A stretch of 50,816 nucleotides of DNA from a virus. Positions 1 to 50,816 of this stretch are shown in pieces; position 1 is the first letter of the stretch, and the number at the start of each line of letters is the position of its first letter. The stretch is taken from the IMG/VR virus record IMGVR_UViG_3300003823_000003, positions 1 through 50,816 of that record. One strand, written 5' to 3'. The notes under the pieces were generated by a model. It had not been told where the DNA came from, did not search any database, and worked only from the letters and a program-made list of their open reading frames with translations. The position numbers and the translations under genes were made by a program.

Positions 1-847
1 GGACAATAGACCCCCCCGCCCCAGTCCCAGTGCCCTGCGATCCTGCGATAACGAAGTTAGCCCCCGCCGTGTTTGACGTCCCAGCGACAACGCCTTGAAC
101 GCCAAGGGTTTGGGAGACGGGGGAGGCGGCGTCGGCTGCTCCGAGGTGAAGGGTGGCGGAAGCCGCTGACGTCAGCTTGCCGCCCGTGCCGATGTTGGCG
201 ACCGCCGCCTGTACCGTCCCACTTTTATCCGCCTGCGTCCCATTGCCGACGTCTACGACCCCTGCGGAGTCGCGGGAGAGGCCGGTGTCGGTAGACCCGG
301 TTAAATTTGCTGTCGATTGCCAGTTAACAGTCTGACCAGAACTTAAAAGTAAACCAGCGCCATTACCAATAAGTTCAGAGACGCTTTGTCCCGAAGAATT
401 TAGTAACACTAAAGACCCTGGCGCTCCGTTGCTGCCTATTGTGAGGCCGCTCCCCCCAGGTTTCGACAGCGACATAAACGAAACGCCGCCAACCTGTATA
501 TCCATTAATTCAGAAGCCGCCCCGCTCGCCGTATTTGTCACATTCATAAACAGCGGCGCATCAAACGTGATTCCGCTATTATTCCACGTCTGCGTAATAT
601 TCAGAGACTTGTAGTTCGCGGTTTGGCTTCCGCTCGCCACCGTCAACGACGTCCCATCCGTCGTCACCCCGGATGCGCTGGAACACCCCGAAGACCCGTT
701 GTTATAGACGAGCTGGCCGCTGCTGCCGGAGACGGTGCAGCCGGAGCCGCCGCCAGAGGGCGGGGTCGGGATTTGAGCCTGAACAGCTTGAGGCGCAGGC
801 AGAAGAAAAGCGAGGGCCGCGACCGCGGCTAGAAGACGTTTGATCAT
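1..847 (-). CDS. Signal-peptide-bearing fibre-like protein (partial, runs off the left edge)
   Basis: The frame is open for 282 codons from an ATG whose first bases overlap the TGA of the gene before it (ATGA junction), and it continues beyond base 1. The N-terminus is a textbook Sec signal: MIKRLL, a hydrophobic Ala/Leu core, then a VQA-Q cleavage-like site around residue 24. The rest is Gly/Ser/Thr-rich, low in charge and has the look of a tail-fibre or adhesin shaft, with phrases such as LHLGAADAASPVSQTLGVQG that are common near the C-terminal end of phage fibre-like proteins. I do not recognise a catalytic domain. Its place at the distal end of the tail operon fits a receptor-binding or host-surface-modifying role. 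A signal peptide is not expected for a protein assembled into virions in the cytoplasm. Confidence 0.8.
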   Translation of the reverse strand, partial: MIKRLLAAVAALAFLLPAPQAVQAQIPTPPSGGGSGCTVSGSSGQLVYNNGSSGCSSASGVTTDGTSLTVASGSQTANYKSLNITQTWNNSGITFDAPLFMNVTNTASGAASELMDIQVGGVSFMSLSKPGGSGLTIGSNGAPGSLVLLNSSGQSVSELIGNGAGLLLSSGQTVNWQSTANLTGSTDTGLSRDSAGVVDVGNGTQADKSGTVQAAVANIGTGGKLTSAASATLHLGAADAASPVSQTLGVQGVVAGTSNTAGANFVIAGSQGTGTGAGGSIV

Positions 848-1224
848 GAATAGAAGCTCACGTTGACGATGGCGCCAGCGGTGACGGCGATGAACTTGAT
901 CGCCGCCATTTCAGCCGCGCCTCCTAAAGGCAAAACGGTGCCGGCGGCCAATAGCATGCCGACCGTGGTCGTTGGGTTGGTCCCGTCATCTCGATAACGT
1001 ACCGATTGCGCTTCAATGATAATCACGCAATAGGTCGCGCCAGTCGGAATGGTCCCCAAGCCAACCGCCGAGCTGGTCGCGGTGATCTGACTATAGCCCA
1101 AGGGTGTGGCGCTGTAAGGCGCGCCGCCGCTGCCGTTAGTGAAGGCCGTTCCGGCGGCGTTGACCAGGCGAACCGGGATCGCCCCGCTGGGGACCGTTTG
1201 GTCGTTAGAAACGGGTTGGGTCAT
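844..1224 (-). CDS. Small virion-like protein of unknown function
   Basis: This 126-residue protein lies between two signal-peptide fibre-like proteins at the distal end of the tail operon. It has no signal peptide or membrane segment. It opens with a run rich in polar residues (MTQPVSNDQTVPSGAIPVRLVN) and continues as a beta-rich, weakly charged chain typical of small phage attachment or decoration proteins. Its stop overlaps the next start (ATGA), which indicates translational coupling. The ribosome-binding site before its own ATG is weak. The function is not recognised; a fibre-associated cap or adaptor is only a guess from position. Confidence 0.7.
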   Translation of the reverse strand: MTQPVSNDQTVPSGAIPVRLVNAAGTAFTNGSGGAPYSATPLGYSQITATSSAVGLGTIPTGATYCVIIIEAQSVRYRDDGTNPTTTVGMLLAAGTVLPLGGAAEMAAIKFIAVTAGAIVNVSFYS

Positions 1225-1287
1225 CTATGGCGAGCTTTCTAGCTTTTGACTAGGATTAAACTAATTTGGAGACGGGAGAGGCGGCCA

Positions 1288-2496
1288 TTAGTGAGCCGCC
1301 CACGCGTATGTGCCGCCGCTCGATCGACACAAGGCAAGCGTTCCAACGTTAGAGCCCCCGGTTAACGCTCCGTTATAGCTTGGCGCGGTGGCGTCGGTGA
1401 CGAAGGCGATCTTGCCCGCATAGGTCGAGTTGCACGTTGGAAGCGTGGCGACGGTGTAGGAGGCAAGCTGGACGCTTTGAGCCTTTTCGTTGCCTGAGCC
1501 GTCGACACTAAAGCTGGGCGAGGCAAACGCGTAATTAGAGAACGCGTAGCCTCTAAGATCAACGCCGTTAGCAATAGTGTCGCCTAAAGACCCGCCAAGC
1601 ACGCCAGCATGCGACCAAGTGCTGATCAGAGAGCCTGTCGCGCGAATTGAATTATAACCCGCGTAAGAACCAAAGCAGAAACCGCAATCCCAGCCTTTGT
1701 CGTATGTCGCCGCATCATTGCCGTTGACCGTGATGGCCGCATTCTCTGTGTAGCCGTTGACGTTGTTAGAAGCGCCAGCGGTTCCAACTTGAAGCCCGAT
1801 CAACTGAGAGACGCTAGAGCCTGTATAAGCTCCCACGTCGATCTCTTCGCCGACACACTGCGCCCAATAGGTCGCGCCCGACAAGACAATGCACTGAGGG
1901 TTAGAGCCAAAGAGGCCGCCCTGAGGCGTGGTCGCCGTGCCGCCTTCGCTGGCCTGCGTGAGGGCTTGAAACCAGCCGGCGGTGTAAGACGCGTTAACTC
2001 CGTTTCCAGTGGTGGAGTTGAGCGCAATAATGCCTTGGACCGCAATTCGCGAACCTGTGACGTTAGAGCCACCGACGTTCAACGCCTCGCGTATTCCCGA
2101 CATATTGGCTCCTTTAGTGGAGCCGTTGTCGTAGTGGGTTAAATCAAGGCCAAAGGCGTTTTGAGTAGATCCGGGCGTTCCAGAAAATCCTGAGTATTGA
2201 AAAAACGGGGAATATGTTGAAAGCGCACCGCTGCCCCATGTACCGCTTGGGGCAAGAATTATGTTTGAAAATTCACCTGTTGCAGCCCCGCCAAGAGCTG
2301 TTCCTATAGCGGTCCCATTAATCGTCCCCCCAGTGATAGCCACCGAAGAGGCGTTCTGTTGGGCCATAGTTCCGCCGCCGGCCGCGACGATCTTCTGCGC
2401 CTGGCACTGGAAGTTGCAGGTCTGGGATATGGCGGATGAGGCAAGGCCCATTAGGCAGAGGCTCAGGGCAAAAAAGCAAAAAGAGCGAAACATCAT
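1288..2496 (-). CDS. Fibre-like protein with Sec signal peptide
   Basis: The 402-residue product begins with MMFRSFCFFALSLCLMGLAS, a strong Sec-type signal, with likely cleavage after the SSAIS region and a following Cys pair (CNFQCQ). The middle is Gly/Asn/Ser-rich and beta-like. The last 60 residues (ATLPTCNSTYAGKIAFVTDA through YNGALTGG to WAAH) match the C-terminal end seen on many phage and prophage fibre-like proteins. The start overlaps the stop of the upstream spike gene (ATGA; a second ATG lies three bases on). Family knowledge supports a tail-fibre-like surface protein. The signal peptide suggests it may instead be exported to the envelope during infection. Confidence 0.75.
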   Translation of the reverse strand: MMFRSFCFFALSLCLMGLASSAISQTCNFQCQAQKIVAAGGGTMAQQNASSVAITGGTINGTAIGTALGGAATGEFSNIILAPSGTWGSGALSTYSPFFQYSGFSGTPGSTQNAFGLDLTHYDNGSTKGANMSGIREALNVGGSNVTGSRIAVQGIIALNSTTGNGVNASYTAGWFQALTQASEGGTATTPQGGLFGSNPQCIVLSGATYWAQCVGEEIDVGAYTGSSVSQLIGLQVGTAGASNNVNGYTENAAITVNGNDAATYDKGWDCGFCFGSYAGYNSIRATGSLISTWSHAGVLGGSLGDTIANGVDLRGYAFSNYAFASPSFSVDGSGNEKAQSVQLASYTVATLPTCNSTYAGKIAFVTDATAPSYNGALTGGSNVGTLALCRSSGGTYAWAAH

Positions 2497-5129
2497 GACA
2501 GTCCTGTGTAGCCCGGACGCTTTGTGATCATGGCCTGAAGATTGCCTGCCGTCAGCGATTGGCTAGAGCCCGTCCCATTATAGAACGTATATTGGATTGT
2601 GTTCGTCGCGGACACATAGGCGGTGAGAAGGCAACCCTTGAGGTCTTGCGAGTAGGACGGCGACACGATGTCCCCGAGGGCCGCGCCCCGCACGAAAATA
2701 GAACCAAGTTGGTAGGACGAGCCAGACGTAATAGTCCCCGGCGTTGCGGCGGTGACGGGAGATGAAAGGACGGGGCCGATAAAGCCGTCAGAATTGGCCC
2801 CTAACAAATTTGTTGTGCCGGTTTTGTTTCCGTCGAGAACATTTCCGCTAAAGACGTTGTCAAGCACGCCAGAACCAGAAACATTGTATTCAGCAATGCC
2901 ATATTGCTGCGTGGGCGAACCCTGACTGTCGGTGCAAACGTTGCCCGTCACGGCGCAGTGCTGCGCCGCGTAGCTGGGAATGGAGTAAAGGGTGATTCCG
3001 CTGCCGTTGAGCTGGCCGTTGTTGAGACAGAAATTATTTCCGCAAGAGATGTACGGCGCGCCCAGCGAGATACCGTGCCCCGAGTTTGAATAGCAGACGT
3101 TGCCGGTGATCGAGGTGTAAGCCGCCCAACATTCAATGCCGGACGGAAAGGTTGTGTTGATGTCGAGGCCAGTGCCGGCGGCGCAATAATTGTCGGAGAT
3201 GATAGTGAGCAAGGCGCCCACATTGGGACCGATGGCAATGCCACCGCCGAAGTAGGTGCCCGAGATATAATTGTTGGTGATAATGCCGCCTGAACCGTTG
3301 CTAAAGATGCCGGTTCCAATGCAAGTGCAACCCGAGATCTCGTAACCGGTGTCCGGCCCCAGCGCATTCGAGACGTTGATCGCCTGGTTGTAGCGGTTGG
3401 AGGGCGAGGGCATGTTGAAGTAGCAGCGCCGGATCGCCCAGTTGTTGCCCTCGTCCACCGCGAGCCCGATGGTCTGTTGCTGGATCCCGGTGAAGCGGCA
3501 ATTTTCCACGGTCCAGTTGGAGCAGTTTACAAACTGCAGCGCGGCGTAGACGTTGCCGGGCGTGCCGGTGGCGGTGATGGTCTCCGAGCTGATCGGCGAG
3601 CCCTGCGCGATGCCCAGGTTGTAGGTGCCGGTGCCGCCGGCGCCGGTGCCAAGGGACAGGATAAATTGCCCTGTCGCGACGCCCGCGCCCGAAATCGGCT
3701 GACCGACGGCCAGGGAGCCGCTAGTCACCGCAGTGACCGTCATCACCGGCGCGGTGGCGCCCGAAATGTAGCCGGCGCCCGTCTGACCGGCGGTGATCGA
3801 CGCCGTCACGACTGCGACGCTGGGCGTTGAGAAGATGCCGGCGCTGATGTCGAAGGTGAGCCCGATCGTGCGCGAATTGTTGGAATTCGCCATCGCCACG
3901 ACCGACCCGTAATTTGTGCCTGTCGAGAACGATTGCGCCAGCGCCTTGATGATCGTGCTTTGCGGATCCTCGCCGATCCAGTCGCAGCCGTTCCGAGTGA
4001 CCGTCGTGTTGCTGATGCCGTAGGTGTAGGCGGGGAAATAGAGGGCCTTGCCGGCGGCTGTAGCAGCGGTATCGGCGGTGTTGATGATCGACGTCCAGTC
4101 AGCGCCAGACGCGGGCGGGGACGTGCCGGCGAAGTCCCACACGGACATGACGTCAGCTAGCTTTGAAGGAGCGGTGCGCGCTGCGGCCCCTGTAGCGCCT
4201 GACAAGTATTGCAGGGCGGTTAGGGCGGCGGTCGCTGTGGTTGCGCCTGTGCCCCCGTTTGCAAGGCCAAGCGTGCCTGTAACGTTGCTAAAATTAGCAT
4301 TTGCTACGTTAGCTATGTTTAACGTACCAAATGCGATGATGTCTATCAGGTCGTTAGCTGTGGCGCCGGTTTTCAAGACAACCGTCGCGCCGTCAGTTGC
4401 GGTATAGCTAGTCGTCTCTTGCAAAACGCCGTTTTGAAAGACCTCGACAAAGCCAACATTGTAAGCGGCGCTGAAGATCGTCTGACCGCTCGTCGCCGTA
4501 TAGGTCGTCCGCGTAAAGGTCGGGCTGGGCGTGACGACGCTGGTCGAGGTGTTGTAGGCGATGATTTCCAAATAATCACCAGCGGTCAGCCCGCCGCTAA
4601 AAACGACGTTATAACCGTTAGTGGCCGTGTAGGCCGGCGCGGGGACGAGCGTGCCGTTGTTGTAGACCTCTAGCTGGCCTGGCGTATAGGTGGCCCCAAA
4701 GGTCGTTTGGCCTGACGTCGCCGTATAAGCCGTCCGAGTGAAAAACGCCGTTCCCCCGCCGCCTCCGCCGCCCGTGCCAATGGCCGAGGTCGGCACCTTA
4801 ACCGCCGCGCCAGCTTGAATGATGGTCACAAGCTCTGTGCCTGCCAAGGGCGTGACGCCCGAGGGCAGGTCTGAGACAAGGTTGGCAAACGCGCCCGTCG
4901 ACGTGTTGCTGAGGTCCGTCATCGCCGCGCCGTTTTGCACGGCGATCAGGCCGACGGCCGCAGCCGGCGTGCTGCCTGCGGCATAGTAGGTTAAATTGGT
5001 CAGCAGCGGCGCGCAGTTGGCGAAGTTTTGATCAAGCAAAGCAAGGCTAAGCGTCGGCCCTGCAGGAGGGACGATGCTTGGGTTGCCGCCTGAGCTGAAG
5101 GTGTTTGAGTTAGGGAGGCCTGTGGTCAT
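2493..5129 (-). CDS. Tail spike with right-handed beta-helix (pectate-lyase-like fold)
   Basis: The 878-residue protein has an N-terminal virion-attachment part (residues about 1-120, ending in a seven-Gly linker). Two copies of a TATSGQTxF...VEVYxNG domain of about 75 residues follow. Next comes a linker with the phage-fibre phrase LANGGTGATTATAAL, and then a D-W-T-S-I-I-N/TAATAAGKALYFPAYTY segment that normally opens beta-helix spikes. The remainder carries repeated turns of the type xxITGNVCYSNSGHGISL, the signature of parallel beta-helix depolymerases and lyases. A Gly/Thr-rich Ig-like module interrupts the start of the helix. The likely role is recognition or cleavage of surface polysaccharide. 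Catalytic residues cannot be assigned by eye. Confidence 0.85.
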   Translation of the reverse strand: MTTGLPNSNTFSSGGNPSIVPPAGPTLSLALLDQNFANCAPLLTNLTYYAAGSTPAAAVGLIAVQNGAAMTDLSNTSTGAFANLVSDLPSGVTPLAGTELVTIIQAGAAVKVPTSAIGTGGGGGGGTAFFTRTAYTATSGQTTFGATYTPGQLEVYNNGTLVPAPAYTATNGYNVVFSGGLTAGDYLEIIAYNTSTSVVTPSPTFTRTTYTATSGQTIFSAAYNVGFVEVFQNGVLQETTSYTATDGATVVLKTGATANDLIDIIAFGTLNIANVANANFSNVTGTLGLANGGTGATTATAALTALQYLSGATGAAARTAPSKLADVMSVWDFAGTSPPASGADWTSIINTADTAATAAGKALYFPAYTYGISNTTVTRNGCDWIGEDPQSTIIKALAQSFSTGTNYGSVVAMANSNNSRTIGLTFDISAGIFSTPSVAVVTASITAGQTGAGYISGATAPVMTVTAVTSGSLAVGQPISGAGVATGQFILSLGTGAGGTGTYNLGIAQGSPISSETITATGTPGNVYAALQFVNCSNWTVENCRFTGIQQQTIGLAVDEGNNWAIRRCYFNMPSPSNRYNQAINVSNALGPDTGYEISGCTCIGTGIFSNGSGGIITNNYISGTYFGGGIAIGPNVGALLTIISDNYCAAGTGLDINTTFPSGIECWAAYTSITGNVCYSNSGHGISLGAPYISCGNNFCLNNGQLNGSGITLYSIPSYAAQHCAVTGNVCTDSQGSPTQQYGIAEYNVSGSGVLDNVFSGNVLDGNKTGTTNLLGANSDGFIGPVLSSPVTAATPGTITSGSSYQLGSIFVRGAALGDIVSPSYSQDLKGCLLTAYVSATNTIQYTFYNGTGSSQSLTAGNLQAMITKRPGYTGLS

Positions 5130-5130
5130 G

Positions 5131-5979
5131 CTAGGTCTTGATCAAGAACATGACAGCAAGGTTGATCGGGCGCGTTTCATTTCCGTAGGGCACAGCGCCA
5201 TTGGTGCCGTCGTTCACCGGCTCGCCGGTCGCAACGACTGGGGCAGAAACGTTGGTGCCGGTAGACCCGGTGAAGCCGTTGCCGGTCGTGCTAGCCGGCA
5301 GCACGCCCGCTGAACCGTTGAGCGGGTGAATGTGGCCCTGCATCTGTTGACCCTGCGTCGAACCAAGCGAACGACCGCTGTCGACCGTAGAGCCATGGGA
5401 CCAGCCGCGGGGGAAATAGCCGCGGAAGTCAGGGACATTAAACGTGGCGCCTGAACCGCCGTAGGTGTAGCCAATCACCGCAAACAAGGCGGCATAGGTC
5501 GTCGTCGAGACGCCCGCGCCGTTACATTCAAGATAACCGGTCGGAGGGGAACTGGCCGCATACATGATGATGCTGGCCGTAGGAACGAGGTTCGCGGAGC
5601 TGGCGGGCGTATAGCCCAGCGCCGTCGTGACCATCGAGCCCGTCAGCGTGCTGCCGAGGTCTTGGACCTGCAGAGCTTGAGCCGCCTGACCCGCGCTCCA
5701 CTGGTTGGCAAAATAGTCGCCGCTTAGCCAAGAGACGGCCGTCGTGCCTTCTTGACCTCGAACGACGGTTAGGCTGTCGCCGCTGATCGCTGTTACCTTG
5801 ACGATTTCGCGCACTAGGCCTGTGGCCGCGTCGTTCAGCGTGCCAATGAAATACTGGCTTCCGGTCAAAGACGGGAAGAGAGCGCCTGAGCCGGTGGTGA
5901 GCGCGATCGTCGTCGCTGTGTTCGTGATGGACGAAGCGAGCGTCGTGCTGGCGTTATTTGCAAATTGACACGTGGTAAT
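5131..5979 (-). CDS. Tail collar fibre protein, apparent ATT start
   Basis: The C-terminal half is a phage tail collar domain: YLECNGAG, then FNVPDFRGYFPRGWSHG, ending GNETRPINLAVMFLIKT. The N-terminal half (FANNASTTLASSITNTATTI, LREIVKVT-like, VVRGQEGTTA) is the usual partner domain, and it lies upstream of the first conventional start, a TTG at 5868. No ATG, GTG or TTG exists in frame between the upstream stop and that TTG. The only codon that restores the full domain and sits behind a good Shine-Dalgarno (GAAGGA, 8 bases away) is ATT at 5979, giving MTTCQFANNAST. I therefore annotate an ATT start. A point change from ATG or a sequence error is the alternative. Confidence 0.82.
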   Translation of the reverse strand: MTTCQFANNASTTLASSITNTATTIALTTGSGALFPSLTGSQYFIGTLNDAATGLVREIVKVTAISGDSLTVVRGQEGTTAVSWLSGDYFANQWSAGQAAQALQVQDLGSTLTGSMVTTALGYTPASSANLVPTASIIMYAASSPPTGYLECNGAGVSTTTYAALFAVIGYTYGGSGATFNVPDFRGYFPRGWSHGSTVDSGRSLGSTQGQQMQGHIHPLNGSAGVLPASTTGNGFTGSTGTNVSAPVVATGEPVNDGTNGAVPYGNETRPINLAVMFLIKT

Positions 5980-5993
5980 TTGACTATTCCTTC

Positions 5994-6821
5994 CTAGGCG
6001 TTGACCGTGAAGGTGATCTGAAATGGAAGCTCAAGGGCTCCCGCGGCGATAGCCGCCTTTAAGATCGGCGCTTCAGTAATCGAAGGGTAATAGATAGTTT
6101 TGGTCTTCACTTTGTCGAACGGCGTGGTGTTGAAGGCCGAGGTGTTGAAGATAGAGCCGCCTTGGCGCGTCGTGTACGAATGAGAGATGTTGATTGTGCA
6201 GTTGTAGCCTGAGACGGACACCGAAACACGGTAGGTTTGATCAACGCCATAGTCGACGCCATTGCCGCCGAACAAAAAGCGCATGATCCTACGCTTTAGC
6301 CAACGAATGTTGAAGACCTTGCCGTCGCCTTTGTAAAAGGCCCAAGTGATGATGCGCTTAAAGGTGTCGTCGTTGGTGACGTAGTAGTTGGCGTAGGTCG
6401 AGTTTTTTGAGCCGTTGATCGGAAAGGTGTTGAAAGCGAAGGTGTCGAGCGCGGCGCGGCGCGTCGTGGCGTTAGAAGGCAGGCTCGGTCGGCTGATGCC
6501 GTAGAGCCCTTGAGCGACCCAATCAAGCAGCGGCCCTGAAAGGTTAGTGTAGACGCCAAGCGGGTTTTGCGCAAACCAGGTGACGTAGTTTTGTGCTATC
6601 TGATTATAGGCCGTTACGAACGCTTGAACGTTCGGGTCGTCATTGTATTCATTGTAGAGATAGGCCGGAAGAACGTTTTGAAGCGTTGAAGGACCAGCTG
6701 GCGGAAAGACCGTTGGGCCATAATTGACCGGCTGAACGTCGTTCCAAAAGCCTTGATGGCTATGGTTGTCAACCCAAATGCCTTCATGCCCGTTGACATC
6801 AACCCAAAAAGCCTCGGCCAT
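5994..6821 (-). CDS. Baseplate-to-fibre adaptor (P2 gpI / DUF2612-like position)
   Basis: This 275-residue protein directly follows the gpJ-like wedge gene, where P2-type baseplates encode the gpI-like protein that joins wedge to tail fibre. It contains the segment VTWFAQNPLGVYTNLSGPLL, a long central alpha-beta part with IRWLKRRIMRFLFGGNGVDYG, and a beta-rich end (VSVSVSGYNCTINIS). This resembles the DUF2612 class of baseplate proteins found after gpJ. The N-terminus carries two short related phrases (FWVDVNGHEGIW, HQGFWND) that may be a small internal repeat. The assignment rests on position and general resemblance. Confidence 0.65.
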   Translation of the reverse strand: MAEAFWVDVNGHEGIWVDNHSHQGFWNDVQPVNYGPTVFPPAGPSTLQNVLPAYLYNEYNDDPNVQAFVTAYNQIAQNYVTWFAQNPLGVYTNLSGPLLDWVAQGLYGISRPSLPSNATTRRAALDTFAFNTFPINGSKNSTYANYYVTNDDTFKRIITWAFYKGDGKVFNIRWLKRRIMRFLFGGNGVDYGVDQTYRVSVSVSGYNCTINISHSYTTRQGGSIFNTSAFNTTPFDKVKTKTIYYPSITEAPILKAAIAAGALELPFQITFTVNA

Positions 6822-6822
6822 T

Positions 6823-8247
6823 TTAGCCCTGGTTCACGGTGATGAGGCCAACGTTGGTTTGAAAATAGCTCTGCGGGTCGCCAGCGATGATGCCTGTGCC
6901 GCTGGTCGGCGAGACGCCCACGCCGTTGATGCTGACGGAGAACACGAGGCGCGTGAGCAGCGCATTGGGAATAATGTTCGCGGTCGCAGCCTGAAAAGTT
7001 GCCTGAAGCTCAAAAACGTTGATTGGCTGACCAACCGTGATTGAGTTGATGTAGGCGACGATGGCCGGTTGAGCCGCCTGAGCGATCGAGGCTGGAGCTA
7101 CAGTGTTGGGAGAGATGGTGTTCCACGTCACCGTCATGGAGACGGTTTGCTGCGGCGGGTTGACAAACTGAATGGTGTAGGTGTCGGGATAATCGATCAG
7201 GTTGACTGAGATATTGCGCGTGTTGGGCGTGACAACGCCCCCGGAGACGTAAGAGCCAAAACCAGTCGTGTTGACGCCAAAGCTGAAGGTCGTCGGCGTG
7301 AGGACCGTTACGGTGTAACCTGTCCCGTTGGCCCCGGTCATGCCGGTGACGCCCGAGATCGCCACGCCGGTTTGGCCGGTCGTGAAGCCGTGGTTGATGG
7401 CCGTCGTCACGACGCCGGGGTTGGCGTTAGTGATGCCGGTAATGGTCGTGACCGAGGGTTGCAGGTTCGAGATGTCAAACAGCGCGCAAAAGATGGCGTA
7501 AGCCACGGCGTAAGGGTCACCACCGCCGCAGATGACGAGCCAACCGGGCGATTGCTGAATGACGTTGATGAGGCGCGTTTGAACGCCCGGCACCTGCCCG
7601 AGCAAAGTCGTCAAAAATGAAGGGAAGCCCGTTGCGGCCGCCAGGCCCGCTTTCAGCGTCCGCGCCCTATAGCTCGCCTCGGTCTCGCCTCCAGTGGAAG
7701 GGACGCCCGTCACCGGGTTGGTGACGCTAAGCGAGATGGTCGTCGGAACGCTCGTGACGAGCTGTGTTACAGAGCCGACCGGAACGCCGAATGAGCCAGA
7801 GGTCGTCGAGACAGCGTAGAGCTGCGCCGACGAACCGCTGGCCGCGATCGCGCCGCCGTCTTGAATAACATATTGATTGGTGCCGTCAGAGACGATGAAG
7901 CCGGCTGGAATGACGAAGCCGATAGTGCCAGTGAAAACGACGTAGACTGAGGTGTTGACCGTCTGGCCTAGTGCGGTGCCGTAGATTTGGCCAAGCTGAT
8001 AGAGCGTAAAAGCGTTGGCCGCGTAGGGCGTCAACGAGTTAATAGCCTCAGTGACAGCCTGGTCGGATTGAACGACAGCGCCCGTCGCCGTGGAAGCCAG
8101 GTCTTCGATCAAAAGGCCAGGAAGGCTGGCCGTGAGACCAGGAGACAAGGTCTGTGCAAGGGCGATCACCTGCGCCAACAGCGTTGACGGCGGCGTGTTG
8201 GTGCGCCCTGCGCTCGTCAGCGAGATGGGGATTGAGGTGTCAGCCAT
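6823..8247 (-). CDS. Baseplate wedge protein, gpJ-like
   Basis: The 474-residue protein shows the baseplate J-like family pattern. The N-terminal helix region includes GLLIEDLASTATGAVVQSDQ. YAANAFTLYQLGQIYG and FTGTIGFVIPAGFIVSDG follow, then the GETEASYRART segment that is highly conserved in gpJ proteins. Around residues 267-342 an extra beta domain (GVVTTAINHGFTTGQ... TFSFGV) interrupts the usual fold. Similar inserts occur in the sheath and in another virion protein of this phage. The gene is flanked by the gp25-like wedge and the fibre adaptor with 1-base gaps, as in other contractile baseplate clusters. Confidence 0.92.
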   Translation of the reverse strand: MADTSIPISLTSAGRTNTPPSTLLAQVIALAQTLSPGLTASLPGLLIEDLASTATGAVVQSDQAVTEAINSLTPYAANAFTLYQLGQIYGTALGQTVNTSVYVVFTGTIGFVIPAGFIVSDGTNQYVIQDGGAIAASGSSAQLYAVSTTSGSFGVPVGSVTQLVTSVPTTISLSVTNPVTGVPSTGGETEASYRARTLKAGLAAATGFPSFLTTLLGQVPGVQTRLINVIQQSPGWLVICGGGDPYAVAYAIFCALFDISNLQPSVTTITGITNANPGVVTTAINHGFTTGQTGVAISGVTGMTGANGTGYTVTVLTPTTFSFGVNTTGFGSYVSGGVVTPNTRNISVNLIDYPDTYTIQFVNPPQQTVSMTVTWNTISPNTVAPASIAQAAQPAIVAYINSITVGQPINVFELQATFQAATANIIPNALLTRLVFSVSINGVGVSPTSGTGIIAGDPQSYFQTNVGLITVNQG

Positions 8248-8248
8248 C

Positions 8249-8596
8249 TTAGTTTGGAACGCTCAGGCTCAAGCTAACCCCCTGGTTTGTGATGCAAGCA
8301 ATCTTATAGGTAGGGGGAATGGTTGCTGTTTGAGTGATAATCAAAGAAGCGAAATAGGGCGCGAAGCGCTGCTGCGTAAGAGCGACGTAGTAGTTTGGCG
8401 CGATCTGTTGAATAACCGAGCGTTGGGCCGGGATGCCCCAATCAGCGTAAAAAGGACTCTCGTTGATCGACATCTTCAACACTTGGACAAGCTGGGTGAG
8501 ATAGACCTCAGTGTTGTCGCCAGTGTTCAGGTCAGTATTGACCGCGACCCAGTTGTAACTGCCGTCAGCGTTGTAGACCCTTCCCCAGGCGCGCAT
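8249..8596 (-). CDS. gp25-like baseplate wedge protein
   Basis: At 115 residues this is the usual size for the gp25/gpW wedge family. It contains VNTDLNTGDNTEVYLTQLVQ, INESPFYADWGIPAQRSV and QIAPNYYVALTQQRF, which correspond to the conserved N-terminal strand and helical core of simple baseplate wedge proteins encoded just before gpJ. Its ATG shares its A with the TGA of the upstream spike gene (TGATG). In the assembled baseplate it is expected to contact sheath and gpJ and to help trigger contraction. Confidence 0.85.
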   Translation of the reverse strand: MRAWGRVYNADGSYNWVAVNTDLNTGDNTEVYLTQLVQVLKMSINESPFYADWGIPAQRSVIQQIAPNYYVALTQQRFAPYFASLIITQTATIPPTYKIACITNQGVSLSLSVPN

Positions 8597-9399
8597 CAGG
8601 TTGTTCCGTTGGTCGCAAGGCCGTAGTTGACGAGCGCGCTGATGATCGAGGTTAAAACAGCCTTGGCCCTTGTGTCAGTTACGGCGCTTAGCTGACCAGT
8701 GACGGTCTGCTTAGAAACCGGAGACGTGGCAAAAAAGCCAACGTTGCCCCCAAACTGTAAGCCACCGCTGGTCGCTGACATGGTTCCGGAGGGCGAGGTT
8801 ATAGCGACGCCGCCGCTCGTCACCGTGACGTTGTTTGAGCCGTAAGCGAGCTGCGCTTGAGAGCCGGAGAGCGTCCAAAAGGCAGAAACGTTGTAGGTCG
8901 CGACGATGTTCGTGGCGTTAAGGGTCAGGTTGGCAGCATTGCCGACCGTGTTGCGCAGGATCGCCCCGTTTGGCCCATTGATGTCAACGGCATTTAAATC
9001 AAGCGGTGCGGTCCAATTGGTCGATCCCAACCACAAGAAAGCAAGCCCTTGAAGGTTCCCGAGCGGTTCGCCGAGGTTCGGCGTGCCTTTGCCCAGGCCT
9101 GAAACGCCGCCTAGGCGCGCGTCAGCCGGGATGACCATGCCGAGGTCCCCGACCTGCACCGGCAGCCGAACGTAGGTCGAACCAACAACCGGAACTGTGA
9201 CCTGTGGCAGCGTGAAGGGGTTGCCGTTGACCTCAAAGTTGATGGTGACCGTCGCGCCATTGGCCCCGACCTTAGAAACTGCCGCAGGCAGCGCCTTGCC
9301 CTGAGACCAAAGAGCAGCTTGGACCTTTTGCTCAGCAAAGCGGTGTAGGCTTTGGTTGAGCGGGGTCTTGAGGCTGTTGTCGCCGCGTGCGTTGATCAT
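8596..9399 (-). CDS. Central baseplate spike, Gp138 N-terminal-domain type
   Basis: The 267-residue protein has an OB-fold-like N-terminal part with INFEVNGNPFTLPQVTVPVV, YVRLPVQVGDLGMVIPADAR and LGGVSGLG, as in Gp138-type membrane-piercing spikes of simple myoviruses. The C-terminal half (LTLNATNIVATYNV, VTVTSGGVAITSPSGT) is a repetitive beta-prism-like stalk. Neighbours are the hub gene (4-base ATGA overlap) and the gp25-like wedge, the standard order. It should form the trimeric tip that first penetrates the outer membrane. No metal-binding HxH tip motif is obvious. Confidence 0.8.
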   Translation of the reverse strand: MINARGDNSLKTPLNQSLHRFAEQKVQAALWSQGKALPAAVSKVGANGATVTINFEVNGNPFTLPQVTVPVVGSTYVRLPVQVGDLGMVIPADARLGGVSGLGKGTPNLGEPLGNLQGLAFLWLGSTNWTAPLDLNAVDINGPNGAILRNTVGNAANLTLNATNIVATYNVSAFWTLSGSQAQLAYGSNNVTVTSGGVAITSPSGTMSATSGGLQFGGNVGFFATSPVSKQTVTGQLSAVTDTRAKAVLTSIISALVNYGLATNGTT

Positions 9400-10346
9400 G
9401 TTGGCGAGGCCGGGTAGGCGTTAAAGGTCGTCACCCAAGCGTCGGCGCTGGGTTGACGGTAGGAGCCAACGTGCCGAACAAGGCTGATCTGAAAAACGCC
9501 TTGAAAGGCACTCTGGTCTCTGAACTGCGACTGACTGGCCGCGGTCGTCGTCACAAGCCCGATTGGGAATTTGACGAACGAGCCAACGCTAAGGTCTGCC
9601 CGCATGACGGTGTTAAACTGAATGCTTGGGCTGTCGATCCAGGTCGGCTGGCCAATCAAGTCCGTAAAGGCGAGCTGAATGGGGTCGGTGGCGGTTGACG
9701 AGGTCTGGTTGTCAAAGACGTTGAAGTTGGTGCCGTTCAAGACGATGCTGACGCCAGGGTAACCAGCGGTCGTGATGACTGACTTGCTGATCTGGTTGAT
9801 ATAGTTGGCAAAATCCTCAACGGTTTTGTAAACACCCGTCGCGTGCTCAGACAGCACTAGGCCAGGGTTGATGTTGACCGTCGAGGTGTAGGTCGGGTAA
9901 GCGACCTTCAGCGTTTGAGTAATAACCCGGTCAAGCGGGACGCCCTGCGCCCAGTCCAACACGATGTTTTTAGGTTCTGCCAGCGTTGCGCCGCCGTCGG
10001 CTTGAATGATTAGGTCAAGGGTCTGGTTGGTTCCGACCCAGTTGCCAAACGACTGAAGGATAGTCCCTTGAACCAGCAGACCGCCTTGCTTGGCGTTTGC
10101 GAACGGCAGGCCTTTTTGCATGCCGCCATAGACCGAGATGCTTGCCCCGTTGAAGTCCCGCGCTTGGCTGATGGTCTTAAGGCTCACGCCCCAGATGCGG
10201 ATCGAGGCAAAGCCCATCGGCGTCGCCAAGCCAATGACCGGAATGTCGAGTTCAATTTGAAGCGCTGAGGTGTCCGTGGCGCCATTCAAATATGAGGTAT
10301 AGGTCGCTGAGGTCGAGCCGCTGATGACGATCTGATAATAGCGCAT
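9396..10346 (-). CDS. Baseplate hub protein (gpD-like)
   Basis: This 316-residue protein contains ELDIPVIGLATPMGFASIRI, the ISVYGGMQKGLPFANAKQGG segment, and a LDLIIQADGG region typical of hub proteins of P2 gpD / Pam3-like simple baseplates. It is encoded between the plug-like protein and the spike, where the hub always sits. In the virion it would form a trimeric ring that joins tail tube to spike. I see no lysozyme domain in it; peptidoglycan cleavage is probably supplied by the tape measure. Confidence 0.8.
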   Translation of the reverse strand: MRYYQIVISGSTSATYTSYLNGATDTSALQIELDIPVIGLATPMGFASIRIWGVSLKTISQARDFNGASISVYGGMQKGLPFANAKQGGLLVQGTILQSFGNWVGTNQTLDLIIQADGGATLAEPKNIVLDWAQGVPLDRVITQTLKVAYPTYTSTVNINPGLVLSEHATGVYKTVEDFANYINQISKSVITTAGYPGVSIVLNGTNFNVFDNQTSSTATDPIQLAFTDLIGQPTWIDSPSIQFNTVMRADLSVGSFVKFPIGLVTTTAASQSQFRDQSAFQGVFQISLVRHVGSYRQPSADAWVTTFNAYPASPT

Positions 10347-10352
10347 CAGGGA

Positions 10353-10625
10353 TCAGGGGTTGACCTCGAATGAGTTTGTTGAGGCGCGAAAAACCAGCGT
10401 CGAGGTTTGAAAGATGCCGGGCACCAGGTTGATGTCGTAGTCGTCAGGCGAGGCAGCGACGGCGATCGTGATCAATGGCGCATTCTGAAGCGTCGAGACG
10501 GTCAGATACCAACGCTGGCCAAACATGTTCCATGTGACCGTAGCCGTATAGATGTTGCCATCAAGGGTCGGCTGAAACTGAAACGGCGGGCTGTTGTTCG
10601 TCGGTTGAAACGCGAAGGTGGTCAT
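10353..10625 (-). CDS. Baseplate plug-like small protein
   Basis: At 90 residues, with the pattern FQFQPTLDGNIYTATVTWNM-FGQRWYLTV...PDDYDINLVPGIF, this matches the small beta-rich family described as the baseplate plug in Pam3-like cyanomyovirus baseplates and found in many phages next to the hub gene. The start overlaps the upstream stop (ATGA). It probably sits inside the hub and closes the tube lumen before ejection. The family name is given from memory of the sequence pattern and gene order. Confidence 0.7.
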   Translation of the reverse strand: MTTFAFQPTNNSPPFQFQPTLDGNIYTATVTWNMFGQRWYLTVSTLQNAPLITIAVAASPDDYDINLVPGIFQTSTLVFRASTNSFEVNP

Positions 10626-11335
10626 TTGGTTAAGTTGGAGGCGCTAGCAGCGACCGTCGATTGAGCCGCGGCGTTAGAGCTGGGAGCTGCACCGGTCAAG
10701 GGCTCGCCGACCGTGGCTGCCGGGCTGCTCCACTGCGGCGGATCGCCTGTGGTTTTTGAACCATTGGTAAAGCGTTGCATTAACGAATTTTGAGCCTGTT
10801 GCGCCGCCTGCGTCGTTACGAGCGGTTGAACGAAGTCCCATTGCCAATGGGTCTGAGGTTGTTTGCTGTCGCCGCCGGGAGTGACGTCACGCAACGTTTG
10901 AAGAAGGCAATCGGTATAAAGGTAGGCCGGCGTCGCGACGTTGTATGTGCCACTGAGCTGCGTGTGCAACGCCAACGAAGACTGAAGGGCTGAAAAGATC
11001 GAGGTCTTGTTGTCGTAGCCGCTGTCCGTCTGAGCTGGGGCGATCATCAAAAGACTGACGCTCAAAGGCGAGGTGATAATGCCGTTGGCCGCCGTCGCGA
11101 TGTTAACAAACGGGTAGGTTGAAAACTGATTGCTGAGGAGAAGAGAGCCGGGCAGCGTGACAAAGTGTGCAAAATAGCCGTCAAGGTTTTCAGGGTCCGC
11201 GCCGCCTGCGTTGGCAGCAATCGACTGCAGTAACGAAGAGATCGGCAGCAGGCCGCCCGAAGACTGCGAGGCTATCCCGTTGACCAGCGTGATCGGGCTG
11301 ATCTCGTAGGAGAACTGCCAAGACGTGCGGCTCAT
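10622..11335 (-). CDS. Tail/baseplate protein between tape measure and hub
   Basis: The 237-residue protein begins SWQFSYEISPITLVNGIAS, a phrase I associate with a family always encoded just after the tape measure of simple myoviruses. It has an alternating alpha-beta first 160 residues and a Gln/Ala/Ser-rich C-terminal tail. By position it is a baseplate or tail-tip adaptor that links the last tube ring to the hub. Its ATG and its stop both overlap neighbours (ATGA), showing tight coupling. No enzyme motif is seen. The exact role is inferred from order only. Confidence 0.65.
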   Translation of the reverse strand: MSRTSWQFSYEISPITLVNGIASQSSGGLLPISSLLQSIAANAGGADPENLDGYFAHFVTLPGSLLLSNQFSTYPFVNIATAANGIITSPLSVSLLMIAPAQTDSGYDNKTSIFSALQSSLALHTQLSGTYNVATPAYLYTDCLLQTLRDVTPGGDSKQPQTHWQWDFVQPLVTTQAAQQAQNSLMQRFTNGSKTTGDPPQWSSPAATVGEPLTGAAPSSNAAAQSTVAASASNLTK

Positions 11336-13095
11336 TGCGGCAGCTGCGAGGCCTGAACAGCGACCTGCGCGCCCGCCGGGTTGTGGATGGTGACCGTAAT
11401 GCCCGTCGTCTTACGGACATAGTCCTGCGTCTCTTTGGGAGCATAGCGCAGCCAGTCAGCGCCGTGGGCCTTGATGTCCTTTTGCAGGTTGCCCTGACCC
11501 CAGTTGTACGCTGCCGCAACCTTGGCCATGTCGTTATGAAACATGCGCATTAAGTCAGCGATGTAGTGCGCTGCGCCTTGGGCCGAGGAGTTCGGGTCAA
11601 AGGGGTTGACACCGTATTGGCGGGCTGTCGGCCCCATAAACTGAAACGCCCCCATGGCGCCAGACTTGGGGTTTACGGCGTTTGGGTTGCCACCTGACTC
11701 TGTATGGAGGATGTTTTTAAGAAAGTTGGCTGAAACACCCCAAGCCTTCGCTGCCGCGTCGACGAGCGGTTGCAACGCACCATAGTTGGGGCCGCCGGGT
11801 CCCCAAGGGTGCTTAAGGGCTCCAGTCGTGTTGGTTAGAATGCCATTAGGGCCTAACGGGTCGTGGACGTTGAGATTGGTCACGTCCACCTGCCTGGCCT
11901 TCAGCTGAGAGGCGATCGTTTTAACAAAGTCAGAGTTGGCAAACGTCACGATGGCGTCGGTGATTTCACCAAACTTTGCGATGCAACGGTCAAGGTCTTG
12001 TTGAAATTTAGGCGTGCCAAGATACTTGGCGAAGGCCTCTAGGCCACTCGTCGCGATCTTAAGAAAATTGGCGAAGGGTTTTGAGCTGATGAGGGCGACC
12101 AGAACGTCGCCGAGGCTCTTGGCGAGGCCAGAGAGCGGGCCGGTGAGGCTGACGAGCTTGTTGACGAGGGTGTTTTGCACCTGAAGTCCCGCCATGGACA
12201 TGGTTTGGGCAAAGGATTGCCATTTCATGTTAACTTCGTCTTGGACCTTGAGCGTCTTCTTGCCCTGATCATACTGCTTGATGTGCTGGCGTAGCTCGTC
12301 GCTGCTCATCTCGCCCAAGGCGCGCAGAGTATTGTCGTCAATGTTGTTGCCGAACCGCGCATGGGCCATGGCCAGCGCGTTCTGGCTGTTCTTAATCGGC
12401 TTGTAAAAGGCTTGAACCGCTTGCAACGTCGGGCCGAGCAAGTCGGCCGCATCTCTGCCGTTCGGGTTGATACCGAGCGAGTGCCAAAGGTAGCCCTGAG
12501 ACGGATCGCCCTTGGCGTTGGCAAGGCTTTGCAATAAGCCGCCAACGTCAAAGTTTTGACCGAGCGTCAGCTGAGCGCTTTGCAGCTGGCCGGTCGAGAC
12601 GCCCAAGCCGAGCGCCTGCCGGCGGCTGGCTGAAACATTCTCCGCTAGGCGGTCGATGCCGAAAAGGCCGCCGGCCCCTAGGAGGCCGGAAACTATCCCA
12701 CCTATGCCCACTATCTTGGCCAGGCTGCCGACCGCGGAGGCCGTGCCGAGGGCCATGGACTTGGCCGCCGCGGCCATAGCCTTGACCTCGTTCTTTTTGG
12801 CCTGCAGGCGGCGGATCTCTTGTTGGTCGCGTTCTTTTTGAGCCTTGGCCGCCTCGCGTTCGGCCTTGTCCTGCTCTTCAAACATCTTCTTTTGGTCGCG
12901 GAGGATCTCGCGCTGCGCTAAAAGCGCCTGCGTCATCTCCGCAAAGCTCTCGACCGTGCCGCCGACGTTTTTGTCAAATTGCGACCACTCGCCGGGGAGG
13001 GCCTTCACCCCAGCTTGATACTTGTTGAACTTTTCCATGAAGCGCTGAAACGACGCATCTTGGACATCAACTTCAATGATTGACCGCGTAGCGAT
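11332..13095 (-). CDS. Tape measure protein with SLT transglycosylase domain, apparent ATC start
   Basis: The 587-residue product has an N-terminal head ATRSIIEVDVQDASFQRFM typical of small tape measures, a charged coiled coil (about residues 61-107), Gly/Ala-rich hydrophobic stretches (about 120-150), and a C-terminal soluble lytic transglycosylase domain (about 444-565). The SLT domain includes the catalytic HTESGG (Glu near residue 466), GAMGAFQFMGPTA and AAYNWGQGN. It sets tail length and probably locally digests peptidoglycan on ejection. The longer frame starting at a TTG (13146) would add 17 residues lying inside the chaperone frame. The family N-terminus aligns with an ATC codon at 13095 preceded by GAGGG at 7 bases, so I place the start there. 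Confidence 0.88.
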   Translation of the reverse strand: MATRSIIEVDVQDASFQRFMEKFNKYQAGVKALPGEWSQFDKNVGGTVESFAEMTQALLAQREILRDQKKMFEEQDKAEREAAKAQKERDQQEIRRLQAKKNEVKAMAAAAKSMALGTASAVGSLAKIVGIGGIVSGLLGAGGLFGIDRLAENVSASRRQALGLGVSTGQLQSAQLTLGQNFDVGGLLQSLANAKGDPSQGYLWHSLGINPNGRDAADLLGPTLQAVQAFYKPIKNSQNALAMAHARFGNNIDDNTLRALGEMSSDELRQHIKQYDQGKKTLKVQDEVNMKWQSFAQTMSMAGLQVQNTLVNKLVSLTGPLSGLAKSLGDVLVALISSKPFANFLKIATSGLEAFAKYLGTPKFQQDLDRCIAKFGEITDAIVTFANSDFVKTIASQLKARQVDVTNLNVHDPLGPNGILTNTTGALKHPWGPGGPNYGALQPLVDAAAKAWGVSANFLKNILHTESGGNPNAVNPKSGAMGAFQFMGPTARQYGVNPFDPNSSAQGAAHYIADLMRMFHNDMAKVAAAYNWGQGNLQKDIKAHGADWLRYAPKETQDYVRKTTGITVTIHNPAGAQVAVQASQLPQ

Positions 13096-13105
13096 GTGAC
13101 TGCCC

Positions 13106-13240
13106 TCACAAGCGGTTGGCGCCAAAGGCTGCCTTGAACAACTCAATCAAGTGACGCTGGCGATAGTGCTGAGCGTCGGTGTAGTCTAGCCCCGCCTCGC
13201 GGCAAAGGGCTCCGAAGCCAGGCCCCGAGGCCCAGCTCAA
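13106..13240 (-). CDS. Tail assembly chaperone, second reading frame (-1 relative to the first)
   Basis: Between the chaperone stop and the tape measure, the -1 frame reads SWASGPGFGALCREAGLDY, then HLIELFKAAFGANRL and a TGA just before the tape-measure ribosome-binding site. This frame is open back to 13423 without a stop, and its codons look protein-like from about 13325 onward (Asp/Ala-rich LADVDACRAYSNEG). It is either the C-terminal extension of the chaperone made by -1 frameshifting (231 residues in total if the shift is at the T7 run) or a separate 44-residue protein begun at a TTG that overlaps the chaperone stop (TTGA). Tail phages very commonly encode an extended chaperone exactly here. 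Confidence 0.75.
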   Translation of the reverse strand: MSWASGPGFGALCREAGLDYTDAQHYRQRHLIELFKAAFGANRL

Positions 13241-13800
13241 GATGGAATGGACGACCGTTGAGCCCTCATTGGAATAGGCTCGGCAGGCGTCGACGTCGGC
13301 AAGGAATTCCTGTATTCCAACAAGGTTAAGGACGTGACTTGCGCACCCCAGAGCTTCGACACCCCGCTGAGCACCTCCTCCAGGTCCGTTTTCTTGTGCA
13401 TATGCGAGGCCAGCGTAAAAAAAGCCAAGGAGTTAAGGACCTCGCTCTCGTCGTCCTCGTTGATGAGGCTTTCACGCACCACGTCGTCCCAGGGCTTTGT
13501 CGCCCACCCTGACGGGGTCGGCATTAGAACGTTGGTCAGGCGACGGATTTCGTTGAATATCGCCTCGACCTGGTTTGGCAGGCCCATGTCCTCGCCCACG
13601 ACCCGCATATACATGGCCGCCAGCCTTGGACCAGTAATCGCGCCGCCTTCGGAATAGAGCAAAGCGAAGGTCTTAGAGAAAATGCGGAAGTTGGCCTCAA
13701 AAACCGCCCGTGGGATCGGCATAGAAAAAACGTAAAGCGTGCCATGATCCTGATCGATCGGCACCACGAGGTTCAGCTGGCGGTTGATGTGAAGGGTCAT
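13237..13800 (-). CDS. Tail assembly chaperone, first reading frame
   Basis: This 187-residue protein lies between tail tube and tape measure, the invariant place of the tail assembly chaperone. Its sequence (NLVVPIDQDHGTLYVFSMPI, SKTFALLYSEGGAITGPRLA, SLAFFTLASHMHKKTDLEEV) is alpha-helical after a short beta start, like other chaperones that coat the tape measure. A run of seven T residues on the coding strand (13423-13417) is in the T TTT TTT register of a classical -1 slippery heptamer. The start overlaps the tube stop (ATGA). The last 15 residues (PMRAQRSSIPS) look less protein-like than the -1 frame across the same bases. Confidence 0.85.
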   Translation of the reverse strand: MTLHINRQLNLVVPIDQDHGTLYVFSMPIPRAVFEANFRIFSKTFALLYSEGGAITGPRLAAMYMRVVGEDMGLPNQVEAIFNEIRRLTNVLMPTPSGWATKPWDDVVRESLINEDDESEVLNSLAFFTLASHMHKKTDLEEVLSGVSKLWGAQVTSLTLLEYRNSLPTSTPAEPIPMRAQRSSIPS

Positions 13801-14234
13801 GACCAGAGGTTGTTGTTAATGAGGAAGTAGCCGCCGATGGTCACCACATAGCCCGGATCTTCGCCAGCGAAGTTTAACTCGCCGACGTTCTCGATCGAGG
13901 TGTTGTAGAGGTCATAGGGGGCCAGGGTCGAGACGTCCGGGTTGACGGTGCAGGGGCCGAGGACCGCGTTGGTTTGACGCTGCGTTTCCCAAAGCTGGGC
14001 AAACGATTGCGTTTTGAGCAGGTGGATCGTTAGCGTGCAGTCTTGATATGGCTCAGGGCTTGTCACAGCCCCCGTCATGGTGCCGAAGCGCGCCGTGGCC
14101 GCCCCACCAAAGCTCAACCGAATGCCCTCGCGCCCTAGGTAGGAAGGTGTGACGTTGAGCTGTGGGTAGTTGACGAAGGCGACTGTGCCACGGAGCCGAT
14201 TTAACACGCCTTGCTGAATGAGCGGATTTGCCAT
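13797..14234 (-). CDS. Tail tube protein
   Basis: The 145-residue protein directly follows the sheath gene and precedes the chaperone, the standard tube position. Its sequence (VLNRLRGTVAFVNYPQLNVT, IRLSFGGAATARFGTMTGAV, YQDCTLTIHLLKTQSFAQLW, GYVVTIGGYF) has the beta-sandwich plus one helix pattern and the xxSPEPYQDCTLTIHL segment common to short myovirus tube proteins. It should polymerise into hexameric rings inside the sheath. Confidence 0.85.
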   Translation of the reverse strand: MANPLIQQGVLNRLRGTVAFVNYPQLNVTPSYLGREGIRLSFGGAATARFGTMTGAVTSPEPYQDCTLTIHLLKTQSFAQLWETQRQTNAVLGPCTVNPDVSTLAPYDLYNTSIENVGELNFAGEDPGYVVTIGGYFLINNNLWS

Positions 14235-14247
14235 TTAATTCAAACCC

Positions 14248-15633
14248 TTACACAAATTCAGTAACGTTGAGGTTGAAGATGATATACAAGAAGCCATTTT
14301 GCGTGGCTACTGAGGCCGCAAAACCGCCGTATTTGCCGATGGCGTAGTTGCTGGGGTTCTCAGCGGTATAGACCAGGAATGGCTCAGCGTTGATCACCGC
14401 TTGACCAATGTAGGTTCCCTGCTCGATCGCCACGGCAAACTGCGCCGCAGGCAACGCGGTCTTAACAACCGGCCCGAGCAACAAGCCATAGCTGACGCCG
14501 TTGGTCAGAGTGTTGGCCGCCACGTTTTGTAGCGTGTTGATGCCGTTCTGGTTGTAATAGAGCGGGGCCTGAGGGTTGTTGCTGCCGTTGATGACAGCGT
14601 TGCTGATCGCGAGATCGAGGTTGATCTGCGCCCAGTCCACAGCATACCAGAAGTTGAAGCTATTGCCGTCAGGCATGAGCCCGTTGCGCAAAATCGTGTT
14701 GGTGAGGCCGCCTTCTGAGCCGGTTCCGACGTAGTTGCCGTAGGCTGCGAGGATCGCCGTCAGCGTCGCTGCATTGTTTGCCGGGTTCCATGCCGTCACG
14801 CCATAGAGGTAGGAGAAGGCAAGCGGCGTCACTTGGTTCGTGGACGACGGCGCGTAGGTCAGCGTGACGTAAAACACCGCCGCCATAGAAAACTCGGTGG
14901 CCCCGATACCCGCCGCCTCAACCAACCAGGGCGCAGACTTGATGCCAGCATAGTTGGCATAGTTTGCTGTCGTGGTGGTCGTAAAGAAATAGGTCTTGGC
15001 CGAAACCGCCGTGTAGTTGTTGATGGTCGTCAGGTAGGCGGCATTGGCGTCAAACTCACGCGGCACGAGGTAGCTGTAGATGGTCGAGGGGTTGGCCGAG
15101 ATCCAGGTATTGAGGTTGCCGACCGCTGCCGTGGTCGTGCTTTCACCCAGCTCAAGAAGCCAGACCGAGGTCTGTGAGCCTTGGGCAAAAAAGGTTGTGC
15201 CCATCTGCTTAAGTTCGGTCGCGGCCCACAGCTGAAAGTTGCCGAGGATTGTCGCCGCGCCAGGGTTGCTGGCCAGGGGGTAGGTAAACTGCGTAGATGA
15301 GGTGATGGTCGCCGTGACGGGGATGCCCGCCGAGGTGTTGTAGCCCGCCGGGGTGCAGCCGGCGATGACCATCAAGACGGTGTCGCCGATGTTGTAGCCG
15401 TGGGCCGAGGCTGTTGTCGCCGTAACGGTGCTGCCGGACCAAGTCAAGGCGGACAGATTGCGTGCCGGGGCGATGATAGCAGTCAAAGCGGCAAGTGAGG
15501 TGAGCAACGTCAGGCTTTGAGGGGCCTTGGTTGAACCGCCCACCGAAACGAACGCGCCAGACTGTTGCAGCGTGCTGGGAGCCGGCGGCAGCGTGACGGT
15601 TGTATTGACGACTGTAATGGGGTTTACGGCCAT
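14248..15633 (-). CDS. Tail sheath protein
   Basis: At 461 residues, just upstream of the tube gene, this matches sheath proteins of the DUF3383-like group: TVVNTTVTLPPAPSTLQQSG, GTTFFAQGSQTSVWLLELGE, NPSTIYSYLVPREFD, MPDGNSFNFWYAVDWAQINL, and an end YTAENPSNYAIGKYGGFAAS. A beta domain of about 70 residues (roughly 60-131: VTATTASAHGYNIGDTVLMV ... TQFTYPL) is inserted near the N-terminus and resembles inserts in gpJ and in a 622-residue virion protein of this phage. The sheath contracts to drive the tube through the envelope. Confidence 0.85.
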   Translation of the reverse strand: MAVNPITVVNTTVTLPPAPSTLQQSGAFVSVGGSTKAPQSLTLLTSLAALTAIIAPARNLSALTWSGSTVTATTASAHGYNIGDTVLMVIAGCTPAGYNTSAGIPVTATITSSTQFTYPLASNPGAATILGNFQLWAATELKQMGTTFFAQGSQTSVWLLELGESTTTAAVGNLNTWISANPSTIYSYLVPREFDANAAYLTTINNYTAVSAKTYFFTTTTTANYANYAGIKSAPWLVEAAGIGATEFSMAAVFYVTLTYAPSSTNQVTPLAFSYLYGVTAWNPANNAATLTAILAAYGNYVGTGSEGGLTNTILRNGLMPDGNSFNFWYAVDWAQINLDLAISNAVINGSNNPQAPLYYNQNGINTLQNVAANTLTNGVSYGLLLGPVVKTALPAAQFAVAIEQGTYIGQAVINAEPFLVYTAENPSNYAIGKYGGFAASVATQNGFLYIIFNLNVTEFV

Positions 15634-15671
15634 TGTCCTCTTCTTTCAGAAGCTATGGTTGAAGAGGGAAA

Positions 15672-16286
15672 TTAAAGCGGGTTCTCTTCCCACATCATCG
15701 AACCGACGAAGCCCGAAGCGGGGCCGGCGATGTTGGTCGCGATGCAGACGTAGCCGCCAGGCGGAATGATGATGGAGCCGTCGATATTGACGTTGACGGC
15801 GAATGATGTCGTGGCCGTAGGAGCCTGTCCAAGGACGCGGAGGTAGGCAGGGGTGCCGACGAGCGTACAAGCGCTGTCCGCCAACCCCTGAAGCGTAGAG
15901 GTGACGCCGAGAACGCTGGCCAACGGCGTGAGCGCCGTTGTGTGGGCGGTCACGCCGCCCGCGGCATAGCCGCCGGCCAAGAACATGGTCGTGATGGTCG
16001 AGGGCGCAACAAGCAGCGACGCGGAAACGTTCAGCACAGCAAGGTTGACCGTCGACGTCGCCGGGTTGCTCAAGCACAGGCCAACATAGGTCGTGGCGAG
16101 CGCCGCAGAGGTTGTGACGGCCGAAGGGTTGGCGACCACGCCAATGTTGCCGGCGTAAGAGGGTTCGTAAAGCAAACCGTGGCGCTGGCTGACGAAGAGG
16201 CTCTGTTGAGCGCCTGCGCGGAGCGGCTTAGAAACCAGCGCCTTGTTGAGCGCAAAGCCAAGCGTTTGAATTGGAGACTGGGGCAT
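15672..16286 (-). CDS. Putative virion decoration protein
   Basis: This 204-residue protein lies between a decoration-like protein and the sheath. The N-terminus (PIQTLGFALNKALVSKPLRA) is basic. The rest is very rich in Ala/Thr/Val/Ser with few charged residues, consistent with a beta-sandwich surface protein, and it ends GGYVCIATNIAGPASGFVGS-MMWEE. I do not recognise a family beyond generic phage structural proteins. It could be a head fibre or collar decoration. It is separated from the sheath gene by a short gap containing no other gene. Confidence 0.65.
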   Translation of the reverse strand: MPQSPIQTLGFALNKALVSKPLRAGAQQSLFVSQRHGLLYEPSYAGNIGVVANPSAVTTSAALATTYVGLCLSNPATSTVNLAVLNVSASLLVAPSTITTMFLAGGYAAGGVTAHTTALTPLASVLGVTSTLQGLADSACTLVGTPAYLRVLGQAPTATTSFAVNVNIDGSIIIPPGGYVCIATNIAGPASGFVGSMMWEENPL

Positions 16287-16354
16287 GGGTTAAGCTTTCT
16301 CGCTGATTGAGCTGCGGAGCAGTCGGCCTTGGGCTGCGTCGGACCGGACGACGG

Positions 16355-16804
16355 TTAGAAGCGGTAGGCTACAAAGGCGTGGTTGTTGGTTGCGGCGACC
16401 GCCTTGACGGCGTTGGTTAAGCCTGCCGGCAGGTTAAGCGTAACGCCAGCCTTGACCTCGATCGTCGTGCCGTTGGCGCCAGGCGTCGCTGTTGCGGGCG
16501 TGTTGATGTAGTCGACGAAAAGACTTTCGGTGGCCGTTGCGGGGTTGGTGATGACCGCGCCGCCGATAATTGAATTGGCCGGAAAGACCGTGACAGGCGA
16601 ATTGCCGATCAAAACAGCAAAGGCCGAGGCAGCGACCGCCGTCACGTTCGCCTGCGAGATGAAGAGCGGGTTGGCGTTGCTGATCGCCGCACCCAAAACC
16701 TCCGGGACCGAGTGCAGGGTCAACGTTGTGCCGTTAAGGTCCGCCTCAACGTTGTATTGAGCGCCAGTGCCGTCAAGAACAATAAAGGTCGTCGTGGTCG
16801 TCAT
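16355..16804 (-). CDS. Small head decoration-like protein
   Basis: The 149-residue protein begins with a Thr run and FIVLDGTGAQYNVEADLNG, followed by LHSVPEVLGAAISNANPLFI, a phrase common in phage head decoration and fibre base proteins. The C-terminal half (INTPATATPGANGTTIEVKA, VNLPAGLTNAVKAVAATNN) is a beta-rich module. No catalytic residues are visible. It is probably displayed on the capsid or neck. The order (tail terminator candidate, this gene, next decoration gene, sheath) suggests an insertion of accessory virion genes between neck and tail. Confidence 0.65.
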   Translation of the reverse strand: MTTTTTFIVLDGTGAQYNVEADLNGTTLTLHSVPEVLGAAISNANPLFISQANVTAVAASAFAVLIGNSPVTVFPANSIIGGAVITNPATATESLFVDYINTPATATPGANGTTIEVKAGVTLNLPAGLTNAVKAVAATNNHAFVAYRF

Positions 16805-16808
16805 GCGG

Positions 16809-17804
16809 CTAGCTGACCTCTAGGGGCGTGTAATAGGTGCTGACGAGCGCGTTTTTAATCAGCTGACGGCTTTGGTTGAGGATGCTCTGCTGATAATAGC
16901 TGACGACAAACTCAATGGTCTTTTTCTGAGCAAGCGTGCCAAACTCGACCTGAGTTTGCTTTTCATCGCGAATGATTGGGTCGTTCATCAGCCCAAGCAG
17001 GTCGCTGTTGGTCATGTAGCCAATTACGTAGTCGTAAAAGGCCATGATCTTGGCGTTGTTCAAGCCATAAAGAGTCAGGCGAACGTGGTCTCTTACAAGC
17101 TGATAATGGCTGTTAACGCTGTCATTATAGGCGATCGCTTGCAGGGCTGCGGTTGAGCTCGGCTCGATATGCACCGCGCACCAGGGTGGCGTGATGTTGT
17201 CCGGCACAGCGAACGAAGGGTAGATCGGGACCAGGCTGTTCAGCGTCAACCAAACGGGCAGCGAGTTCGAGACGATTAGCGAACCATCAGACAGCTGCGA
17301 CAGGCTGTCGACCAACTGCGTCGCCATCGAACCATAGATGGCGTTGCCTTGGTAATGAAAGAGGCCCGCCTGACGGTAAAGCATTCGCCGAACGGAAAAG
17401 GCGAACCTTATGCCGTCAACTTCGCCAACGTACATTGTGTTGGGGTTGGTGGCCGTTAACGCTTCAATCTCGACCTTGCTGGTGAAAACGACCGAATTAC
17501 GGCTGTAGCTGCTGTCTTCAGTTTGTTGTTGCTCGGTGGAGTAGTGCAGGGAGCCTTGGATCGAGAACTGTGAGCCTTGGTTGTTTTTCGTCGCTGCTGT
17601 GTTCGAGAGCGAGTTGACGATGGGCGTTGGTTCGCTGAACAGACTGGCGTTCACCCAAAAGATGTAGCCATCAAGCGGCAGAGCCACCCTTTTATAAAGG
17701 GTGAAGGTGACCGTTTGGTCTTGTGAGATCGTGTCAATGCCGGACGCCAGGGCGGCGGCCATCTGGCCGCCTGCGGCCGCGGCGGTTGATTCTTGGATCG
17801 TCAT
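16809..17804 (-). CDS. Neck / tail terminator candidate
   Basis: The 331-residue protein starts at an ATG overlapping the upstream stop (ATGA); a further-upstream TTG in frame is not needed. It has a long beta-rich first two-thirds (TVTFTLYKRVALPLDGYIFW, GSLHYSTEQQQTEDSSYSRN). The C-terminal third, VRLTLYGLNNAKIMAFYDYV, IIRDEKQTQVEFGTLAQKKT, IEFVVSYYQQS, recalls tail terminator or neck proteins that pair a Q-x-x-L-Y-G strand with a C-terminal Q/Y-rich strand. It sits between the head-tail joining genes and the sheath, where a terminator is expected. It is larger than usual, so the N-terminal part may be an added domain. Confidence 0.55.
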   Translation of the reverse strand: MTIQESTAAAAGGQMAAALASGIDTISQDQTVTFTLYKRVALPLDGYIFWVNASLFSEPTPIVNSLSNTAATKNNQGSQFSIQGSLHYSTEQQQTEDSSYSRNSVVFTSKVEIEALTATNPNTMYVGEVDGIRFAFSVRRMLYRQAGLFHYQGNAIYGSMATQLVDSLSQLSDGSLIVSNSLPVWLTLNSLVPIYPSFAVPDNITPPWCAVHIEPSSTAALQAIAYNDSVNSHYQLVRDHVRLTLYGLNNAKIMAFYDYVIGYMTNSDLLGLMNDPIIRDEKQTQVEFGTLAQKKTIEFVVSYYQQSILNQSRQLIKNALVSTYYTPLEVS

Positions 17805-18256
17805 ATCTTGTCGACCCAAGCCTTCATGGATTGCTCATAAAGGGATGTGTCGATGAAGCTAGGCCGGCGCGCCCCGCGTCCCTTTTTGAAGCGCTTGGAT
17901 CGGCCTTCCAACGCCGCCTTTGTCGGGATGGGGCTGATGCCCCGCGTTCCGCCCGCCAGGCCTGAAAGATACTCGATCTCGCGATCTTCAAGAAAGCTGT
18001 GAAAGCGCTTTTCGATCTTATCGGCGCCGCCGTTGAAGATGTCCGCTGGGTCAACCGATTGGCCCATCAGCATGGTCTCAAGCGAACCCTTGAGGCTTTC
18101 CGTCAGATCGTCAGCGATCTCTTGGCTGTGGGCCTCGTAAAAGATGCCCATGACGCTGTATTTCTCTTCGAGGATCTCTGCGACCTCGCCTGTGGTCGTG
18201 CCTTCCTTACTGTCGGCGTAAGGGATTTCCAACACGCCAAGGTGCAAGGTCGTCAA
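17801..18256 (-). CDS. Head-tail joining protein, gp10-like candidate
   Basis: The start is taken as the TTG that overlaps the upstream stop (TTGA), giving MTTLHLGVLEIPYAD and 151 residues; a TTG four codons earlier lies inside the previous gene. The protein is charged and helical (TGEVAEILEEKYSVMGIFYE, EIADDLTESLKGSLETMLMG) and ends with a basic tract (RSKRFKKGRGARR) plus SLYEQSMKAWVDKI, a pattern seen in the HK97 gp10-like neck family. The neighbours are the adaptor-like 166-residue protein and the terminator candidate. The function is inferred mainly from order. Confidence 0.6.
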   Translation of the reverse strand: MTTLHLGVLEIPYADSKEGTTTGEVAEILEEKYSVMGIFYEAHSQEIADDLTESLKGSLETMLMGQSVDPADIFNGGADKIEKRFHSFLEDREIEYLSGLAGGTRGISPIPTKAALEGRSKRFKKGRGARRPSFIDTSLYEQSMKAWVDKI

Positions 18257-18753
18257 GTGAGGCCCCAAAGAGTGCCGATGCTAGAAGCGATGCCGAGGTA
18301 GGTCTGACCCCAAGGAGTTTTAAGGTTCTGAAGCTGCGCCAGCGTCAGGCCCTTCATCTGGTCCACAACGTCAAGGCTTACGCTTGATCCTTCATCAGAG
18401 GATGAAGCAACAACGCCGCCAGTGAACTTGCCAATGCCAAACTGAATGCGCAGAGCTTGGAAATATCCAACCTGCGCCGGCAGGCCATCAGCAACCGGAT
18501 TTGGGACCAAAGGAGCGCCATAGATGTCCTGCGCAAAATTGATGACGCGGTCGGCAGCAAGGTTGTAAACCGCCAGGGTGTACATCAAAGGGGCGTTTGG
18601 ATAGGGGGCAGTCTGCAGCTGCAAATTGACCGTCGCGATAGCGACGTTGTAGGCGTCAGATAGAAAGGTGGAGTTGGTCGGCAGGTTGGCGGTTGGGATT
18701 GAGGTCGCGGTGTAAAACCACGTTGTGAAATCGGCTAGCGTTGGGCCACCCAT
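18253..18753 (-). CDS. Head-tail adaptor / connector protein
   Basis: The 166-residue protein has a helical pattern typical of gp6-like adaptors. It opens with a FTTWFYTATSIPTANLPT segment, then FLSDAYNVAIATVNLQLQ, a YTLAVYNLAADRVINFAQ helix, and an end MKGLTLAQLQNLKTPWGQTY. It follows the capsid genes and a 190-residue accessory protein, and overlaps the next neck gene by four bases. It should bind the portal and extend the connector. Its start region overlaps a possible small membrane protein in another frame. Confidence 0.7.
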   Translation of the reverse strand: MGGPTLADFTTWFYTATSIPTANLPTNSTFLSDAYNVAIATVNLQLQTAPYPNAPLMYTLAVYNLAADRVINFAQDIYGAPLVPNPVADGLPAQVGYFQALRIQFGIGKFTGGVVASSSDEGSSVSLDVVDQMKGLTLAQLQNLKTPWGQTYLGIASSIGTLWGLT

Positions 18754-18868
18754 CGTCCATCGCCTCGCGCACTACCATTACAACCAAGCAAATAAAAACC
18801 CAAAGAAAAAGCGAGATGAGGCCGCCAATCAGAAGCCCCTCACTGAAGCCTCTATCTCGCTTTTCCAT
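18656..18868 (-). CDS. Possible small single-span membrane protein
   Basis: A 70-residue frame starts five bases after the stop of the upstream gene, behind an AGGGG tract. Its first 35 residues lie outside any other gene. They encode MEKRDRGFSEGLLIGGLISL followed by a hydrophobic stretch (FLWVFICLVVMVV), a clear transmembrane segment with a positively charged N-terminus. The second half overlaps the adaptor gene by about 100 bases and is probably not constrained. Filling an otherwise empty 120-base gap, it may be a real accessory membrane protein (a holin-like role is possible but there is no lysis partner nearby). Confidence 0.5.
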   Translation of the reverse strand: MEKRDRGFSEGLLIGGLISLFLWVFICLVVMVVREAMDDGWPNASRFHNVVLHRDLNPNRQPADQLHLSI

Positions 18869-18873
18869 CGCCC

Positions 18874-19446
18874 CTAGGCCGCCTTACGCGGCCTGCCCCT
18901 CACGCGTTGAGCTGGCTGGTTGGCCGGCGGCGGCCCGTTAATGCCGTCCGTGCGAACATGATAGCCCTCGGCAATGGCCTTTTCGTCAGCCTCCGAGACC
19001 TCTTCCTGCTCATACTCAACTGTGAATGACTTCGGTTGCTCTTGCGCAACGTTTTCGACCATGTTGTTGAGCGCGATCGCCGCCTTTTCACGCCGTTCAC
19101 GGCCCTCTTGGACCTTGATGCCGGAGTTGTAGTTGTGCACGCGCAAAATCTGGTCCGCGGTCACAGGCTTGTCGATCGAGTATAAGAAGGTGACGAGCGT
19201 TTTTTGACGGCCGATGTCTTGCACCGGAAGCGCGCCATAGGGCTCAATCTGTTGAATGATCTCGGAAATCGAGCCGGGGTCAAGGTTCAACCCACCGACA
19301 GGCCGCTGTTGTCCCCGAGGAATGTCGGTGAAGTTGTAGGCAGCGCGGAGCGCGCGAGTGTCACCTTGGCCATCAGGATTGAAGGTCAAGCGGTAACAGA
19401 CGCGCTGCTCCTGCCTAGTCACATTAGCTACGAATAGCTTACCCAT
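18874..19446 (-). CDS. Post-capsid accessory protein with AT-hook-like tail
   Basis: This 190-residue protein immediately follows the major capsid gene. The first part (KLFVANVTRQEQRVCYRLTF, RALRAAYNFTDIPRGQQ) is beta-rich. The middle (QIEPYGALPVQDIGRQKTLV) is a mixed domain, then come a charged helix (EGRERREKAAIALNNMVENV) and an acidic stretch. The last ten residues RVRGRPRKAA contain an RGRP core like an AT-hook, so DNA contact inside the head or at packaging is conceivable. I do not recognise the family. It is probably a head or neck protein. Confidence 0.65.
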   Translation of the reverse strand: MGKLFVANVTRQEQRVCYRLTFNPDGQGDTRALRAAYNFTDIPRGQQRPVGGLNLDPGSISEIIQQIEPYGALPVQDIGRQKTLVTFLYSIDKPVTADQILRVHNYNSGIKVQEGRERREKAAIALNNMVENVAQEQPKSFTVEYEQEEVSEADEKAIAEGYHVRTDGINGPPPANQPAQRVRGRPRKAA

Positions 19447-19481
19447 TGTTGAAGATCCTTGCTGCTAAGGACAGTTGAAAA

Positions 19482-20504
19482 TCAGGGATACGGAATGCTG
19501 ATCAACGTGATCGCGGTCGGGCGCACCGGCCAGCCCGAGGTCACGCGCCACTCGGTCAGGAAGTCAGTGGCGCCACCAGCCATCGGGCTCATGATCTCGC
19601 GCGGGGCTGCCATGTCAGCGTACTGCGTGAAGTTGACCGGCGAGCCTGGGGTAAGGTCGGCAAACACGTTGGTGTTGGTCGGGCCGCGGCCCTCTGGCTT
19701 TGCCAGCTCCGGCATGATCAAGATGACCATGTCAGTGCCGCCTGAGCCCGCGCCGATGAGGGTGTCGTCATAGGCCCAGGTGAGCTTGTCCTTGTTCTTC
19801 ATAAGGACTTGCTCAAGGGTCTGCGCCGTGGACGCAGTACCAGCGCCCTCACGTTGGAACTGCGTGAGCTGAACGACGTTGTACTCAAACAGGCCGAGCG
19901 TGCGCTGCGGGCCGAGGATCGTGAACTCCCGCCCAATACCCATTTGAAGGGTGCGGGTCTTGAGCTGCTGGATTTGCTGCATCAAGAAGAACGCCATGGC
20001 GCCGTTGTCGTAGCTGGTTGCCGTAGTGTTGCCGTTGGGGTCCGGAGGAAGGATGACTGCCGTTGCACCTTGGGCGTTGATGAGGCCTTCGCCGTTTTGA
20101 GGGTTCATGCCCTTCAGCGCAGCGTCACGAGCCAGCTGGTTGTGGCCCTGACGCAAGCCAAGGCGATAGGCCTCAACCGCCGAAAAGCCCCAACGATTGG
20201 CCGCCGCGACGTCGTGGTGGTCGAACGCCGCCCGCGCCTTAAAGAGATAGGTCGGCGTGTTCAGCATTTGGGTGCTGATGTCGACGGTCGGCAGCTCATT
20301 GGGGCTGGCCGCGCCGGCAAGCATCCGCGTGCGGAGGTTGATCTGCTTCATGTAAACGAAGAGATCATCCTCAGCGATCTTGACGCGGAGCGCCTTGCCC
20401 GCAAGCGTGTCAGTGAAGCCCGAGGCTTGCGAGTACTGAACAAGAAATTCAGGCTCGATAAAGGCCGGGTTGGTGATGACGTAGGCCGAGAGCTGAAGTG
20501 CCAT
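19482..20504 (-). CDS. Major capsid protein (DUF2184-like, HK97 fold)
   Basis: The chosen start, ATG giving MALQLSAYVITNPAFIEPEF, sits behind a strong AGGAGACT site. An in-frame start 36 codons earlier would run back into the cement gene. The 340-residue protein has the expected size, the order protease-scaffold-cement-capsid, and segments typical of this capsid class: IAEDDLFVYMKQINLRTRML, ISTQMLNTPTYLFKARAAFD, WGFSAVEAYRLGLRQGHNQL, MGIGREFTILGPQRTLG, and a final FLTEWRVTSGWPVRPTAITL strand. It should form the icosahedral shell after scaffold-directed assembly and proteolytic maturation. Confidence 0.85.
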   Translation of the reverse strand: MALQLSAYVITNPAFIEPEFLVQYSQASGFTDTLAGKALRVKIAEDDLFVYMKQINLRTRMLAGAASPNELPTVDISTQMLNTPTYLFKARAAFDHHDVAAANRWGFSAVEAYRLGLRQGHNQLARDAALKGMNPQNGEGLINAQGATAVILPPDPNGNTTATSYDNGAMAFFLMQQIQQLKTRTLQMGIGREFTILGPQRTLGLFEYNVVQLTQFQREGAGTASTAQTLEQVLMKNKDKLTWAYDDTLIGAGSGGTDMVILIMPELAKPEGRGPTNTNVFADLTPGSPVNFTQYADMAAPREIMSPMAGGATDFLTEWRVTSGWPVRPTAITLISIPYP

Positions 20505-20565
20505 TTTTATGAGTCTCCTAAGAGGACAAGGTTGAGTTGCCCTCTCGGGCGGGGTTGATGGGGCG

Positions 20566-21684
20566 TTAGATCTGAACCAGAGCGGCTGAACCCGCAAAGT
20601 TCCAGGTGGCAAAACCAGTCGAGGACGAATAGTTGACCGTCTTGCTGTTGCCGATGGCGAAGCGAAGAATGCTTACGTTTGGCAGCGCCGTACCGGTGGT
20701 GAAGGTGCCGGTAGACGACGTGATGGTCAGCGAAAGGCCCGTCGTGGTCTGGTAAGCGAGCGTGGTGCCGGTGGTGCCCGCGACAGCAGTGAAGGTGCCG
20801 TTGATGGCCGCCGTGCCGCCCGTACCGGTGACGGTCACCGAGGCGATGGTGAACGAGTCACCGACGCTGATGCCCGGCGCGGAGGCGAGGGTCAGGACGA
20901 CGAGGCCCGAGTTGAGCGTACCACCCGTGATCGTCATCGTCAGGCCGGTCGAGACGTAGAAGCTGACCGTGGCGCCCGAGGTCGTCGCCACCGCCGTTTT
21001 GGTGCCGTTGATCTGAGCGAAAGAGCCCGTGCCCGTGGCGCCAGAGATGGTGAAGGTGTTGCCGGGGACAAGGTGGCTGGCGGCCGACAGCGTCAGGACG
21101 ACGAGGCCGGTCGTGGAATTGTAGGTGCCGGACGAGATGGTCAGCGCGCCGTCATAGGTGCCGGAGCTGACGTTAATTGAGCCGGTGCTGGGGATGAGCT
21201 GCTGATTGACGAGGTCCCAGCCGACAGGCGAAGAGATCGCCGTGCCTTCAAGCGAGGCAAGGAGCGGGTCGCACTGCAGCCAGATCCGCGCGCCAGAGCC
21301 GAGGCGGTAGCTCATCACCTGACCATAGGAGCCGATGGTCGGTACAGGGCTCTGCGGGCTGGTGATCATGCCATAGGCTTGGTCAAACACCGAAAAGCCA
21401 GCGATGGGGTAAGAACCACCGGTAACGGTCGTCGCACGACCCATGATGGGGCCAAGCGAATCGTTGGGGTTCGACGCCAGACCAGGGATGGCCTCATAGA
21501 GCGCCACGCCGCCCCACATTGGCAAGGTCTCGTTGATCGAGAGAATGCCAGACCGAAGCGCGAAACGGGTTGCCGGGTCCGACTCAGCCGTCCCCTGCGT
21601 GCCGCCGTAAGAGGTTGCGCCGTCAAAGAGCCCTTGGCCGACGGTCGTGATGTAGGGGTTGGAATATGCCGGGTTGGTAGCCAC
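20566..21684 (-). CDS. Capsid cement / decoration protein with Ig-like repeats
   Basis: The GTG start behind GGAG gives MATNPAYSNPYITTVGQGLF and 372 residues. The first half carries the elements of capsid cement proteins encoded before the capsid gene (SGILSINETLPMWGGVALYE, YRLGSGARIWLQCDPLLASL, ISSPVGWDLVNQQL). Residues from about 170 to 345 contain at least two related Thr/Gly-rich beta repeats of the form GLVVLTLxxAxxxxxGxxFTI...INGTxTAVAxTxGxT, which look like Ig-like surface modules inserted before the closing segment (ILRFAIGNSKTVNY). It probably stabilises the head and displays the Ig-like repeats outward. Confidence 0.75.
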   Translation of the reverse strand: MATNPAYSNPYITTVGQGLFDGATSYGGTQGTAESDPATRFALRSGILSINETLPMWGGVALYEAIPGLASNPNDSLGPIMGRATTVTGGSYPIAGFSVFDQAYGMITSPQSPVPTIGSYGQVMSYRLGSGARIWLQCDPLLASLEGTAISSPVGWDLVNQQLIPSTGSINVSSGTYDGALTISSGTYNSTTGLVVLTLSAASHLVPGNTFTISGATGTGSFAQINGTKTAVATTSGATVSFYVSTGLTMTITGGTLNSGLVVLTLASAPGISVGDSFTIASVTVTGTGGTAAINGTFTAVAGTTGTTLAYQTTTGLSLTITSSTGTFTTGTALPNVSILRFAIGNSKTVNYSSSTGFATWNFAGSAALVQI

Positions 21685-21776
21685 TGTTGATCTCCAGAGT
21701 AAAGGTGAGGGCGGGTTTCAGCGCCTAGAGGGTTAAGGTTGCAAGACGGAAACCCGCTCTTGCCTTTTGTGCGCAG

Positions 21777-22628
21777 TTAGACGCCGAGGAACTCGGTCAC
21801 AAACTGACGTTGCGGGCCGGCGAAGCCGTCCATCCAAGCGGAAGGCGTGCCGTCAAAGGTGTTGATGACGTGGCCGTGCTCGTTGCGCGTACGCATGCGC
21901 AACTGACCAGGCGGTAGAACCGCCGGGCTGTTGGCCGCAGTGAGGGCGTCCGCATAGATCTGCTTTTCGATGACTGAGAAAGCGACCTCGTCATGGATGG
22001 CCATCAGATTGGCGTCTTTGGCGCCGGGGCTGTGAGCCTTGAGCTTGTTGGCCACGCGCCGACGATAGGCCGGGACGGTTTCGTTGCGCATCGGGATTGG
22101 CGCAGAATCACCAAACGCCTGGAAGATGCTGTCGGCCTTGGCTTGCGCGTCGGCCATCTCTTCGGCGTCGGCTTCCTTCATGGACTTGGGCAGCTCCTTT
22201 TCGAGGGCGTCAATCTTGGCCTTCAGCTCCTTACGCTCTTCCTTTTCAGCGTCGCGACGAGCCTTGTCAGCCTTGCGCTCTTCCTCTTCAGCGTCGCGCT
22301 TGGCCTTGTCCATCATCTCTTCTTCGTCCTCGTCTTTCCGCTTCTTGTCGGCGGCGACGCGCTTGGGCTTGCCTTCTTCAAGGCTGTCAGGACCTTGGTC
22401 CTCTTCCTTGCCTTCGTCCTTTTTGGCGCGCTCTTCCTCTTCTGTCTCAGCGTCGCGCTTGGCCTTGTCGGCCTTTTTCTTTTCTTCCTCTTCAGCGTCG
22501 CGCTTTGACTTTTCGGCAGCCTCAAGCGCGTCGAGACGCGCGTTGAACTTGCCGAGGGCGTCGAGGATGGTGTTCTTCAGCTCAGCGTCGGCCTTGGCGG
22601 CGTCTTCGCGTTCGTCTTTCTCGGCCAT
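21777..22628 (-). CDS. Capsid scaffolding protein
   Basis: The 283-residue product is extraordinarily charged. From about residue 38 to 150 it is made of repeated KRDAEEEE / KAKRDAE / KKADKA blocks predicted to form long coiled coils. The part after about residue 150 is a globular tail (PIPMRNETVPAYRRRVANKL, VIEKQIYADALTAANSPAVL, GQLRMRTRNEHGHVI). It lies between the prohead protease and the cement and capsid genes, the normal scaffold place. The scaffold should nucleate procapsid assembly and be removed by the protease. The repeats also create long antisense frames that are not genes. Confidence 0.8.
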   Translation of the reverse strand: MAEKDEREDAAKADAELKNTILDALGKFNARLDALEAAEKSKRDAEEEEKKKADKAKRDAETEEEERAKKDEGKEEDQGPDSLEEGKPKRVAADKKRKDEDEEEMMDKAKRDAEEEERKADKARRDAEKEERKELKAKIDALEKELPKSMKEADAEEMADAQAKADSIFQAFGDSAPIPMRNETVPAYRRRVANKLKAHSPGAKDANLMAIHDEVAFSVIEKQIYADALTAANSPAVLPPGQLRMRTRNEHGHVINTFDGTPSAWMDGFAGPQRQFVTEFLGV

Positions 22629-22634
22629 GACTGA

Positions 22635-23726
22635 TTAGGCTCCTATAAGGGTTTTGCGGATTGCAAGGGTTGTTAGGCGGGTGTTGGTGGCATCAAGCCG
22701 GGCGGCAAGATCTTGAAGAAAAGGTTTTTGGCTGTCGGCTCGGGTTTCGTCGTCCACGCCCGAACGATCCACGCCCACCGGGTCACCGAGCTTGTCCCAA
22801 ACGCCCGCACCCTTATTGGGGAGGATGGCGATGTGGTCCAGCAGCGCCGGCACGCCCTCAATGAGCAGGGTCTTGCCGTCCTCCAGCGTCATCTTGGTGT
22901 TGGCGGCAGGGTCACGAAAGACGACGGTAGGCGAGGTTGAGGCCTCTTCCTCAAACAAGACCTTGTTCATCGCGGCGTCATAGACCTTGGCAATGCCCCA
23001 CACGTCCTGGCCCTTGATGTAGGCCAGCATGATCGAGCCTACTACGCGGTTGCCGAACTCCTCTGAGCTCATGGTCGCGCCGGGCGGGTGCTCCCAAATG
23101 ACGCTGAGGCCATTGCACCGCTGACAAAACTCCTCGGTGAGGTAGTTCTCAGGCTTACGGAAAACGAACTCTTGGAGCGCCTGCCGGTAGGCGACGCCTG
23201 TTGAGGTGATGCGAATGTTCCACAGGTGAACGTTTTCATAGACTTGCGGGCTGGTCAGCTCGCCTGCGGCCATCATGCGGGCAATGTCTAGCTCGTTGGC
23301 CGTCAAGCGCGCCAGCGCGATCCTTGCGCCGGGGTGAAGCGGCTCAGGCGGATAGGCTAGCTTTGCCCAACTCCAGCCGACGTGCTCGTCGCACTGGTGC
23401 GGGGTGAAGGGCTCCTTGACCTTGACAAGGTAGGTGGAGAAGTCGACGTCTTCAGACTGGATCGGTTGTTGTGAGACAGGGTCTGTGGGCGGGGGTTCTT
23501 CGGCCTTGACGATCGTTCGGGCCAGCAGGGTCGCTTGACCAGGCTTAACGGTCACGCCCGTCTCTTCCTCGCACTCGCGAATGGCGCACTCCTCAAGCGT
23601 CTCGCCGTCTTCCTGTTGACCCCCGCATGGCGCCCATTGCAAAGCGTGATCAGAGCCAGGGCCACGGCGCAGGAACAGCGCCTCCTTGTCAGGCGTGATG
23701 AAGAGGATGCCGGCGGCGCGGATCAT
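22635..23726 (-). CDS. NUDIX hydrolase fused to DUF2213-like prohead protease
   Basis: Residues 1 to about 140 are a NUDIX domain with a perfect GX5EX7REUXEEXGU box at residues 36-58 (G36, E42, R50-E51, E54-E55, G57). Residues from about 145 onward (LDIARMMAAGELTSPQVYEN, ITSTGVAYRQALQEF, LSVIWEHPPGATMSSEEFGN, RVVGSIMLAYIKGQDVWGIA) resemble the DUF2213 phage protease family, and the gene precedes the scaffold as a prohead protease should. The likely main role is cleavage of scaffold and capsid during maturation. The NUDIX part should hydrolyse a nucleoside diphosphate derivative. Why the two activities are joined is unclear. Confidence 0.82.
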   Translation of the reverse strand: MIRAAGILFITPDKEALFLRRGPGSDHALQWAPCGGQQEDGETLEECAIRECEEETGVTVKPGQATLLARTIVKAEEPPPTDPVSQQPIQSEDVDFSTYLVKVKEPFTPHQCDEHVGWSWAKLAYPPEPLHPGARIALARLTANELDIARMMAAGELTSPQVYENVHLWNIRITSTGVAYRQALQEFVFRKPENYLTEEFCQRCNGLSVIWEHPPGATMSSEEFGNRVVGSIMLAYIKGQDVWGIAKVYDAAMNKVLFEEEASTSPTVVFRDPAANTKMTLEDGKTLLIEGVPALLDHIAILPNKGAGVWDKLGDPVGVDRSGVDDETRADSQKPFLQDLAARLDATNTRLTTLAIRKTLIGA

Positions 23727-23728
23727 TG

Positions 23729-24268
23729 TTATTTTGGAAACTTCTTTGCTGCAACTTCTTTTAGAGCTTCAACTGCCTCTTTTGGAATGGTTGCGCCTTT
23801 TGCCTCTTTAATAGCCCGGGCGCATTGATCTCCAAACCATTTTGCAGCCTCAGGAGAAAGAGCTTCAGCATCCTTCTTCGCCCAAGCCGCATCAGCCTTG
23901 CGGTTCTCGATGGCGTCCATGCGCTCGTTGAGCGCGTCACACATCTTGGCAATGTCGGCCATGGTGCAGTCTTTGGCGGAATCTTTCTTTGAACGCCGGC
24001 TTGACAGACGTTGGTGGCGCTCAAAGCCGCGCATTACAGCGTCATATTCTTTAGGGGACACGCCTGCGCGCTCTAACTCACGCACGACTTCCTTTTCAGA
24101 ATAGCCCTCTTCGCCCATGTCGAAGCCGTCGGATTCGCTCCAACCAGCATCCGCCCGATCTTTCCCCACGAACTCCCTCCCGACTTTCTGGCTGACGCCG
24201 CCATAGCCGCCAGGCGTGTGGGCCGCGGCTTCCATCAATCTGTGCTGAGCCGGCGAAGTTGTCGGCAT
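23729..24268 (-). CDS. Phage protein with N-terminal AAH/VGREF motif, function unknown
   Basis: The 179-residue protein begins PTTSPAQHRLMEAAAHTPGG, then GVSQKVGREFVGKDRA, a short motif found at the start of many phage proteins encoded near the capsid genes. The middle is acidic (ESDGFDMGEEGYSEKEVVRE) and the C-terminal part is a helical, Ala/Lys-rich tail. The codon use at the C-terminal end is somewhat AT-richer than that of its neighbours. The function is not known; a head-assembly or internal head role is inferred from the neighbourhood. Confidence 0.65.
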   Translation of the reverse strand: MPTTSPAQHRLMEAAAHTPGGYGGVSQKVGREFVGKDRADAGWSESDGFDMGEEGYSEKEVVRELERAGVSPKEYDAVMRGFERHQRLSSRRSKKDSAKDCTMADIAKMCDALNERMDAIENRKADAAWAKKDAEALSPEAAKWFGDQCARAIKEAKGATIPKEAVEALKEVAAKKFPK

Positions 24269-24456
24269 TAAGCCTTAGCCTTCTTGGCGCGCTTGGAGGG
24301 CGGGGTGAGCGTGGTCACCTTGGCGTCGGTTTCGGCCTTACGCGGCGGGACGGGCGGGCGAACGGCCTCTGGTGCAGGTTGAGGCGCGACCTTGATCTCG
24401 ACCGGCTTGGGCAGGCCAAGGCCAACGTAGTCGCGGATCTTATCAAAGAGCTTCAT
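24268..24456 (-). CDS. Small Pro/Lys-rich protein
   Basis: This 62-residue protein starts within a TAATG junction with the stop of the upstream gene and ends in the same way with the next gene, so it is embedded in the translated operon. It has a short amphipathic start (MKLFDKIRDYVGLGL), a proline-rich middle (APQPAPEAVRPPVPPR) and a basic tail (SKRAKKAKA). No family is recognised. It may be an internal head or DNA-contacting peptide. Confidence 0.6.
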   Translation of the reverse strand: MKLFDKIRDYVGLGLPKPVEIKVAPQPAPEAVRPPVPPRKAETDAKVTTLTPPSKRAKKAKA

Positions 24457-26324
24457 TAGGACATGGCCTCCTGAGCGATGATCGACGCGCCGACCGTATT
24501 AGAGCCAAAGGTAGAAGGCGTTGTGATGGCGACCGTCAACAGGTCAGGCGCGGTGCCTTGAACGTTGTTGTAGAGCGGAAAGAAGTTGCTCAAGTCAAAG
24601 TTCTGCAACCCGCCAGACGGCAACGGCGTATTGTAGACCACCTCGCCGCCGGCCAAGGCTGTGGCTGACACGTCGCGCTCCACGAAGCTGTTCAACGAGC
24701 CAAGTGAGTACATGGTCGCAAACGACGCGCCAGTCAGCGAGATCGGCGATTGGTAGGTCGAGGCGATTAGCTCAAGCGTGCAGTTAGCGCTGGAGTAAAT
24801 GTTTAGCGACTTAGGCAAAATTTGCCCACGGTCAATAACGCCAAGGATGTAGTTGCCGCCCGCCGCCGGGGGAACGGCCATGGGGCCGGAAACCAAGACG
24901 TTGTCGACGACCGTCAGCGCGCTGGTCGTGTTGGCGGTGATGCGGCCGATTGAGCCTTGGCCCGTTTGATAGGTCGCAGAGGTCAGCGTGACCGTACCGG
25001 AGGCCGAGGTGGCAAAGGTGAACTGGTTAGCCGCCGGGATCGAGGTGATCAAAACCTGCGTGGGAAATGGACCGCCAGTCGCGGGCGAGGCTCCGTTGAG
25101 CGTGACCCACCGGCCAGGTTGAAGGTAGTGGTTGGCCGCGGTTGTAGTGACCGTCGCCACGCTGGAGGTGATAGAGCAGGCCGAGATGCCCGCCGTCGCG
25201 CCACGGCTGAAAAGGTACTTGCCCACCCAAGCGCCGGCCACGAGCGGCGTGCCGGTCAGGTTGACCGTGGTCGCGGACGCCGACTGTGTGACCGATGAGA
25301 TCGCCGCCCCGCCGGCAGGCAGCACGCCGTTTGCGCCCGAATAAGCGGAGTCCACGCCATACTCCAGCGTGCCCATGTTGCGGTAGCGAATGCTCAGCAA
25401 AGGGTAACGCGTGGCCGAGGCGCCAGGGGCGCGGGTCGGCGTGCCCGCCGCCATGCCATAGCCGTAAGTAAAGCCGCGCTGATCGTCGATCTTGCCCTTG
25501 GCCAGGACCGAGACGCCGTAGTGGGTCATGGAGCCAGCGGTCGAAGGGCCGATGTTGCGCAGCTCGTAGCGGACAGGCAGGTTGCCAGTGCGCGCCCAAG
25601 CAACCTGTTGGTTGGTCAGGTTGCCAATGCCGACGCTGTGCAGCACGTAAGGCTCGCCGCCGATCATCACGCCCCAACGGAGCATGCCAGCCCCGTACCA
25701 GGCGAACTCGATCCACCACATCTGAATTTGGTTGACCGAGAAAGTGCCGACCGCCGGGTTGGTGCCCTTCCAGACGTTTTGAGGGTCAGACCAAGTGCAA
25801 GAGCTGTTTTGCGGCCCTGCATAGATGCGGTTTTCAAACACCCCGCCGCCGCCAGCGTCGGAACGGTAAACGACCGCCATGCCCGTTGGGTTTTGGGGCG
25901 TGGGGTCGCCTTGTTCAAAAAAGATGCCGTTGCCGTCGTCAAAGAAGCCAAGACGTTGACGCTGGTTGAAGTAGGCTTGACCAAACAAAAGGCCCGAGGC
26001 GAGGTAGAGCGTCTTGCCGGGCTGGTAACGAATGTAGGGGCGGGTTTGGCGGATGGCGAGGTCGCCGCTGGCCGACGAGACCGAAAGCAACACGCCACCG
26101 AGCGAGGAAGAGGCGGCCACAGCACCAGCGCCCGAGGTGTAGGCTTCCCAACGCATGGGCTGGGGGCCGTACTCAAAGTCCGCCTCAAAAAGGTTCTGGA
26201 CCTCAGAGACCTCCAGCTTGCCTACGTTGTCACGCAGCCGTTGAGGCATCGCCACTTGCGACGAGTTGTCGGCCAGGAGGCGATACTTGGCGGTGTCAAG
26301 CGTGTTGATCGGGTTCTGAGGCAT
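24456..26324 (-). CDS. Large virion structural protein
   Basis: The start is set at the ATG that overlaps the upstream TGA (TGATG); an adjacent TTG is the other option. The 622-residue protein has a recurrent phage structural pattern: QRLRDNVGKLEVSEVQNLFE, then FGQAYFNQRQRLGFFDDGNG, VFENRIYAGPQNSSCTWSD, and FTYGYGMAAGTPT. This resembles large proteins encoded in the head cluster of several phages whose role is not established. A beta insert at about residues 380-452 (VATVTTTAANHYLQPGRWVT ... NQFTFATS) resembles the inserts in sheath and gpJ. It could form a head fibre or whisker. Confidence 0.7.
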   Translation of the reverse strand: MPQNPINTLDTAKYRLLADNSSQVAMPQRLRDNVGKLEVSEVQNLFEADFEYGPQPMRWEAYTSGAGAVAASSSLGGVLLSVSSASGDLAIRQTRPYIRYQPGKTLYLASGLLFGQAYFNQRQRLGFFDDGNGIFFEQGDPTPQNPTGMAVVYRSDAGGGGVFENRIYAGPQNSSCTWSDPQNVWKGTNPAVGTFSVNQIQMWWIEFAWYGAGMLRWGVMIGGEPYVLHSVGIGNLTNQQVAWARTGNLPVRYELRNIGPSTAGSMTHYGVSVLAKGKIDDQRGFTYGYGMAAGTPTRAPGASATRYPLLSIRYRNMGTLEYGVDSAYSGANGVLPAGGAAISSVTQSASATTVNLTGTPLVAGAWVGKYLFSRGATAGISACSITSSVATVTTTAANHYLQPGRWVTLNGASPATGGPFPTQVLITSIPAANQFTFATSASGTVTLTSATYQTGQGSIGRITANTTSALTVVDNVLVSGPMAVPPAAGGNYILGVIDRGQILPKSLNIYSSANCTLELIASTYQSPISLTGASFATMYSLGSLNSFVERDVSATALAGGEVVYNTPLPSGGLQNFDLSNFFPLYNNVQGTAPDLLTVAITTPSTFGSNTVGASIIAQEAMS

Positions 26325-27160
26325 CAAAGCTCCTCTAATTTTCTACGGGCCTCGGCCAGCTCGGCGCGGCCCTTTTCAGTCATGCATTCGTCAGGGACGT
26401 CACGCAGGTTATAGACATAGGTTGCCTTGCAACGGCAAAAGATCTCTTCGCCCACGTGCGTGATGTCGTCGTAGTAGTCGTTCGGGCCTTTTTTCATCAA
26501 GCCGCGCTTGATGGCCCAGTTGTCCTTGTAGGCGAAAAAGTGCTGGTCGCGCGCCTTGTGGTCCGGGCGATAGTTGTAGCCTGCCTGGCGCCAGGCTGAA
26601 TGCCAGATCACGCCCAGAGCGTTGCCGCCCTCCGCGATGGTCTCGTTGATGTTGGCTGTGAGCTTTGAGGCTTGGTCGATGTGCAGCCGGCGCTCCTCAT
26701 AGGGGAGCTGCGCCAGGCTTTTGCGGATCTGCTGCTTGGTCTCTACCTTGTCAATGTCCGTTGCGCCACCAGCCGGGATGCTGGTCGCCCAGCCCGAAAA
26801 GCGCTGAAGCGTCTTTTCAATCGCCTGTTGGCGGTTAAGCTTGATCAGGTCAGCGCTGGCCATGATCCGTCGGTCGAGCGCCGCCTTTAAAGACGGCCGC
26901 AAGCGATCAAGCGTAAACCGACCAACGCCCTTATGAAACTTAAGCGCGCCGCCTTGCTCAACCATGCGCTTGTAGGTACCAGCGAGCGCGTCGCGTAAGT
27001 CTTGCTCCATCTGAGCCGCAGACCTGAACGAGCGCTCAGCCGCCTCGCGCAACTTGCGCTGCCAGTAAAGCACCTGTTCTGCCGAAACGAAGCCGCTCTC
27101 TGACATGGCCTTGACGGCGTCAGTCAGGACCGAGAAATAGTCGTCCCTATTTTCGGCCAT
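26324..27160 (-). CDS. Phage head morphogenesis / minor head protein (gpF-like)
   Basis: The 278-residue protein is helical in its first two-thirds (ALAGTYKRMVEQGGALKFHK, RQQAIEKTLQRFSGWA). It ends with the gpF/SPP1 gp7-like signature: a WHSAWRQAGYNYRPDHKARD segment, followed by THVGEEIFCRCKATYVYNL, where the closely spaced Cys residues resemble the NCRC motif of the family. It follows the portal gene as in most head clusters. The role is probably in procapsid assembly and DNA ejection at the portal vertex. Confidence 0.85.
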   Translation of the reverse strand: MAENRDDYFSVLTDAVKAMSESGFVSAEQVLYWQRKLREAAERSFRSAAQMEQDLRDALAGTYKRMVEQGGALKFHKGVGRFTLDRLRPSLKAALDRRIMASADLIKLNRQQAIEKTLQRFSGWATSIPAGGATDIDKVETKQQIRKSLAQLPYEERRLHIDQASKLTANINETIAEGGNALGVIWHSAWRQAGYNYRPDHKARDQHFFAYKDNWAIKRGLMKKGPNDYYDDITHVGEEIFCRCKATYVYNLRDVPDECMTEKGRAELAEARRKLEEL

Positions 27161-27371
27161 CGTACCCTGCTTTGGCCGCCAACCTGTAGCCCTTCGCCAA
27201 GAGGTCTAGGCTCACTTCCACGCGCCCGACAATCTCGGTTTGAATGGCGGCAGCCAAGGTCCACTCTTGGCAGTTCAGAGCCTTGTGGTAGTCAACATGG
27301 GCGAGCGTTGCAGCTCGCATAGCAGCCTCAGCCAGCTGAAATTGCTGGTCGATTTCCGCGCTGACCGTCAA
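27147..27371 (-). CDS. Small helical head-cluster protein
   Basis: The 74-residue frame begins at a TTG overlapping the portal stop (TTGA) and overlaps the start of the minor head gene by 14 bases. It is almost entirely alpha-helical (QLAEAAMRAATLAHVDYHKA, LDLLAKGYRLAAKAGYDGRK). No family is recognised. Position and coupling support that it is translated. It could be a small portal-associated or assembly factor. Confidence 0.6.
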   Translation of the reverse strand: MTVSAEIDQQFQLAEAAMRAATLAHVDYHKALNCQEWTLAAAIQTEIVGRVEVSLDLLAKGYRLAAKAGYDGRK

Positions 27372-28834
27372 GCCAGGACCCTCAACGCCTCGCGAAGGCG
27401 CTGTGAATCTTGGGCCGCGAACGGCTTGCCAGGTTTGGGCTCTTCTAGGCCTTCGCCCATGGTTTGAGTTGGCGGTTCGTAGCTTACCAAGGCCTCGACG
27501 TCGATCAGCAAGGATGACGGGAAAAGCAGCTTGTCGCTGTTAATGTTATCTGCAATCCACTGAACGATGTTGGCCTTGTTTTCCGGGTCGGCGATCGGCA
27601 ACAGAACTTCAGCAACCGCAATCATGGCCTTAAGCTTGACATCGCTAACAGCGATCTTGTCGCTGTCGGGCTCCTCGATCAGGCTCGGCCATTCAGCCGC
27701 AAAGGAATTTTGCGCGTCGTAGAAGAACTGCCGATAAGAGGCTGGTAGCTTGTCTTTGTAGTCCGCCTTCAGCGTTTCATAAAACTGCTTGTTCCAGGCC
27801 CGATACTGACAGACCTTGGTCATGAAGTCATAGAGCGGCGTCATCCAAATGCGGAGCCGCTGAATGTATTGCGCAATGCGCTTGGCGTCCTCAGTCCCCT
27901 CGCCGAAGCCCTCGGCCATGGTTTCTGAGTTGATAATCTGCGCGGGCGTGCCGGCGGCGCTGGCGATGTTCTCAAGGATGTTCTTGCGAGCTTCTTTGAA
28001 AGCGCCGTCGATGTTTTGAAGGTTCAGCGATTCAATCGCGTCTTCATGACCGATCTGAAGAACGTTGCCCGTCGCACCTTGCTGAAGCAAAATGCGCTTG
28101 ACCGCCCCGACCGCGGCCATCAGGCCATCGACGATGGACGAGGTTTGCTTGATCTTGGTCACCAGCAGGCCTGCCTTGTAGGCGACCATGTCGTCAGTGA
28201 CCAAAGTGTTGATGTAGCTTTTCAACGGAAACAGAGCGCGCAGGTAAACGCTGCGGCCAACGTAGCCGAATGACGTTGAGGTAAACGACAGGTAGACCGG
28301 GTCCTCGTGCATCAGGGTAACCGCCCTGGAACGATGAACCGGCTTGCCGGCGATGGTGATGCCTTGCACCTTAAGGAAGTCGATGGACGCTGGGTTTTGG
28401 TCTAAGACCAGCGAGCCGGCAGTGTTCAGCGGGTCGAGAACGTTAAAGCCAATTTTGGCGCCGGCCAGCGCCTCAAAGTTGACGGGCCGGTCGTTAGGCG
28501 TGCCCTCGACCAACAACGCCAGCGAAGCGACGCCGTAGATACGCGCGAGGCGCGCGGTGTTGAAGATCACGCGGTCAGCGCCCAGCGCTTTCCATTCATC
28601 CTCAAAGGCCTCGCGCAGCCGGTCCTCGGGGCCTTTTTGAATGCTGATCTTGCGGTCTTGCGACTGAGCGACCGCGAGGGGAGAGTCAACGATCTTGGCG
28701 CCAAGCGGGTGATAGAGGTAAATGGTCTTGGCGGTCTGGTAGCTGACATCATCGCCAGGCTGCAGGTCTGGCGCCATCAAGATGTCTTGAAGCGCGTTGC
28801 CTAGCGCCGTGCCTGTGACGGAGGTTTCAGCCAT
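27368..28834 (-). CDS. Portal protein (DUF1073-like)
   Basis: At 488 residues, after the large terminase gene, this has the pattern of anti-Mu/DUF1073-type portals. It begins with a DILMAPDLQPGDDVSYQTAK segment and a ARLARIYGVASLALLVEGT region. A KIGFNVLDPLN strand, a VYLSFTSTSFGYVGRSVYLR segment, a SIVDGLMAAVGAVKRILLQQ helix, and ASAAGTPAQIINSETMAEGF with a GEGTEDAKRIAQYIQRLR helix follow. The portal forms the dodecameric DNA gate and docks the terminase. Confidence 0.88.
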   Translation of the reverse strand: MAETSVTGTALGNALQDILMAPDLQPGDDVSYQTAKTIYLYHPLGAKIVDSPLAVAQSQDRKISIQKGPEDRLREAFEDEWKALGADRVIFNTARLARIYGVASLALLVEGTPNDRPVNFEALAGAKIGFNVLDPLNTAGSLVLDQNPASIDFLKVQGITIAGKPVHRSRAVTLMHEDPVYLSFTSTSFGYVGRSVYLRALFPLKSYINTLVTDDMVAYKAGLLVTKIKQTSSIVDGLMAAVGAVKRILLQQGATGNVLQIGHEDAIESLNLQNIDGAFKEARKNILENIASAAGTPAQIINSETMAEGFGEGTEDAKRIAQYIQRLRIWMTPLYDFMTKVCQYRAWNKQFYETLKADYKDKLPASYRQFFYDAQNSFAAEWPSLIEEPDSDKIAVSDVKLKAMIAVAEVLLPIADPENKANIVQWIADNINSDKLLFPSSLLIDVEALVSYEPPTQTMGEGLEEPKPGKPFAAQDSQRLREALRVLA

Positions 28835-28841
28835 GGGTTAA

Positions 28842-30155
28842 CTAGAAACCTCCGTTGTTACCCAAGGCTAAGGCGGGGCCGTACGTGTAGCAGTCCAAGA
28901 GGTCATCGGCTCGCTTGGCTGCGTCCTTATCACCGATCCTAAATGAGGTGACCTGGCTTACTAGGTGATTACGCGTGGCGCCCTTGAAAGGAAATGTCTT
29001 TTCATAGGCCCGTTGAGAGAGCTTAATCTCTCCGCGGAAGTGGTAGCCACTTACTGAGATGGCTCGCTCATCCTTGCCAAGGGCTGTTAGCCTTGACTCG
29101 ATGGCCCTTGCCTTCAGGCCGCGGCGCGCGGCCTGTTGAAGCAAGATCTCGCCCGAGGCCTTGTCCTCAATAAAGGCGCCAAGCGACCCATGCCTTGCTC
29201 GGCATGAGGCTGCGTAACCCTCAAGCTTCTCAAGGACCGTTGGCAGCCAAACCTCTAAAAGCGAGCCCTCGATTTGAACCAGCTCATAGTCAAGGATGAC
29301 CAAGGGATAACCCGTCGCCCTTGAGCGCGCCCAGTAGATGACGCCTGTGCCGTCGTTAGCCGAACCTGTCTTTGTGGCCGTGTCTAGCGTACAAAATACC
29401 GCGTCACATAGGGTAGGGTCTTGGACGGGCTGACCGTTGACAAGGAGCTTGTCAAGGTCAAAGAAGGCAACCCCGCTCCAGTCAATAAACTCTGCCTCGT
29501 ACTCTTGCGCAAAGACGAGAGGATGGGTGTCTCGGCGAAGGCGCTCGATCTCTTCGGCAGGGAGGTAGGGGTTTTGGATTGATGGGGCGTGGTATTGGAC
29601 AAAGCCATGCCGCTCTTTTGGATCAAGTTGATCCTCATTGCAGATGCGCCACATGAAGTTTTCAGGGTCAACCCCGTTGGTGTTGCTTAACACCACGCAG
29701 CTGCCAAGGTAATCAAGCAGGGTAGGAAGGATTGACCTGGAGAAGGTGTCCTTCATGTCAGCCGTTGTAAAGGCGGCCTCGTCGATTATGGCTAGGTGAT
29801 ATTTACGGGATCGTCCCGCTCGAGGGTTGTTTAGCGTCCAAAATTCAGCAGAGCCACCACCGTCTAGGCGAATCATGCCCTCAGTCTTAGAGGAGGACTT
29901 TACGACAGGCTCGAGGGTGGTTAGGATCTCAGCATAGGCCTCGGATAAGATGCGATAGTCGGGAGCAAACCAAGCTACACGCTTGCCTTTAATCGTGGCG
30001 TCAGCTAGAAGCACCTTGCCAAGGTCGGTTTTACCCCAGCGTCTTCCGCAACGAATAGCTAGGAAGCGAGGACGGCGCCCGGTCGCGGGGTCCTTAACCT
30101 TGTAGGCTGCTATCTGCCCTGGGTGAAGGGTCGGTAGGTTTATCTCAATGTTCAC
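28842..30155 (-). CDS. terL: Terminase large subunit
   Basis: The GTG start overlaps the small-subunit stop (GTGA). The 437-residue protein has an ATPase domain with Walker A CGRRWGKT (residues 36-43), Walker B LAIIDEAAF (121-129) and the coupling motif VVLSNTNG (154-161). The nuclease domain follows from about residue 250, with Asp in CTLDTATK (about 258), Glu-Asp in AFIEDKASG (about 330-331) and a late RADDLLDCY acidic motif. It powers DNA translocation and cuts concatemers. It lies directly after the small subunit and before the portal. Confidence 0.95.
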   Translation of the reverse strand: MNIEINLPTLHPGQIAAYKVKDPATGRRPRFLAIRCGRRWGKTDLGKVLLADATIKGKRVAWFAPDYRILSEAYAEILTTLEPVVKSSSKTEGMIRLDGGGSAEFWTLNNPRAGRSRKYHLAIIDEAAFTTADMKDTFSRSILPTLLDYLGSCVVLSNTNGVDPENFMWRICNEDQLDPKERHGFVQYHAPSIQNPYLPAEEIERLRRDTHPLVFAQEYEAEFIDWSGVAFFDLDKLLVNGQPVQDPTLCDAVFCTLDTATKTGSANDGTGVIYWARSRATGYPLVILDYELVQIEGSLLEVWLPTVLEKLEGYAASCRARHGSLGAFIEDKASGEILLQQAARRGLKARAIESRLTALGKDERAISVSGYHFRGEIKLSQRAYEKTFPFKGATRNHLVSQVTSFRIGDKDAAKRADDLLDCYTYGPALALGNNGGF

Positions 30156-30592
30156 TCTGAGTCAGGAAGACCGCCAACAATGACCACCTTTGTTGGTGAG
30201 TCGTCCTTTTCCTCTTTCTTTTCGCCCATCTTTGTGGGCATCATCTTACCAAGCGCCCACATCTTGGCGTGAAGCATAAGACGGTCGCGAGCTACCGAAG
30301 TTCCGGAGTCCTCAAAGGCCTCTCCACGGTGTTTTCCTTCGGAAATGTCTTCCGCTTCTCGTACAGTATTCTCTACAATTCTTGCAATCGCAAGGGAATA
30401 TCTGCTGAGAAGGGCTGTATCTTCCTCGTTTTCTTTGAACTTGTCGATGTAGTAAAGAACTAAAGCTCTGGGATAACCTATCTTTTGACAGGCCTTCTGT
30501 ACCGAGATATTTTCGCTTTCTAAGACATCGGAAAGCATCGTGATAATCTCACGAGGCGTTCTAAGTTTATTTTCAAACTTAGCGCTTTCCAC
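30152..30592 (-). CDS. terS: Terminase small subunit
   Basis: The 146-residue protein starts at GTG and ends inside the large-subunit start. It has an N-terminal helix-turn-helix-like segment (ISVQKACQKIGYPRALVLYY), a long helical oligomerisation region (YSLAIARIVENTVREAEDIS), and a C-terminal helix-plus-tail ending KKEEKDDSPTKVVIVGGLP, as in small terminases that recognise packaging sites. The AT-richer codon use than in the downstream genes is notable. Identification rests on the domain layout and the adjacent large subunit. Confidence 0.82.
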   Translation of the reverse strand: MESAKFENKLRTPREIITMLSDVLESENISVQKACQKIGYPRALVLYYIDKFKENEEDTALLSRYSLAIARIVENTVREAEDISEGKHRGEAFEDSGTSVARDRLMLHAKMWALGKMMPTKMGEKKEEKDDSPTKVVIVGGLPDSE

Positions 30593-30663
30593 TTTGGGCT
30601 CACTTGCTCTTTAGATTCACGTTACTTCTCGGGGTTGATAAAGGCCGCCCGCCTTCATCTGAT

Positions 30664-30735
30664 GTTGCATAGTCCCTCGGCGGTTTAAGGCTAGGACTGC
30701 TCATGCAACCTAAGACTTCCTATGACGAAGTCTTA
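30664..30735 (-). promoter_or_regulatory. Two-hairpin RNA leader (put-like candidate)
   Basis: On the minus strand, an 8-bp stem (TAAGACTT with AAGTCTTA, 9-base loop) ends at 30711. It is separated by one unpaired G from a second hairpin whose arms are GTTGCAT and ATGCAAC, with an inner AGTCC/GGACT stem and an asymmetric GAGC bulge. The element begins within a few bases of the predicted transcription start and lies before the terminase genes. Two hairpins separated by one base is the known architecture of HK022 put antitermination RNAs. Similar function here is inferred, not shown. Confidence 0.55.
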
Positions 30736-30744
30736 TATAATCCA

Positions 30745-30773
30745 CTTATATCTTAGTATGGCCTAGATGTAAA
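30745..30773 (-). promoter_or_regulatory. sigma70-type promoter for the late (structural) operon
   Basis: The minus strand carries TTTACA, exactly 17 bases, then TATAAG, matching the -35 and -10 consensus in 5 of 6 positions each. The predicted start is near 30738, just before the two-hairpin leader, and about 146 bases ahead of the small terminase start. It lies downstream of the NusG-like gene, so that gene must be expressed from another promoter. Confidence 0.7.
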
Positions 30774-30795
30774 CGACAGTATGGCTTGGCTACTT

Positions 30796-31377
30796 TTAAC
30801 CAAAAGCCCTTATAGGTTCTTCATACTCTACTGACTCATCTCGCACTAAGTCTACATTTCTGACGTTAACTTTTATGGCTCCACCAGCCATGTCAGTCTC
30901 GATCCAATCATTGCCTAAATACAGGCCTTTAATTGAGACCTTACCACTAACGGCTAGCACCCTCTCACCAACAACTAGCCCCTTTGGCCTTTTCTTGTCC
31001 TTTTTCCTACCTCCCCACTCGCCAGCCCTTCTTTCTTCCTCAAACTTTAGTGGCTCAATCAGCTTGGCTATCTTTTCAATCTCACTTAACCCAATAAGCG
31101 CAGGAGCCCCGGCAAACGATACTATCTTTAGGACGTTCTCGACTATTTTAAGAAGGGTTATGTTTGGCGCTGACGTGACTTCAACAAACATATAGCCGTC
31201 AAGCACTGGTTTTCTAACTAAGACTAGCCGATCTCCCTTGATCCTTCTAACTCTTTTTTCAATAGAAAAGCTTGGGCAAACCGCCTCAAAGCCCTCCTCC
31301 CTTAGCCTTTCTAAGGCCTTATTTTCAGCACCACACTTTACCATAAGGATGTAGTAGGCGGATGCTTCGTCAATCAT
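30796..31377 (-). CDS. Phage NusG/RfaH-like transcription factor
   Basis: The 193-residue protein has a NusG N-terminal (NGN) domain at about residues 7-108: AYYILMVKCGAENKALERLR, EGFEAVCPSFSIE, and VRKPVLDGYMFVEV, with the family PGY-like DGYMFV element. A charged linker (EERRAGEWGGRKKDKKRPK) follows, then a KOW-like segment at about 132-175 (GLVVGERVLAVSGKVSIKGL). NGN domains bind RNA polymerase and suppress pausing. It stands upstream of the 30-kb structural operon and its promoter, so it may be a dedicated antiterminator for late transcription. The codon use is AT-rich compared with the structural genes. It could also act on host genes. Confidence 0.82.
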   Translation of the reverse strand: MIDEASAYYILMVKCGAENKALERLREEGFEAVCPSFSIEKRVRRIKGDRLVLVRKPVLDGYMFVEVTSAPNITLLKIVENVLKIVSFAGAPALIGLSEIEKIAKLIEPLKFEEERRAGEWGGRKKDKKRPKGLVVGERVLAVSGKVSIKGLYLGNDWIETDMAGGAIKVNVRNVDLVRDESVEYEEPIRAFG

Positions 31378-31557
31378 GTATATCTCACCCGTAAAAGAGC
31401 TCTGATCTCACCAATACTACAAGAATTTGCCAACCCCGTAAAGATCAATAAGATACTAAGAATGAAGTGACCAAGCCATCTCCCTTTACTAACCCCACCC
31501 ATTACCTTCCTGTGTCTGTCCCTAAACCTTCATAACTTTTACCCGTACTATCTTACC

Positions 31558-31712
31558 CAGTGGTCAGACTTATAAGCTCGGCAAACCCTAAGTGGTTGAT
31601 TTGATTGGTCAATTAAACTCTAACTGGTTATTATATTATATTTAGAATAATATATACAGACTAGTTATGTACTTGATTACATTATACATTTTATCGTGTA
31701 GTCTGACCACTG
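31558..31712. repeat. 13-bp perfect inverted repeat around an AT-rich core
   Basis: CAGTGGTCAGACT (31558-31570) is repeated in exact inverse as AGTCTGACCACTG (31700-31712). The 129 bases between are almost entirely A/T and contain further short palindromes. Long perfect arms flanking an easily melted core are a common arrangement at origins or looped operators. Confidence 0.75.
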
Positions 31713-32006
31713 AGTAGAAAGACACACTTTTACCTCCCACCATCAAAAATAATAATAATTATTCTTTCCCCTATAGACTTTAATAGGAATAATAACTATT
31801 ATAATTATCTCCCAGAGTACATTTTACTCTACTCAACAGACACACACCCTGAAAAGGTTTTTTGACTAATAAAATCAATCACTTAGGGCTTTGTCTTAAT
31901 ACCAAAAGTGACCCAGAAAGTGCCCCATAGGTCCGGCTATAGGGCCAATTTTGGCTCAAATATCAAGCTTGGCATTTTACCTAGCTACTTCTAACAAGCA
32001 CTTTTA

Positions 32007-32089
32007 CCAAGCCTATCCAAGCCATGCCAAGCTTATTAGGCTAGGTTAAACCAAGCTATAAAATAACTATAATAAAACCGATGGCTTGG
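32007..32089. repeat. CCAAGC iterons with 10-bp phasing
   Basis: Three tandem 10-bp units, each starting CCAAGC (32007, 32017, 32027), are followed by another CCAAGCT at 32051 and an inverse copy ATGGCTTGG at 32081. The same CCAAGCCAT word also appears at 31471 and, inverted, at 30781. One-turn spacing suggests a protein bound along one face of the helix, such as a repressor or replication initiator. Confidence 0.6.
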
Positions 32090-32184
32090 TTAAATTTAAT
32101 CTAACATATACGGTCCACAAGACTTAGATTATTATAATTAAACGCACAAAACACTGGTAAAACCTAGTAAAAAGGACCCTCAAG

Positions 32185-32532
32185 ATGAAGCCTGACGTAC
32201 TCTCACAGATCCCTTCCTTGCGTGTAGAGGAAGGCATAATAGAGGAGGCTGACATGGCCGTCTTTGTAAAAACAGCAGATGGTCAGAAAGTCTGCTCAAT
32301 AGCCTTGGATGGTTATGACTCTACGTCCGCTGAACAGGTCGCAGCCTGCATCTCAAGGATACCTCTTATGCTTGCCCTTATACAGGAGCTAAGGGACCTT
32401 GGCGGCGGCTACGACGAAAGAAACAGGCCATTTGGCCGAAGGGCGCCCGTAGCCTATGTTCTTTCTAACGCAAACGCCCTACTAAAGGACCTAGAGCCCA
32501 TCTCTAGCCTGCTCAAGCCACCATCAATGTAA
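32185..32532 (+). CDS. Small early protein of unknown function
   Basis: The 115-residue protein is the first gene to the right of the control region and so is probably expressed early. It reads as a compact alpha-beta domain (DMAVFVKTADGQKVCSIALD, SAEQVAACISRIPLMLALIQ) followed by a helical tail. A ribosome-binding site (AAAAGGA) lies shortly before its ATG. It has no signal peptide, membrane segment or recognisable motif. Confidence 0.7.
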   Translation: MKPDVLSQIPSLRVEEGIIEEADMAVFVKTADGQKVCSIALDGYDSTSAEQVAACISRIPLMLALIQELRDLGGGYDERNRPFGRRAPVAYVLSNANALLKDLEPISSLLKPPSM

Positions 32533-32547
32533 GGACCCAACCCTCCC

Positions 32548-32826
32548 ATGCCCCTAGTCCAATACTCCCACCCGTCACGCTCTATCAACGTGACCAAGGT
32601 TATTCAAACCCCAAAGGCGGTTACAGCCCTCTCTTCTTGGGTCCTTGCTGCCCGCAAGGTCATCCCCATCATCCCAAGGTTTATGGCAAACAACGACGAG
32701 TGGGCCATTAGGAACCATATCCTAACGGAGCAGTCCATCATCTTTGAGGTCTACAACAAGAAGACCTACGACAAGTTTGCGCTTGTCTTTGACCGCAAGC
32801 GGGACACCGTTGGCGTCAAGGCCTAA
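32548..32826 (+). CDS. Small early protein, stop overlaps the convergent primase gene
   Basis: This 92-residue basic protein (NVTKVIQTPKAVTALSSWVL, IRNHILTEQSIIFEVYNKKT) lies 15 bases after the preceding gene and is likely co-transcribed with it. Its TAA shares two bases with the TAG of the convergent primase-helicase gene, with no room for a terminator between them. No family is recognised. Confidence 0.7.
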   Translation: MPLVQYSHPSRSINVTKVIQTPKAVTALSSWVLAARKVIPIIPRFMANNDEWAIRNHILTEQSIIFEVYNKKTYDKFALVFDRKRDTVGVKA

Positions 32827-35072
32827 AACGGCACGTCATCCTCAGCCGTCCCCTTGACCGTTACCGCCGTCAGAAGGTCACTAGGGTCGTCCTTTCCCCA
32901 GTCAAGGGTGACCCCTAGCGCCTCAGCGTAGCTCTTACGGCAGTCGTCAAGTGGGGGCAGGCGGTACCCCCAGGGACGGTTTGTCGTGGTAACCCCGTAC
33001 TCGTCTTGGCTTTTTACCGTGATCCTCACCCTTTTCAGCATCTGGTTTGGCATCATGGCCGCCAGCTCTTTGCCAAACCACACGTCATTTCTTGGCCTTA
33101 CGACCCGCCACTTTGTCGCGATGTTGATGTAGTACTCCCAAAGCTTCCTGGAGTCTACCTCGGTCTCCCACCGGCCTGTCCCAGGCCAAATCTCCCCGTA
33201 CACCAGCCGCTCGTACCAGAACCGCTGCACTGAGTCAAGGCTGTGCTCCTTCTGCTCGTTAAGCGCCCCAGTCCTTGGGATTACCGACGGGTCCGTCGTT
33301 GAGAGGTCAAAGCGCTGCAGGTGGTGCATGAGGCCGCCGTAGCCCCCGTCCATCATCTGACGCCGCATCTCAGCAAAGAATGACTGGTTCTGCATCTTGT
33401 CGTCGCCGCAGTCAAGGACGGCAAACCGCCGCTCCTCGCTGGCTGTCGGCACCACCCACTCAGCGTTGCTGGTGATCATCAGCCGTATGTAGTTGTTGAT
33501 CTCAAAGCTGTCCTTGCCCTTAGGCTCAATCCGGTTTGTTGGTGACGTTACCAGCCCTTTAAGGCGGCCAACGTGTCTAGGGTCTCCCGCAAAGAACCCC
33601 TCATCTGCCTGCAGCAGCAGCGCCTGGCTCATGTGGCTGTTAAACTGGCCGGTGACGTACCTAGGGTCGTCAACCAGCACGTAGTGGTCCCTTATCAAGG
33701 CGCCGAAGTGCTGGCCCACCACGGTCTTTCCTGTCCCTTGCTTTCCTCTTATGGCAAGGCTGGTGCCAACCTTAGAGGCAGGGTGCTGGATGATGCTGGC
33801 AAACCAAGCCACCACCCACCGGTATAGGCTCTCGTCACCCTTTGCCACGTTGGTCCGTAGGTGCTCCTCTAGCAGCGACCAGTCGCCTGTTGGGTCAGGC
33901 TCGTACGTAAAGCCTCTCCAAAGGTTGTACGAGCTTTTCGTGTCTTTCTCGGGCTCAAACACCACGTTCTCGTAGGACCTCCGCTGTGGGTGGCCCATCC
34001 AGTAGTCGATGATGTTGATTTCTTTACGGCCACTCACCACCGTCCGGTTGGCAAAAAACGACGTCATGTCAAAGCGGCTTGAGTAGGTAGGCACTATCTT
34101 TCTATGGAGCTCGTCGTACTTCTCCCATATGATCACGGTCTTCCCGCCAAGCATGGTCACCGCCATCTTGGCGTTTAGCTCCTCAATGATGGCGTCGGTC
34201 CCGCTTCTAAACTCGACTGCCCTTCCTAGCAAGGCCTTGACGTCCACCCCCTTAGGTGGCTCGTCCGCGAGGTCCCAGGCCTTTGGCAGGACGGGCTCAC
34301 CCCTATCGTCTATTGGCAGCTGAACAACCTTGGCTACTACCCCCAGGCTGTAAAGCACCTCCCCGATCGCCATGGCCGCCTTTAGCCCAGGCTTGTCGGC
34401 GTCGGGCCATATCGTCACGTCCCGGCCCTTAAGGTCTTCCCAGCAGGCTTTTTCAGTGGCGCCTGAGCCTCCTGGCCACGTCATCACAAGGTTGTCAGGG
34501 AAGATCAGCCTGGCGGCCTCTGCCGTCTTCTCGCCCTCAACGATAAGGACCGGCTTGCCCTTCCAGTCAGGGTCATCTAGGAGGTGGGCGCCATAAAGCG
34601 GCCTTGGCTCAGGGAACGCGCGCCACCCCCACCTTCCCTTGTTTTCCTTGGCGTTGACCTGCCAGGTGAGGGGAAGGGTTACCTTGCCACCTCCCGGCTC
34701 ATTAAAGCGGTAGACCCATCCTACGGTCTCACCAGCCCGGTTCTTGTACTCCCACCGAGCGGCCTCTTTGCCGTGCTGGGGATGGGTTATGTTGGGCTTG
34801 CTTTTGGCCACAAGCGGTGGGACGACCTTGACCGTCTTCCAGTCCTTGCCGGCGCCATCTCCCTCCCAAAGCCCTCTTGCCTTTAAGGCAGCTAGGACGG
34901 CCTCCTTGCTGCAACCCACGTGGCAGTGGAAAAGGACCTTGCCTGAGCTGTTTAAGGATAGGGAAAGGCTTGGGGTGGTGTCGTTGTGCGCGGGGCAAAG
35001 CGCCGAGTATGAGTCGCCACGTTTTACCTCCTTTCCATTTGAAAGGGCGTAGGCTAGGTCAGCTAGGTTCAT
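32823..35072 (-). CDS. Primase-helicase (zinc finger, Toprim-like, D5/DUF5906-type helicase)
   Basis: The 749-residue protein opens with a zinc-binding motif of CHC2-like type (C26, H29, C50, C54 in CPAH...CHVGC). A Toprim-like domain follows (PVLIVEGEKTAE at about 174-185; WPDADKPG at about 222-229). The C-terminal superfamily 3-like helicase has Walker A GKQGTGKT (443-450), Walker B ALLLQADEGF (484-493), LMITSNAEW (531-539) and an EERRF motif (546-550). It should unwind DNA and lay down primers for the family A polymerase. It is encoded on the opposite strand to the rest of the replication module, together with the gene behind it. Confidence 0.9.
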   Translation of the reverse strand: MNLADLAYALSNGKEVKRGDSYSALCPAHNDTTPSLSLSLNSSGKVLFHCHVGCSKEAVLAALKARGLWEGDGAGKDWKTVKVVPPLVAKSKPNITHPQHGKEAARWEYKNRAGETVGWVYRFNEPGGGKVTLPLTWQVNAKENKGRWGWRAFPEPRPLYGAHLLDDPDWKGKPVLIVEGEKTAEAARLIFPDNLVMTWPGGSGATEKACWEDLKGRDVTIWPDADKPGLKAAMAIGEVLYSLGVVAKVVQLPIDDRGEPVLPKAWDLADEPPKGVDVKALLGRAVEFRSGTDAIIEELNAKMAVTMLGGKTVIIWEKYDELHRKIVPTYSSRFDMTSFFANRTVVSGRKEINIIDYWMGHPQRRSYENVVFEPEKDTKSSYNLWRGFTYEPDPTGDWSLLEEHLRTNVAKGDESLYRWVVAWFASIIQHPASKVGTSLAIRGKQGTGKTVVGQHFGALIRDHYVLVDDPRYVTGQFNSHMSQALLLQADEGFFAGDPRHVGRLKGLVTSPTNRIEPKGKDSFEINNYIRLMITSNAEWVVPTASEERRFAVLDCGDDKMQNQSFFAEMRRQMMDGGYGGLMHHLQRFDLSTTDPSVIPRTGALNEQKEHSLDSVQRFWYERLVYGEIWPGTGRWETEVDSRKLWEYYINIATKWRVVRPRNDVWFGKELAAMMPNQMLKRVRITVKSQDEYGVTTTNRPWGYRLPPLDDCRKSYAEALGVTLDWGKDDPSDLLTAVTVKGTAEDDVPF

Positions 35073-35074
35073 GT

Positions 35075-35159
35075 GTCATCTCATTACCTCAACGTTTTCA
35101 ATAATCCCCTATCGTTGGTCCCTTTAAGGCCAACTAGGGATCGTCAGGCTTGAGATGAC
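35075..35159 (-). other. Nested inverted repeats between two leftward genes
   Basis: An outer 9-bp pair (GTCATCTCA at 35075-35083, TGAGATGAC at 35151-35159) encloses an inner ATCCC...GTTGG / CCAAC...GGGAT pair. The leftward transcript would therefore fold into a multi-part structure filling the whole gap between the two genes. It lacks a U tract, so attenuation, RNA processing or a protein site is more likely than a simple terminator. Confidence 0.55.
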
Positions 35160-35867
35160 CTAGGTTTCTTCCTTTCTTTCTACCTCTTTCTTCGTTGGGT
35201 AGGTCGCTACCCCCATGTCAGCAAAAGTTGGCATGTAGTACAGCACCACCCTCAAGGGGTCTTGCTTTGTCTTTAGCTTTCCCGTAGCGACCAGCCTTCT
35301 CGCAAAAGACCCCAGCGTCTCCTCAGTGTATGCCGTGGTCTCCTCAAGCGCTAGGTTCTCAGCGATGATCTTTGCCTGCCTTGGCAGCTGCGCCACGAGG
35401 CTCATGATCATGGGGTCCTTCAAAAGGTCCACCCTGACCCGGTACTTGTCCTTCTCTTCACCCGCCGCCTTTGAGGCTGCCTCGTTGACGACCTTGTCGC
35501 CATTGGCTTGGCACCAGGCCCAAAGCAGCCTTGATAGCTCCATGGGCGCCTTCCCCTTGGCCTCTATCCCTACCCTCTCACAAACTTGAGCAAGCTTTGG
35601 CCCGGTAAACTTGGCGGCAAACTGCTCTGGCTTGACAAACACAGCGTACATGTACGTCTGCCAGTTGTACCTTCTTCCAACCTCCTCAAGGGTCTTAAAG
35701 AGCCTGGTTGAAAGCGTCTCGTGAAAGAACACCACGACCCAGCTGCCCTCCTCACGATGCTCGTAAGGCTGATAGAGGTCCACTTTGGCAAGGTGGGTGT
35801 AGGCGTCCTTCATGGCGTCGTATGGCGGCTTGGCGCCCTCACGAGCCCCAACTTGAGCGGTAGCCAT
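35160..35867 (-). CDS. Unknown protein encoded with the primase-helicase
   Basis: The 235-residue protein is soluble and mostly helical (MKDAYTHLAKVDLYQPYEHR, STRLFKTLEEVGRRYNWQTY, MELSRLLWAWCQANGDKVVN) with a basic and acidic C-terminal tail. It lies upstream of the primase-helicase on the same strand with only a structured 87-base gap, so a role in replication initiation, such as a loader or an origin-binding protein, is plausible. No motif supports a specific function. Confidence 0.7.
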   Translation of the reverse strand: MATAQVGAREGAKPPYDAMKDAYTHLAKVDLYQPYEHREEGSWVVVFFHETLSTRLFKTLEEVGRRYNWQTYMYAVFVKPEQFAAKFTGPKLAQVCERVGIEAKGKAPMELSRLLWAWCQANGDKVVNEAASKAAGEEKDKYRVRVDLLKDPMIMSLVAQLPRQAKIIAENLALEETTAYTEETLGSFARRLVATGKLKTKQDPLRVVLYYMPTFADMGVATYPTKKEVERKEET

Positions 35868-35993
35868 GGTAGTCCCCCTTTAACCACCGGAGCCTTCACC
35901 AAAACGGGCAGTTGGGCTCATATAAACGGGTGGCTTAGATTGATGCGTTTGAATAGTGGTTATATGTCTAGCGCTTAAGGCACTTGACGTAAA

Positions 35994-36009
35994 CGGGTAC
36001 ATGTACCCG
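35994..36009. promoter_or_regulatory. 16-bp perfect palindrome, operator candidate
   Basis: CGGGTACATGTACCCG reads the same on both strands and stands in the divergent gap between the primase-side gene and the rightward accessory genes. Its size and symmetry suit a homodimeric regulator. A TTGACG word lies five bases upstream of it. Confidence 0.6.
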
Positions 36010-36052
36010 GTAGGCAAGGCCAATTTTTTTCAAGAAAAATGATCAGCAAGGG

Positions 36053-36081
36053 TGTACATGGCGATGGCTCCACCATATAAA
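36053..36081 (+). promoter_or_regulatory. Promoter-like element, copy 1
   Basis: TGTACA and TATAAA are spaced by 17 bases and followed by the word ATCATCA. The string ATAAAG-R-ATCATCA recurs in front of another small gene near 37970, which supports a shared phage promoter. It would start transcription about 40 bases before the ATG at 36126. Confidence 0.5.
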
Positions 36082-36125
36082 GAATCATCACGCGGCCATC
36101 AACCGCAGAGCATCGGAGCAAGACA

Positions 36126-36689
36126 ATGACCCAGTACAGCGAGATGACCAAGAAGGAGCTTCTGGCGGTCGCCAAGGACCTCGAGATCCAAGGCCGCCAC
36201 GACATGACCAAGGAAGAGCTGCTCGAGGCCATCCTTGAGGAAGACCCCCAGGATGACGAGGACGGCGAGGAGGACGCGGTCGAGGTCGCCGACAAGGAGA
36301 CCCTCGTCGAGATGAAGCGCCGCCGGCCCTCCAATGCCGAGCGAGACGAGAACGGCCGAGTGATCCGCAAGGACCGCAACCTCTCAGGAAACCTCCCCTT
36401 CGAGCCCAAGCTCTATGCCCTCTCCTCCTCCGTCGCCAACGAGCGGCGCTGGACCGAGGAGTATAAGGCGGCCCTGGCCGCCGCGCCCGGGCAGGTTAAG
36501 CTGATCCTCAAGGCCATGCGCCACGAGGGCATCGTGGGCGAGGACGGCCTGCGTGGCGGCGAGATCGTGGAGCTAGCCATTGCCAAGGGCTATATCTCCA
36601 CCAAGATTGACCCGCCTGCCCTCTGGGCCTACTACCGCCGCCTCCTCGAGGCGCTGGGCGTGGTTCACATCAACGATGGGGAGGGGTGA
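36126..36689 (+). CDS. Protein with Rho_N-like N-terminus and winged-helix-like C-terminus
   Basis: Residues 5-42 (MTKKELLAVAKDLEIQGRHD, TKEELLEAILEEDP) resemble the small helical Rho N-terminal or SAP-type nucleic-acid-binding motif. An acidic linker follows. The C-terminal 80 residues (GQVKLILKAMRHEGI, RGGEIVELAIAKGYISTKID, PPALWAYYRRLLEALGVVHI) look like a winged-helix domain that also appears in the gene two places downstream. Codon use is much more GC-rich and host-like than that of nearby genes. A DNA- or RNA-binding regulatory role is inferred. Confidence 0.7.
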   Translation: MTQYSEMTKKELLAVAKDLEIQGRHDMTKEELLEAILEEDPQDDEDGEEDAVEVADKETLVEMKRRRPSNAERDENGRVIRKDRNLSGNLPFEPKLYALSSSVANERRWTEEYKAALAAAPGQVKLILKAMRHEGIVGEDGLRGGEIVELAIAKGYISTKIDPPALWAYYRRLLEALGVVHINDGEG

Positions 36690-36955
36690 TGGCCACCCAT
36701 AAAAGAAACTCCCTAGCAAATAGGGAGGACCCAAGGCTAGGCAAGCCTGAGGACGCCGAGCTTTACCTGAAAGGGCTTCCAAAAGCCCTTTCTCACTATC
36801 TTAAGTACGAGTCACCAATCTTTTGGTCGCCTAGGTCCGTCTACAATATCTATAGAAAGCACGGCGCCGAGGCCACCCTATACCACCTAAGGACTATAAA
36901 CCGTATGGACGCCATAAGGGTTTACGGGCCGGATTACCCTATACCACCTCTATGA
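36689..36955 (+). CDS. Small basic protein of unknown function
   Basis: The ATG overlaps the preceding stop by one base (TGATG); a GTG one codon earlier is possible. The 88-residue product (EDAELYLKGLPKALSHYLKY, SVYNIYRKHGAEATLYHLRT, AIRVYGPDYPIPP) is basic and helical. Its codon use is AT-richer than that of the gene before it. No known family. Confidence 0.65.
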   Translation: MATHKRNSLANREDPRLGKPEDAELYLKGLPKALSHYLKYESPIFWSPRSVYNIYRKHGAEATLYHLRTINRMDAIRVYGPDYPIPPL

Positions 36956-37098
36956 GACTTAACCCAAAAACTAGCCAAGCTTAACCTCCCATTTTATGGG
37001 TTTACGTGGCAGTGGTTCTTATCTATCTCTATATTACTAGAAACTGATAACTCCCCTTTTGATCGTAGGGGTCCCATTAAACCAAGGAGAAGAGCAGC

Positions 37099-37488
37099 AT
37101 GAAGATCGAGCTTAAGGTCGTCCGAGAGCCGACCAAGGAAGACAAGCTGGCGCCCCAAGCCGCGGTCGTCGTCAAGACCATCGTCGGCAAGGTCGGCCTC
37201 AACGCGTTCATCGACCAGGGCGAGGTGATTGCCGAGCTTGAGGCCAACGAGGAGGCTGGCGTTGAGGGCCTTACCCTTAACACCCGTCAACCGCCCTCGC
37301 GGATCCTTTCATTCTACAAGAAGCCGCTGATCGACGCCGGCATCATCGAGGTCCAAAAGACCATCGAGGTCAAAGAAAAGGCTGAGGGCCATGAAGATGC
37401 CGAGCCCAAGGCCAAAAAGCCTCGTAAGGCCAAGGCGGCTGAAGAGACCGCCTCTGAAGGTCACAACGTCGAGGCCGCTGCGGCTTAA
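37099..37488 (+). CDS. Winged-helix-like protein with Lys-rich tail
   Basis: A strong ribosome-binding site (AAGGAGAAG) precedes the ATG. Residues 20-90 (AAVVVKTIVGKVGLNAFIDQ, GEVIAELEANEEAGVEGL, RQPPSRILSFYKKPLIDAGI) follow the same helix-helix-wing order as the C-terminal part of the protein encoded at 36126. The last 40 residues alternate acidic and Lys/Ala-rich segments (KAKKPRKAKAAEE). The GC-rich, host-like codon use suggests high expression. It may be an abundant DNA-binding protein. Not a named family to my knowledge. Confidence 0.7.
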   Translation: MKIELKVVREPTKEDKLAPQAAVVVKTIVGKVGLNAFIDQGEVIAELEANEEAGVEGLTLNTRQPPSRILSFYKKPLIDAGIIEVQKTIEVKEKAEGHEDAEPKAKKPRKAKAAEETASEGHNVEAAAA

Positions 37489-37534
37489 GACTATTGGTCA
37501 CCTTGGGTTTAACCTAAGGTAACCGGTGACGAGT

Positions 37535-37564
37535 GGCCCCCTCTACGTTGGGGTGGAGGGGGCC
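37535..37564 (+). terminator. Hairpin terminator after the Lys-rich protein gene
   Basis: A perfect 9-bp stem (GGCCCCCTC with GAGGGGGCC) with a 12-base loop stands 47 bases after the stop codon and is followed by GCTTTA. The T tract is short, so termination may be partial. Confidence 0.55.
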
Positions 37565-37796
37565 GCTTTAGTATCTAATTTCCTCTTAAACCTTGGCCAA
37601 TCTAGCCAAGCCAATAGGGGGTTATCGATGATAACCCCATGGGATACCATCTATATGGTCCCTCAAGCCACGACGTCTGGCGATTATGGGATTTCCGGCA
37701 AGGCCTATTAGCCTTGACCCACGGCCATGGGCCCAGGCTTTAGAAAATGACGCGCTCCGTCTGCCTGGGGGTAACGAGGAGTGATGCCCTCCCCAT

Positions 37797-37889
37797 GAGC
37801 CACTCCCGTGGCCAAGTGAGCCACTCCCGTGGCCAAGTGAGCCACTCCCGTGGCCAAGTGAGCCACTCCCGTGGCCAAGTGAGCCACTA
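37797..37889 (+). repeat. Four tandem 21-bp repeats, also a 31-codon heptapeptide frame
   Basis: The unit GAGCCACTCCCGTGGCCAAG+T occurs four times in perfect tandem (37797-37880) and a fifth begins and breaks off. Each unit holds a GCCAC-TCCC-GTGGC hairpin. Because 21 is divisible by three, a frame from the ATG at 37795 reads M, then SHSRGQV four times, then SH and a TAG at 37888. That ATG itself overlaps the end of a four-codon frame preceded by GAGGAG. Whether the repeat acts as DNA (iterons), RNA or peptide is open. Confidence 0.75.
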
Positions 37890-37945
37890 GCCCTTTCCTA
37901 CTTGGCCGCTAGCGTGGTAAAATAAGCCATTTTCAAAAATAAATA

Positions 37946-37974
37946 TGTATGAACCCGTGGTTTGGGCCTATAAA
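37946..37974 (+). promoter_or_regulatory. Promoter-like element, copy 2
   Basis: TGTATG, 17 bases, then TATAAA is followed by GGATCATCA, matching the element before 36126 across the -10 and the ATAAAG-R-ATCATCA string. It would begin a transcript about 20 bases before the 57-residue gene. Confidence 0.5.
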
Positions 37975-37999
37975 GGATCATCAACCACGGAGAACTTAG

Positions 38000-38173
38000 A
38001 TGCGCCTTTCTTCAGAAGACCTGCTTGACGCCCTCAATGCCGCTAAGGAGGCAGAGTGGGACTGCGACGACGACATCTATTACCAAGGCTGCAGCGTCGA
38101 CGATACAAAAGACTCTCGCGGCCAGCCCTTGAGACCCTACTACAACGAGGGCGGCGAGCCTTACTGGATGTAA
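38000..38173 (+). CDS. 57-residue acidic small protein
   Basis: An ATG behind GGAGAAC opens a 57-codon frame: MRLSSEDLLDALNAAKEAEW, then a DCDDD cluster, SRGQPLRPYYNEGGEPYWM and TAA. The protein is strongly acidic with several Trp/Tyr residues. The strong acidity and small size recall phage inhibitors or DNA mimics, but nothing more specific can be said. It is followed by a terminator-like hairpin. Confidence 0.65.
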   Translation: MRLSSEDLLDALNAAKEAEWDCDDDIYYQGCSVDDTKDSRGQPLRPYYNEGGEPYWM

Positions 38174-38201
38174 CCACCCTACCACCGCGGACAACCCGCC
38201 C

Positions 38202-38232
38202 AAGCCCGGAGCCGAAAGGTGGCCGGGCTTTT
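38202..38232 (+). terminator. Hairpin terminator
   Basis: AAGCCCGG pairs perfectly with CCGGGCTT across a 13-base loop, with TT and then a G-rich stretch after it. It lies 28 bases after the 57-residue gene and just before the ribosome-binding site of the next one, so it may attenuate rather than stop transcription. Confidence 0.55.
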
Positions 38233-38256
38233 GGGGTGTAACTAAGGAGATGAAAG

Positions 38257-38439
38257 ATGAGCCCGCAGCAATTAATCCTTGAAATGATCGCCGCCGAACA
38301 TCGCTTGGCAAATGAGCCCGACGCGCGCCGCGTGATCCGGAATGAGCGTCAAACACTTCAGGTCGCGTTAAGCGCCCGTCAAGGCAACATTCGAGAAGTC
38401 GCCGCGGAGGCCTTACGCGTTCTAAAGATGTGGCTTTAG
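38257..38439 (+). CDS. 60-residue helical small protein
   Basis: AAGGAGATGAAAG precedes the ATG. The product (SPQQLILEMIAAEHRLANEP, VIRNERQTLQVALSARQGNI, REVAAEALRVLKMWL) is predicted to be all-helical and basic-acidic amphipathic. No family is recognised. It is one of a run of four small genes with good ribosome-binding sites. Confidence 0.6.
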   Translation: MSPQQLILEMIAAEHRLANEPDARRVIRNERQTLQVALSARQGNIREVAAEALRVLKMWL

Positions 38440-38470
38440 CGCCCCTTCACCATCTAACAGGAGAATAGCG

Positions 38471-38638
38471 ATGACCCCATGGCCCAAAGACGCTGAAGGC
38501 AAAAACATTTCTCTCGGCAAACTTCCTAAAAATGTTCAGCGTCAATTGATGATTGAAAGCGCAGAGCGCGTTAAGCGCACGTTCGAGCATCCGAAAATGA
38601 CGCGCCTCATTGAAGCAATTTTGAAAGATTGCCCATGA
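38471..38638 (+). CDS. 55-residue basic small protein
   Basis: GGAGAATAGCG leads to an ATG with 55 codons: TPWPKDAEGKNISLGKLPKN, VQRQLMIESAERVKRTFEHP, KMTRLIEAILKDCP. The stop overlaps the next start (ATGA), which supports real translation. Basic and helical; function unknown. Confidence 0.6.
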   Translation: MTPWPKDAEGKNISLGKLPKNVQRQLMIESAERVKRTFEHPKMTRLIEAILKDCP

Positions 38639-38814
38639 CCACCAGTGCAACCATCCCAATCACCGTAACCGCTAATCAATATGCCCTCCTCGTTGCCTAC
38701 GGCTTTTCACCAACAAAAGCCGCTGAGATCGTCCTAGACGCCAAACGCGGCGACCCTTACGCCATTGAATGGCTTAACATCGTTCTCAAACAAACCAAGG
38801 ACCCTCGCTCATGA
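38635..38814 (+). CDS. 59-residue small protein
   Basis: The ATG lies in an ATGA overlap with the preceding stop (a TTG two codons earlier is less likely). The product TTSATIPITVTANQYALLVA, YGFSPTKAAEIVLDAKRGDP, YAIEWLNIVLKQTKD ends in another ATGA junction. A short beta strand followed by helices is likely. No family is recognised. Confidence 0.6.
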   Translation: MTTSATIPITVTANQYALLVAYGFSPTKAAEIVLDAKRGDPYAIEWLNIVLKQTKDPRS

Positions 38815-39077
38815 CCGTTCACGTTAGCACTTCAATTCAGTTAAACACCGCAGACGGTTACGTTAGCACTTCAATTCAGTTAGACACCGCAGACGGCGAT
38901 GTATCGTTTGTCGGTATCGCATGCATTCCGCAAAAGGTCGTTGTGAATCTGAGGGTCAATTTTTGGGATTACGCGTCAATCGTCCTAACCGCCACCCAAG
39001 CCCGCGACCTCGCCGCCGTCCTCCTCGCCGAAGCGGCGCGGGCGGATGCTTATAATGGGGAGGTAGGAGAACTATAA
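38811..39077 (+). CDS. 88-residue protein with a 13-residue internal tandem duplication
   Basis: After the start, VSTSIQLNTADGY is followed at once by VSTSIQLDTADGD, the result of a 39-bp tandem duplication. The rest (VSFVGIACIPQKVVVNLRVN, YASIVLTATQARDLAAVLLA) is a beta sheet followed by a helix. The duplication may add a strand or be a recent slippage event. The gene ends just before a strong terminator hairpin. Function unknown. Confidence 0.65.
   Translation: MTVHVSTSIQLNTADGYVSTSIQLDTADGDVSFVGIACIPQKVVVNLRVNFWDYASIVLTATQARDLAAVLLAEAARADAYNGEVGEL
38821..38898 (+). repeat. 39-bp tandem duplication
   Basis: Two adjacent 39-bp copies (38821-38859 and 38860-38898) differ at only a few bases and keep the reading frame of the 88-residue gene. 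Confidence 0.85.
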
Positions 39078-39083
39078 TCTGAC

Positions 39084-39120
39084 GAATAGGCCAAGGCAAC
39101 AGGATAGCCTTGGCCTATTC
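39084..39120 (+). terminator. Strong hairpin terminator (probably bidirectional)
   Basis: A perfect 14-bp stem (GAATAGGCCAAGGC with its exact complement) and a 9-base loop lie seven bases after a stop codon. The arms themselves end in A/T-rich sequence, with TTCTTACC following. It closes the small-gene block before the replication module. Confidence 0.75.
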
Positions 39121-39202
39121 TTACCATTTACAACCGCCCTATAGTCGTCTAGGATGGCCACCTACCCAAAATAAACGCCAACTAAAGAACTAAAGGACAA
39201 TT

Positions 39203-39754
39203 ATGCCAAACCATATGATGGTGGACCTTGAGACCCTTGACACCTCCCCCAGGTCCCTTATCCTTCAGGTGGGGCTCGTGGTCTTTGACCCTGATGACGA
39301 CCAAAGGTCCTTTATCTCTAGGTCTTGGAACGTTGACCTAGGCTCCTGCCACGTCCTTGGCGGCACCTACTCCGAGTCAACCCTCCTCTGGTGGCTTACA
39401 AACACAGAGGAGGCAAGGCGGTCCGTAGCCCAGGGCCCACGGGCCCCTATCACCACCGTCCTCCAAGAGCTTGGTCAAACATACCGCTCTAACGGCTGCC
39501 AGGCGGTCTGGTCCCACGGCGCCACCTTTGATATCCCAATCCTTGCCTACTACTACGACCGGCTGAAGGCGCCCTTGCCTTGGAAGTTTTGGGCGGCTAG
39601 GGACACAAGGACCCTGTTTGCCCTAGCTAAGGATCTCGCTGGTCATGATATAGAGAAGAGGACGGTTGCGCACACGGCTGAGGCTGACGCTAGGGCGCAG
39701 GCTGAGGACGTTCAGGCGGCGCTTAAGGCGTTGAGAGAAAGGACCTTGGGATAG
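39203..39754 (+). CDS. DnaQ-like 3'-5' exonuclease (Rv2179c/DUF5051-like)
   Basis: The 183-residue protein has DLET at residues 8-11 (Exo I, Asp8 and Glu10), a WSHGATFDIPILAYYYDRL segment (Exo II, Asp), and RTVAHTAEADARAQAEDVQA (Exo III, with H and D), the DEDDh set. The spacing matches the small exonuclease family that includes T4 DexA-like and Rv2179c-like enzymes acting on DNA or RNA. It is the first gene of the replication module. It may degrade host nucleic acid for nucleotide supply or assist proofreading. Confidence 0.85.
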   Translation: MPNHMMVDLETLDTSPRSLILQVGLVVFDPDDDQRSFISRSWNVDLGSCHVLGGTYSESTLLWWLTNTEEARRSVAQGPRAPITTVLQELGQTYRSNGCQAVWSHGATFDIPILAYYYDRLKAPLPWKFWAARDTRTLFALAKDLAGHDIEKRTVAHTAEADARAQAEDVQAALKALRERTLG

Positions 39755-39757
39755 CCT

Positions 39758-40468
39758 CTAGAGGTCCGCAGCAAGGTCTTCTGCTACTTTTTTATCTCTA
39801 ACCATGGCAGAGTGCTTGGTACGCCAAATTAAGCATTCCTCAGCAATCTTTCTTTTGTAGTTTAAGGCTGAATATTCACCCCTATAAAGATGTTCAATAA
39901 GCCTTACAGCTGTTGAGCCGTTTACTGATACTCTAAAAATAGACCTTGCTGTTCCAACTTTTGGTCTCTTATAGCCAAAACCTTCAATCCAGTCTGCACA
40001 CCTAGTCATGTCATGTAGGCTGCCAGACCAAGCTATAACTGGATATCTATAGCCTCTGTTTTTAACCCAAGCAACTGTTCCATCACCGTCGCAAAGACCT
40101 CGCCAAAAATGCTTAGATTCGTATATATCCTCTCGCAGTTCTTTTTTAAGATTTAAGGCTAGGAGAGGATAATATGGCTTTGACGAGGAAGCAATATACA
40201 TTTGACCCTTAGTCTCTCCAGTTAATTCATCCTTTTTAGCAAAGCTATTTTTTCCATGTTTTCTTGATGAAACTTTTCCTTCGCCTTTAACGTAATATAA
40301 AAAAGCTTGAACAGGTTCCTCGTGAACCTGTGCAAATACCACGCAACCTCCTTTTTTTCTGTATAGACCAGGTTTATATTCCTGGCCTACAATAGAGTTC
40401 ATACAACCGTCTGCTTGAAGATACCCTATCCAATACAGGTCTTGGTCAGTCAAAGGATCAGTAAACAT
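39758..40468 (-). CDS. Free-standing LAGLIDADG homing endonuclease
   Basis: The 236-residue protein has two dodecapeptide motifs, YWIGYLQADG (residues 12-21, Asp20) and FWRGLCDGDG (121-130, Asp129), about 109 residues apart, as in single-chain LAGLIDADG enzymes. Basic DNA-contacting segments lie between and after them (YKRKIAEECLIWRTK). It lies on the strand opposite all its neighbours, with AT-rich codon use, directly after the exonuclease stop. This is a typical intergenic mobile nuclease that spreads by cutting endonuclease-free relatives. No intron splice context is visible around it. Confidence 0.88.
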   Translation of the reverse strand: MFTDPLTDQDLYWIGYLQADGCMNSIVGQEYKPGLYRKKGGCVVFAQVHEEPVQAFLYYVKGEGKVSSRKHGKNSFAKKDELTGETKGQMYIASSSKPYYPLLALNLKKELREDIYESKHFWRGLCDGDGTVAWVKNRGYRYPVIAWSGSLHDMTRCADWIEGFGYKRPKVGTARSIFRVSVNGSTAVRLIEHLYRGEYSALNYKRKIAEECLIWRTKHSAMVRDKKVAEDLAADL

Positions 40469-40493
40469 TTTTGGTGTTAATTCCTAATAATCA

Positions 40494-40510
40494 AGTGTAT
40501 ATTATACACT
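40494..40510. promoter_or_regulatory. 17-bp palindrome between divergent genes
   Basis: AGTGTATATTATACACT is a perfect palindrome with one central base. It lies between the homing endonuclease start and the methyltransferase start. It overlaps TATA-like words usable as a -10 in both directions, so a regulator bound there could control both genes. Confidence 0.6.
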
Positions 40511-40544
40511 GTGATGCTAACCAAGTACACTATGGAGAAAAACC

Positions 40545-41492
40545 TTGGCAAACGCTAGAGGTAAGGAGATAGACACCACCGACCTTGACATCGACGCCGG
40601 TGAGGAAAGAATAATTCAGCACAGAGACCTCAGCGCTCATGTTTGGCGATGGACCCATGTTGCTAAACGTCTTGGGACAGGCGGCCGTTATAAGACCTCT
40701 AACGTGCTTGACATAGGCTGCGGTTGCGATCTTCCCTTGGCCCGTATGCTATACTCAAACCGCTTTATTCCAAATGACTATTGCGGCGTGGACTATAACC
40801 CGTCAAAAAAATTTAAGACCTCCATGTTTAATAACGGTCGCTTTCCGTTATACGCCTATGGCGCCGTAGACTTTGCCTCAGAAAAGGTTCTCATTCGCCC
40901 TCCTGAGATGGGGGAGATCACTGACAGCCTATGCCTATATGTTGATGGGGATAACTTTGAGGCCGAGCACACCCTACCCAACGTTTTAGTATCGTTTGAA
41001 AACCTAGAGCACGTCGAGGCGGGCCACATCAGGCGCCTGCTTATAAAGATGCTAGAGGTGATGCGAGCCACACTTAGGGTTAAAAATGAGGAGCCTGTGG
41101 CCTTTATCTCAACACCTTGCTATGACGCCAAGGTTGGGGCTGCTGCTAACCACTGCAGCGAGGTAACTCGAGACGCCCTAGGGGCCGTCATGGAGGACCT
41201 AGGTTTTTCTATCCTTGAAAACTATGGGACTTTTGCCTCTATCAAGGACTATAGGGATAACCTGCTCAAAGAACGCCCCGAGCTTACAAGGCTTTATCAT
41301 GAGCTCCACGCCTACTATGACGTTAACGCTCTAGCTAACTTTTTTGCACCAATTGTCCCACAGTGGTCTAGAAACAACATATGGGTTGTTGGGATAGCAA
41401 AGGAAGGCTATGAACGTAGGTTCCCCTCCCTCTCAAGCGTCCCTGGCCCCTGGACCTCTAGCGACCGCTGGCGTGAGCTGGCGGGAGAATAG
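40545..41492 (+). CDS. Class I SAM-dependent methyltransferase-like protein
   Basis: A TTG start (GGAG seven bases before it) gives 315 residues. Motif I, VLDIGCGCDLPLARM (about 54-68), the acidic strand YCGVDYN (79-85) and the VLVSFENLEHV strand (147-157) match the Rossmann methyltransferase fold of small-molecule or base methylases more than classical DNA methyltransferases (no DPPY or PCQ motif). The C-terminal 100 residues are helical and end in NNIWVVGIAKE. It heads a run of nucleotide-metabolism genes, so a nucleotide, base or tRNA substrate is plausible but unproven. Confidence 0.75.
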   Translation: MANARGKEIDTTDLDIDAGEERIIQHRDLSAHVWRWTHVAKRLGTGGRYKTSNVLDIGCGCDLPLARMLYSNRFIPNDYCGVDYNPSKKFKTSMFNNGRFPLYAYGAVDFASEKVLIRPPEMGEITDSLCLYVDGDNFEAEHTLPNVLVSFENLEHVEAGHIRRLLIKMLEVMRATLRVKNEEPVAFISTPCYDAKVGAAANHCSEVTRDALGAVMEDLGFSILENYGTFASIKDYRDNLLKERPELTRLYHELHAYYDVNALANFFAPIVPQWSRNNIWVVGIAKEGYERRFPSLSSVPGPWTSSDRWRELAGE

Positions 41493-41533
41493 CCCCACAA
41501 CCCTTAAATCCTACCCATCAAGGAGCACCCCAC

Positions 41534-42109
41534 GTGACAACGGACACCCCTCGAGACAAACTCTATAGAGACACCGCCCGCCGGATAGTCGAGATCATCT
41601 ACCCGGAGGCTTCACCCGAAAGAAAAGGCAACGCCATGCGGACGGTCGTCCACCAGATGCGTGAAAGCCTCGCCCTGATGACCCACGACATCAGGGAGTT
41701 TCATGAAAAGTTTGGCCTAGGCTACGACGGGCCGCCAAGGCTGCTTTCCCACGACCTTCGTGAGCTACGAGCCAAGCGGCTGATAGAGGAGGCCGAGGAG
41801 TACCTTAACGCCGACCTGTCAGAGGAGCAGGACGAGGACGGCGTAAACTTTCAAGCCACCCCCGAGGAGCAGATGGAGGCCGAGCTAGACGCCCTCGTCG
41901 ACGTCGTGTACGTGGCCCTTGGGACAGCCTACCTAAGCGGCTACCCCTTTGCCAAGGCATGGCAGCGGGTCCATGCGGCCAACATGGCCAAGGTTCGCGC
42001 TGAGCGGGCAGAGGACAGCAAGCATGGCTCAACCTACGACATCATAAAGCCTGAGGGTTGGGTCCCCCCGTCACACAAGGACCTTTTGTTCCCGTCAGCT
42101 GAGGGGTAG
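41534..42109 (+). CDS. MazG-like NTP pyrophosphohydrolase
   Basis: A GTG start behind AAGGAG gives 191 residues. The sequence FHEKFGLGYDGP, AKRLIEEAEEYLNADLSEEQ, EAELDALVDVVYVALGTAYL, PFAKAWQRVHAANMAKVRAE has the all-alpha layout and the EE(A/E)EE...D..VD (metal-binding) pattern of the MazG/PRA-PH superfamily. These enzymes hydrolyse (d)NTPs to (d)NMPs. The product could supply dNMPs to the kinase and synthase genes immediately downstream. Phage MazG proteins can also alter host nucleotide alarmone signalling. Confidence 0.85.
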   Translation: MTTDTPRDKLYRDTARRIVEIIYPEASPERKGNAMRTVVHQMRESLALMTHDIREFHEKFGLGYDGPPRLLSHDLRELRAKRLIEEAEEYLNADLSEEQDEDGVNFQATPEEQMEAELDALVDVVYVALGTAYLSGYPFAKAWQRVHAANMAKVRAERAEDSKHGSTYDIIKPEGWVPPSHKDLLFPSAEG

Positions 42110-42115
42110 CCTCCC

Positions 42116-43147
42116 ATGCCCCTTCAAAGTTTTCCAATAATAGCCCTTGTTGGGCCCGATGCAACAGGCAAGTCGACACTAGCTGCCAAGCTAGGGGAGC
42201 TCTACAACTACCAGTATCAGCACGCGACCTACCGGTTTAAGGACAAGATGGACCTCTACCACCTTGCCTACCTTGACCTTGCCTTAAGGAAGTCGGTCAA
42301 CGGCCCCGTCGTCATGGACCGTTGGTGGCCGTGCGAGCACGCCTACGCTGAGGTCTTTCGCCAAGGCCCCAGCTCCCCCAGCTACCAATGGCCCTACTAC
42401 GGGCAGATGCTTGACCGTGTCGCCCTTAAGCACGGCGTCCTTTATGTCTTTTGTTTGCCTAGGGACAAGGGCCGATACTTGGCCCACTTTGATAGGACAA
42501 GGCGGCAACGACCTGAGATGTTTGACAGCGTCTCAGCCGTCTATGACCAGTATGAGAGGCTCCTTAGCGGCCTTAAGGGCCACCCTAACCTTATACGCTA
42601 CGACATCTTTGACGACGCCAAGCCTTTTTACTCCGAGCTTAACAGCCTGGCGTGGCGCTCGTTTGTCTCGGCCACCTCCGGCGCCGACTTTGCCGCAGGT
42701 ATTGACGACCGGCGCTTTGCCGGTAACCTTAACGCCAGGCTTCTTTTGATTGGGGATAGGTCTAACAAACGCACGAGAAGGACCTCCTACCCCTTTATCG
42801 CCGGCCACTCTTGCTCGCCCTGGATCACTAGGGCCCTAAGCAACCTTGGCGTCAAGGAGGCCGACGTGGCCTGGGTTAACCTTCATGACGAGAGGGGCCG
42901 CGTCCAGTGGACCAAGGTCGAGCTTGACGCCTTCTATCACATGACGTTTGTGGCGATGGGCGCCTCTGCCCAGGCCTCCTTGACCAAGATGGGCTATCGC
43001 TTTGAGCGGGTCCCTCACCCGCAATACTACACAAGGTTTCACCACCATGTGACCAGGCCTGAGCGGCTAGTCAAGCTGTTTGAGGACCACGGGCTTTTTT
43101 CTACGCCAGCCAAGGTTATCTATGACCCTCTTAGGGAGTATGCGTGA
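42116..43147 (+). CDS. dNMP kinase-like P-loop domain fused to a glycosylase-fold-like domain
   Basis: Residues 1 to about 190 form a thymidylate-kinase-like domain: Walker A GPDATGKST (13-21), a VVMDRWWPCEHAYAE element with the DR motif (68-69), and FDRTRRQRPEMFD as a lid. From about 206 to 312 a second domain (ARLLLIGDRSNKRT, PFIAGHSCSPWITRALSNLG, WVNLHDERG, FVAMGASAQASLTKMGY, VPHPQYYTRFHHH) follows the strand-helix order and HP motif of the uracil-DNA glycosylase superfamily but lacks the GE(A/D)PG water-activating motif. The fusion suggests phosphorylation of a nucleotide or of a base held in the second domain. It is coupled to the synthase homologue. Confidence 0.78.
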   Translation: MPLQSFPIIALVGPDATGKSTLAAKLGELYNYQYQHATYRFKDKMDLYHLAYLDLALRKSVNGPVVMDRWWPCEHAYAEVFRQGPSSPSYQWPYYGQMLDRVALKHGVLYVFCLPRDKGRYLAHFDRTRRQRPEMFDSVSAVYDQYERLLSGLKGHPNLIRYDIFDDAKPFYSELNSLAWRSFVSATSGADFAAGIDDRRFAGNLNARLLLIGDRSNKRTRRTSYPFIAGHSCSPWITRALSNLGVKEADVAWVNLHDERGRVQWTKVELDAFYHMTFVAMGASAQASLTKMGYRFERVPHPQYYTRFHHHVTRPERLVKLFEDHGLFSTPAKVIYDPLREYA

Positions 43148-44019
43148 TGGTTGCCGCTAGGATGGAAAAAGACAAGACGCCTAGCACCAAGATAGAAAAA
43201 GGCAAGACGCCCAACGTCAACCAGGTTTGGCTTTCCCTACTTGAGGAGATCATGATAAGGGGCCAGGAGTGCGCCCCAAGGGGGAAGGCGATCAAGGAGC
43301 TTTTGGGCTATCAGACAAAAATTAGCATGAGAAGCCCCGTAGTCACGGTTGCCGCAAGACGCCTTGGCTATAGGTTTGCCGCAGCCGAGGCCGCCTGGAT
43401 CTTGTCAGGGGACAACCGTGTCTCCACCATCGCCCCTTACGCCTCCCACATCTCACAGTTTTCTGACGACGGCCTGAGGTTTTTTGGCGCCTATGGGGTC
43501 AAGGTCGTTGACCAGCTGCCCTACGTGTGTGAGGCCCTTGCCAAGGACCCCGACACCCGTCAGGCTGTCATAAACATCTGGCGAGAGAGCCCTAGGCCCT
43601 CTAAGGACATCCCCTGCACCTTGTCCCTTCAGTGGCTCATCAGGGATGGTAGCCTACACTGCCTTGACACCATGCGCTCTTCTGACGCCTGGCTTGGTTG
43701 GCCCTATGACGTCATTAACATGAGCCTAATCAGCGCCTACATAAGGCTTGTCCTTAAAACTAGGTATGGCGTTGAGGTTGGCCTTGGGGACCTAACGCTG
43801 ACCGCGGGCTCCCAGCATCTGTACGCTGACAATTGGCCCGCTGTTCAAAAGATCCTAGCTGGCGATGACCTAGCCTTGCCTACCCCAGACCTTCAGGTGG
43901 CTCTCGAGAATATTCCGCTTATTGCTCTTAATACTGAGAACCTTGTTAGCTGTCTTTGGCATATGGCTAACCACGGAGGCCTTTTAGACGGGATGTCTTT
44001 GGCGGAGAAAGGCCTTTGA
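43147..44019 (+). CDS. Thymidylate-synthase homologue, dCMP-type (candidate dCMP hydroxymethylase or methylase)
   Basis: The ATG overlaps the upstream TGA (TGATG); a GTG one codon earlier is possible. The protein has the ThyA fold: the nucleophile in RPSKDIPCTLSLQW (Cys at about 157), then LDTMRSSDAWLGWPYDVINM and GSQHLYADNWPAVQ. In classical thymidylate synthase the uracil-reading residue in LGLPFN is Asn; here the equivalent of that Asn is Asp (about 188). The same change in T4 dCMP hydroxymethylase and in engineered synthases directs the enzyme to cytosine. I therefore infer action on dCMP, giving 5-hydroxymethyl- or 5-methyl-dCMP. Confidence 0.82.
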   Translation: MVAARMEKDKTPSTKIEKGKTPNVNQVWLSLLEEIMIRGQECAPRGKAIKELLGYQTKISMRSPVVTVAARRLGYRFAAAEAAWILSGDNRVSTIAPYASHISQFSDDGLRFFGAYGVKVVDQLPYVCEALAKDPDTRQAVINIWRESPRPSKDIPCTLSLQWLIRDGSLHCLDTMRSSDAWLGWPYDVINMSLISAYIRLVLKTRYGVEVGLGDLTLTAGSQHLYADNWPAVQKILAGDDLALPTPDLQVALENIPLIALNTENLVSCLWHMANHGGLLDGMSLAEKGL

Positions 44020-44486
44020 ACCGCCCTGACGCCCACACCTACTTTATGTCGATGGCTATCCTTGTCTCAACAAGGGGCACGTGCCCTAGGCGAAGGGTTG
44101 GCTGTGTCCTTGTGGACAGCAACAATTTTGTCCTAGCTACTGGCTATAACGGGACCGCCTCAGGGCTTCCCCACTGCCTAGACCAGCCCTGCCCAGGGGC
44201 AGGGCTGGCATCGGGGCAGGGGCTAGAGCTTTGCGAGGCCGTTCATGCTGAAAGTAACGCCCTAACCCAGTGCCGTGACACTCGTGCTATCCAGTCGGTC
44301 TACGCCACCACCGCCCCCTGCGTCTCATGCACCAAGATGCTCATAAACACCAGCGCTAAAGCCATCTACTATCTCAGCGACTACCCTCAGAAGGAGGCCG
44401 AGGGCCTTTGGCGGCGGTCAAGGCCTGGGCGTGAGTGGGTTAGATGGACCGGGACCCTCTTAAGGATGGGGTTTCATGAAAGGTAG
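44016..44486 (+). CDS. dCMP deaminase
   Basis: A TTG start overlaps the preceding stop (TTGA). The 156-residue protein has the zinc-dependent deaminase signature HAESN (residues 77-81) and PCVSC (101-105), with GTCPRRRVGCVLVDSNNFVL and ATGYNGTASGLPHC typical of dCMP deaminases, which use GYNG-P to read the nucleotide. It converts dCMP to dUMP. In the same operon as a dCMP-type synthase homologue, it would balance the cytosine and thymine pools, as in T4-like phages. Confidence 0.9.
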   Translation: MNRPDAHTYFMSMAILVSTRGTCPRRRVGCVLVDSNNFVLATGYNGTASGLPHCLDQPCPGAGLASGQGLELCEAVHAESNALTQCRDTRAIQSVYATTAPCVSCTKMLINTSAKAIYYLSDYPQKEAEGLWRRSRPGREWVRWTGTLLRMGFHER

Positions 44487-46440
44487 AAAATTTGTCCCTA
44501 ACCCAACGCAGCTCCCCCTTTTCACCCCTGAGTCAGCGTGGCGGTGCCCTGACCCGATAGACTGGCCGGATTTTAGGGGGAGCTGTAAGGTAATAGGGTT
44601 AGATATAGAGTCTTATGACCCAAATCTATTAGAAAGAGGTCCAGGCTTTATCAGGGGTGACGCTCGTGTGGTTGGTATCTCTCTTGCCTCTGGTGATGGC
44701 CAAAAGATCTACCTTCCTATAGGCCACAGTCAGGACAATGTAGCTGATGTTAGGCAAGCTATTAACTATGTAAGGTATCAGCTAGGCGACCCAAGCATAC
44801 TCTACTGTGGGGCCAATCTTTTATATGACCTTGAAGGGCTCCATACCCTAGGCATAGAGGTTAAGGGAAAGCTAGGAGATATACAGGTTGCTGAGCCTCT
44901 ACTAGATGAAGAAAAAGAAGGCGGGTATAGCCTTAACGCGTTAGCTAAAGAATACCTTAATGAAACTAAAGATGAGCTTATATTAAACGAGGCTGCTGCG
45001 GCATACGGTGTTTCTCCAAAAGGCGGGATGAATATTATACCAGCCCGATTTGTTGCTGAATATGCCGAGACCGATGCCTACCTACCAGTAAAGATATTTG
45101 AAAAGCAGGCAGAGTCTTTAAAAAAAGAAGATTGTTGGGGCGTTTTTCTTATGGAGCAAAGGCTTCAAAAAACGCTATTAAAGATGCGCTTAAGAGGCTG
45201 TAGGCTTGATGTTTTAAAGACTGAGCAGCTAAACGAGCAATTTTTAAAGGATGAGGTTCTATACTTTTCTAATGTTCAAGAGCATAGGGGGTTAGGCCCA
45301 AGGATTAACCCTGCATCAGCCGTAGACGTAGCAAGGGTGCTTCGTGAGCAAGGCGTGTTTGATATCCCGGTCACAGCAAAAGGTGCTGACTCCATATCAA
45401 ATGAGTGGTTAGAGGGTCTTGACCTACCATTTGCAAAGGCAGTATACGCTTGGCGAAGGGTAGCCAAGTACAGAGGAGATTTTATTGAAAAATTCCTAAA
45501 AGAACAGGTTAAGGGCCGCCTTCACTCAAACTGGCACTCACTACGTAATTTTAACGAGGAAAAAGGCTCAGCCTTTGGAACAAGGTCCGGTAGACTCTCT
45601 GCAACTAATGTAAACTTGACCCAAATACCGGCAAGGGATGAGGAATATGGGTCAGTTATACGTAGTCTTTTTATAGCAGATGAAGGTAAAGTTTTTTTAA
45701 AGGGGGATGAGTCACAACAGGAATTTAGATGGACTCTTGACTATGCCGTAAGACTCCGTTTAACAGGTGCTGCTGAGGCTAACCAGCGCTATCTAGATGA
45801 CCCTAGGACCGACTTTCACTCTATGACCCAAGCCCTAATACTTGAAAAAACCGGTCGTGATATAGGGCGCTTCATGGCTAAGACTGTAAATCTTTCAAGG
45901 CTTTATGGCGCCGGGGTAAACAAAGTTTCACTGATGTTAGGAGTTACTCCTGATGAGGCCAAAACAATAATAGAGGCTTGGAACGCAGGCCTGCCTTTTG
46001 TTAGAGAGCTTGAGGCAAGGATAACAAAGGCAGCTAATGAAAGGGGTTGGGTAAAAACAATATCAGGGTATAAAAGAAGGTTTCCTTTATGGGAGCCAGC
46101 TGATAGACAAGCCTTTGGTTATGTCAAACCAATAAAAGACCTTAATAAAGCGATTAAGCTTTGGGGTAAGGTAAAGCGAGCTTACACGCACAAGGCCATG
46201 AATAGCGTAATTCAAGGAAGTAGCTCTTCGCAGATAAAGCAAGTGCTAATTCAACTTGATGATGAAAACCTAACCTGTAATGCCTGCATCCATGATGAGG
46301 TCATAGGTTCTTATGAAACTAACGAGGAGTTTAAAAGAGTCAAATGGATCATGGAAAATGCTGTAGAGACAAAGGTACCTTTTCTTGCAGACGTTGGTGT
46401 GGGTCCTAATTGGGCAGAAACTAAAAAAATTACTGACTAA
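44476..46440 (+). CDS. polA: Family A DNA polymerase (Pol I type) with 3'-5' exonuclease domain
   Basis: The 654-residue protein has an exonuclease domain (DIE at 43-45) and a full polymerase domain. Motif A is DESQQEFR (Asp411, Glu416), motif B is RFMAKTVNLSRLYG (Arg465, Lys469, Tyr477), and motif C is HDE (606-608). The residue equivalent to E. coli Phe762 is Leu473. The coding sequence is AT-rich from about codon 35 to the end, unlike both neighbours, whereas the first 30 codons are GC-rich, suggesting a recombination junction near 44585. No 5'-3' exonuclease domain is present. It replicates the phage genome with the primase-helicase. Confidence 0.95.
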   Translation: MKGRKFVPNPTQLPLFTPESAWRCPDPIDWPDFRGSCKVIGLDIESYDPNLLERGPGFIRGDARVVGISLASGDGQKIYLPIGHSQDNVADVRQAINYVRYQLGDPSILYCGANLLYDLEGLHTLGIEVKGKLGDIQVAEPLLDEEKEGGYSLNALAKEYLNETKDELILNEAAAAYGVSPKGGMNIIPARFVAEYAETDAYLPVKIFEKQAESLKKEDCWGVFLMEQRLQKTLLKMRLRGCRLDVLKTEQLNEQFLKDEVLYFSNVQEHRGLGPRINPASAVDVARVLREQGVFDIPVTAKGADSISNEWLEGLDLPFAKAVYAWRRVAKYRGDFIEKFLKEQVKGRLHSNWHSLRNFNEEKGSAFGTRSGRLSATNVNLTQIPARDEEYGSVIRSLFIADEGKVFLKGDESQQEFRWTLDYAVRLRLTGAAEANQRYLDDPRTDFHSMTQALILEKTGRDIGRFMAKTVNLSRLYGAGVNKVSLMLGVTPDEAKTIIEAWNAGLPFVRELEARITKAANERGWVKTISGYKRRFPLWEPADRQAFGYVKPIKDLNKAIKLWGKVKRAYTHKAMNSVIQGSSSSQIKQVLIQLDDENLTCNACIHDEVIGSYETNEEFKRVKWIMENAVETKVPFLADVGVGPNWAETKKITD

Positions 46441-46525
46441 GCCTTTGAAGGTCCCAATTATTTAAATTTTTCTTACATTCTTCAGGAAGCCTACTTTTTC
46501 CTAAACAACGCCATGGAGATCTCCC

Positions 46526-46753
46526 GTGATTGACAAGACTACCATCATCAGCACGCCAGCCTATTGCCACCGCACCTCTCAGACCGTTCAGCTGATCTCC
46601 CTCAATGGCGACGAAAAGACTGCCACGTGGTGCAGCAAGGGCCGGTCGGTCTTTGAGGGTGACGTGCCGGGTTGGGGCCTCCTTTGGGCCTCTTGGTGGT
46701 ACTCAAGGGACAAGGGCCTGATCGACCCCCACGACCCACAATGGCACAAATGA
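46526..46753 (+). CDS. 75-residue protein of unknown function
   Basis: A GTG start behind GGAG opens MIDKTTIISTPAYCHRTSQT, with several Trp residues near the end (WGLLWASWWYSRDKG). The gene ends in an ATGA junction with the nuclease gene, so the two are probably translated together. No family is recognised. Its GC-rich codon use contrasts with the polymerase gene just upstream. Confidence 0.65.
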   Translation: MIDKTTIISTPAYCHRTSQTVQLISLNGDEKTATWCSKGRSVFEGDVPGWGLLWASWWYSRDKGLIDPHDPQWHK

Positions 46754-47190
46754 ACGAGGAGCAGTTTTATCGCAACCACGTGAGGCCAGTGCTAGAGCGC
46801 TTTGGTGAGCATACCCGCATTGAAAACAGCATCTCAGCCGGCGTCTTTGACCTCTCCTACGCTCTTCCAGTTAATGAGGTCTATGGTGTCCACGGCTGGC
46901 TGGAGCTAAAGGTAGCCCGGGGTGGCAAGATCACCTTCCAGCGCTTTCAACTTCCTTGGGCGCGCTCGCGCGCCCGTATCACCAAGGGCCTTGGGCTCTG
47001 GGTCCTTGTCACTGACGGTGAGCTTATCTACCTTTATAACATCTTAGACGTCCTTGACGCCCCCAAGACCATAGCCAAGGCCTCTGACGGGAAGCCGCTA
47101 ACCGTCGTTGCCTTAGGCTCCATGAAACCCACGATCTACTCCCAACAGCCTTGGCCCTGGGAAAGGATAGTGAGGGTGCTGGCCTCTTAA
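46750..47190 (+). CDS. PD-(D/E)XK nuclease (VRR-NUC / phage resolvase-like)
   Basis: The start is placed at the ATG in the ATGA overlap; an ATG three codons earlier is the alternative. The 146-residue protein has FDLSYALP (metal-binding Asp) and HGWLELKVARG (the ELK of the PD-(D/E)XK core), followed by ITFQRFQLPWARSRARITKG, the supporting helix with Gln and Arg. Such small nucleases act as resolvases or repair nucleases. Placement between the polymerase and the recombination- and helicase-like genes fits processing of replication or recombination intermediates. Confidence 0.85.
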   Translation: MNEEQFYRNHVRPVLERFGEHTRIENSISAGVFDLSYALPVNEVYGVHGWLELKVARGGKITFQRFQLPWARSRARITKGLGLWVLVTDGELIYLYNILDVLDAPKTIAKASDGKPLTVVALGSMKPTIYSQQPWPWERIVRVLAS

Positions 47191-47252
47191 CATAACCTAT
47201 ACACAGGCCTTCCTAAAGGTGATAGGGTGGCCTACCATCAAAGGAGCATTGA

Positions 47253-47846
47253 ATGAATACAAACGCTATAGACCCCGAGCTATTAAGGGAGGCCCTTGAC
47301 GACGCGTCAGAGGCCCCCTCAGACGACAAGCTTAGCCTGGTCGCAAAGCTCGTTAAGCACCAGACCTACCTTGAGGACCGCAAGGAAGACCTCGAGGAGA
47401 TGCTAAAGGAGTGCAACCAGGAGCTAGAGGCTGTCCGCACGAGGCAGCTTCCGGACGCCCTCCTAGAGGCCGGCTGTCAGGCGTTTGAGACAAAGGACGG
47501 CCTTAAAGTCAGGCTTGAAAAGGTCTGCTACGTCTCAATCAAAAAGAGTGATGAGCCGGCGGCCTTTGATTGGTTTGCCAGCAACGGCCATGGCGGTGTC
47601 ATTGAAACGTCTGTCCTCATCCCCCTTGGAAAGGGTGGCCACGACACCGGAAAGGAGCTTGTTGAGCGCCTAGCTAAGCTAAACGACGTCCCTGAGGTTA
47701 AGCTCTCAGAGACCATCCACTGGGCCACGCTAAGGGCCCTTGGCAAGGCGTTAATAGCCGAGAACGAGGAGGCCGGGACCCCCTTGCCCCCTGAGATCAT
47801 CAAGCTTACCCCGACTAACGTCTCTAAGATCAAGAGACCTACCTGA
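47253..47846 (+). CDS. Phage replication-module protein with N-terminal coiled coil
   Basis: This 197-residue protein has an acidic N-terminus, a coiled coil (LVKHQTYLEDRKEDLEEMLK, ECNQELEAVRTRQLPDAL), then GCQAFETKDGLKVRLEKVCY, FDWFASNGHGGVIETSVLIP, and a final ETIHWATLRALGKALIAENE. This pattern recurs beside the ssDNA-binding or nuclease genes of many T7-like and other phages, but its function is not established to my knowledge. An accessory role in replication or recombination is likely. The gene end is duplicated just after the stop. Confidence 0.7.
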   Translation: MNTNAIDPELLREALDDASEAPSDDKLSLVAKLVKHQTYLEDRKEDLEEMLKECNQELEAVRTRQLPDALLEAGCQAFETKDGLKVRLEKVCYVSIKKSDEPAAFDWFASNGHGGVIETSVLIPLGKGGHDTGKELVERLAKLNDVPEVKLSETIHWATLRALGKALIAENEEAGTPLPPEIIKLTPTNVSKIKRPT

Positions 47847-47869
47847 ATTTAAGATCAAGAGACCTGCCT
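47825..47869 (+). repeat. 20-bp direct duplication of a gene end
   Basis: TAAGATCAAGAGACCTACCT (47825-47844), covering the last codons of the coiled-coil gene, is repeated with one mismatch at 47850-47869, five bases further on. It looks like a small local duplication. Confidence 0.8.
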
Positions 47870-47900
47870 AACCAACCCCACCTAAAAGGAACCATAAAAC

Positions 47901-48716
47901 ATGTCTAAAAATGCAGTTGCAGTTAAAGAAAGCGCTGAGGTCGTTGAGGCCTCCTTGCCTGCGGGCTATGACCTTGATGAGCTTCAAAGGGACGCCGCGG
48001 CCAACCCTCAGCTAAGCGCCGCCGACATCGCCATCCCCTTCTTGGTCATCCTTCAGACCAACTCGCCTCAGGTCAACCCCGCCAAGACCCAGTATATCCC
48101 TGGCGCCACGGCGGGGATGATCTATAACAGCGTCAGCGGGGAGGTCTACGACGGCCGCACCCAAGGGGTGGTAATCGTCCCTTGCGCCTATCACAGGGCC
48201 TACGTTGAGTGGGTTCACCGCGACAACGGTGGCGGCTGGGTGGCGGAGCACAGCATTGACTCCGACATCTTGTCTAGGACCACCCTTGACGAGAAAAAGA
48301 AGCCTCGGCTTGAGAACGGCAACGTGATCACCGAGACTGCCTACAACTACGTCTTGTTTCAAAACCCCACGACCGGCGCCTGGTCCCAGGCCCTTGTCGC
48401 CATGTCATCTACCCATCTCAAGGCCAACCGCAAGCTCAACCAGATGATCACGGCCTCAAAGATCCCTGGCACGGACATCCAGGCACCTCGGTTTTTGTAC
48501 GCCTACCAGCTGACCTCTACCATCGAGACCAAGGGCGAGAACGCCTTCTTTGTGCCGGAGCTTAAGAAGATCGAGAGCCCCATCGAGGTGACCCTCTACC
48601 GCCACGCCAAAAAATACGCTGAGGCGGTGAACAGCGGTAAGGTTCAAGTTGGGGCCGCCACCCAGGTCCCTGCCGCCGAGGAAAGTATCGACCCGGAGAC
48701 CGGTGAGATCCTTTAG
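47901..48716 (+). CDS. Putative ssDNA-binding or recombination accessory protein
   Basis: The 271-residue protein is beta-rich (FLVILQTNSPQVNPAKTQYI, GMIYNSVSGEVYDGRTQGVV, IVPCAYHRAYVEWVHRDNGG, AYNYVLFQNPTTGAWSQALV). It ends with an acidic, hydrophobic-tipped tail (EESIDPETGEIL), which recalls the partner-binding tails of phage ssDNA-binding proteins. It lies between the coiled-coil protein or nuclease genes and the SNF2-type helicase. I do not recognise the family with certainty; the assignment is from fold-like features, tail and neighbourhood. Confidence 0.6.
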   Translation: MSKNAVAVKESAEVVEASLPAGYDLDELQRDAAANPQLSAADIAIPFLVILQTNSPQVNPAKTQYIPGATAGMIYNSVSGEVYDGRTQGVVIVPCAYHRAYVEWVHRDNGGGWVAEHSIDSDILSRTTLDEKKKPRLENGNVITETAYNYVLFQNPTTGAWSQALVAMSSTHLKANRKLNQMITASKIPGTDIQAPRFLYAYQLTSTIETKGENAFFVPELKKIESPIEVTLYRHAKKYAEAVNSGKVQVGAATQVPAAEESIDPETGEIL

Positions 48717-48742
48717 CCATAACTAATAATCGATAAAAGCTA

Positions 48743-48787
48743 ACGGGTGGTCTTGACACATAGCAAAGTGTAAAGGCCACCCGTTTT
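48743..48787 (+). terminator. Hairpin terminator
   Basis: ACGGGTGG pairs with CCACCCGT, the stem continues inward through CTT/AAG and ACAC/GTGT, and TTTT follows the hairpin. It lies 26 bases after the preceding stop and just before the helicase gene. Confidence 0.7.
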
Positions 48788-48825
48788 AGTACCGTGGATA
48801 GCTACCCTAGCAAGGATTATTCCGA

Positions 48826-50283
48826 GTGGCTGACTTTTCAACCTATCTCTTTAACCTCACCCCCTATAGCTATCAGCTGAGGATCCTTGAGGAAACGTCA
48901 GATAAGGCCTATTGGGCGTGGCTGCTTGAGATGGGCCTGGGAAAGTCAAGGATCTTAATAGACAACGCGGCCTACCTTTACCTAAAGGGCGAGATAGACG
49001 CCCTTGTCTTTGTGGGGCCTAAGGGGTCCTACGCCAACTTTTATTGGGACCAACTGCCAACCCATCTGCCGCCCTCTGTGCCCTCACAAGCCTTTCTTTT
49101 TTCAACCCTAGTCGTCGCTAAGAGGTCAGGCAAGGACGAGCTGGCGCGTTTTCTCAAGCCGGCCAAGGCCCTTAAGGTCTTTATCATTAATGTCGAGGCG
49201 TTTATTACCGACTCAGGAAAGGCAGCCTTGACGGCCGTCTTTAAGAGCTTCCCTAAGGTTATATTCGCCCTTGACGAATCAACCTGTGTTAAGAACATAG
49301 ATGCCGCCAGGTCAAAGGCCGTCTATGCCTGGGCAGCCAAGGCCAAGTATAGAAGGATAATGACCGGCTCACCGGTCACCCAGTCCCCTTTAGACCTTTA
49401 TGGCCAGTCGTTGGTCCTTGGCAAAGGCATCCTTGGCCATAGCTCGTTTTACTCTTTTAGGGGCGAATACGCCACCCTCGTGACCGACTACTTTGGCCAG
49501 AGGGCCGTCAAGCGGGTCTCCGGCTATAGAAATCTTGACAAGCTGTCAGAGGTCATAAAGAGCTTCTCAACGCGGCTTACAAAGGAGGAGTGCCTTGACC
49601 TGCCGCCTAAGGTGTACTCCAAGCTTTATGTTGAGATGACGCCAGAGCAGCAGAGGCTCTACGAAAAGATGAGGGACGAAGCTCTTCTAACGCTAAATAG
49701 CGGTGAGGAGGTTGAGGTCACCACGGCCCTCGCTCAGATCGTTAAGCTGCATCAGATCTCCTGCGGGCAGCTTAAGCTAGACGACCGCTACGTCTCTATT
49801 GAGAACAATAGGGTCCCAGCGCTGCTTACTCTTCTAGAGGGCTATGCAGGCAAGGTGATCATCTGGGCCAACTACAGACAGACCTTAGAGGACGTCATTA
49901 AGGCCTTGAGGGAGGGCTACGGGGACGAGGCCGTCGTAGGCTACTACGGCGGGGTTAGTGAGGCGGATAGGGCTCTGGCCATCAAGGGCTTTCAGGACCC
50001 CAAATCCCCAGTTAGGTTTTTTGTGGCAAACCCCCAGAGCGGCGGCTACGGCCTCACGTTAACGGCAGCTCAACTTGTCGTCTACTACTCTAATGGCTAC
50101 TCTCTTGAGCAGCGGCTTCAAAGCGAGGACCGTGCTCACCGCATCGGGCAAACAGGCGCGGTAACCTATGTCGACCTAGTCTCGCGTGGGACCGTTGATG
50201 AAAAGATCATCGAGGTCCTAAGAGGCAAGAAAGACCTGGCAAATGAGGTGATGGGGGTTAGAAACTGGGCGGCCTGGCTTTAG
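48826..50283 (+). CDS. SNF2-type superfamily 2 DNA helicase/translocase
   Basis: A GTG start gives 485 residues. Motif I is MGLGKS (36-41), motif II is DEST (150-153), motif III is MTGSP, and motif VI is QSEDRAHRIGQTG, all typical of the SNF2 branch. Motif V is represented by NPQSGGYGLTLTAAQLVVYY. These enzymes translocate on duplex DNA. Phage relatives may remodel replication forks or recombination intermediates. It has its own upstream terminator, so it probably has its own promoter. Confidence 0.92.
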   Translation: MADFSTYLFNLTPYSYQLRILEETSDKAYWAWLLEMGLGKSRILIDNAAYLYLKGEIDALVFVGPKGSYANFYWDQLPTHLPPSVPSQAFLFSTLVVAKRSGKDELARFLKPAKALKVFIINVEAFITDSGKAALTAVFKSFPKVIFALDESTCVKNIDAARSKAVYAWAAKAKYRRIMTGSPVTQSPLDLYGQSLVLGKGILGHSSFYSFRGEYATLVTDYFGQRAVKRVSGYRNLDKLSEVIKSFSTRLTKEECLDLPPKVYSKLYVEMTPEQQRLYEKMRDEALLTLNSGEEVEVTTALAQIVKLHQISCGQLKLDDRYVSIENNRVPALLTLLEGYAGKVIIWANYRQTLEDVIKALREGYGDEAVVGYYGGVSEADRALAIKGFQDPKSPVRFFVANPQSGGYGLTLTAAQLVVYYSNGYSLEQRLQSEDRAHRIGQTGAVTYVDLVSRGTVDEKIIEVLRGKKDLANEVMGVRNWAAWL

Positions 50284-50382
50284 GCTTTTGTCTTAACGCT
50301 TTGTCTAACAGTTGCCAAGGCCTTTTGTACGTTAACCTGTGTTAAGGTAATAGTTGTAAAAACTCATTGGAGCATCTTGAGC

Positions 50383-50697
50383 ATGACATACGCCCCGGGC
50401 ACCCTCGTCCTGGTCCTAGGCCAGGTCTCAAAAACCCCCGACCCATCAACCGAAAACAGCCCTTACATCATTACTTTCCACCCCTCCCCGACCGACGTCG
50501 CCATCCACCCTGGCGCAATCATCGGCCCCGCAACCCTAATCGAAAAACCCCTGACCCCAGGCGATCGCGTCATCACCCCGACACATCACCCCGCAACCAT
50601 AATCGCCCTGGCCGGCTCTGACGCCTGGATTCGCACCGACGCCAACTCCCAAACCATTCTCCCAATCGCCAACCTCATCAGGCAGCCCTCTCAATGA
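50383..50697 (+). CDS. Small beta-rich protein of unknown function
   Basis: The ATG lies ten bases after GGAG; a TTG two codons earlier is possible. The 104-residue product (YAPGTLVLVLGQVSKTPDPS, IHPGAIIGPATLIEKPLTPG, DRVITPTHHPATIIALAGSD) looks like one or two SH3-like beta barrels. Its codons end mostly in C, unlike the neighbours. It overlaps the next gene (ATGA). No family is recognised. Confidence 0.6.
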   Translation: MTYAPGTLVLVLGQVSKTPDPSTENSPYIITFHPSPTDVAIHPGAIIGPATLIEKPLTPGDRVITPTHHPATIIALAGSDAWIRTDANSQTILPIANLIRQPSQ

Positions 50698-50816
50698 CCC
50701 GCCCCGAAACCCTTACCGCCATCCTCAACAACCTCGCCCATCAACCACGGTCCGAGGCCCTCGTCTCAGTGCTCAACCACTTCGACGACCCCTCCCTGCA
50801 AATTATCCTCGCCAAC
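50694..50816 (+). CDS. Start of a gene cut by the right window edge
   Basis: From an ATG in an ATGA overlap, 41 codons remain open to the edge (TRPETLTAILNNLAHQPRSE, VLNHFDDPSLQIILAN). The composition resembles the gene before it. It is too short to identify. Confidence 0.5.
   Translation, partial: MTRPETLTAILNNLAHQPRSEALVSVLNHFDDPSLQIILAN

What the first reader, a model, noticed from the sequence alone, without database searches (positions are those of the whole stretch)
30664..31377. Phage NusG-like factor beside a promoter and a two-hairpin leader
A NusG/RfaH-like gene ends just before a promoter (TTTACA-17-TATAAG) whose transcript would begin with two hairpins separated by one unpaired G. 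That architecture is known from HK022 put RNAs, which make RNA polymerase ignore terminators. The operon it would serve is about 30 kb. A phage using its own NusG paralogue together with an RNA element for late antitermination would be a notable combination.
Basis: partly seen in the sequence, partly recalled or inferred. Interest (0 to 1): 0.7.

Follow-up and report, generated by a model that had tools for sequence, protein, structure and literature searches.

The report
Phage NusG heading the late operon
A freshwater virus of bacteria carries its own copy of a transcription-elongation factor (a NusG/RfaH-like protein) directly in front of its long block of particle-building genes, next to a regulated promoter and a tightly folded leader RNA, and unrelated phages put the same kind of gene in the same place, which suggests an overlooked way for phages to keep transcription going through their late genes.

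Summary
The sequence features are real. A NusG/RfaH-family gene (30796-31377, minus strand) ends 22 bp before a sigma70-like promoter (TTTACA-17-TATAAG). The predicted transcript starts with a very stable leader of three tandem hairpins, not two (-41.4 kcal/mol; third of 2,031 genome windows by z-score). The leader precedes terS-terL-portal and a ~36 kb late operon in a circular 64 kb myovirus.

The put-RNA reading fails. A covariance model built from nine put RNAs scores true put sites at 52-98 bits and does not list the leader even at E 10. Two hairpins one base apart occur in about 3% of windows anyway.

The NusG part is strengthened. NusG-family genes sit just upstream of the terminase genes in four portal-sharing relatives and three cyanophages. 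In one relative an RfaH-like gene is followed by an exact ops-type 12-mer. The promoter and leader are not found between nusG and terS in the relatives.

Most likely the phage NusG paralogue is a processivity factor for the late operon, loaded near its start; recruitment by the leader is possible but untested.

The parts
30796..31377 (-). Phage NusG/RfaH-family gene (193 aa, P0001): N-terminal NGN domain, basic linker (RKKDKKRPK), degenerate KOW-like C-terminal domain
   Evidence: Pfam NusG E 2e-11; PHROG 6386 transcription antiterminator E 4e-13; UpxY/RfaH/LoaP models hit below their cut-offs; RfaH best in PDB by sequence and by fold of a low-confidence model; C-terminal alignment
30781..30789 (-). 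CCAAGCCAT site, 7 bp upstream of the -35 of the late promoter; probable binding site of a regulator
   Evidence: 4 copies in the window against 0.54 expected, none of 100 shuffles with 4; all four in 30781-32089
30745..30773 (-). sigma70-like late promoter TTTACA-17-TATAAG, predicted start near 30738
   Evidence: 10 of 12 consensus matches; one of 7 such sites in the window. Consensus match only
30711..30735 (-). Leader hairpin 1 (9 bp, 7-nt loop)
   Evidence: fold
30664..30709 (-). Leader hairpin 2 (15 bp, interrupted)
   Evidence: fold
30637..30659 (-).
   Evidence: fold; the three-hairpin leader ranks third of 2,031 windows by z
30152..30592 (-). Terminase small subunit (terS), first gene after the leader
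   Evidence: PHROG 1482 E 5e-9; Pfam Sf6_terminase E 7e-7
28842..30155 (-). Terminase large subunit
   Evidence: PHROG 2 E 1e-24; 46% identical to phages such as Pantoea PdC23
27368..28834 (-). Portal protein
   Evidence: PHROG 146 E 3e-49, Pfam Phage_portal_3
844..27371 (-). Rest of the late operon in the window: head, tail sheath, baseplate, lytic tail protein and tail fibre genes, closely packed
   Evidence: ORFs; PHROG hits; gap list
18805..18866 (-). Strong hairpin with U-rich tail inside the late operon, terminator-like; overlaps the start of a possible 70-aa membrane-protein ORF
   Evidence: -35.7 kcal/mol, z -5.34; ORF
31681..31709 (-). Candidate promoter for nusG, TGGTCA-17-TATAAT
   Evidence: 10 of 12 matches
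31554..31716 (.). 17-bp inverted repeat (arms 31554-31570 and 31700-31716) containing TGGTCA, in the divergent control region
32007..32089 (.). Array of CCAAGC sites, three direct repeats at 10-bp pitch (32007, 32017, 32027), then 32051 and 32081(-), upstream of the rightward operon

Best explanation
The region is the head of the late operon of a circularly mapping myovirus. A phage NusG paralogue of the RfaH/UpxY/LoaP kind is made as the first leftward gene. A second leftward promoter, probably controlled by a DNA-binding regulator at CCAAGCCAT, starts the terS-to-tail-fibre transcript with a rigid three-hairpin leader. The NusG paralogue binds the elongating host RNA polymerase through its NGN domain near the start of that transcript, displaces or competes with host NusG, and keeps the polymerase moving (anti-polarity, pause suppression, partial terminator read-through) over about 36 kb. 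Shown by sequence: the NusG family membership, the gene order, the exceptional leader structure, the regulator-type repeats, the length of the operon and its final terminator. Inferred: that the late operon is the target (supported by synteny), that loading happens in the leader region, and all activities of the protein and the RNA.
For: NusG family. Synteny: Pfam NusG hits in portal-sharing relatives fall just upstream of terS in L006, L064, L059 and L128; the L006 and L128 hits are weak in Pfam, but L006 is firm in NCBIfam nusG at E 6e-16. The same order occurs in the unrelated cyanophages MinM1, Nsp-JY10 and yong2. In L059 the RfaH-like gene (TIGR01955, 68 bits) is followed by GGCGGTAGCTTG, the only GGCGGTAGNNTG in 70.5 kb, before terS. 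[quoted passage not shown] Regulated promoter. Structured leader. Operon length and ends. Internal terminator-like hairpin.
Against: No experiment. The leader has no homologue to test covariation. In the relatives nusG abuts or lies within about 100 nt of the next gene, so the promoter and leader between nusG and terS look peculiar to this phage. The leader lacks an intrinsic terminator, an ops element and a UNCG hairpin. Most portal-sharing phages in the set lack any NusG, so the factor is dispensable in the wider group. NusG could act on host genes or on the whole phage genome.
Confidence: 0.55

Rival explanations
1. The leader is an RNA recruitment element for the phage NusG, as the dfn hairpin is for LoaP: NusG binds one of the hairpins in the nascent RNA and is loaded onto the polymerase.
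For: Position at the start of the transcript, exceptional stability, NusG gene next door, basic linker in the protein. Precedent: LoaP needs a small RNA hairpin in the dfn leader (PMC12691694).
Against: No UNCG hairpin and no leader terminator as in dfn; LoaP model 27 bits against a cut-off of 125. Not conserved in relatives.
Confidence: 0.25
2. The leader is a put-type RNA that modifies RNA polymerase without any protein.
For: Like HK022 putL, two hairpins separated by one G starting at about +4 of the transcript (PMC9378689).
Against: None of the put consensus is present; the put covariance model does not match. The layout is found in about 3% of random windows. Put serves early operons in HK022.
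Confidence: 0.05
3. The hairpins are an ordinary 5' structure that protects the late mRNA from nucleases or insulates terS translation, and NusG acts independently of them.
For: 5'-terminal hairpins are a well-known mRNA stabiliser (general knowledge). Relatives with nusG lack the leader, so the two need not be linked.
Against: Three tandem hairpins in 106 nt are more than a 5' cap needs; no direct test.
Confidence: 0.35
4. The phage NusG paralogue is a general or host-directed factor (for example competing with host NusG and thereby blocking Rho across the cell) and its place beside terS reflects timing only.
For: NusG-type proteins act genome-wide in hosts; the protein is below every subfamily cut-off.
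Against: Repeated placement immediately before the terminase genes in unrelated phages favours a late-operon target.
Confidence: 0.25

Closest known systems
LoaP and the dfn leader hairpin (Bacillus velezensis)
   Same: NusG paralogue next to a very long operon, with hairpin RNA at the start of the transcript; LoaP antiterminates through an RNA hairpin (PMC12691694)
   Different: Phage late operon; LoaP model score far below cut-off; no UNCG hairpin or leader terminator found here
RfaH and the ops element
   Same: Best PDB matches of the NGN domain by sequence and fold are RfaH; RfaH suppresses polarity of long operons
   Different: Below the RfaH equivalog cut-off (29 of 144.5 bits); no ops in the leader and no GGCGGTAGNNTG in the whole phage genome
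UpxY / TaA type NusG paralogues
   Same: Best NCBIfam hit is UpxY; gene adjacent to the operon it is thought to serve (PMC7819879)
   Different: 35 of 100 bits needed; serves capsule or antibiotic operons, not phage late genes
HK022 put RNA
   Same: Two hairpins split by one unpaired G at the very start of a transcript
   Different: No put sequence or model match; third hairpin present; late rather than early operon
PHROG 6386 phage 'transcription antiterminator'
   Same: P0001 and three of the four relatives' NusG proteins match it
   Different: A family label without a stated mechanism; no paper on such phage proteins was found in the library searched

Membership tests
NusG/RfaH (NGN-domain) superfamily | NGN domain | tested here: met
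   Pfam PF02357 44.7 bits, cut-off 22.2
NusG/RfaH (NGN-domain) superfamily | C-terminal KOW domain | tested here: inconclusive
   No Pfam KOW hit; alignment suggests a shortened KOW-like barrel; model confidence too low there
RfaH (TIGR01955) | Score over the equivalog cut-off | tested here: not met
   29.4 of 144.5 bits
RfaH (TIGR01955) | ops element (GGCGGTAGNNTG) in the target leader | tested here: not met
   None in the leader or the phage genome
LoaP (NF033641) | Score over cut-off | tested here: not met
   26.7 of 125 bits
LoaP (NF033641) | UNCG-type hairpin and an intrinsic terminator in the leader | tested here: not met
   Loops are GUCAUAG, an 8-nt loop and GGGCG; no terminator-like site in the leader
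LoaP (NF033641) | Specific binding to leader RNA | not testable with these tools
   Needs binding assay
UpxY (NF033644) | Score over cut-off | tested here: not met
   35 of 100 bits
HK022 put RNA | Conserved put sequence and two-stem structure | tested here: not met
   Model R1 from nine puts: leader absent from hits at E 10 with filters off; HK022 putL 97.6, putR 52.4, PdC23 64.3 bits, all three being among the nine training sequences
HK022 put RNA | Protein-free read-through via the RNA polymerase beta' zinc-binding domain | not testable with these tools
   Needs in vitro transcription; host polymerase unknown
Any Rfam RNA family | Match at gathering score | tested here: not met
   None in the window; only chance-level hits in the leader at E up to 10

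The most novel reading that the evidence does not exclude
A phage-encoded NusG paralogue is loaded onto RNA polymerase by a multi-hairpin nascent RNA at the head of the late operon, a protein-plus-RNA late antitermination system distinct from lambda Q, N-nut, put and RfaH-ops; more widely, phages of several lineages have independently placed NusG paralogues before their terminase genes as late-gene processivity factors, some using ops-like DNA and some using structured RNA.
Probability: 0.22. Interest if true: 0.75.

Novelty: new variant of a known kind. Interest (0 to 1): 0.52.

Why it matters
Phage late operons are tens of kilobases long, and the textbook ways to transcribe them are Q-type antiterminators or phage polymerases. 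A NusG paralogue at the head of the terminase-to-tail operon, repeated in unrelated phages, would add a third way. It would show that specialised NusG factors are phage tools as well as capsule and antibiotic regulators, bearing on where RfaH and LoaP came from. The relative with an RfaH-like gene followed by an ops-type element makes the idea directly testable with E. coli components.

Tried and rejected
Put RNA membership: rejected by model search. Two-hairpin layout as evidence in itself: rejected, about 3% of windows. Known RNA families: none. Covariation of the leader: could not be tested; P0001, TerL and portal searches in viral contigs found only the same virus with this leader, and a pattern scan for hairpin 1 found 16 other contigs with no further similarity to the leader or to NusG. 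Structured leader in relatives' nusG-terS gaps: none clearly (best z -1.5 to -2.4 in the cyanophage gaps, +0.5 in L059). ops in the window: absent. ops in L058: two hits; the one inspected lies antisense within a coding gene and is taken as chance. boxA-like TGCTCTTTA at 30604-30612 is on the opposite strand to the late transcript, so not used. Structure prediction of P0001: mean pLDDT 37.5 alone and 44.0 with four relatives, so only the NGN part is usable. Literature: no open-access paper was found describing phage NusG paralogues in late control; the library is not complete.

Full report
What the window is. The window is 50,816 bases of a virus record. A second IMG/VR contig of 64,192 bases (IMGVR_UViG_3300006116_000001) is 100% identical over the region compared, and its ends fall inside the window, so the genome is circular or circularly permuted, about 64.08 kb with a 110-bp terminal repeat (the lengths are arithmetic on those coordinates). 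It encodes a tail sheath, baseplate, capsid, portal and terminase on the minus strand and DNA polymerase, helicase, primase, thymidylate synthase and dCMP deaminase among the remaining genes: a myovirus, with no host identified.

The observation. P0001 (30796-31377, minus) matches Pfam NusG at 44.7 bits (cut-off 22.2) and PHROG 6386 'transcription antiterminator'. TTTACA-17-TATAAG lies at 30773-30745; only seven sites in the whole window reach 10 of 12 matches, and three of them are in the 1.4 kb control region 30745-32160. Minimum energy is -41.4 kcal/mol against -25.1 +/- 3.4 for shuffles (z -4.85). In a scan of 2,031 windows of the same length on both strands it ranks third by z. The comparison slightly favours the leader because its frame was chosen from the predicted start.

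Is it a put RNA? HK022 putL and putR were located in NC_002166, relatives were collected from other phages and nine were aligned. They share long invariant blocks such as GAACG, GTCGG, GGCGG and CAATG. A covariance model from them scores putL at 97.6 bits, putR at 52.4 and the Pantoea phage PdC23 copy at 64.3 bits (all three are training sequences). In the window, with all filters off and E up to 10, 19 chance-level hits appear and none is the leader. By sequence it is not a member of the put family. A functional analogue with a different sequence cannot be excluded, but nothing supports it beyond the shape.

The control region. CCAAGCCAT occurs four times in the window (0.54 expected; none of 100 shuffles had four) and all four lie between 30781 and 32089: 7 bp upstream of the -35 of the late promoter, once at 31471, and in an array at 32007-32089 before the rightward operon, where three CCAAGC units follow each other at 10-bp pitch. 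One further copy lies in a coding region elsewhere in the genome. This looks like the binding site of a regulator shared by the leftward and rightward promoters, and it is independent support that the promoter at 30745-30773 is a real control element. nusG itself probably starts from TGGTCA-17-TATAAT at 31709-31681. The area also holds a 17-bp inverted repeat at 31554/31700.

The operon. Downstream of the leader come terS, terL, portal and closely packed structural genes; the 203-nt nusG-terS gap is by far the largest among them. Following the minus strand through the rest of the genome, the run ends at a 13-bp stem followed by TTTTTTGTTT at L028 11673-11644, about 36.4 kb from the leader. Within it, 18805-18866 forms a long stem with a U-rich tail (-35.7 kcal/mol, z -5.34) just after the head genes, with no good promoter behind it. 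If it terminates, distal tail genes would need read-through. It overlaps the start of a possible 70-aa membrane protein, so this remains a lead.

Comparative evidence. P0001 has no close homologue in 50,697 phage records or in IMG/VR apart from the same virus. Portal-based searches gave about 90 related viral loci and 13 genome loci. Pfam NusG was sought in 68 of the viral records: four had a hit, and in all four it lies just upstream of the terminase genes. These are L064 (gap to the next gene, the presumed terS, 15 nt), L059 (99 nt to a 127-aa ORF, then terS), L006 (2 nt, partial gene at the contig edge) and L128 (overlapping; Pfam hit below cut-off). The only weak tblastn matches in named phages, Nostoc phage Nsp-JY10, Microcystis phage yong2 and Synechococcus phage MinM1, also have the gene before terS or terL (for yong2 across the record ends). 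Thus every phage NusG gene examined sits at the entrance of the packaging and structural genes. It remains a minority trait: most portal-sharing phages have none, and many of the records are fragments.

Cis elements differ. In L006, L064 and L128 there is no room for a promoter and leader between nusG and the next gene, and the gaps in L059 and the cyanophages hold no comparable structure. L059 has an RfaH-like protein (TIGR01955 68 bits over its full length) followed by GGCGGTAGCTTG at 5344-5355, the only GGCGGTAGNNTG in 70.5 kb. One such match falling by chance in that 99-nt gap on the right strand has a probability of about 7e-4 (arithmetic). Chance matches do exist elsewhere: one of two in L058 is antisense in a coding gene. 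The window phage has no such motif in its whole genome.

Mechanism. Specialised NusG paralogues increase expression of long operons, several are encoded beside their targets, and they are recruited by DNA (RfaH-ops) or an RNA hairpin (LoaP-dfn) in the leader (PMC7819879; PMC12691694). By anatomy the best-supported reading is that P0001 does this for the late operon. Steps shown: family, gene order, exceptional leader structure, operon extent. Steps inferred: target, recruitment site, activity. The link between leader and protein is the weakest step, because the leader cannot be tested by covariation and is not found between nusG and terS in the relatives. P0001 also has a basic linker and a degenerate KOW-like domain, compatible with RNA binding but no evidence for it.

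Verdict. Observation confirmed and enlarged (third hairpin, regulator repeats, full operon). Interpretation partly supported: NusG at the late operon yes, put-like RNA no, protein-plus-RNA antitermination open. A protein-plus-RNA NusG system is not unprecedented (LoaP), so this is a new variant of a known kind; what is new is its use by phages for late genes, for which no description was found in the open-access library searched.

Noticed in passing
L059:4793-5355: Phage contig IMGVR_UViG_3300050120_000170: RfaH-like gene followed after 65 nt by the exact ops-type 12-mer GGCGGTAGCTTG, then terS; a possible phage RfaH-ops pair for late genes.
   Followed up: partly
window 18805-18866 (-): Very stable hairpin with U-rich tail in the late operon after the head genes, terminator-like, overlapping the start of a 70-aa membrane-protein ORF.
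   Followed up: partly
window 32007-32089: Three CCAAGC direct repeats at 10-bp pitch plus two more sites, a likely operator array before the rightward operon.
   Followed up: partly
L064:1800-1895: Giant near-perfect palindrome (hairpin z about -9) upstream of the nusG gene in this relative.
   Followed up: no
L040:55-142: Pantoea phage PdC23, whose terminase and portal resemble those of the window phage, carries a put-family RNA (64 bits) in an unannotated stretch.
   Followed up: partly
L149:3890-4519; L033:4890-5528; L034:4803-5468: Cyanophages MinM1, Nsp-JY10 and yong2 also have NusG-family genes just before their terminase genes; in MinM1 it is annotated only as hypothetical.
   Followed up: yes
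window 31554-31891: Two nested inverted repeats (17 bp and 37 bp arms) in the AT-rich divergent region; possible operator or replication origin.
   Followed up: no

Follow-up and report, generated by a model that had tools for sequence, protein, structure and literature searches.

The 5-hydroxymethylcytosine (hmC) pathway of phage T4 consists of the dCTPase gp56, the dCMP hydroxymethylase gp42, the dNMP kinase gp1, the dCMP deaminase cd and beta-glucosyltransferase, and sugars and a carbamoyl group are among the caps known on phage hmC. Contigs with an hmC carbamoyltransferase, described in the MetaGPA study, combine such a tailoring enzyme with thymidylate synthase (TS), PRA-PH and dCMP-deaminase domains, and comparable sets of these domains mark modified contigs in that study (PMC8670742). 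Two cultured phages, Stenotrophomonas phage AXL3 and Pseudoxanthomonas phage PW916, carry a five-gene module that includes a methyltransferase (MTase) and a kinase fused to a domain of the uracil-DNA glycosylase (UDG) superfamily; this module has been annotated as thymidylate synthesis. Here we describe a bacteriophage locus with the same five-gene module, whose proteins are 25-47% identical to those of AXL3 and PW916. The predicted steps are like those of T4 and the signature residues of the hydroxymethylase are identical, but the locus differs from T4 in having a TS homologue of MilA-like lineage, a MazG-type pyrophosphatase, a family A polymerase, a TMP-kinase-like kinase fused to a UDG-like domain, and an MTase where T4 has glucosyltransferases and the MetaGPA contigs have a carbamoyltransferase.

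The window, by which we mean the whole 50,816-nt stretch analysed, is IMG/VR record IMGVR_UViG_3300003823_000003, positions 1-50,816. The module studied occupies positions 40545-44486, and its genes and the adjoining polymerase gene are as follows.

40545-41492, + strand: SAM methyltransferase (MTase), 315 aa, UbiG/Hen1-like; Pfam Methyltransf_23, 1.6e-7
41534-42109, + strand: MazG-like all-alpha NTP pyrophosphohydrolase; Pfam PRA-PH, 8.8e-8
42116-42685, + strand: P-loop dNMP kinase half, approximately residues 1-190; YorR 8.7e-20 and TMP kinases, by profile
42686-43144, + strand: UDG-superfamily (family-4-like) half, approximately residues 191-343, fused to the kinase; whole ORF 42116-43147
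43144-44019, + strand: TS homologue of putative dCMP hydroxymethylase (dCH) type; Pfam Thymidylat_synt, 1.6e-22
44016-44486, + strand: dCMP deaminase; Pfam dCMP_cyt_deam_1, 2.2e-20
44476-46440, + strand: family A DNA polymerase with 3'-5' exonuclease domain; Pfam DNA_pol_A, 6e-46

An earlier, sequence-only reading had placed five ORFs and the downstream polymerase at these positions, in agreement with the ORF list, and the families it named for them were borne out by Pfam and profile matches. It had also described the genes as mostly overlapping, which is correct for three of the five junctions (4 nt between kinase and TS homologue, 4 nt between TS homologue and deaminase, 11 nt between deaminase and polymerase) and incorrect for the first two, where there are gaps of 41 nt (MTase/MazG) and 6 nt (MazG/kinase). 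The same gene order was found again in many contigs. A longer IMG/VR record, G001 (64,192 bp, partly retrieved as L008 and L039), was 100% identical to the window over both stretches compared (window positions 33144-50816 and 1-6707); its extra ~13.3 kb sits between the end and the start of the window, and the ORFs printed for that segment included neither a glycosyltransferase nor any other evident tailoring enzyme. ThyX was found neither in the window record nor in G001. A search of the annotated phage collection revealed no phage nearly identical to the window, and a PADLOC defence search gave no match except a weak deaminase-domain overlap.

We examined the TS homologue at the positions that distinguish the enzymes of this family. 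With C158 as the nucleophile, D189 aligned with N177 of EcTS and D179 of T4 gp42, so the Asn-to-Asp change claimed by the sequence-only reading is real. D155, located at Cys-3 (D155-I-P-C158), aligned with T4 D145, where EcTS has Leu, and S179 and R139 occupy the deoxyribose-selecting positions. D179 has been linked to the choice of cytosine and D145 to hydroxymethylation, Asp or Glu at Cys-3 being a mark of hydroxymethylases (PMC6400193), and the Ser/Arg pair has been linked to deoxyribose selection (PMC5175136). The closest solved relative, MilA of mildiomycin biosynthesis, has Ala176 and Lys133 in place of this deoxy-type Ser and Arg, and dCMP rather than CMP is therefore the expected substrate of the window protein. 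Written as a two-residue code (Cys-3/base reader), EcTS, which methylates dUMP, is L/N; the enzyme of phage M6, which we take to be a dUMP hydroxymethylase, is D/N; and T4 gp42 and the window protein are both D/D. Every one of 75 scored proteins retrieved with the TS profile had Asp at the reader position. The Asp reader was present in 75 of 76 scored TS homologues from a set fetched by the UDG domain, and among these 75 the Cys-3 residue was Asp in 72 and Glu in two. Because Asp recurs across the scored homologues, as does the gene order, we do not regard the Asn-to-Asp change as a chance event. The best PDB profile match was the CMP hydroxymethylase MilA, at 8e-41, as compared with 2e-25 for the best TS. 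In the aggregate, the protein met what is expected of a dCMP hydroxymethylase (Asp reader, Asp at Cys-3, Ser and Arg) and failed membership in the thymidylate synthases, both by its Asp reader in place of Asn and by its score of 65 bits, which is far below the curated NCBIfam cut-offs of 327 and 108. The signature residues, the controls, the relatedness to MilA and this low score make dCH the best call, although the activity itself is inferred.

The MazG-like protein matched DR2231-type MazG in the PDB, and E85, E86, E89, D119 and D123, which supply the EExxE...DxxxD metal ligands, were invariant in 14 relatives; we infer that it is a dCTPase/dUTPase in the role of T4 gp56. The kinase half was weak in Pfam and clear by profile, and structural comparison gave VIA Z scores of 16.8 for YorR and 15.9 for human TMPK. 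We infer an hm-dCMP kinase in the role of T4 gp1, and likewise infer that the family A polymerase uses the modified dCTP. By the roles expected from family knowledge, MazG, kinase, dCH and deaminase correspond to the gp56-gp1-gp42-cd pathway, and since these four genes restate that of T4, this much of the pathway is already known. The claim that the MTase and the kinase fusion lie outside the classical T4 set thus needs to be narrowed: the kinase fits the job of gp1, and what goes beyond T4 is the MTase and the kinase-fused UDG-like domain. Among 189 distinct dCH loci, some of them incomplete at their ends, the kinase cluster was present at 180, the polymerase at 134, the deaminase at 128 and the MTase at 94. 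The dCH signature and the module families support the proposal of a cytosine-modifying and nucleotide-supply module, and this compact gene set very probably swaps the cytosine of the phage DNA for hmC, although no activity has been measured.

With a profile made from 12 relatives of the MTase, IMG/VR gave 343 matching stretches, and 84,980 species genomes gave 6 loci; when the window protein served as query, 5 of 50,697 annotated phage records matched. From the 80 top-scoring hits to the family in IMG/VR came 69 distinct loci, which are related contigs and not phylogenetically independent; 39 of them were well flanked, with at least 3 kb upstream and at least 4 kb downstream. A dCH lay near the MTase in all 39 (31 MilA-like, 8 T4-like). 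Eleven of the 69 loci were without a dCH, and every one had partial flanks. Two loci at which a dCH seemed to be missing, L086 and L096, are cut short. At L100, L105 and L109 a T4-type dCH was present that the MilA-type query had not detected; further MTase loci with a dCH were L282, which carries an additional divergent D/D enzyme, L284 and L285. All 18 T4-like dCHs at MTase loci, 10 of which came from partly flanked loci, carried D145, C148, D179, S169 and R123. On the MTase tree (FastTree, long branches flagged), the starred branches require no fewer than four switches of dCH lineage. The association at 39 of 39 loci, its extension to two dCH lineages and the repeated switching between them are the reasons why we consider the MTase substrate most likely to be derived from hmC, a conclusion that is drawn from gene neighbourhoods and remains a prediction. 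The MTase is at the same time an optional tailoring enzyme, since it is missing from roughly half of the dCH loci. The MTase and a C5-MTase/GT cluster tended to exclude each other (MTase only, 78; cluster only, 9; both, 3; neither, 48; Fisher p 0.028), but this mutual exclusion is a weak hint, uncorrected for relatedness.

The optional nature of the MTase leaves room for the possibility that the DNA contains plain hmC and that the MTase acts elsewhere, on RNA, protein or host nucleotides. The core pathway is complete without this enzyme, and Hen1-like enzymes are known to methylate RNA. Yet a constant association with dCHs of two lineages, re-paired repeatedly, would be difficult to account for if the substrate did not derive from hmC, and we therefore consider plain hmC a possibility that is less probable than a cap, though the strongest of the competing explanations.

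As to the chemistry of the MTase, E152, E155, H156 and H203 (ExxEH...H) were invariant in 49 sequences with identities down to 21%, and UbiG and Hen1 were, after one lysine MTase, the best PDB relatives by profile; a single-sequence PDB search gave nothing useful. In UbiG/COQ3/Hen1, ExxEH...H binds a divalent metal. The MTase satisfies what defines the UbiG/Hen1 group (class I, ExxEH...H and profile matches), but differs from UbiG and Hen1 in having N- and C-terminal motifs of its own, HRDYxAH and APLFPxxSRN, and in being tied to hmC enzymes. Its predicted model (pLDDT 94.5) had at the top of its structural matches CmoM (Z 18.2, rmsd 4.4, 224 aligned), a tRNA enzyme whose methyl acceptor is an oxygen in the C5 side chain of a pyrimidine; ChlM (Z 17.6, rmsd 2.8, 192 aligned) was among the many other class I enzymes it resembles, as was HEN1 (Z 15.9, rmsd 2.9, 187 aligned). 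It should be noted that the model resembles class I enzymes of all kinds and that O-, N- and C-methyltransferases cannot be told apart by the fold search, which allows that the target might be N4 of hmC or some other atom and not the hydroxyl. We think this unlikely: the DPPY-like motif IV by which DNA N4/N6 MTases are recognized is absent, the region reading SFENLEH (FExLEH), and the metal-site-like ExxEH...H points to O-methylation. On this signature and the UbiG/Hen1 relatedness, we infer O-methylation of the hydroxymethyl group of hmC, at the nucleotide or the DNA level, both the atom and the metal dependence being inferred. This suggests 5-methoxymethylcytosine as the putative product; a literature search of partial coverage found no report of this base in nature.

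The sequence-only reading also described a kinase fused to a glycosylase-fold-like domain, and structure comparison agrees, with YorR and TMPK for the kinase and 1vk2 and 1ui1 for the UDG half. The UDG half was related to type-4 UDGs by profile (1ui0, 3.1e-6); searching the PDB with the single fusion sequence gave only weak matches. G213-D214, N255 and H301-P302 are conserved, the corresponding motifs G-[D/E], N and H-P being present at 95-99% and the full pattern in 115 of 131 distinct rows. The domain thus has the fold and the motifs of family 4 UDGs, but unlike them it is kinase-fused, phage-borne, adjacent to a dCH and without the four Fe-S cysteines, as no Cys column was conserved (highest, 30%). 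The fusion is not peculiar to the window: an N-terminal P-loop was found in 124 of 133 distinct UDG-domain proteins. When loci were fetched by the UDG domain alone (best 80 hits, from contigs that are related and cannot count as independent), a dCH was present at 64 of the 69 distinct ones, directly adjacent at 44. We found no description of phage kinase-UDG fusions in a literature search of partial coverage. Members of the UDG superfamily can excise modified cytosine as well, as is known from Brig1 (PMC11078745), which acts on alpha-glucosyl-hmC as a host defence enzyme, whereas the window domain is phage-borne. The presence of a kinase and a glycosylase-fold domain in one chain, tied to a hydroxymethylase, also recalls the 5-hmU kinase and aGPT-pyrophosphorylase, and the UDG-like half could by analogy carry out a transferase-like step on a base phosphorylated by the kinase. 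We give this little weight, as the kinase is TMP-kinase-like, many dCH loci have it with no UDG half attached, and the UDG active-site pattern is intact. Most likely, the UDG half removes U or hmU arising from deamination around hmC synthesis; target and activity are inferred.

Two further explanations concern the TS homologue itself. The Asp reader alone would fit any cytosine-directed member of the family, including a dCMP methylase that makes 5-methylcytosine, as in Xanthomonas phage XP12. Asp was, however, found at Cys-3 in the window protein and 19 of 20 aligned sequences, which makes a methylase improbable, albeit without an XP12 sequence as direct control; a search of IMG/VR with the XP12 primer pattern, as a route to such a control, gave no match. 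Of the earlier proposal of a 5-hydroxymethyl or 5-methyl product, we accordingly retain only the former. Ordinary thymidylate supply, the reading given to the module genes by the authors of AXL3 (PMC7504290) and proposed likewise by the annotators of PW916 (PMC9414467), rests on gene names in those records and can practically be set aside given the signature residues, the score far below the TS cut-offs, the separate ThyX that each of these phages encodes and the restriction resistance of AXL3 DNA. The AXL3 gene order (MTase, NTPPase, kinase-UDG, TS, deaminase) is that of the window, and of 37 restriction enzymes tried on AXL3 DNA, the two that cut it, TasI and Tru1I, recognize sites made of A/T only, whereas the 35 that it resisted all have G/C in their sites (PMC7504290). 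This resistance does not distinguish C from G, leaves the base unnamed and is not proof for the window phage.

Two known modification systems do not fit the window. Thymine hypermodification by 5-hmU kinase and aGPT-PPlase needs an Asn reader, as in M6, whereas the window has Asp. An hmC carbamoyltransferase module would need PF16861, which was not found in G001; this family occurred in one of 50 related records, at a locus without the MTase.

The explanation we favour, with reasonable though far from complete confidence and with no biochemistry for these proteins, is that cytosine is exchanged for a modified base before DNA synthesis and that the base is then capped. MazG would convert dCTP to dCMP, and the TS homologue, as its residue signature predicts, would convert dCMP and methylene-tetrahydrofolate to 5-hydroxymethyl-dCMP. 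The kinase half would yield the diphosphate and nucleoside-diphosphate kinase the triphosphate, which the neighbouring polymerase would incorporate, while the deaminase, from family knowledge, would turn surplus dCMP into dUMP. The MTase, tied to hmC by neighbourhood, may then methylate the product, most likely at the hydroxymethyl oxygen, to give 5-methoxymethylcytosine, both atom and product being inferred. The UDG-like half, with its motifs in place and its target inferred, would most likely remove U or 5-hydroxymethyluracil derived from deaminated dCMP, hm-dCMP or hmC in DNA. A more specific proposal is tentative, and we would not bet on it at even odds: that phage DNA contains 5-methoxymethylcytosine, made by an O-MTase family that has been repeatedly re-paired with different dCHs, and that the kinase-UDG fusion acts as a checkpoint, phosphorylating hm-dCMP and destroying deaminated U/hmU. 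The suggestion that the module decorates the base further, and that the base may be new, gains support from the ties of MTase and UDG domain to dCHs, but the final base remains unproven.

Why a kinase and a UDG domain are joined in this widespread architecture is not understood. The MTase family is abundant in environmental viruses and nearly absent from annotated phages, two cultured phages having it. A methyl cap, if true, would be small, uncharged and cheap, and could block restriction enzymes and also the type IV enzymes directed at hmC or glucosyl-hmC; the enzyme would also be a new reagent for sequencing and biotechnology. MTase-capped hmC may be a DNA letter that has so far not been described.

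A LAGLIDADG-like homing endonuclease ORF (window 39758-40468, minus strand) sits immediately upstream of the module and runs opposite to it, and a Rho_N domain was matched in the ORF at window 36126-36686 (Pfam, 1.7e-7). About 13.3 kb of the longer record G001 (L039:1-13293), positioned between the window's end and start, is missing from the window; among the ORFs of this stretch are one that is repeat-rich and pentapeptide-like and another that is SLOG-like.

By eye only, we read L017:4647-6530 as a ThyX-like gene close to a dCMP hydroxymethylase gene, its ORF seemingly interrupted by an intein-like insert. Record G015, which has a dCMP hydroxymethylase locus (L127) without the module's predicted hmC O-methyltransferase nearby, carries a carbamoyltransferase match (PF16861, 8.8e-27; stretch L288).

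Near other dCMP hydroxymethylase genes, at loci also without that methyltransferase, we observed C5-cytosine-methyltransferase-like proteins accompanied by an unannotated family of GT-B-like appearance, at:
L018:6978-8027
L018:8386-9426
L031:5925-8537
L030:1167-2174
The two parts, which occur as separate proteins or as one fused 870-aa protein, possibly represent an alternative tailoring route.
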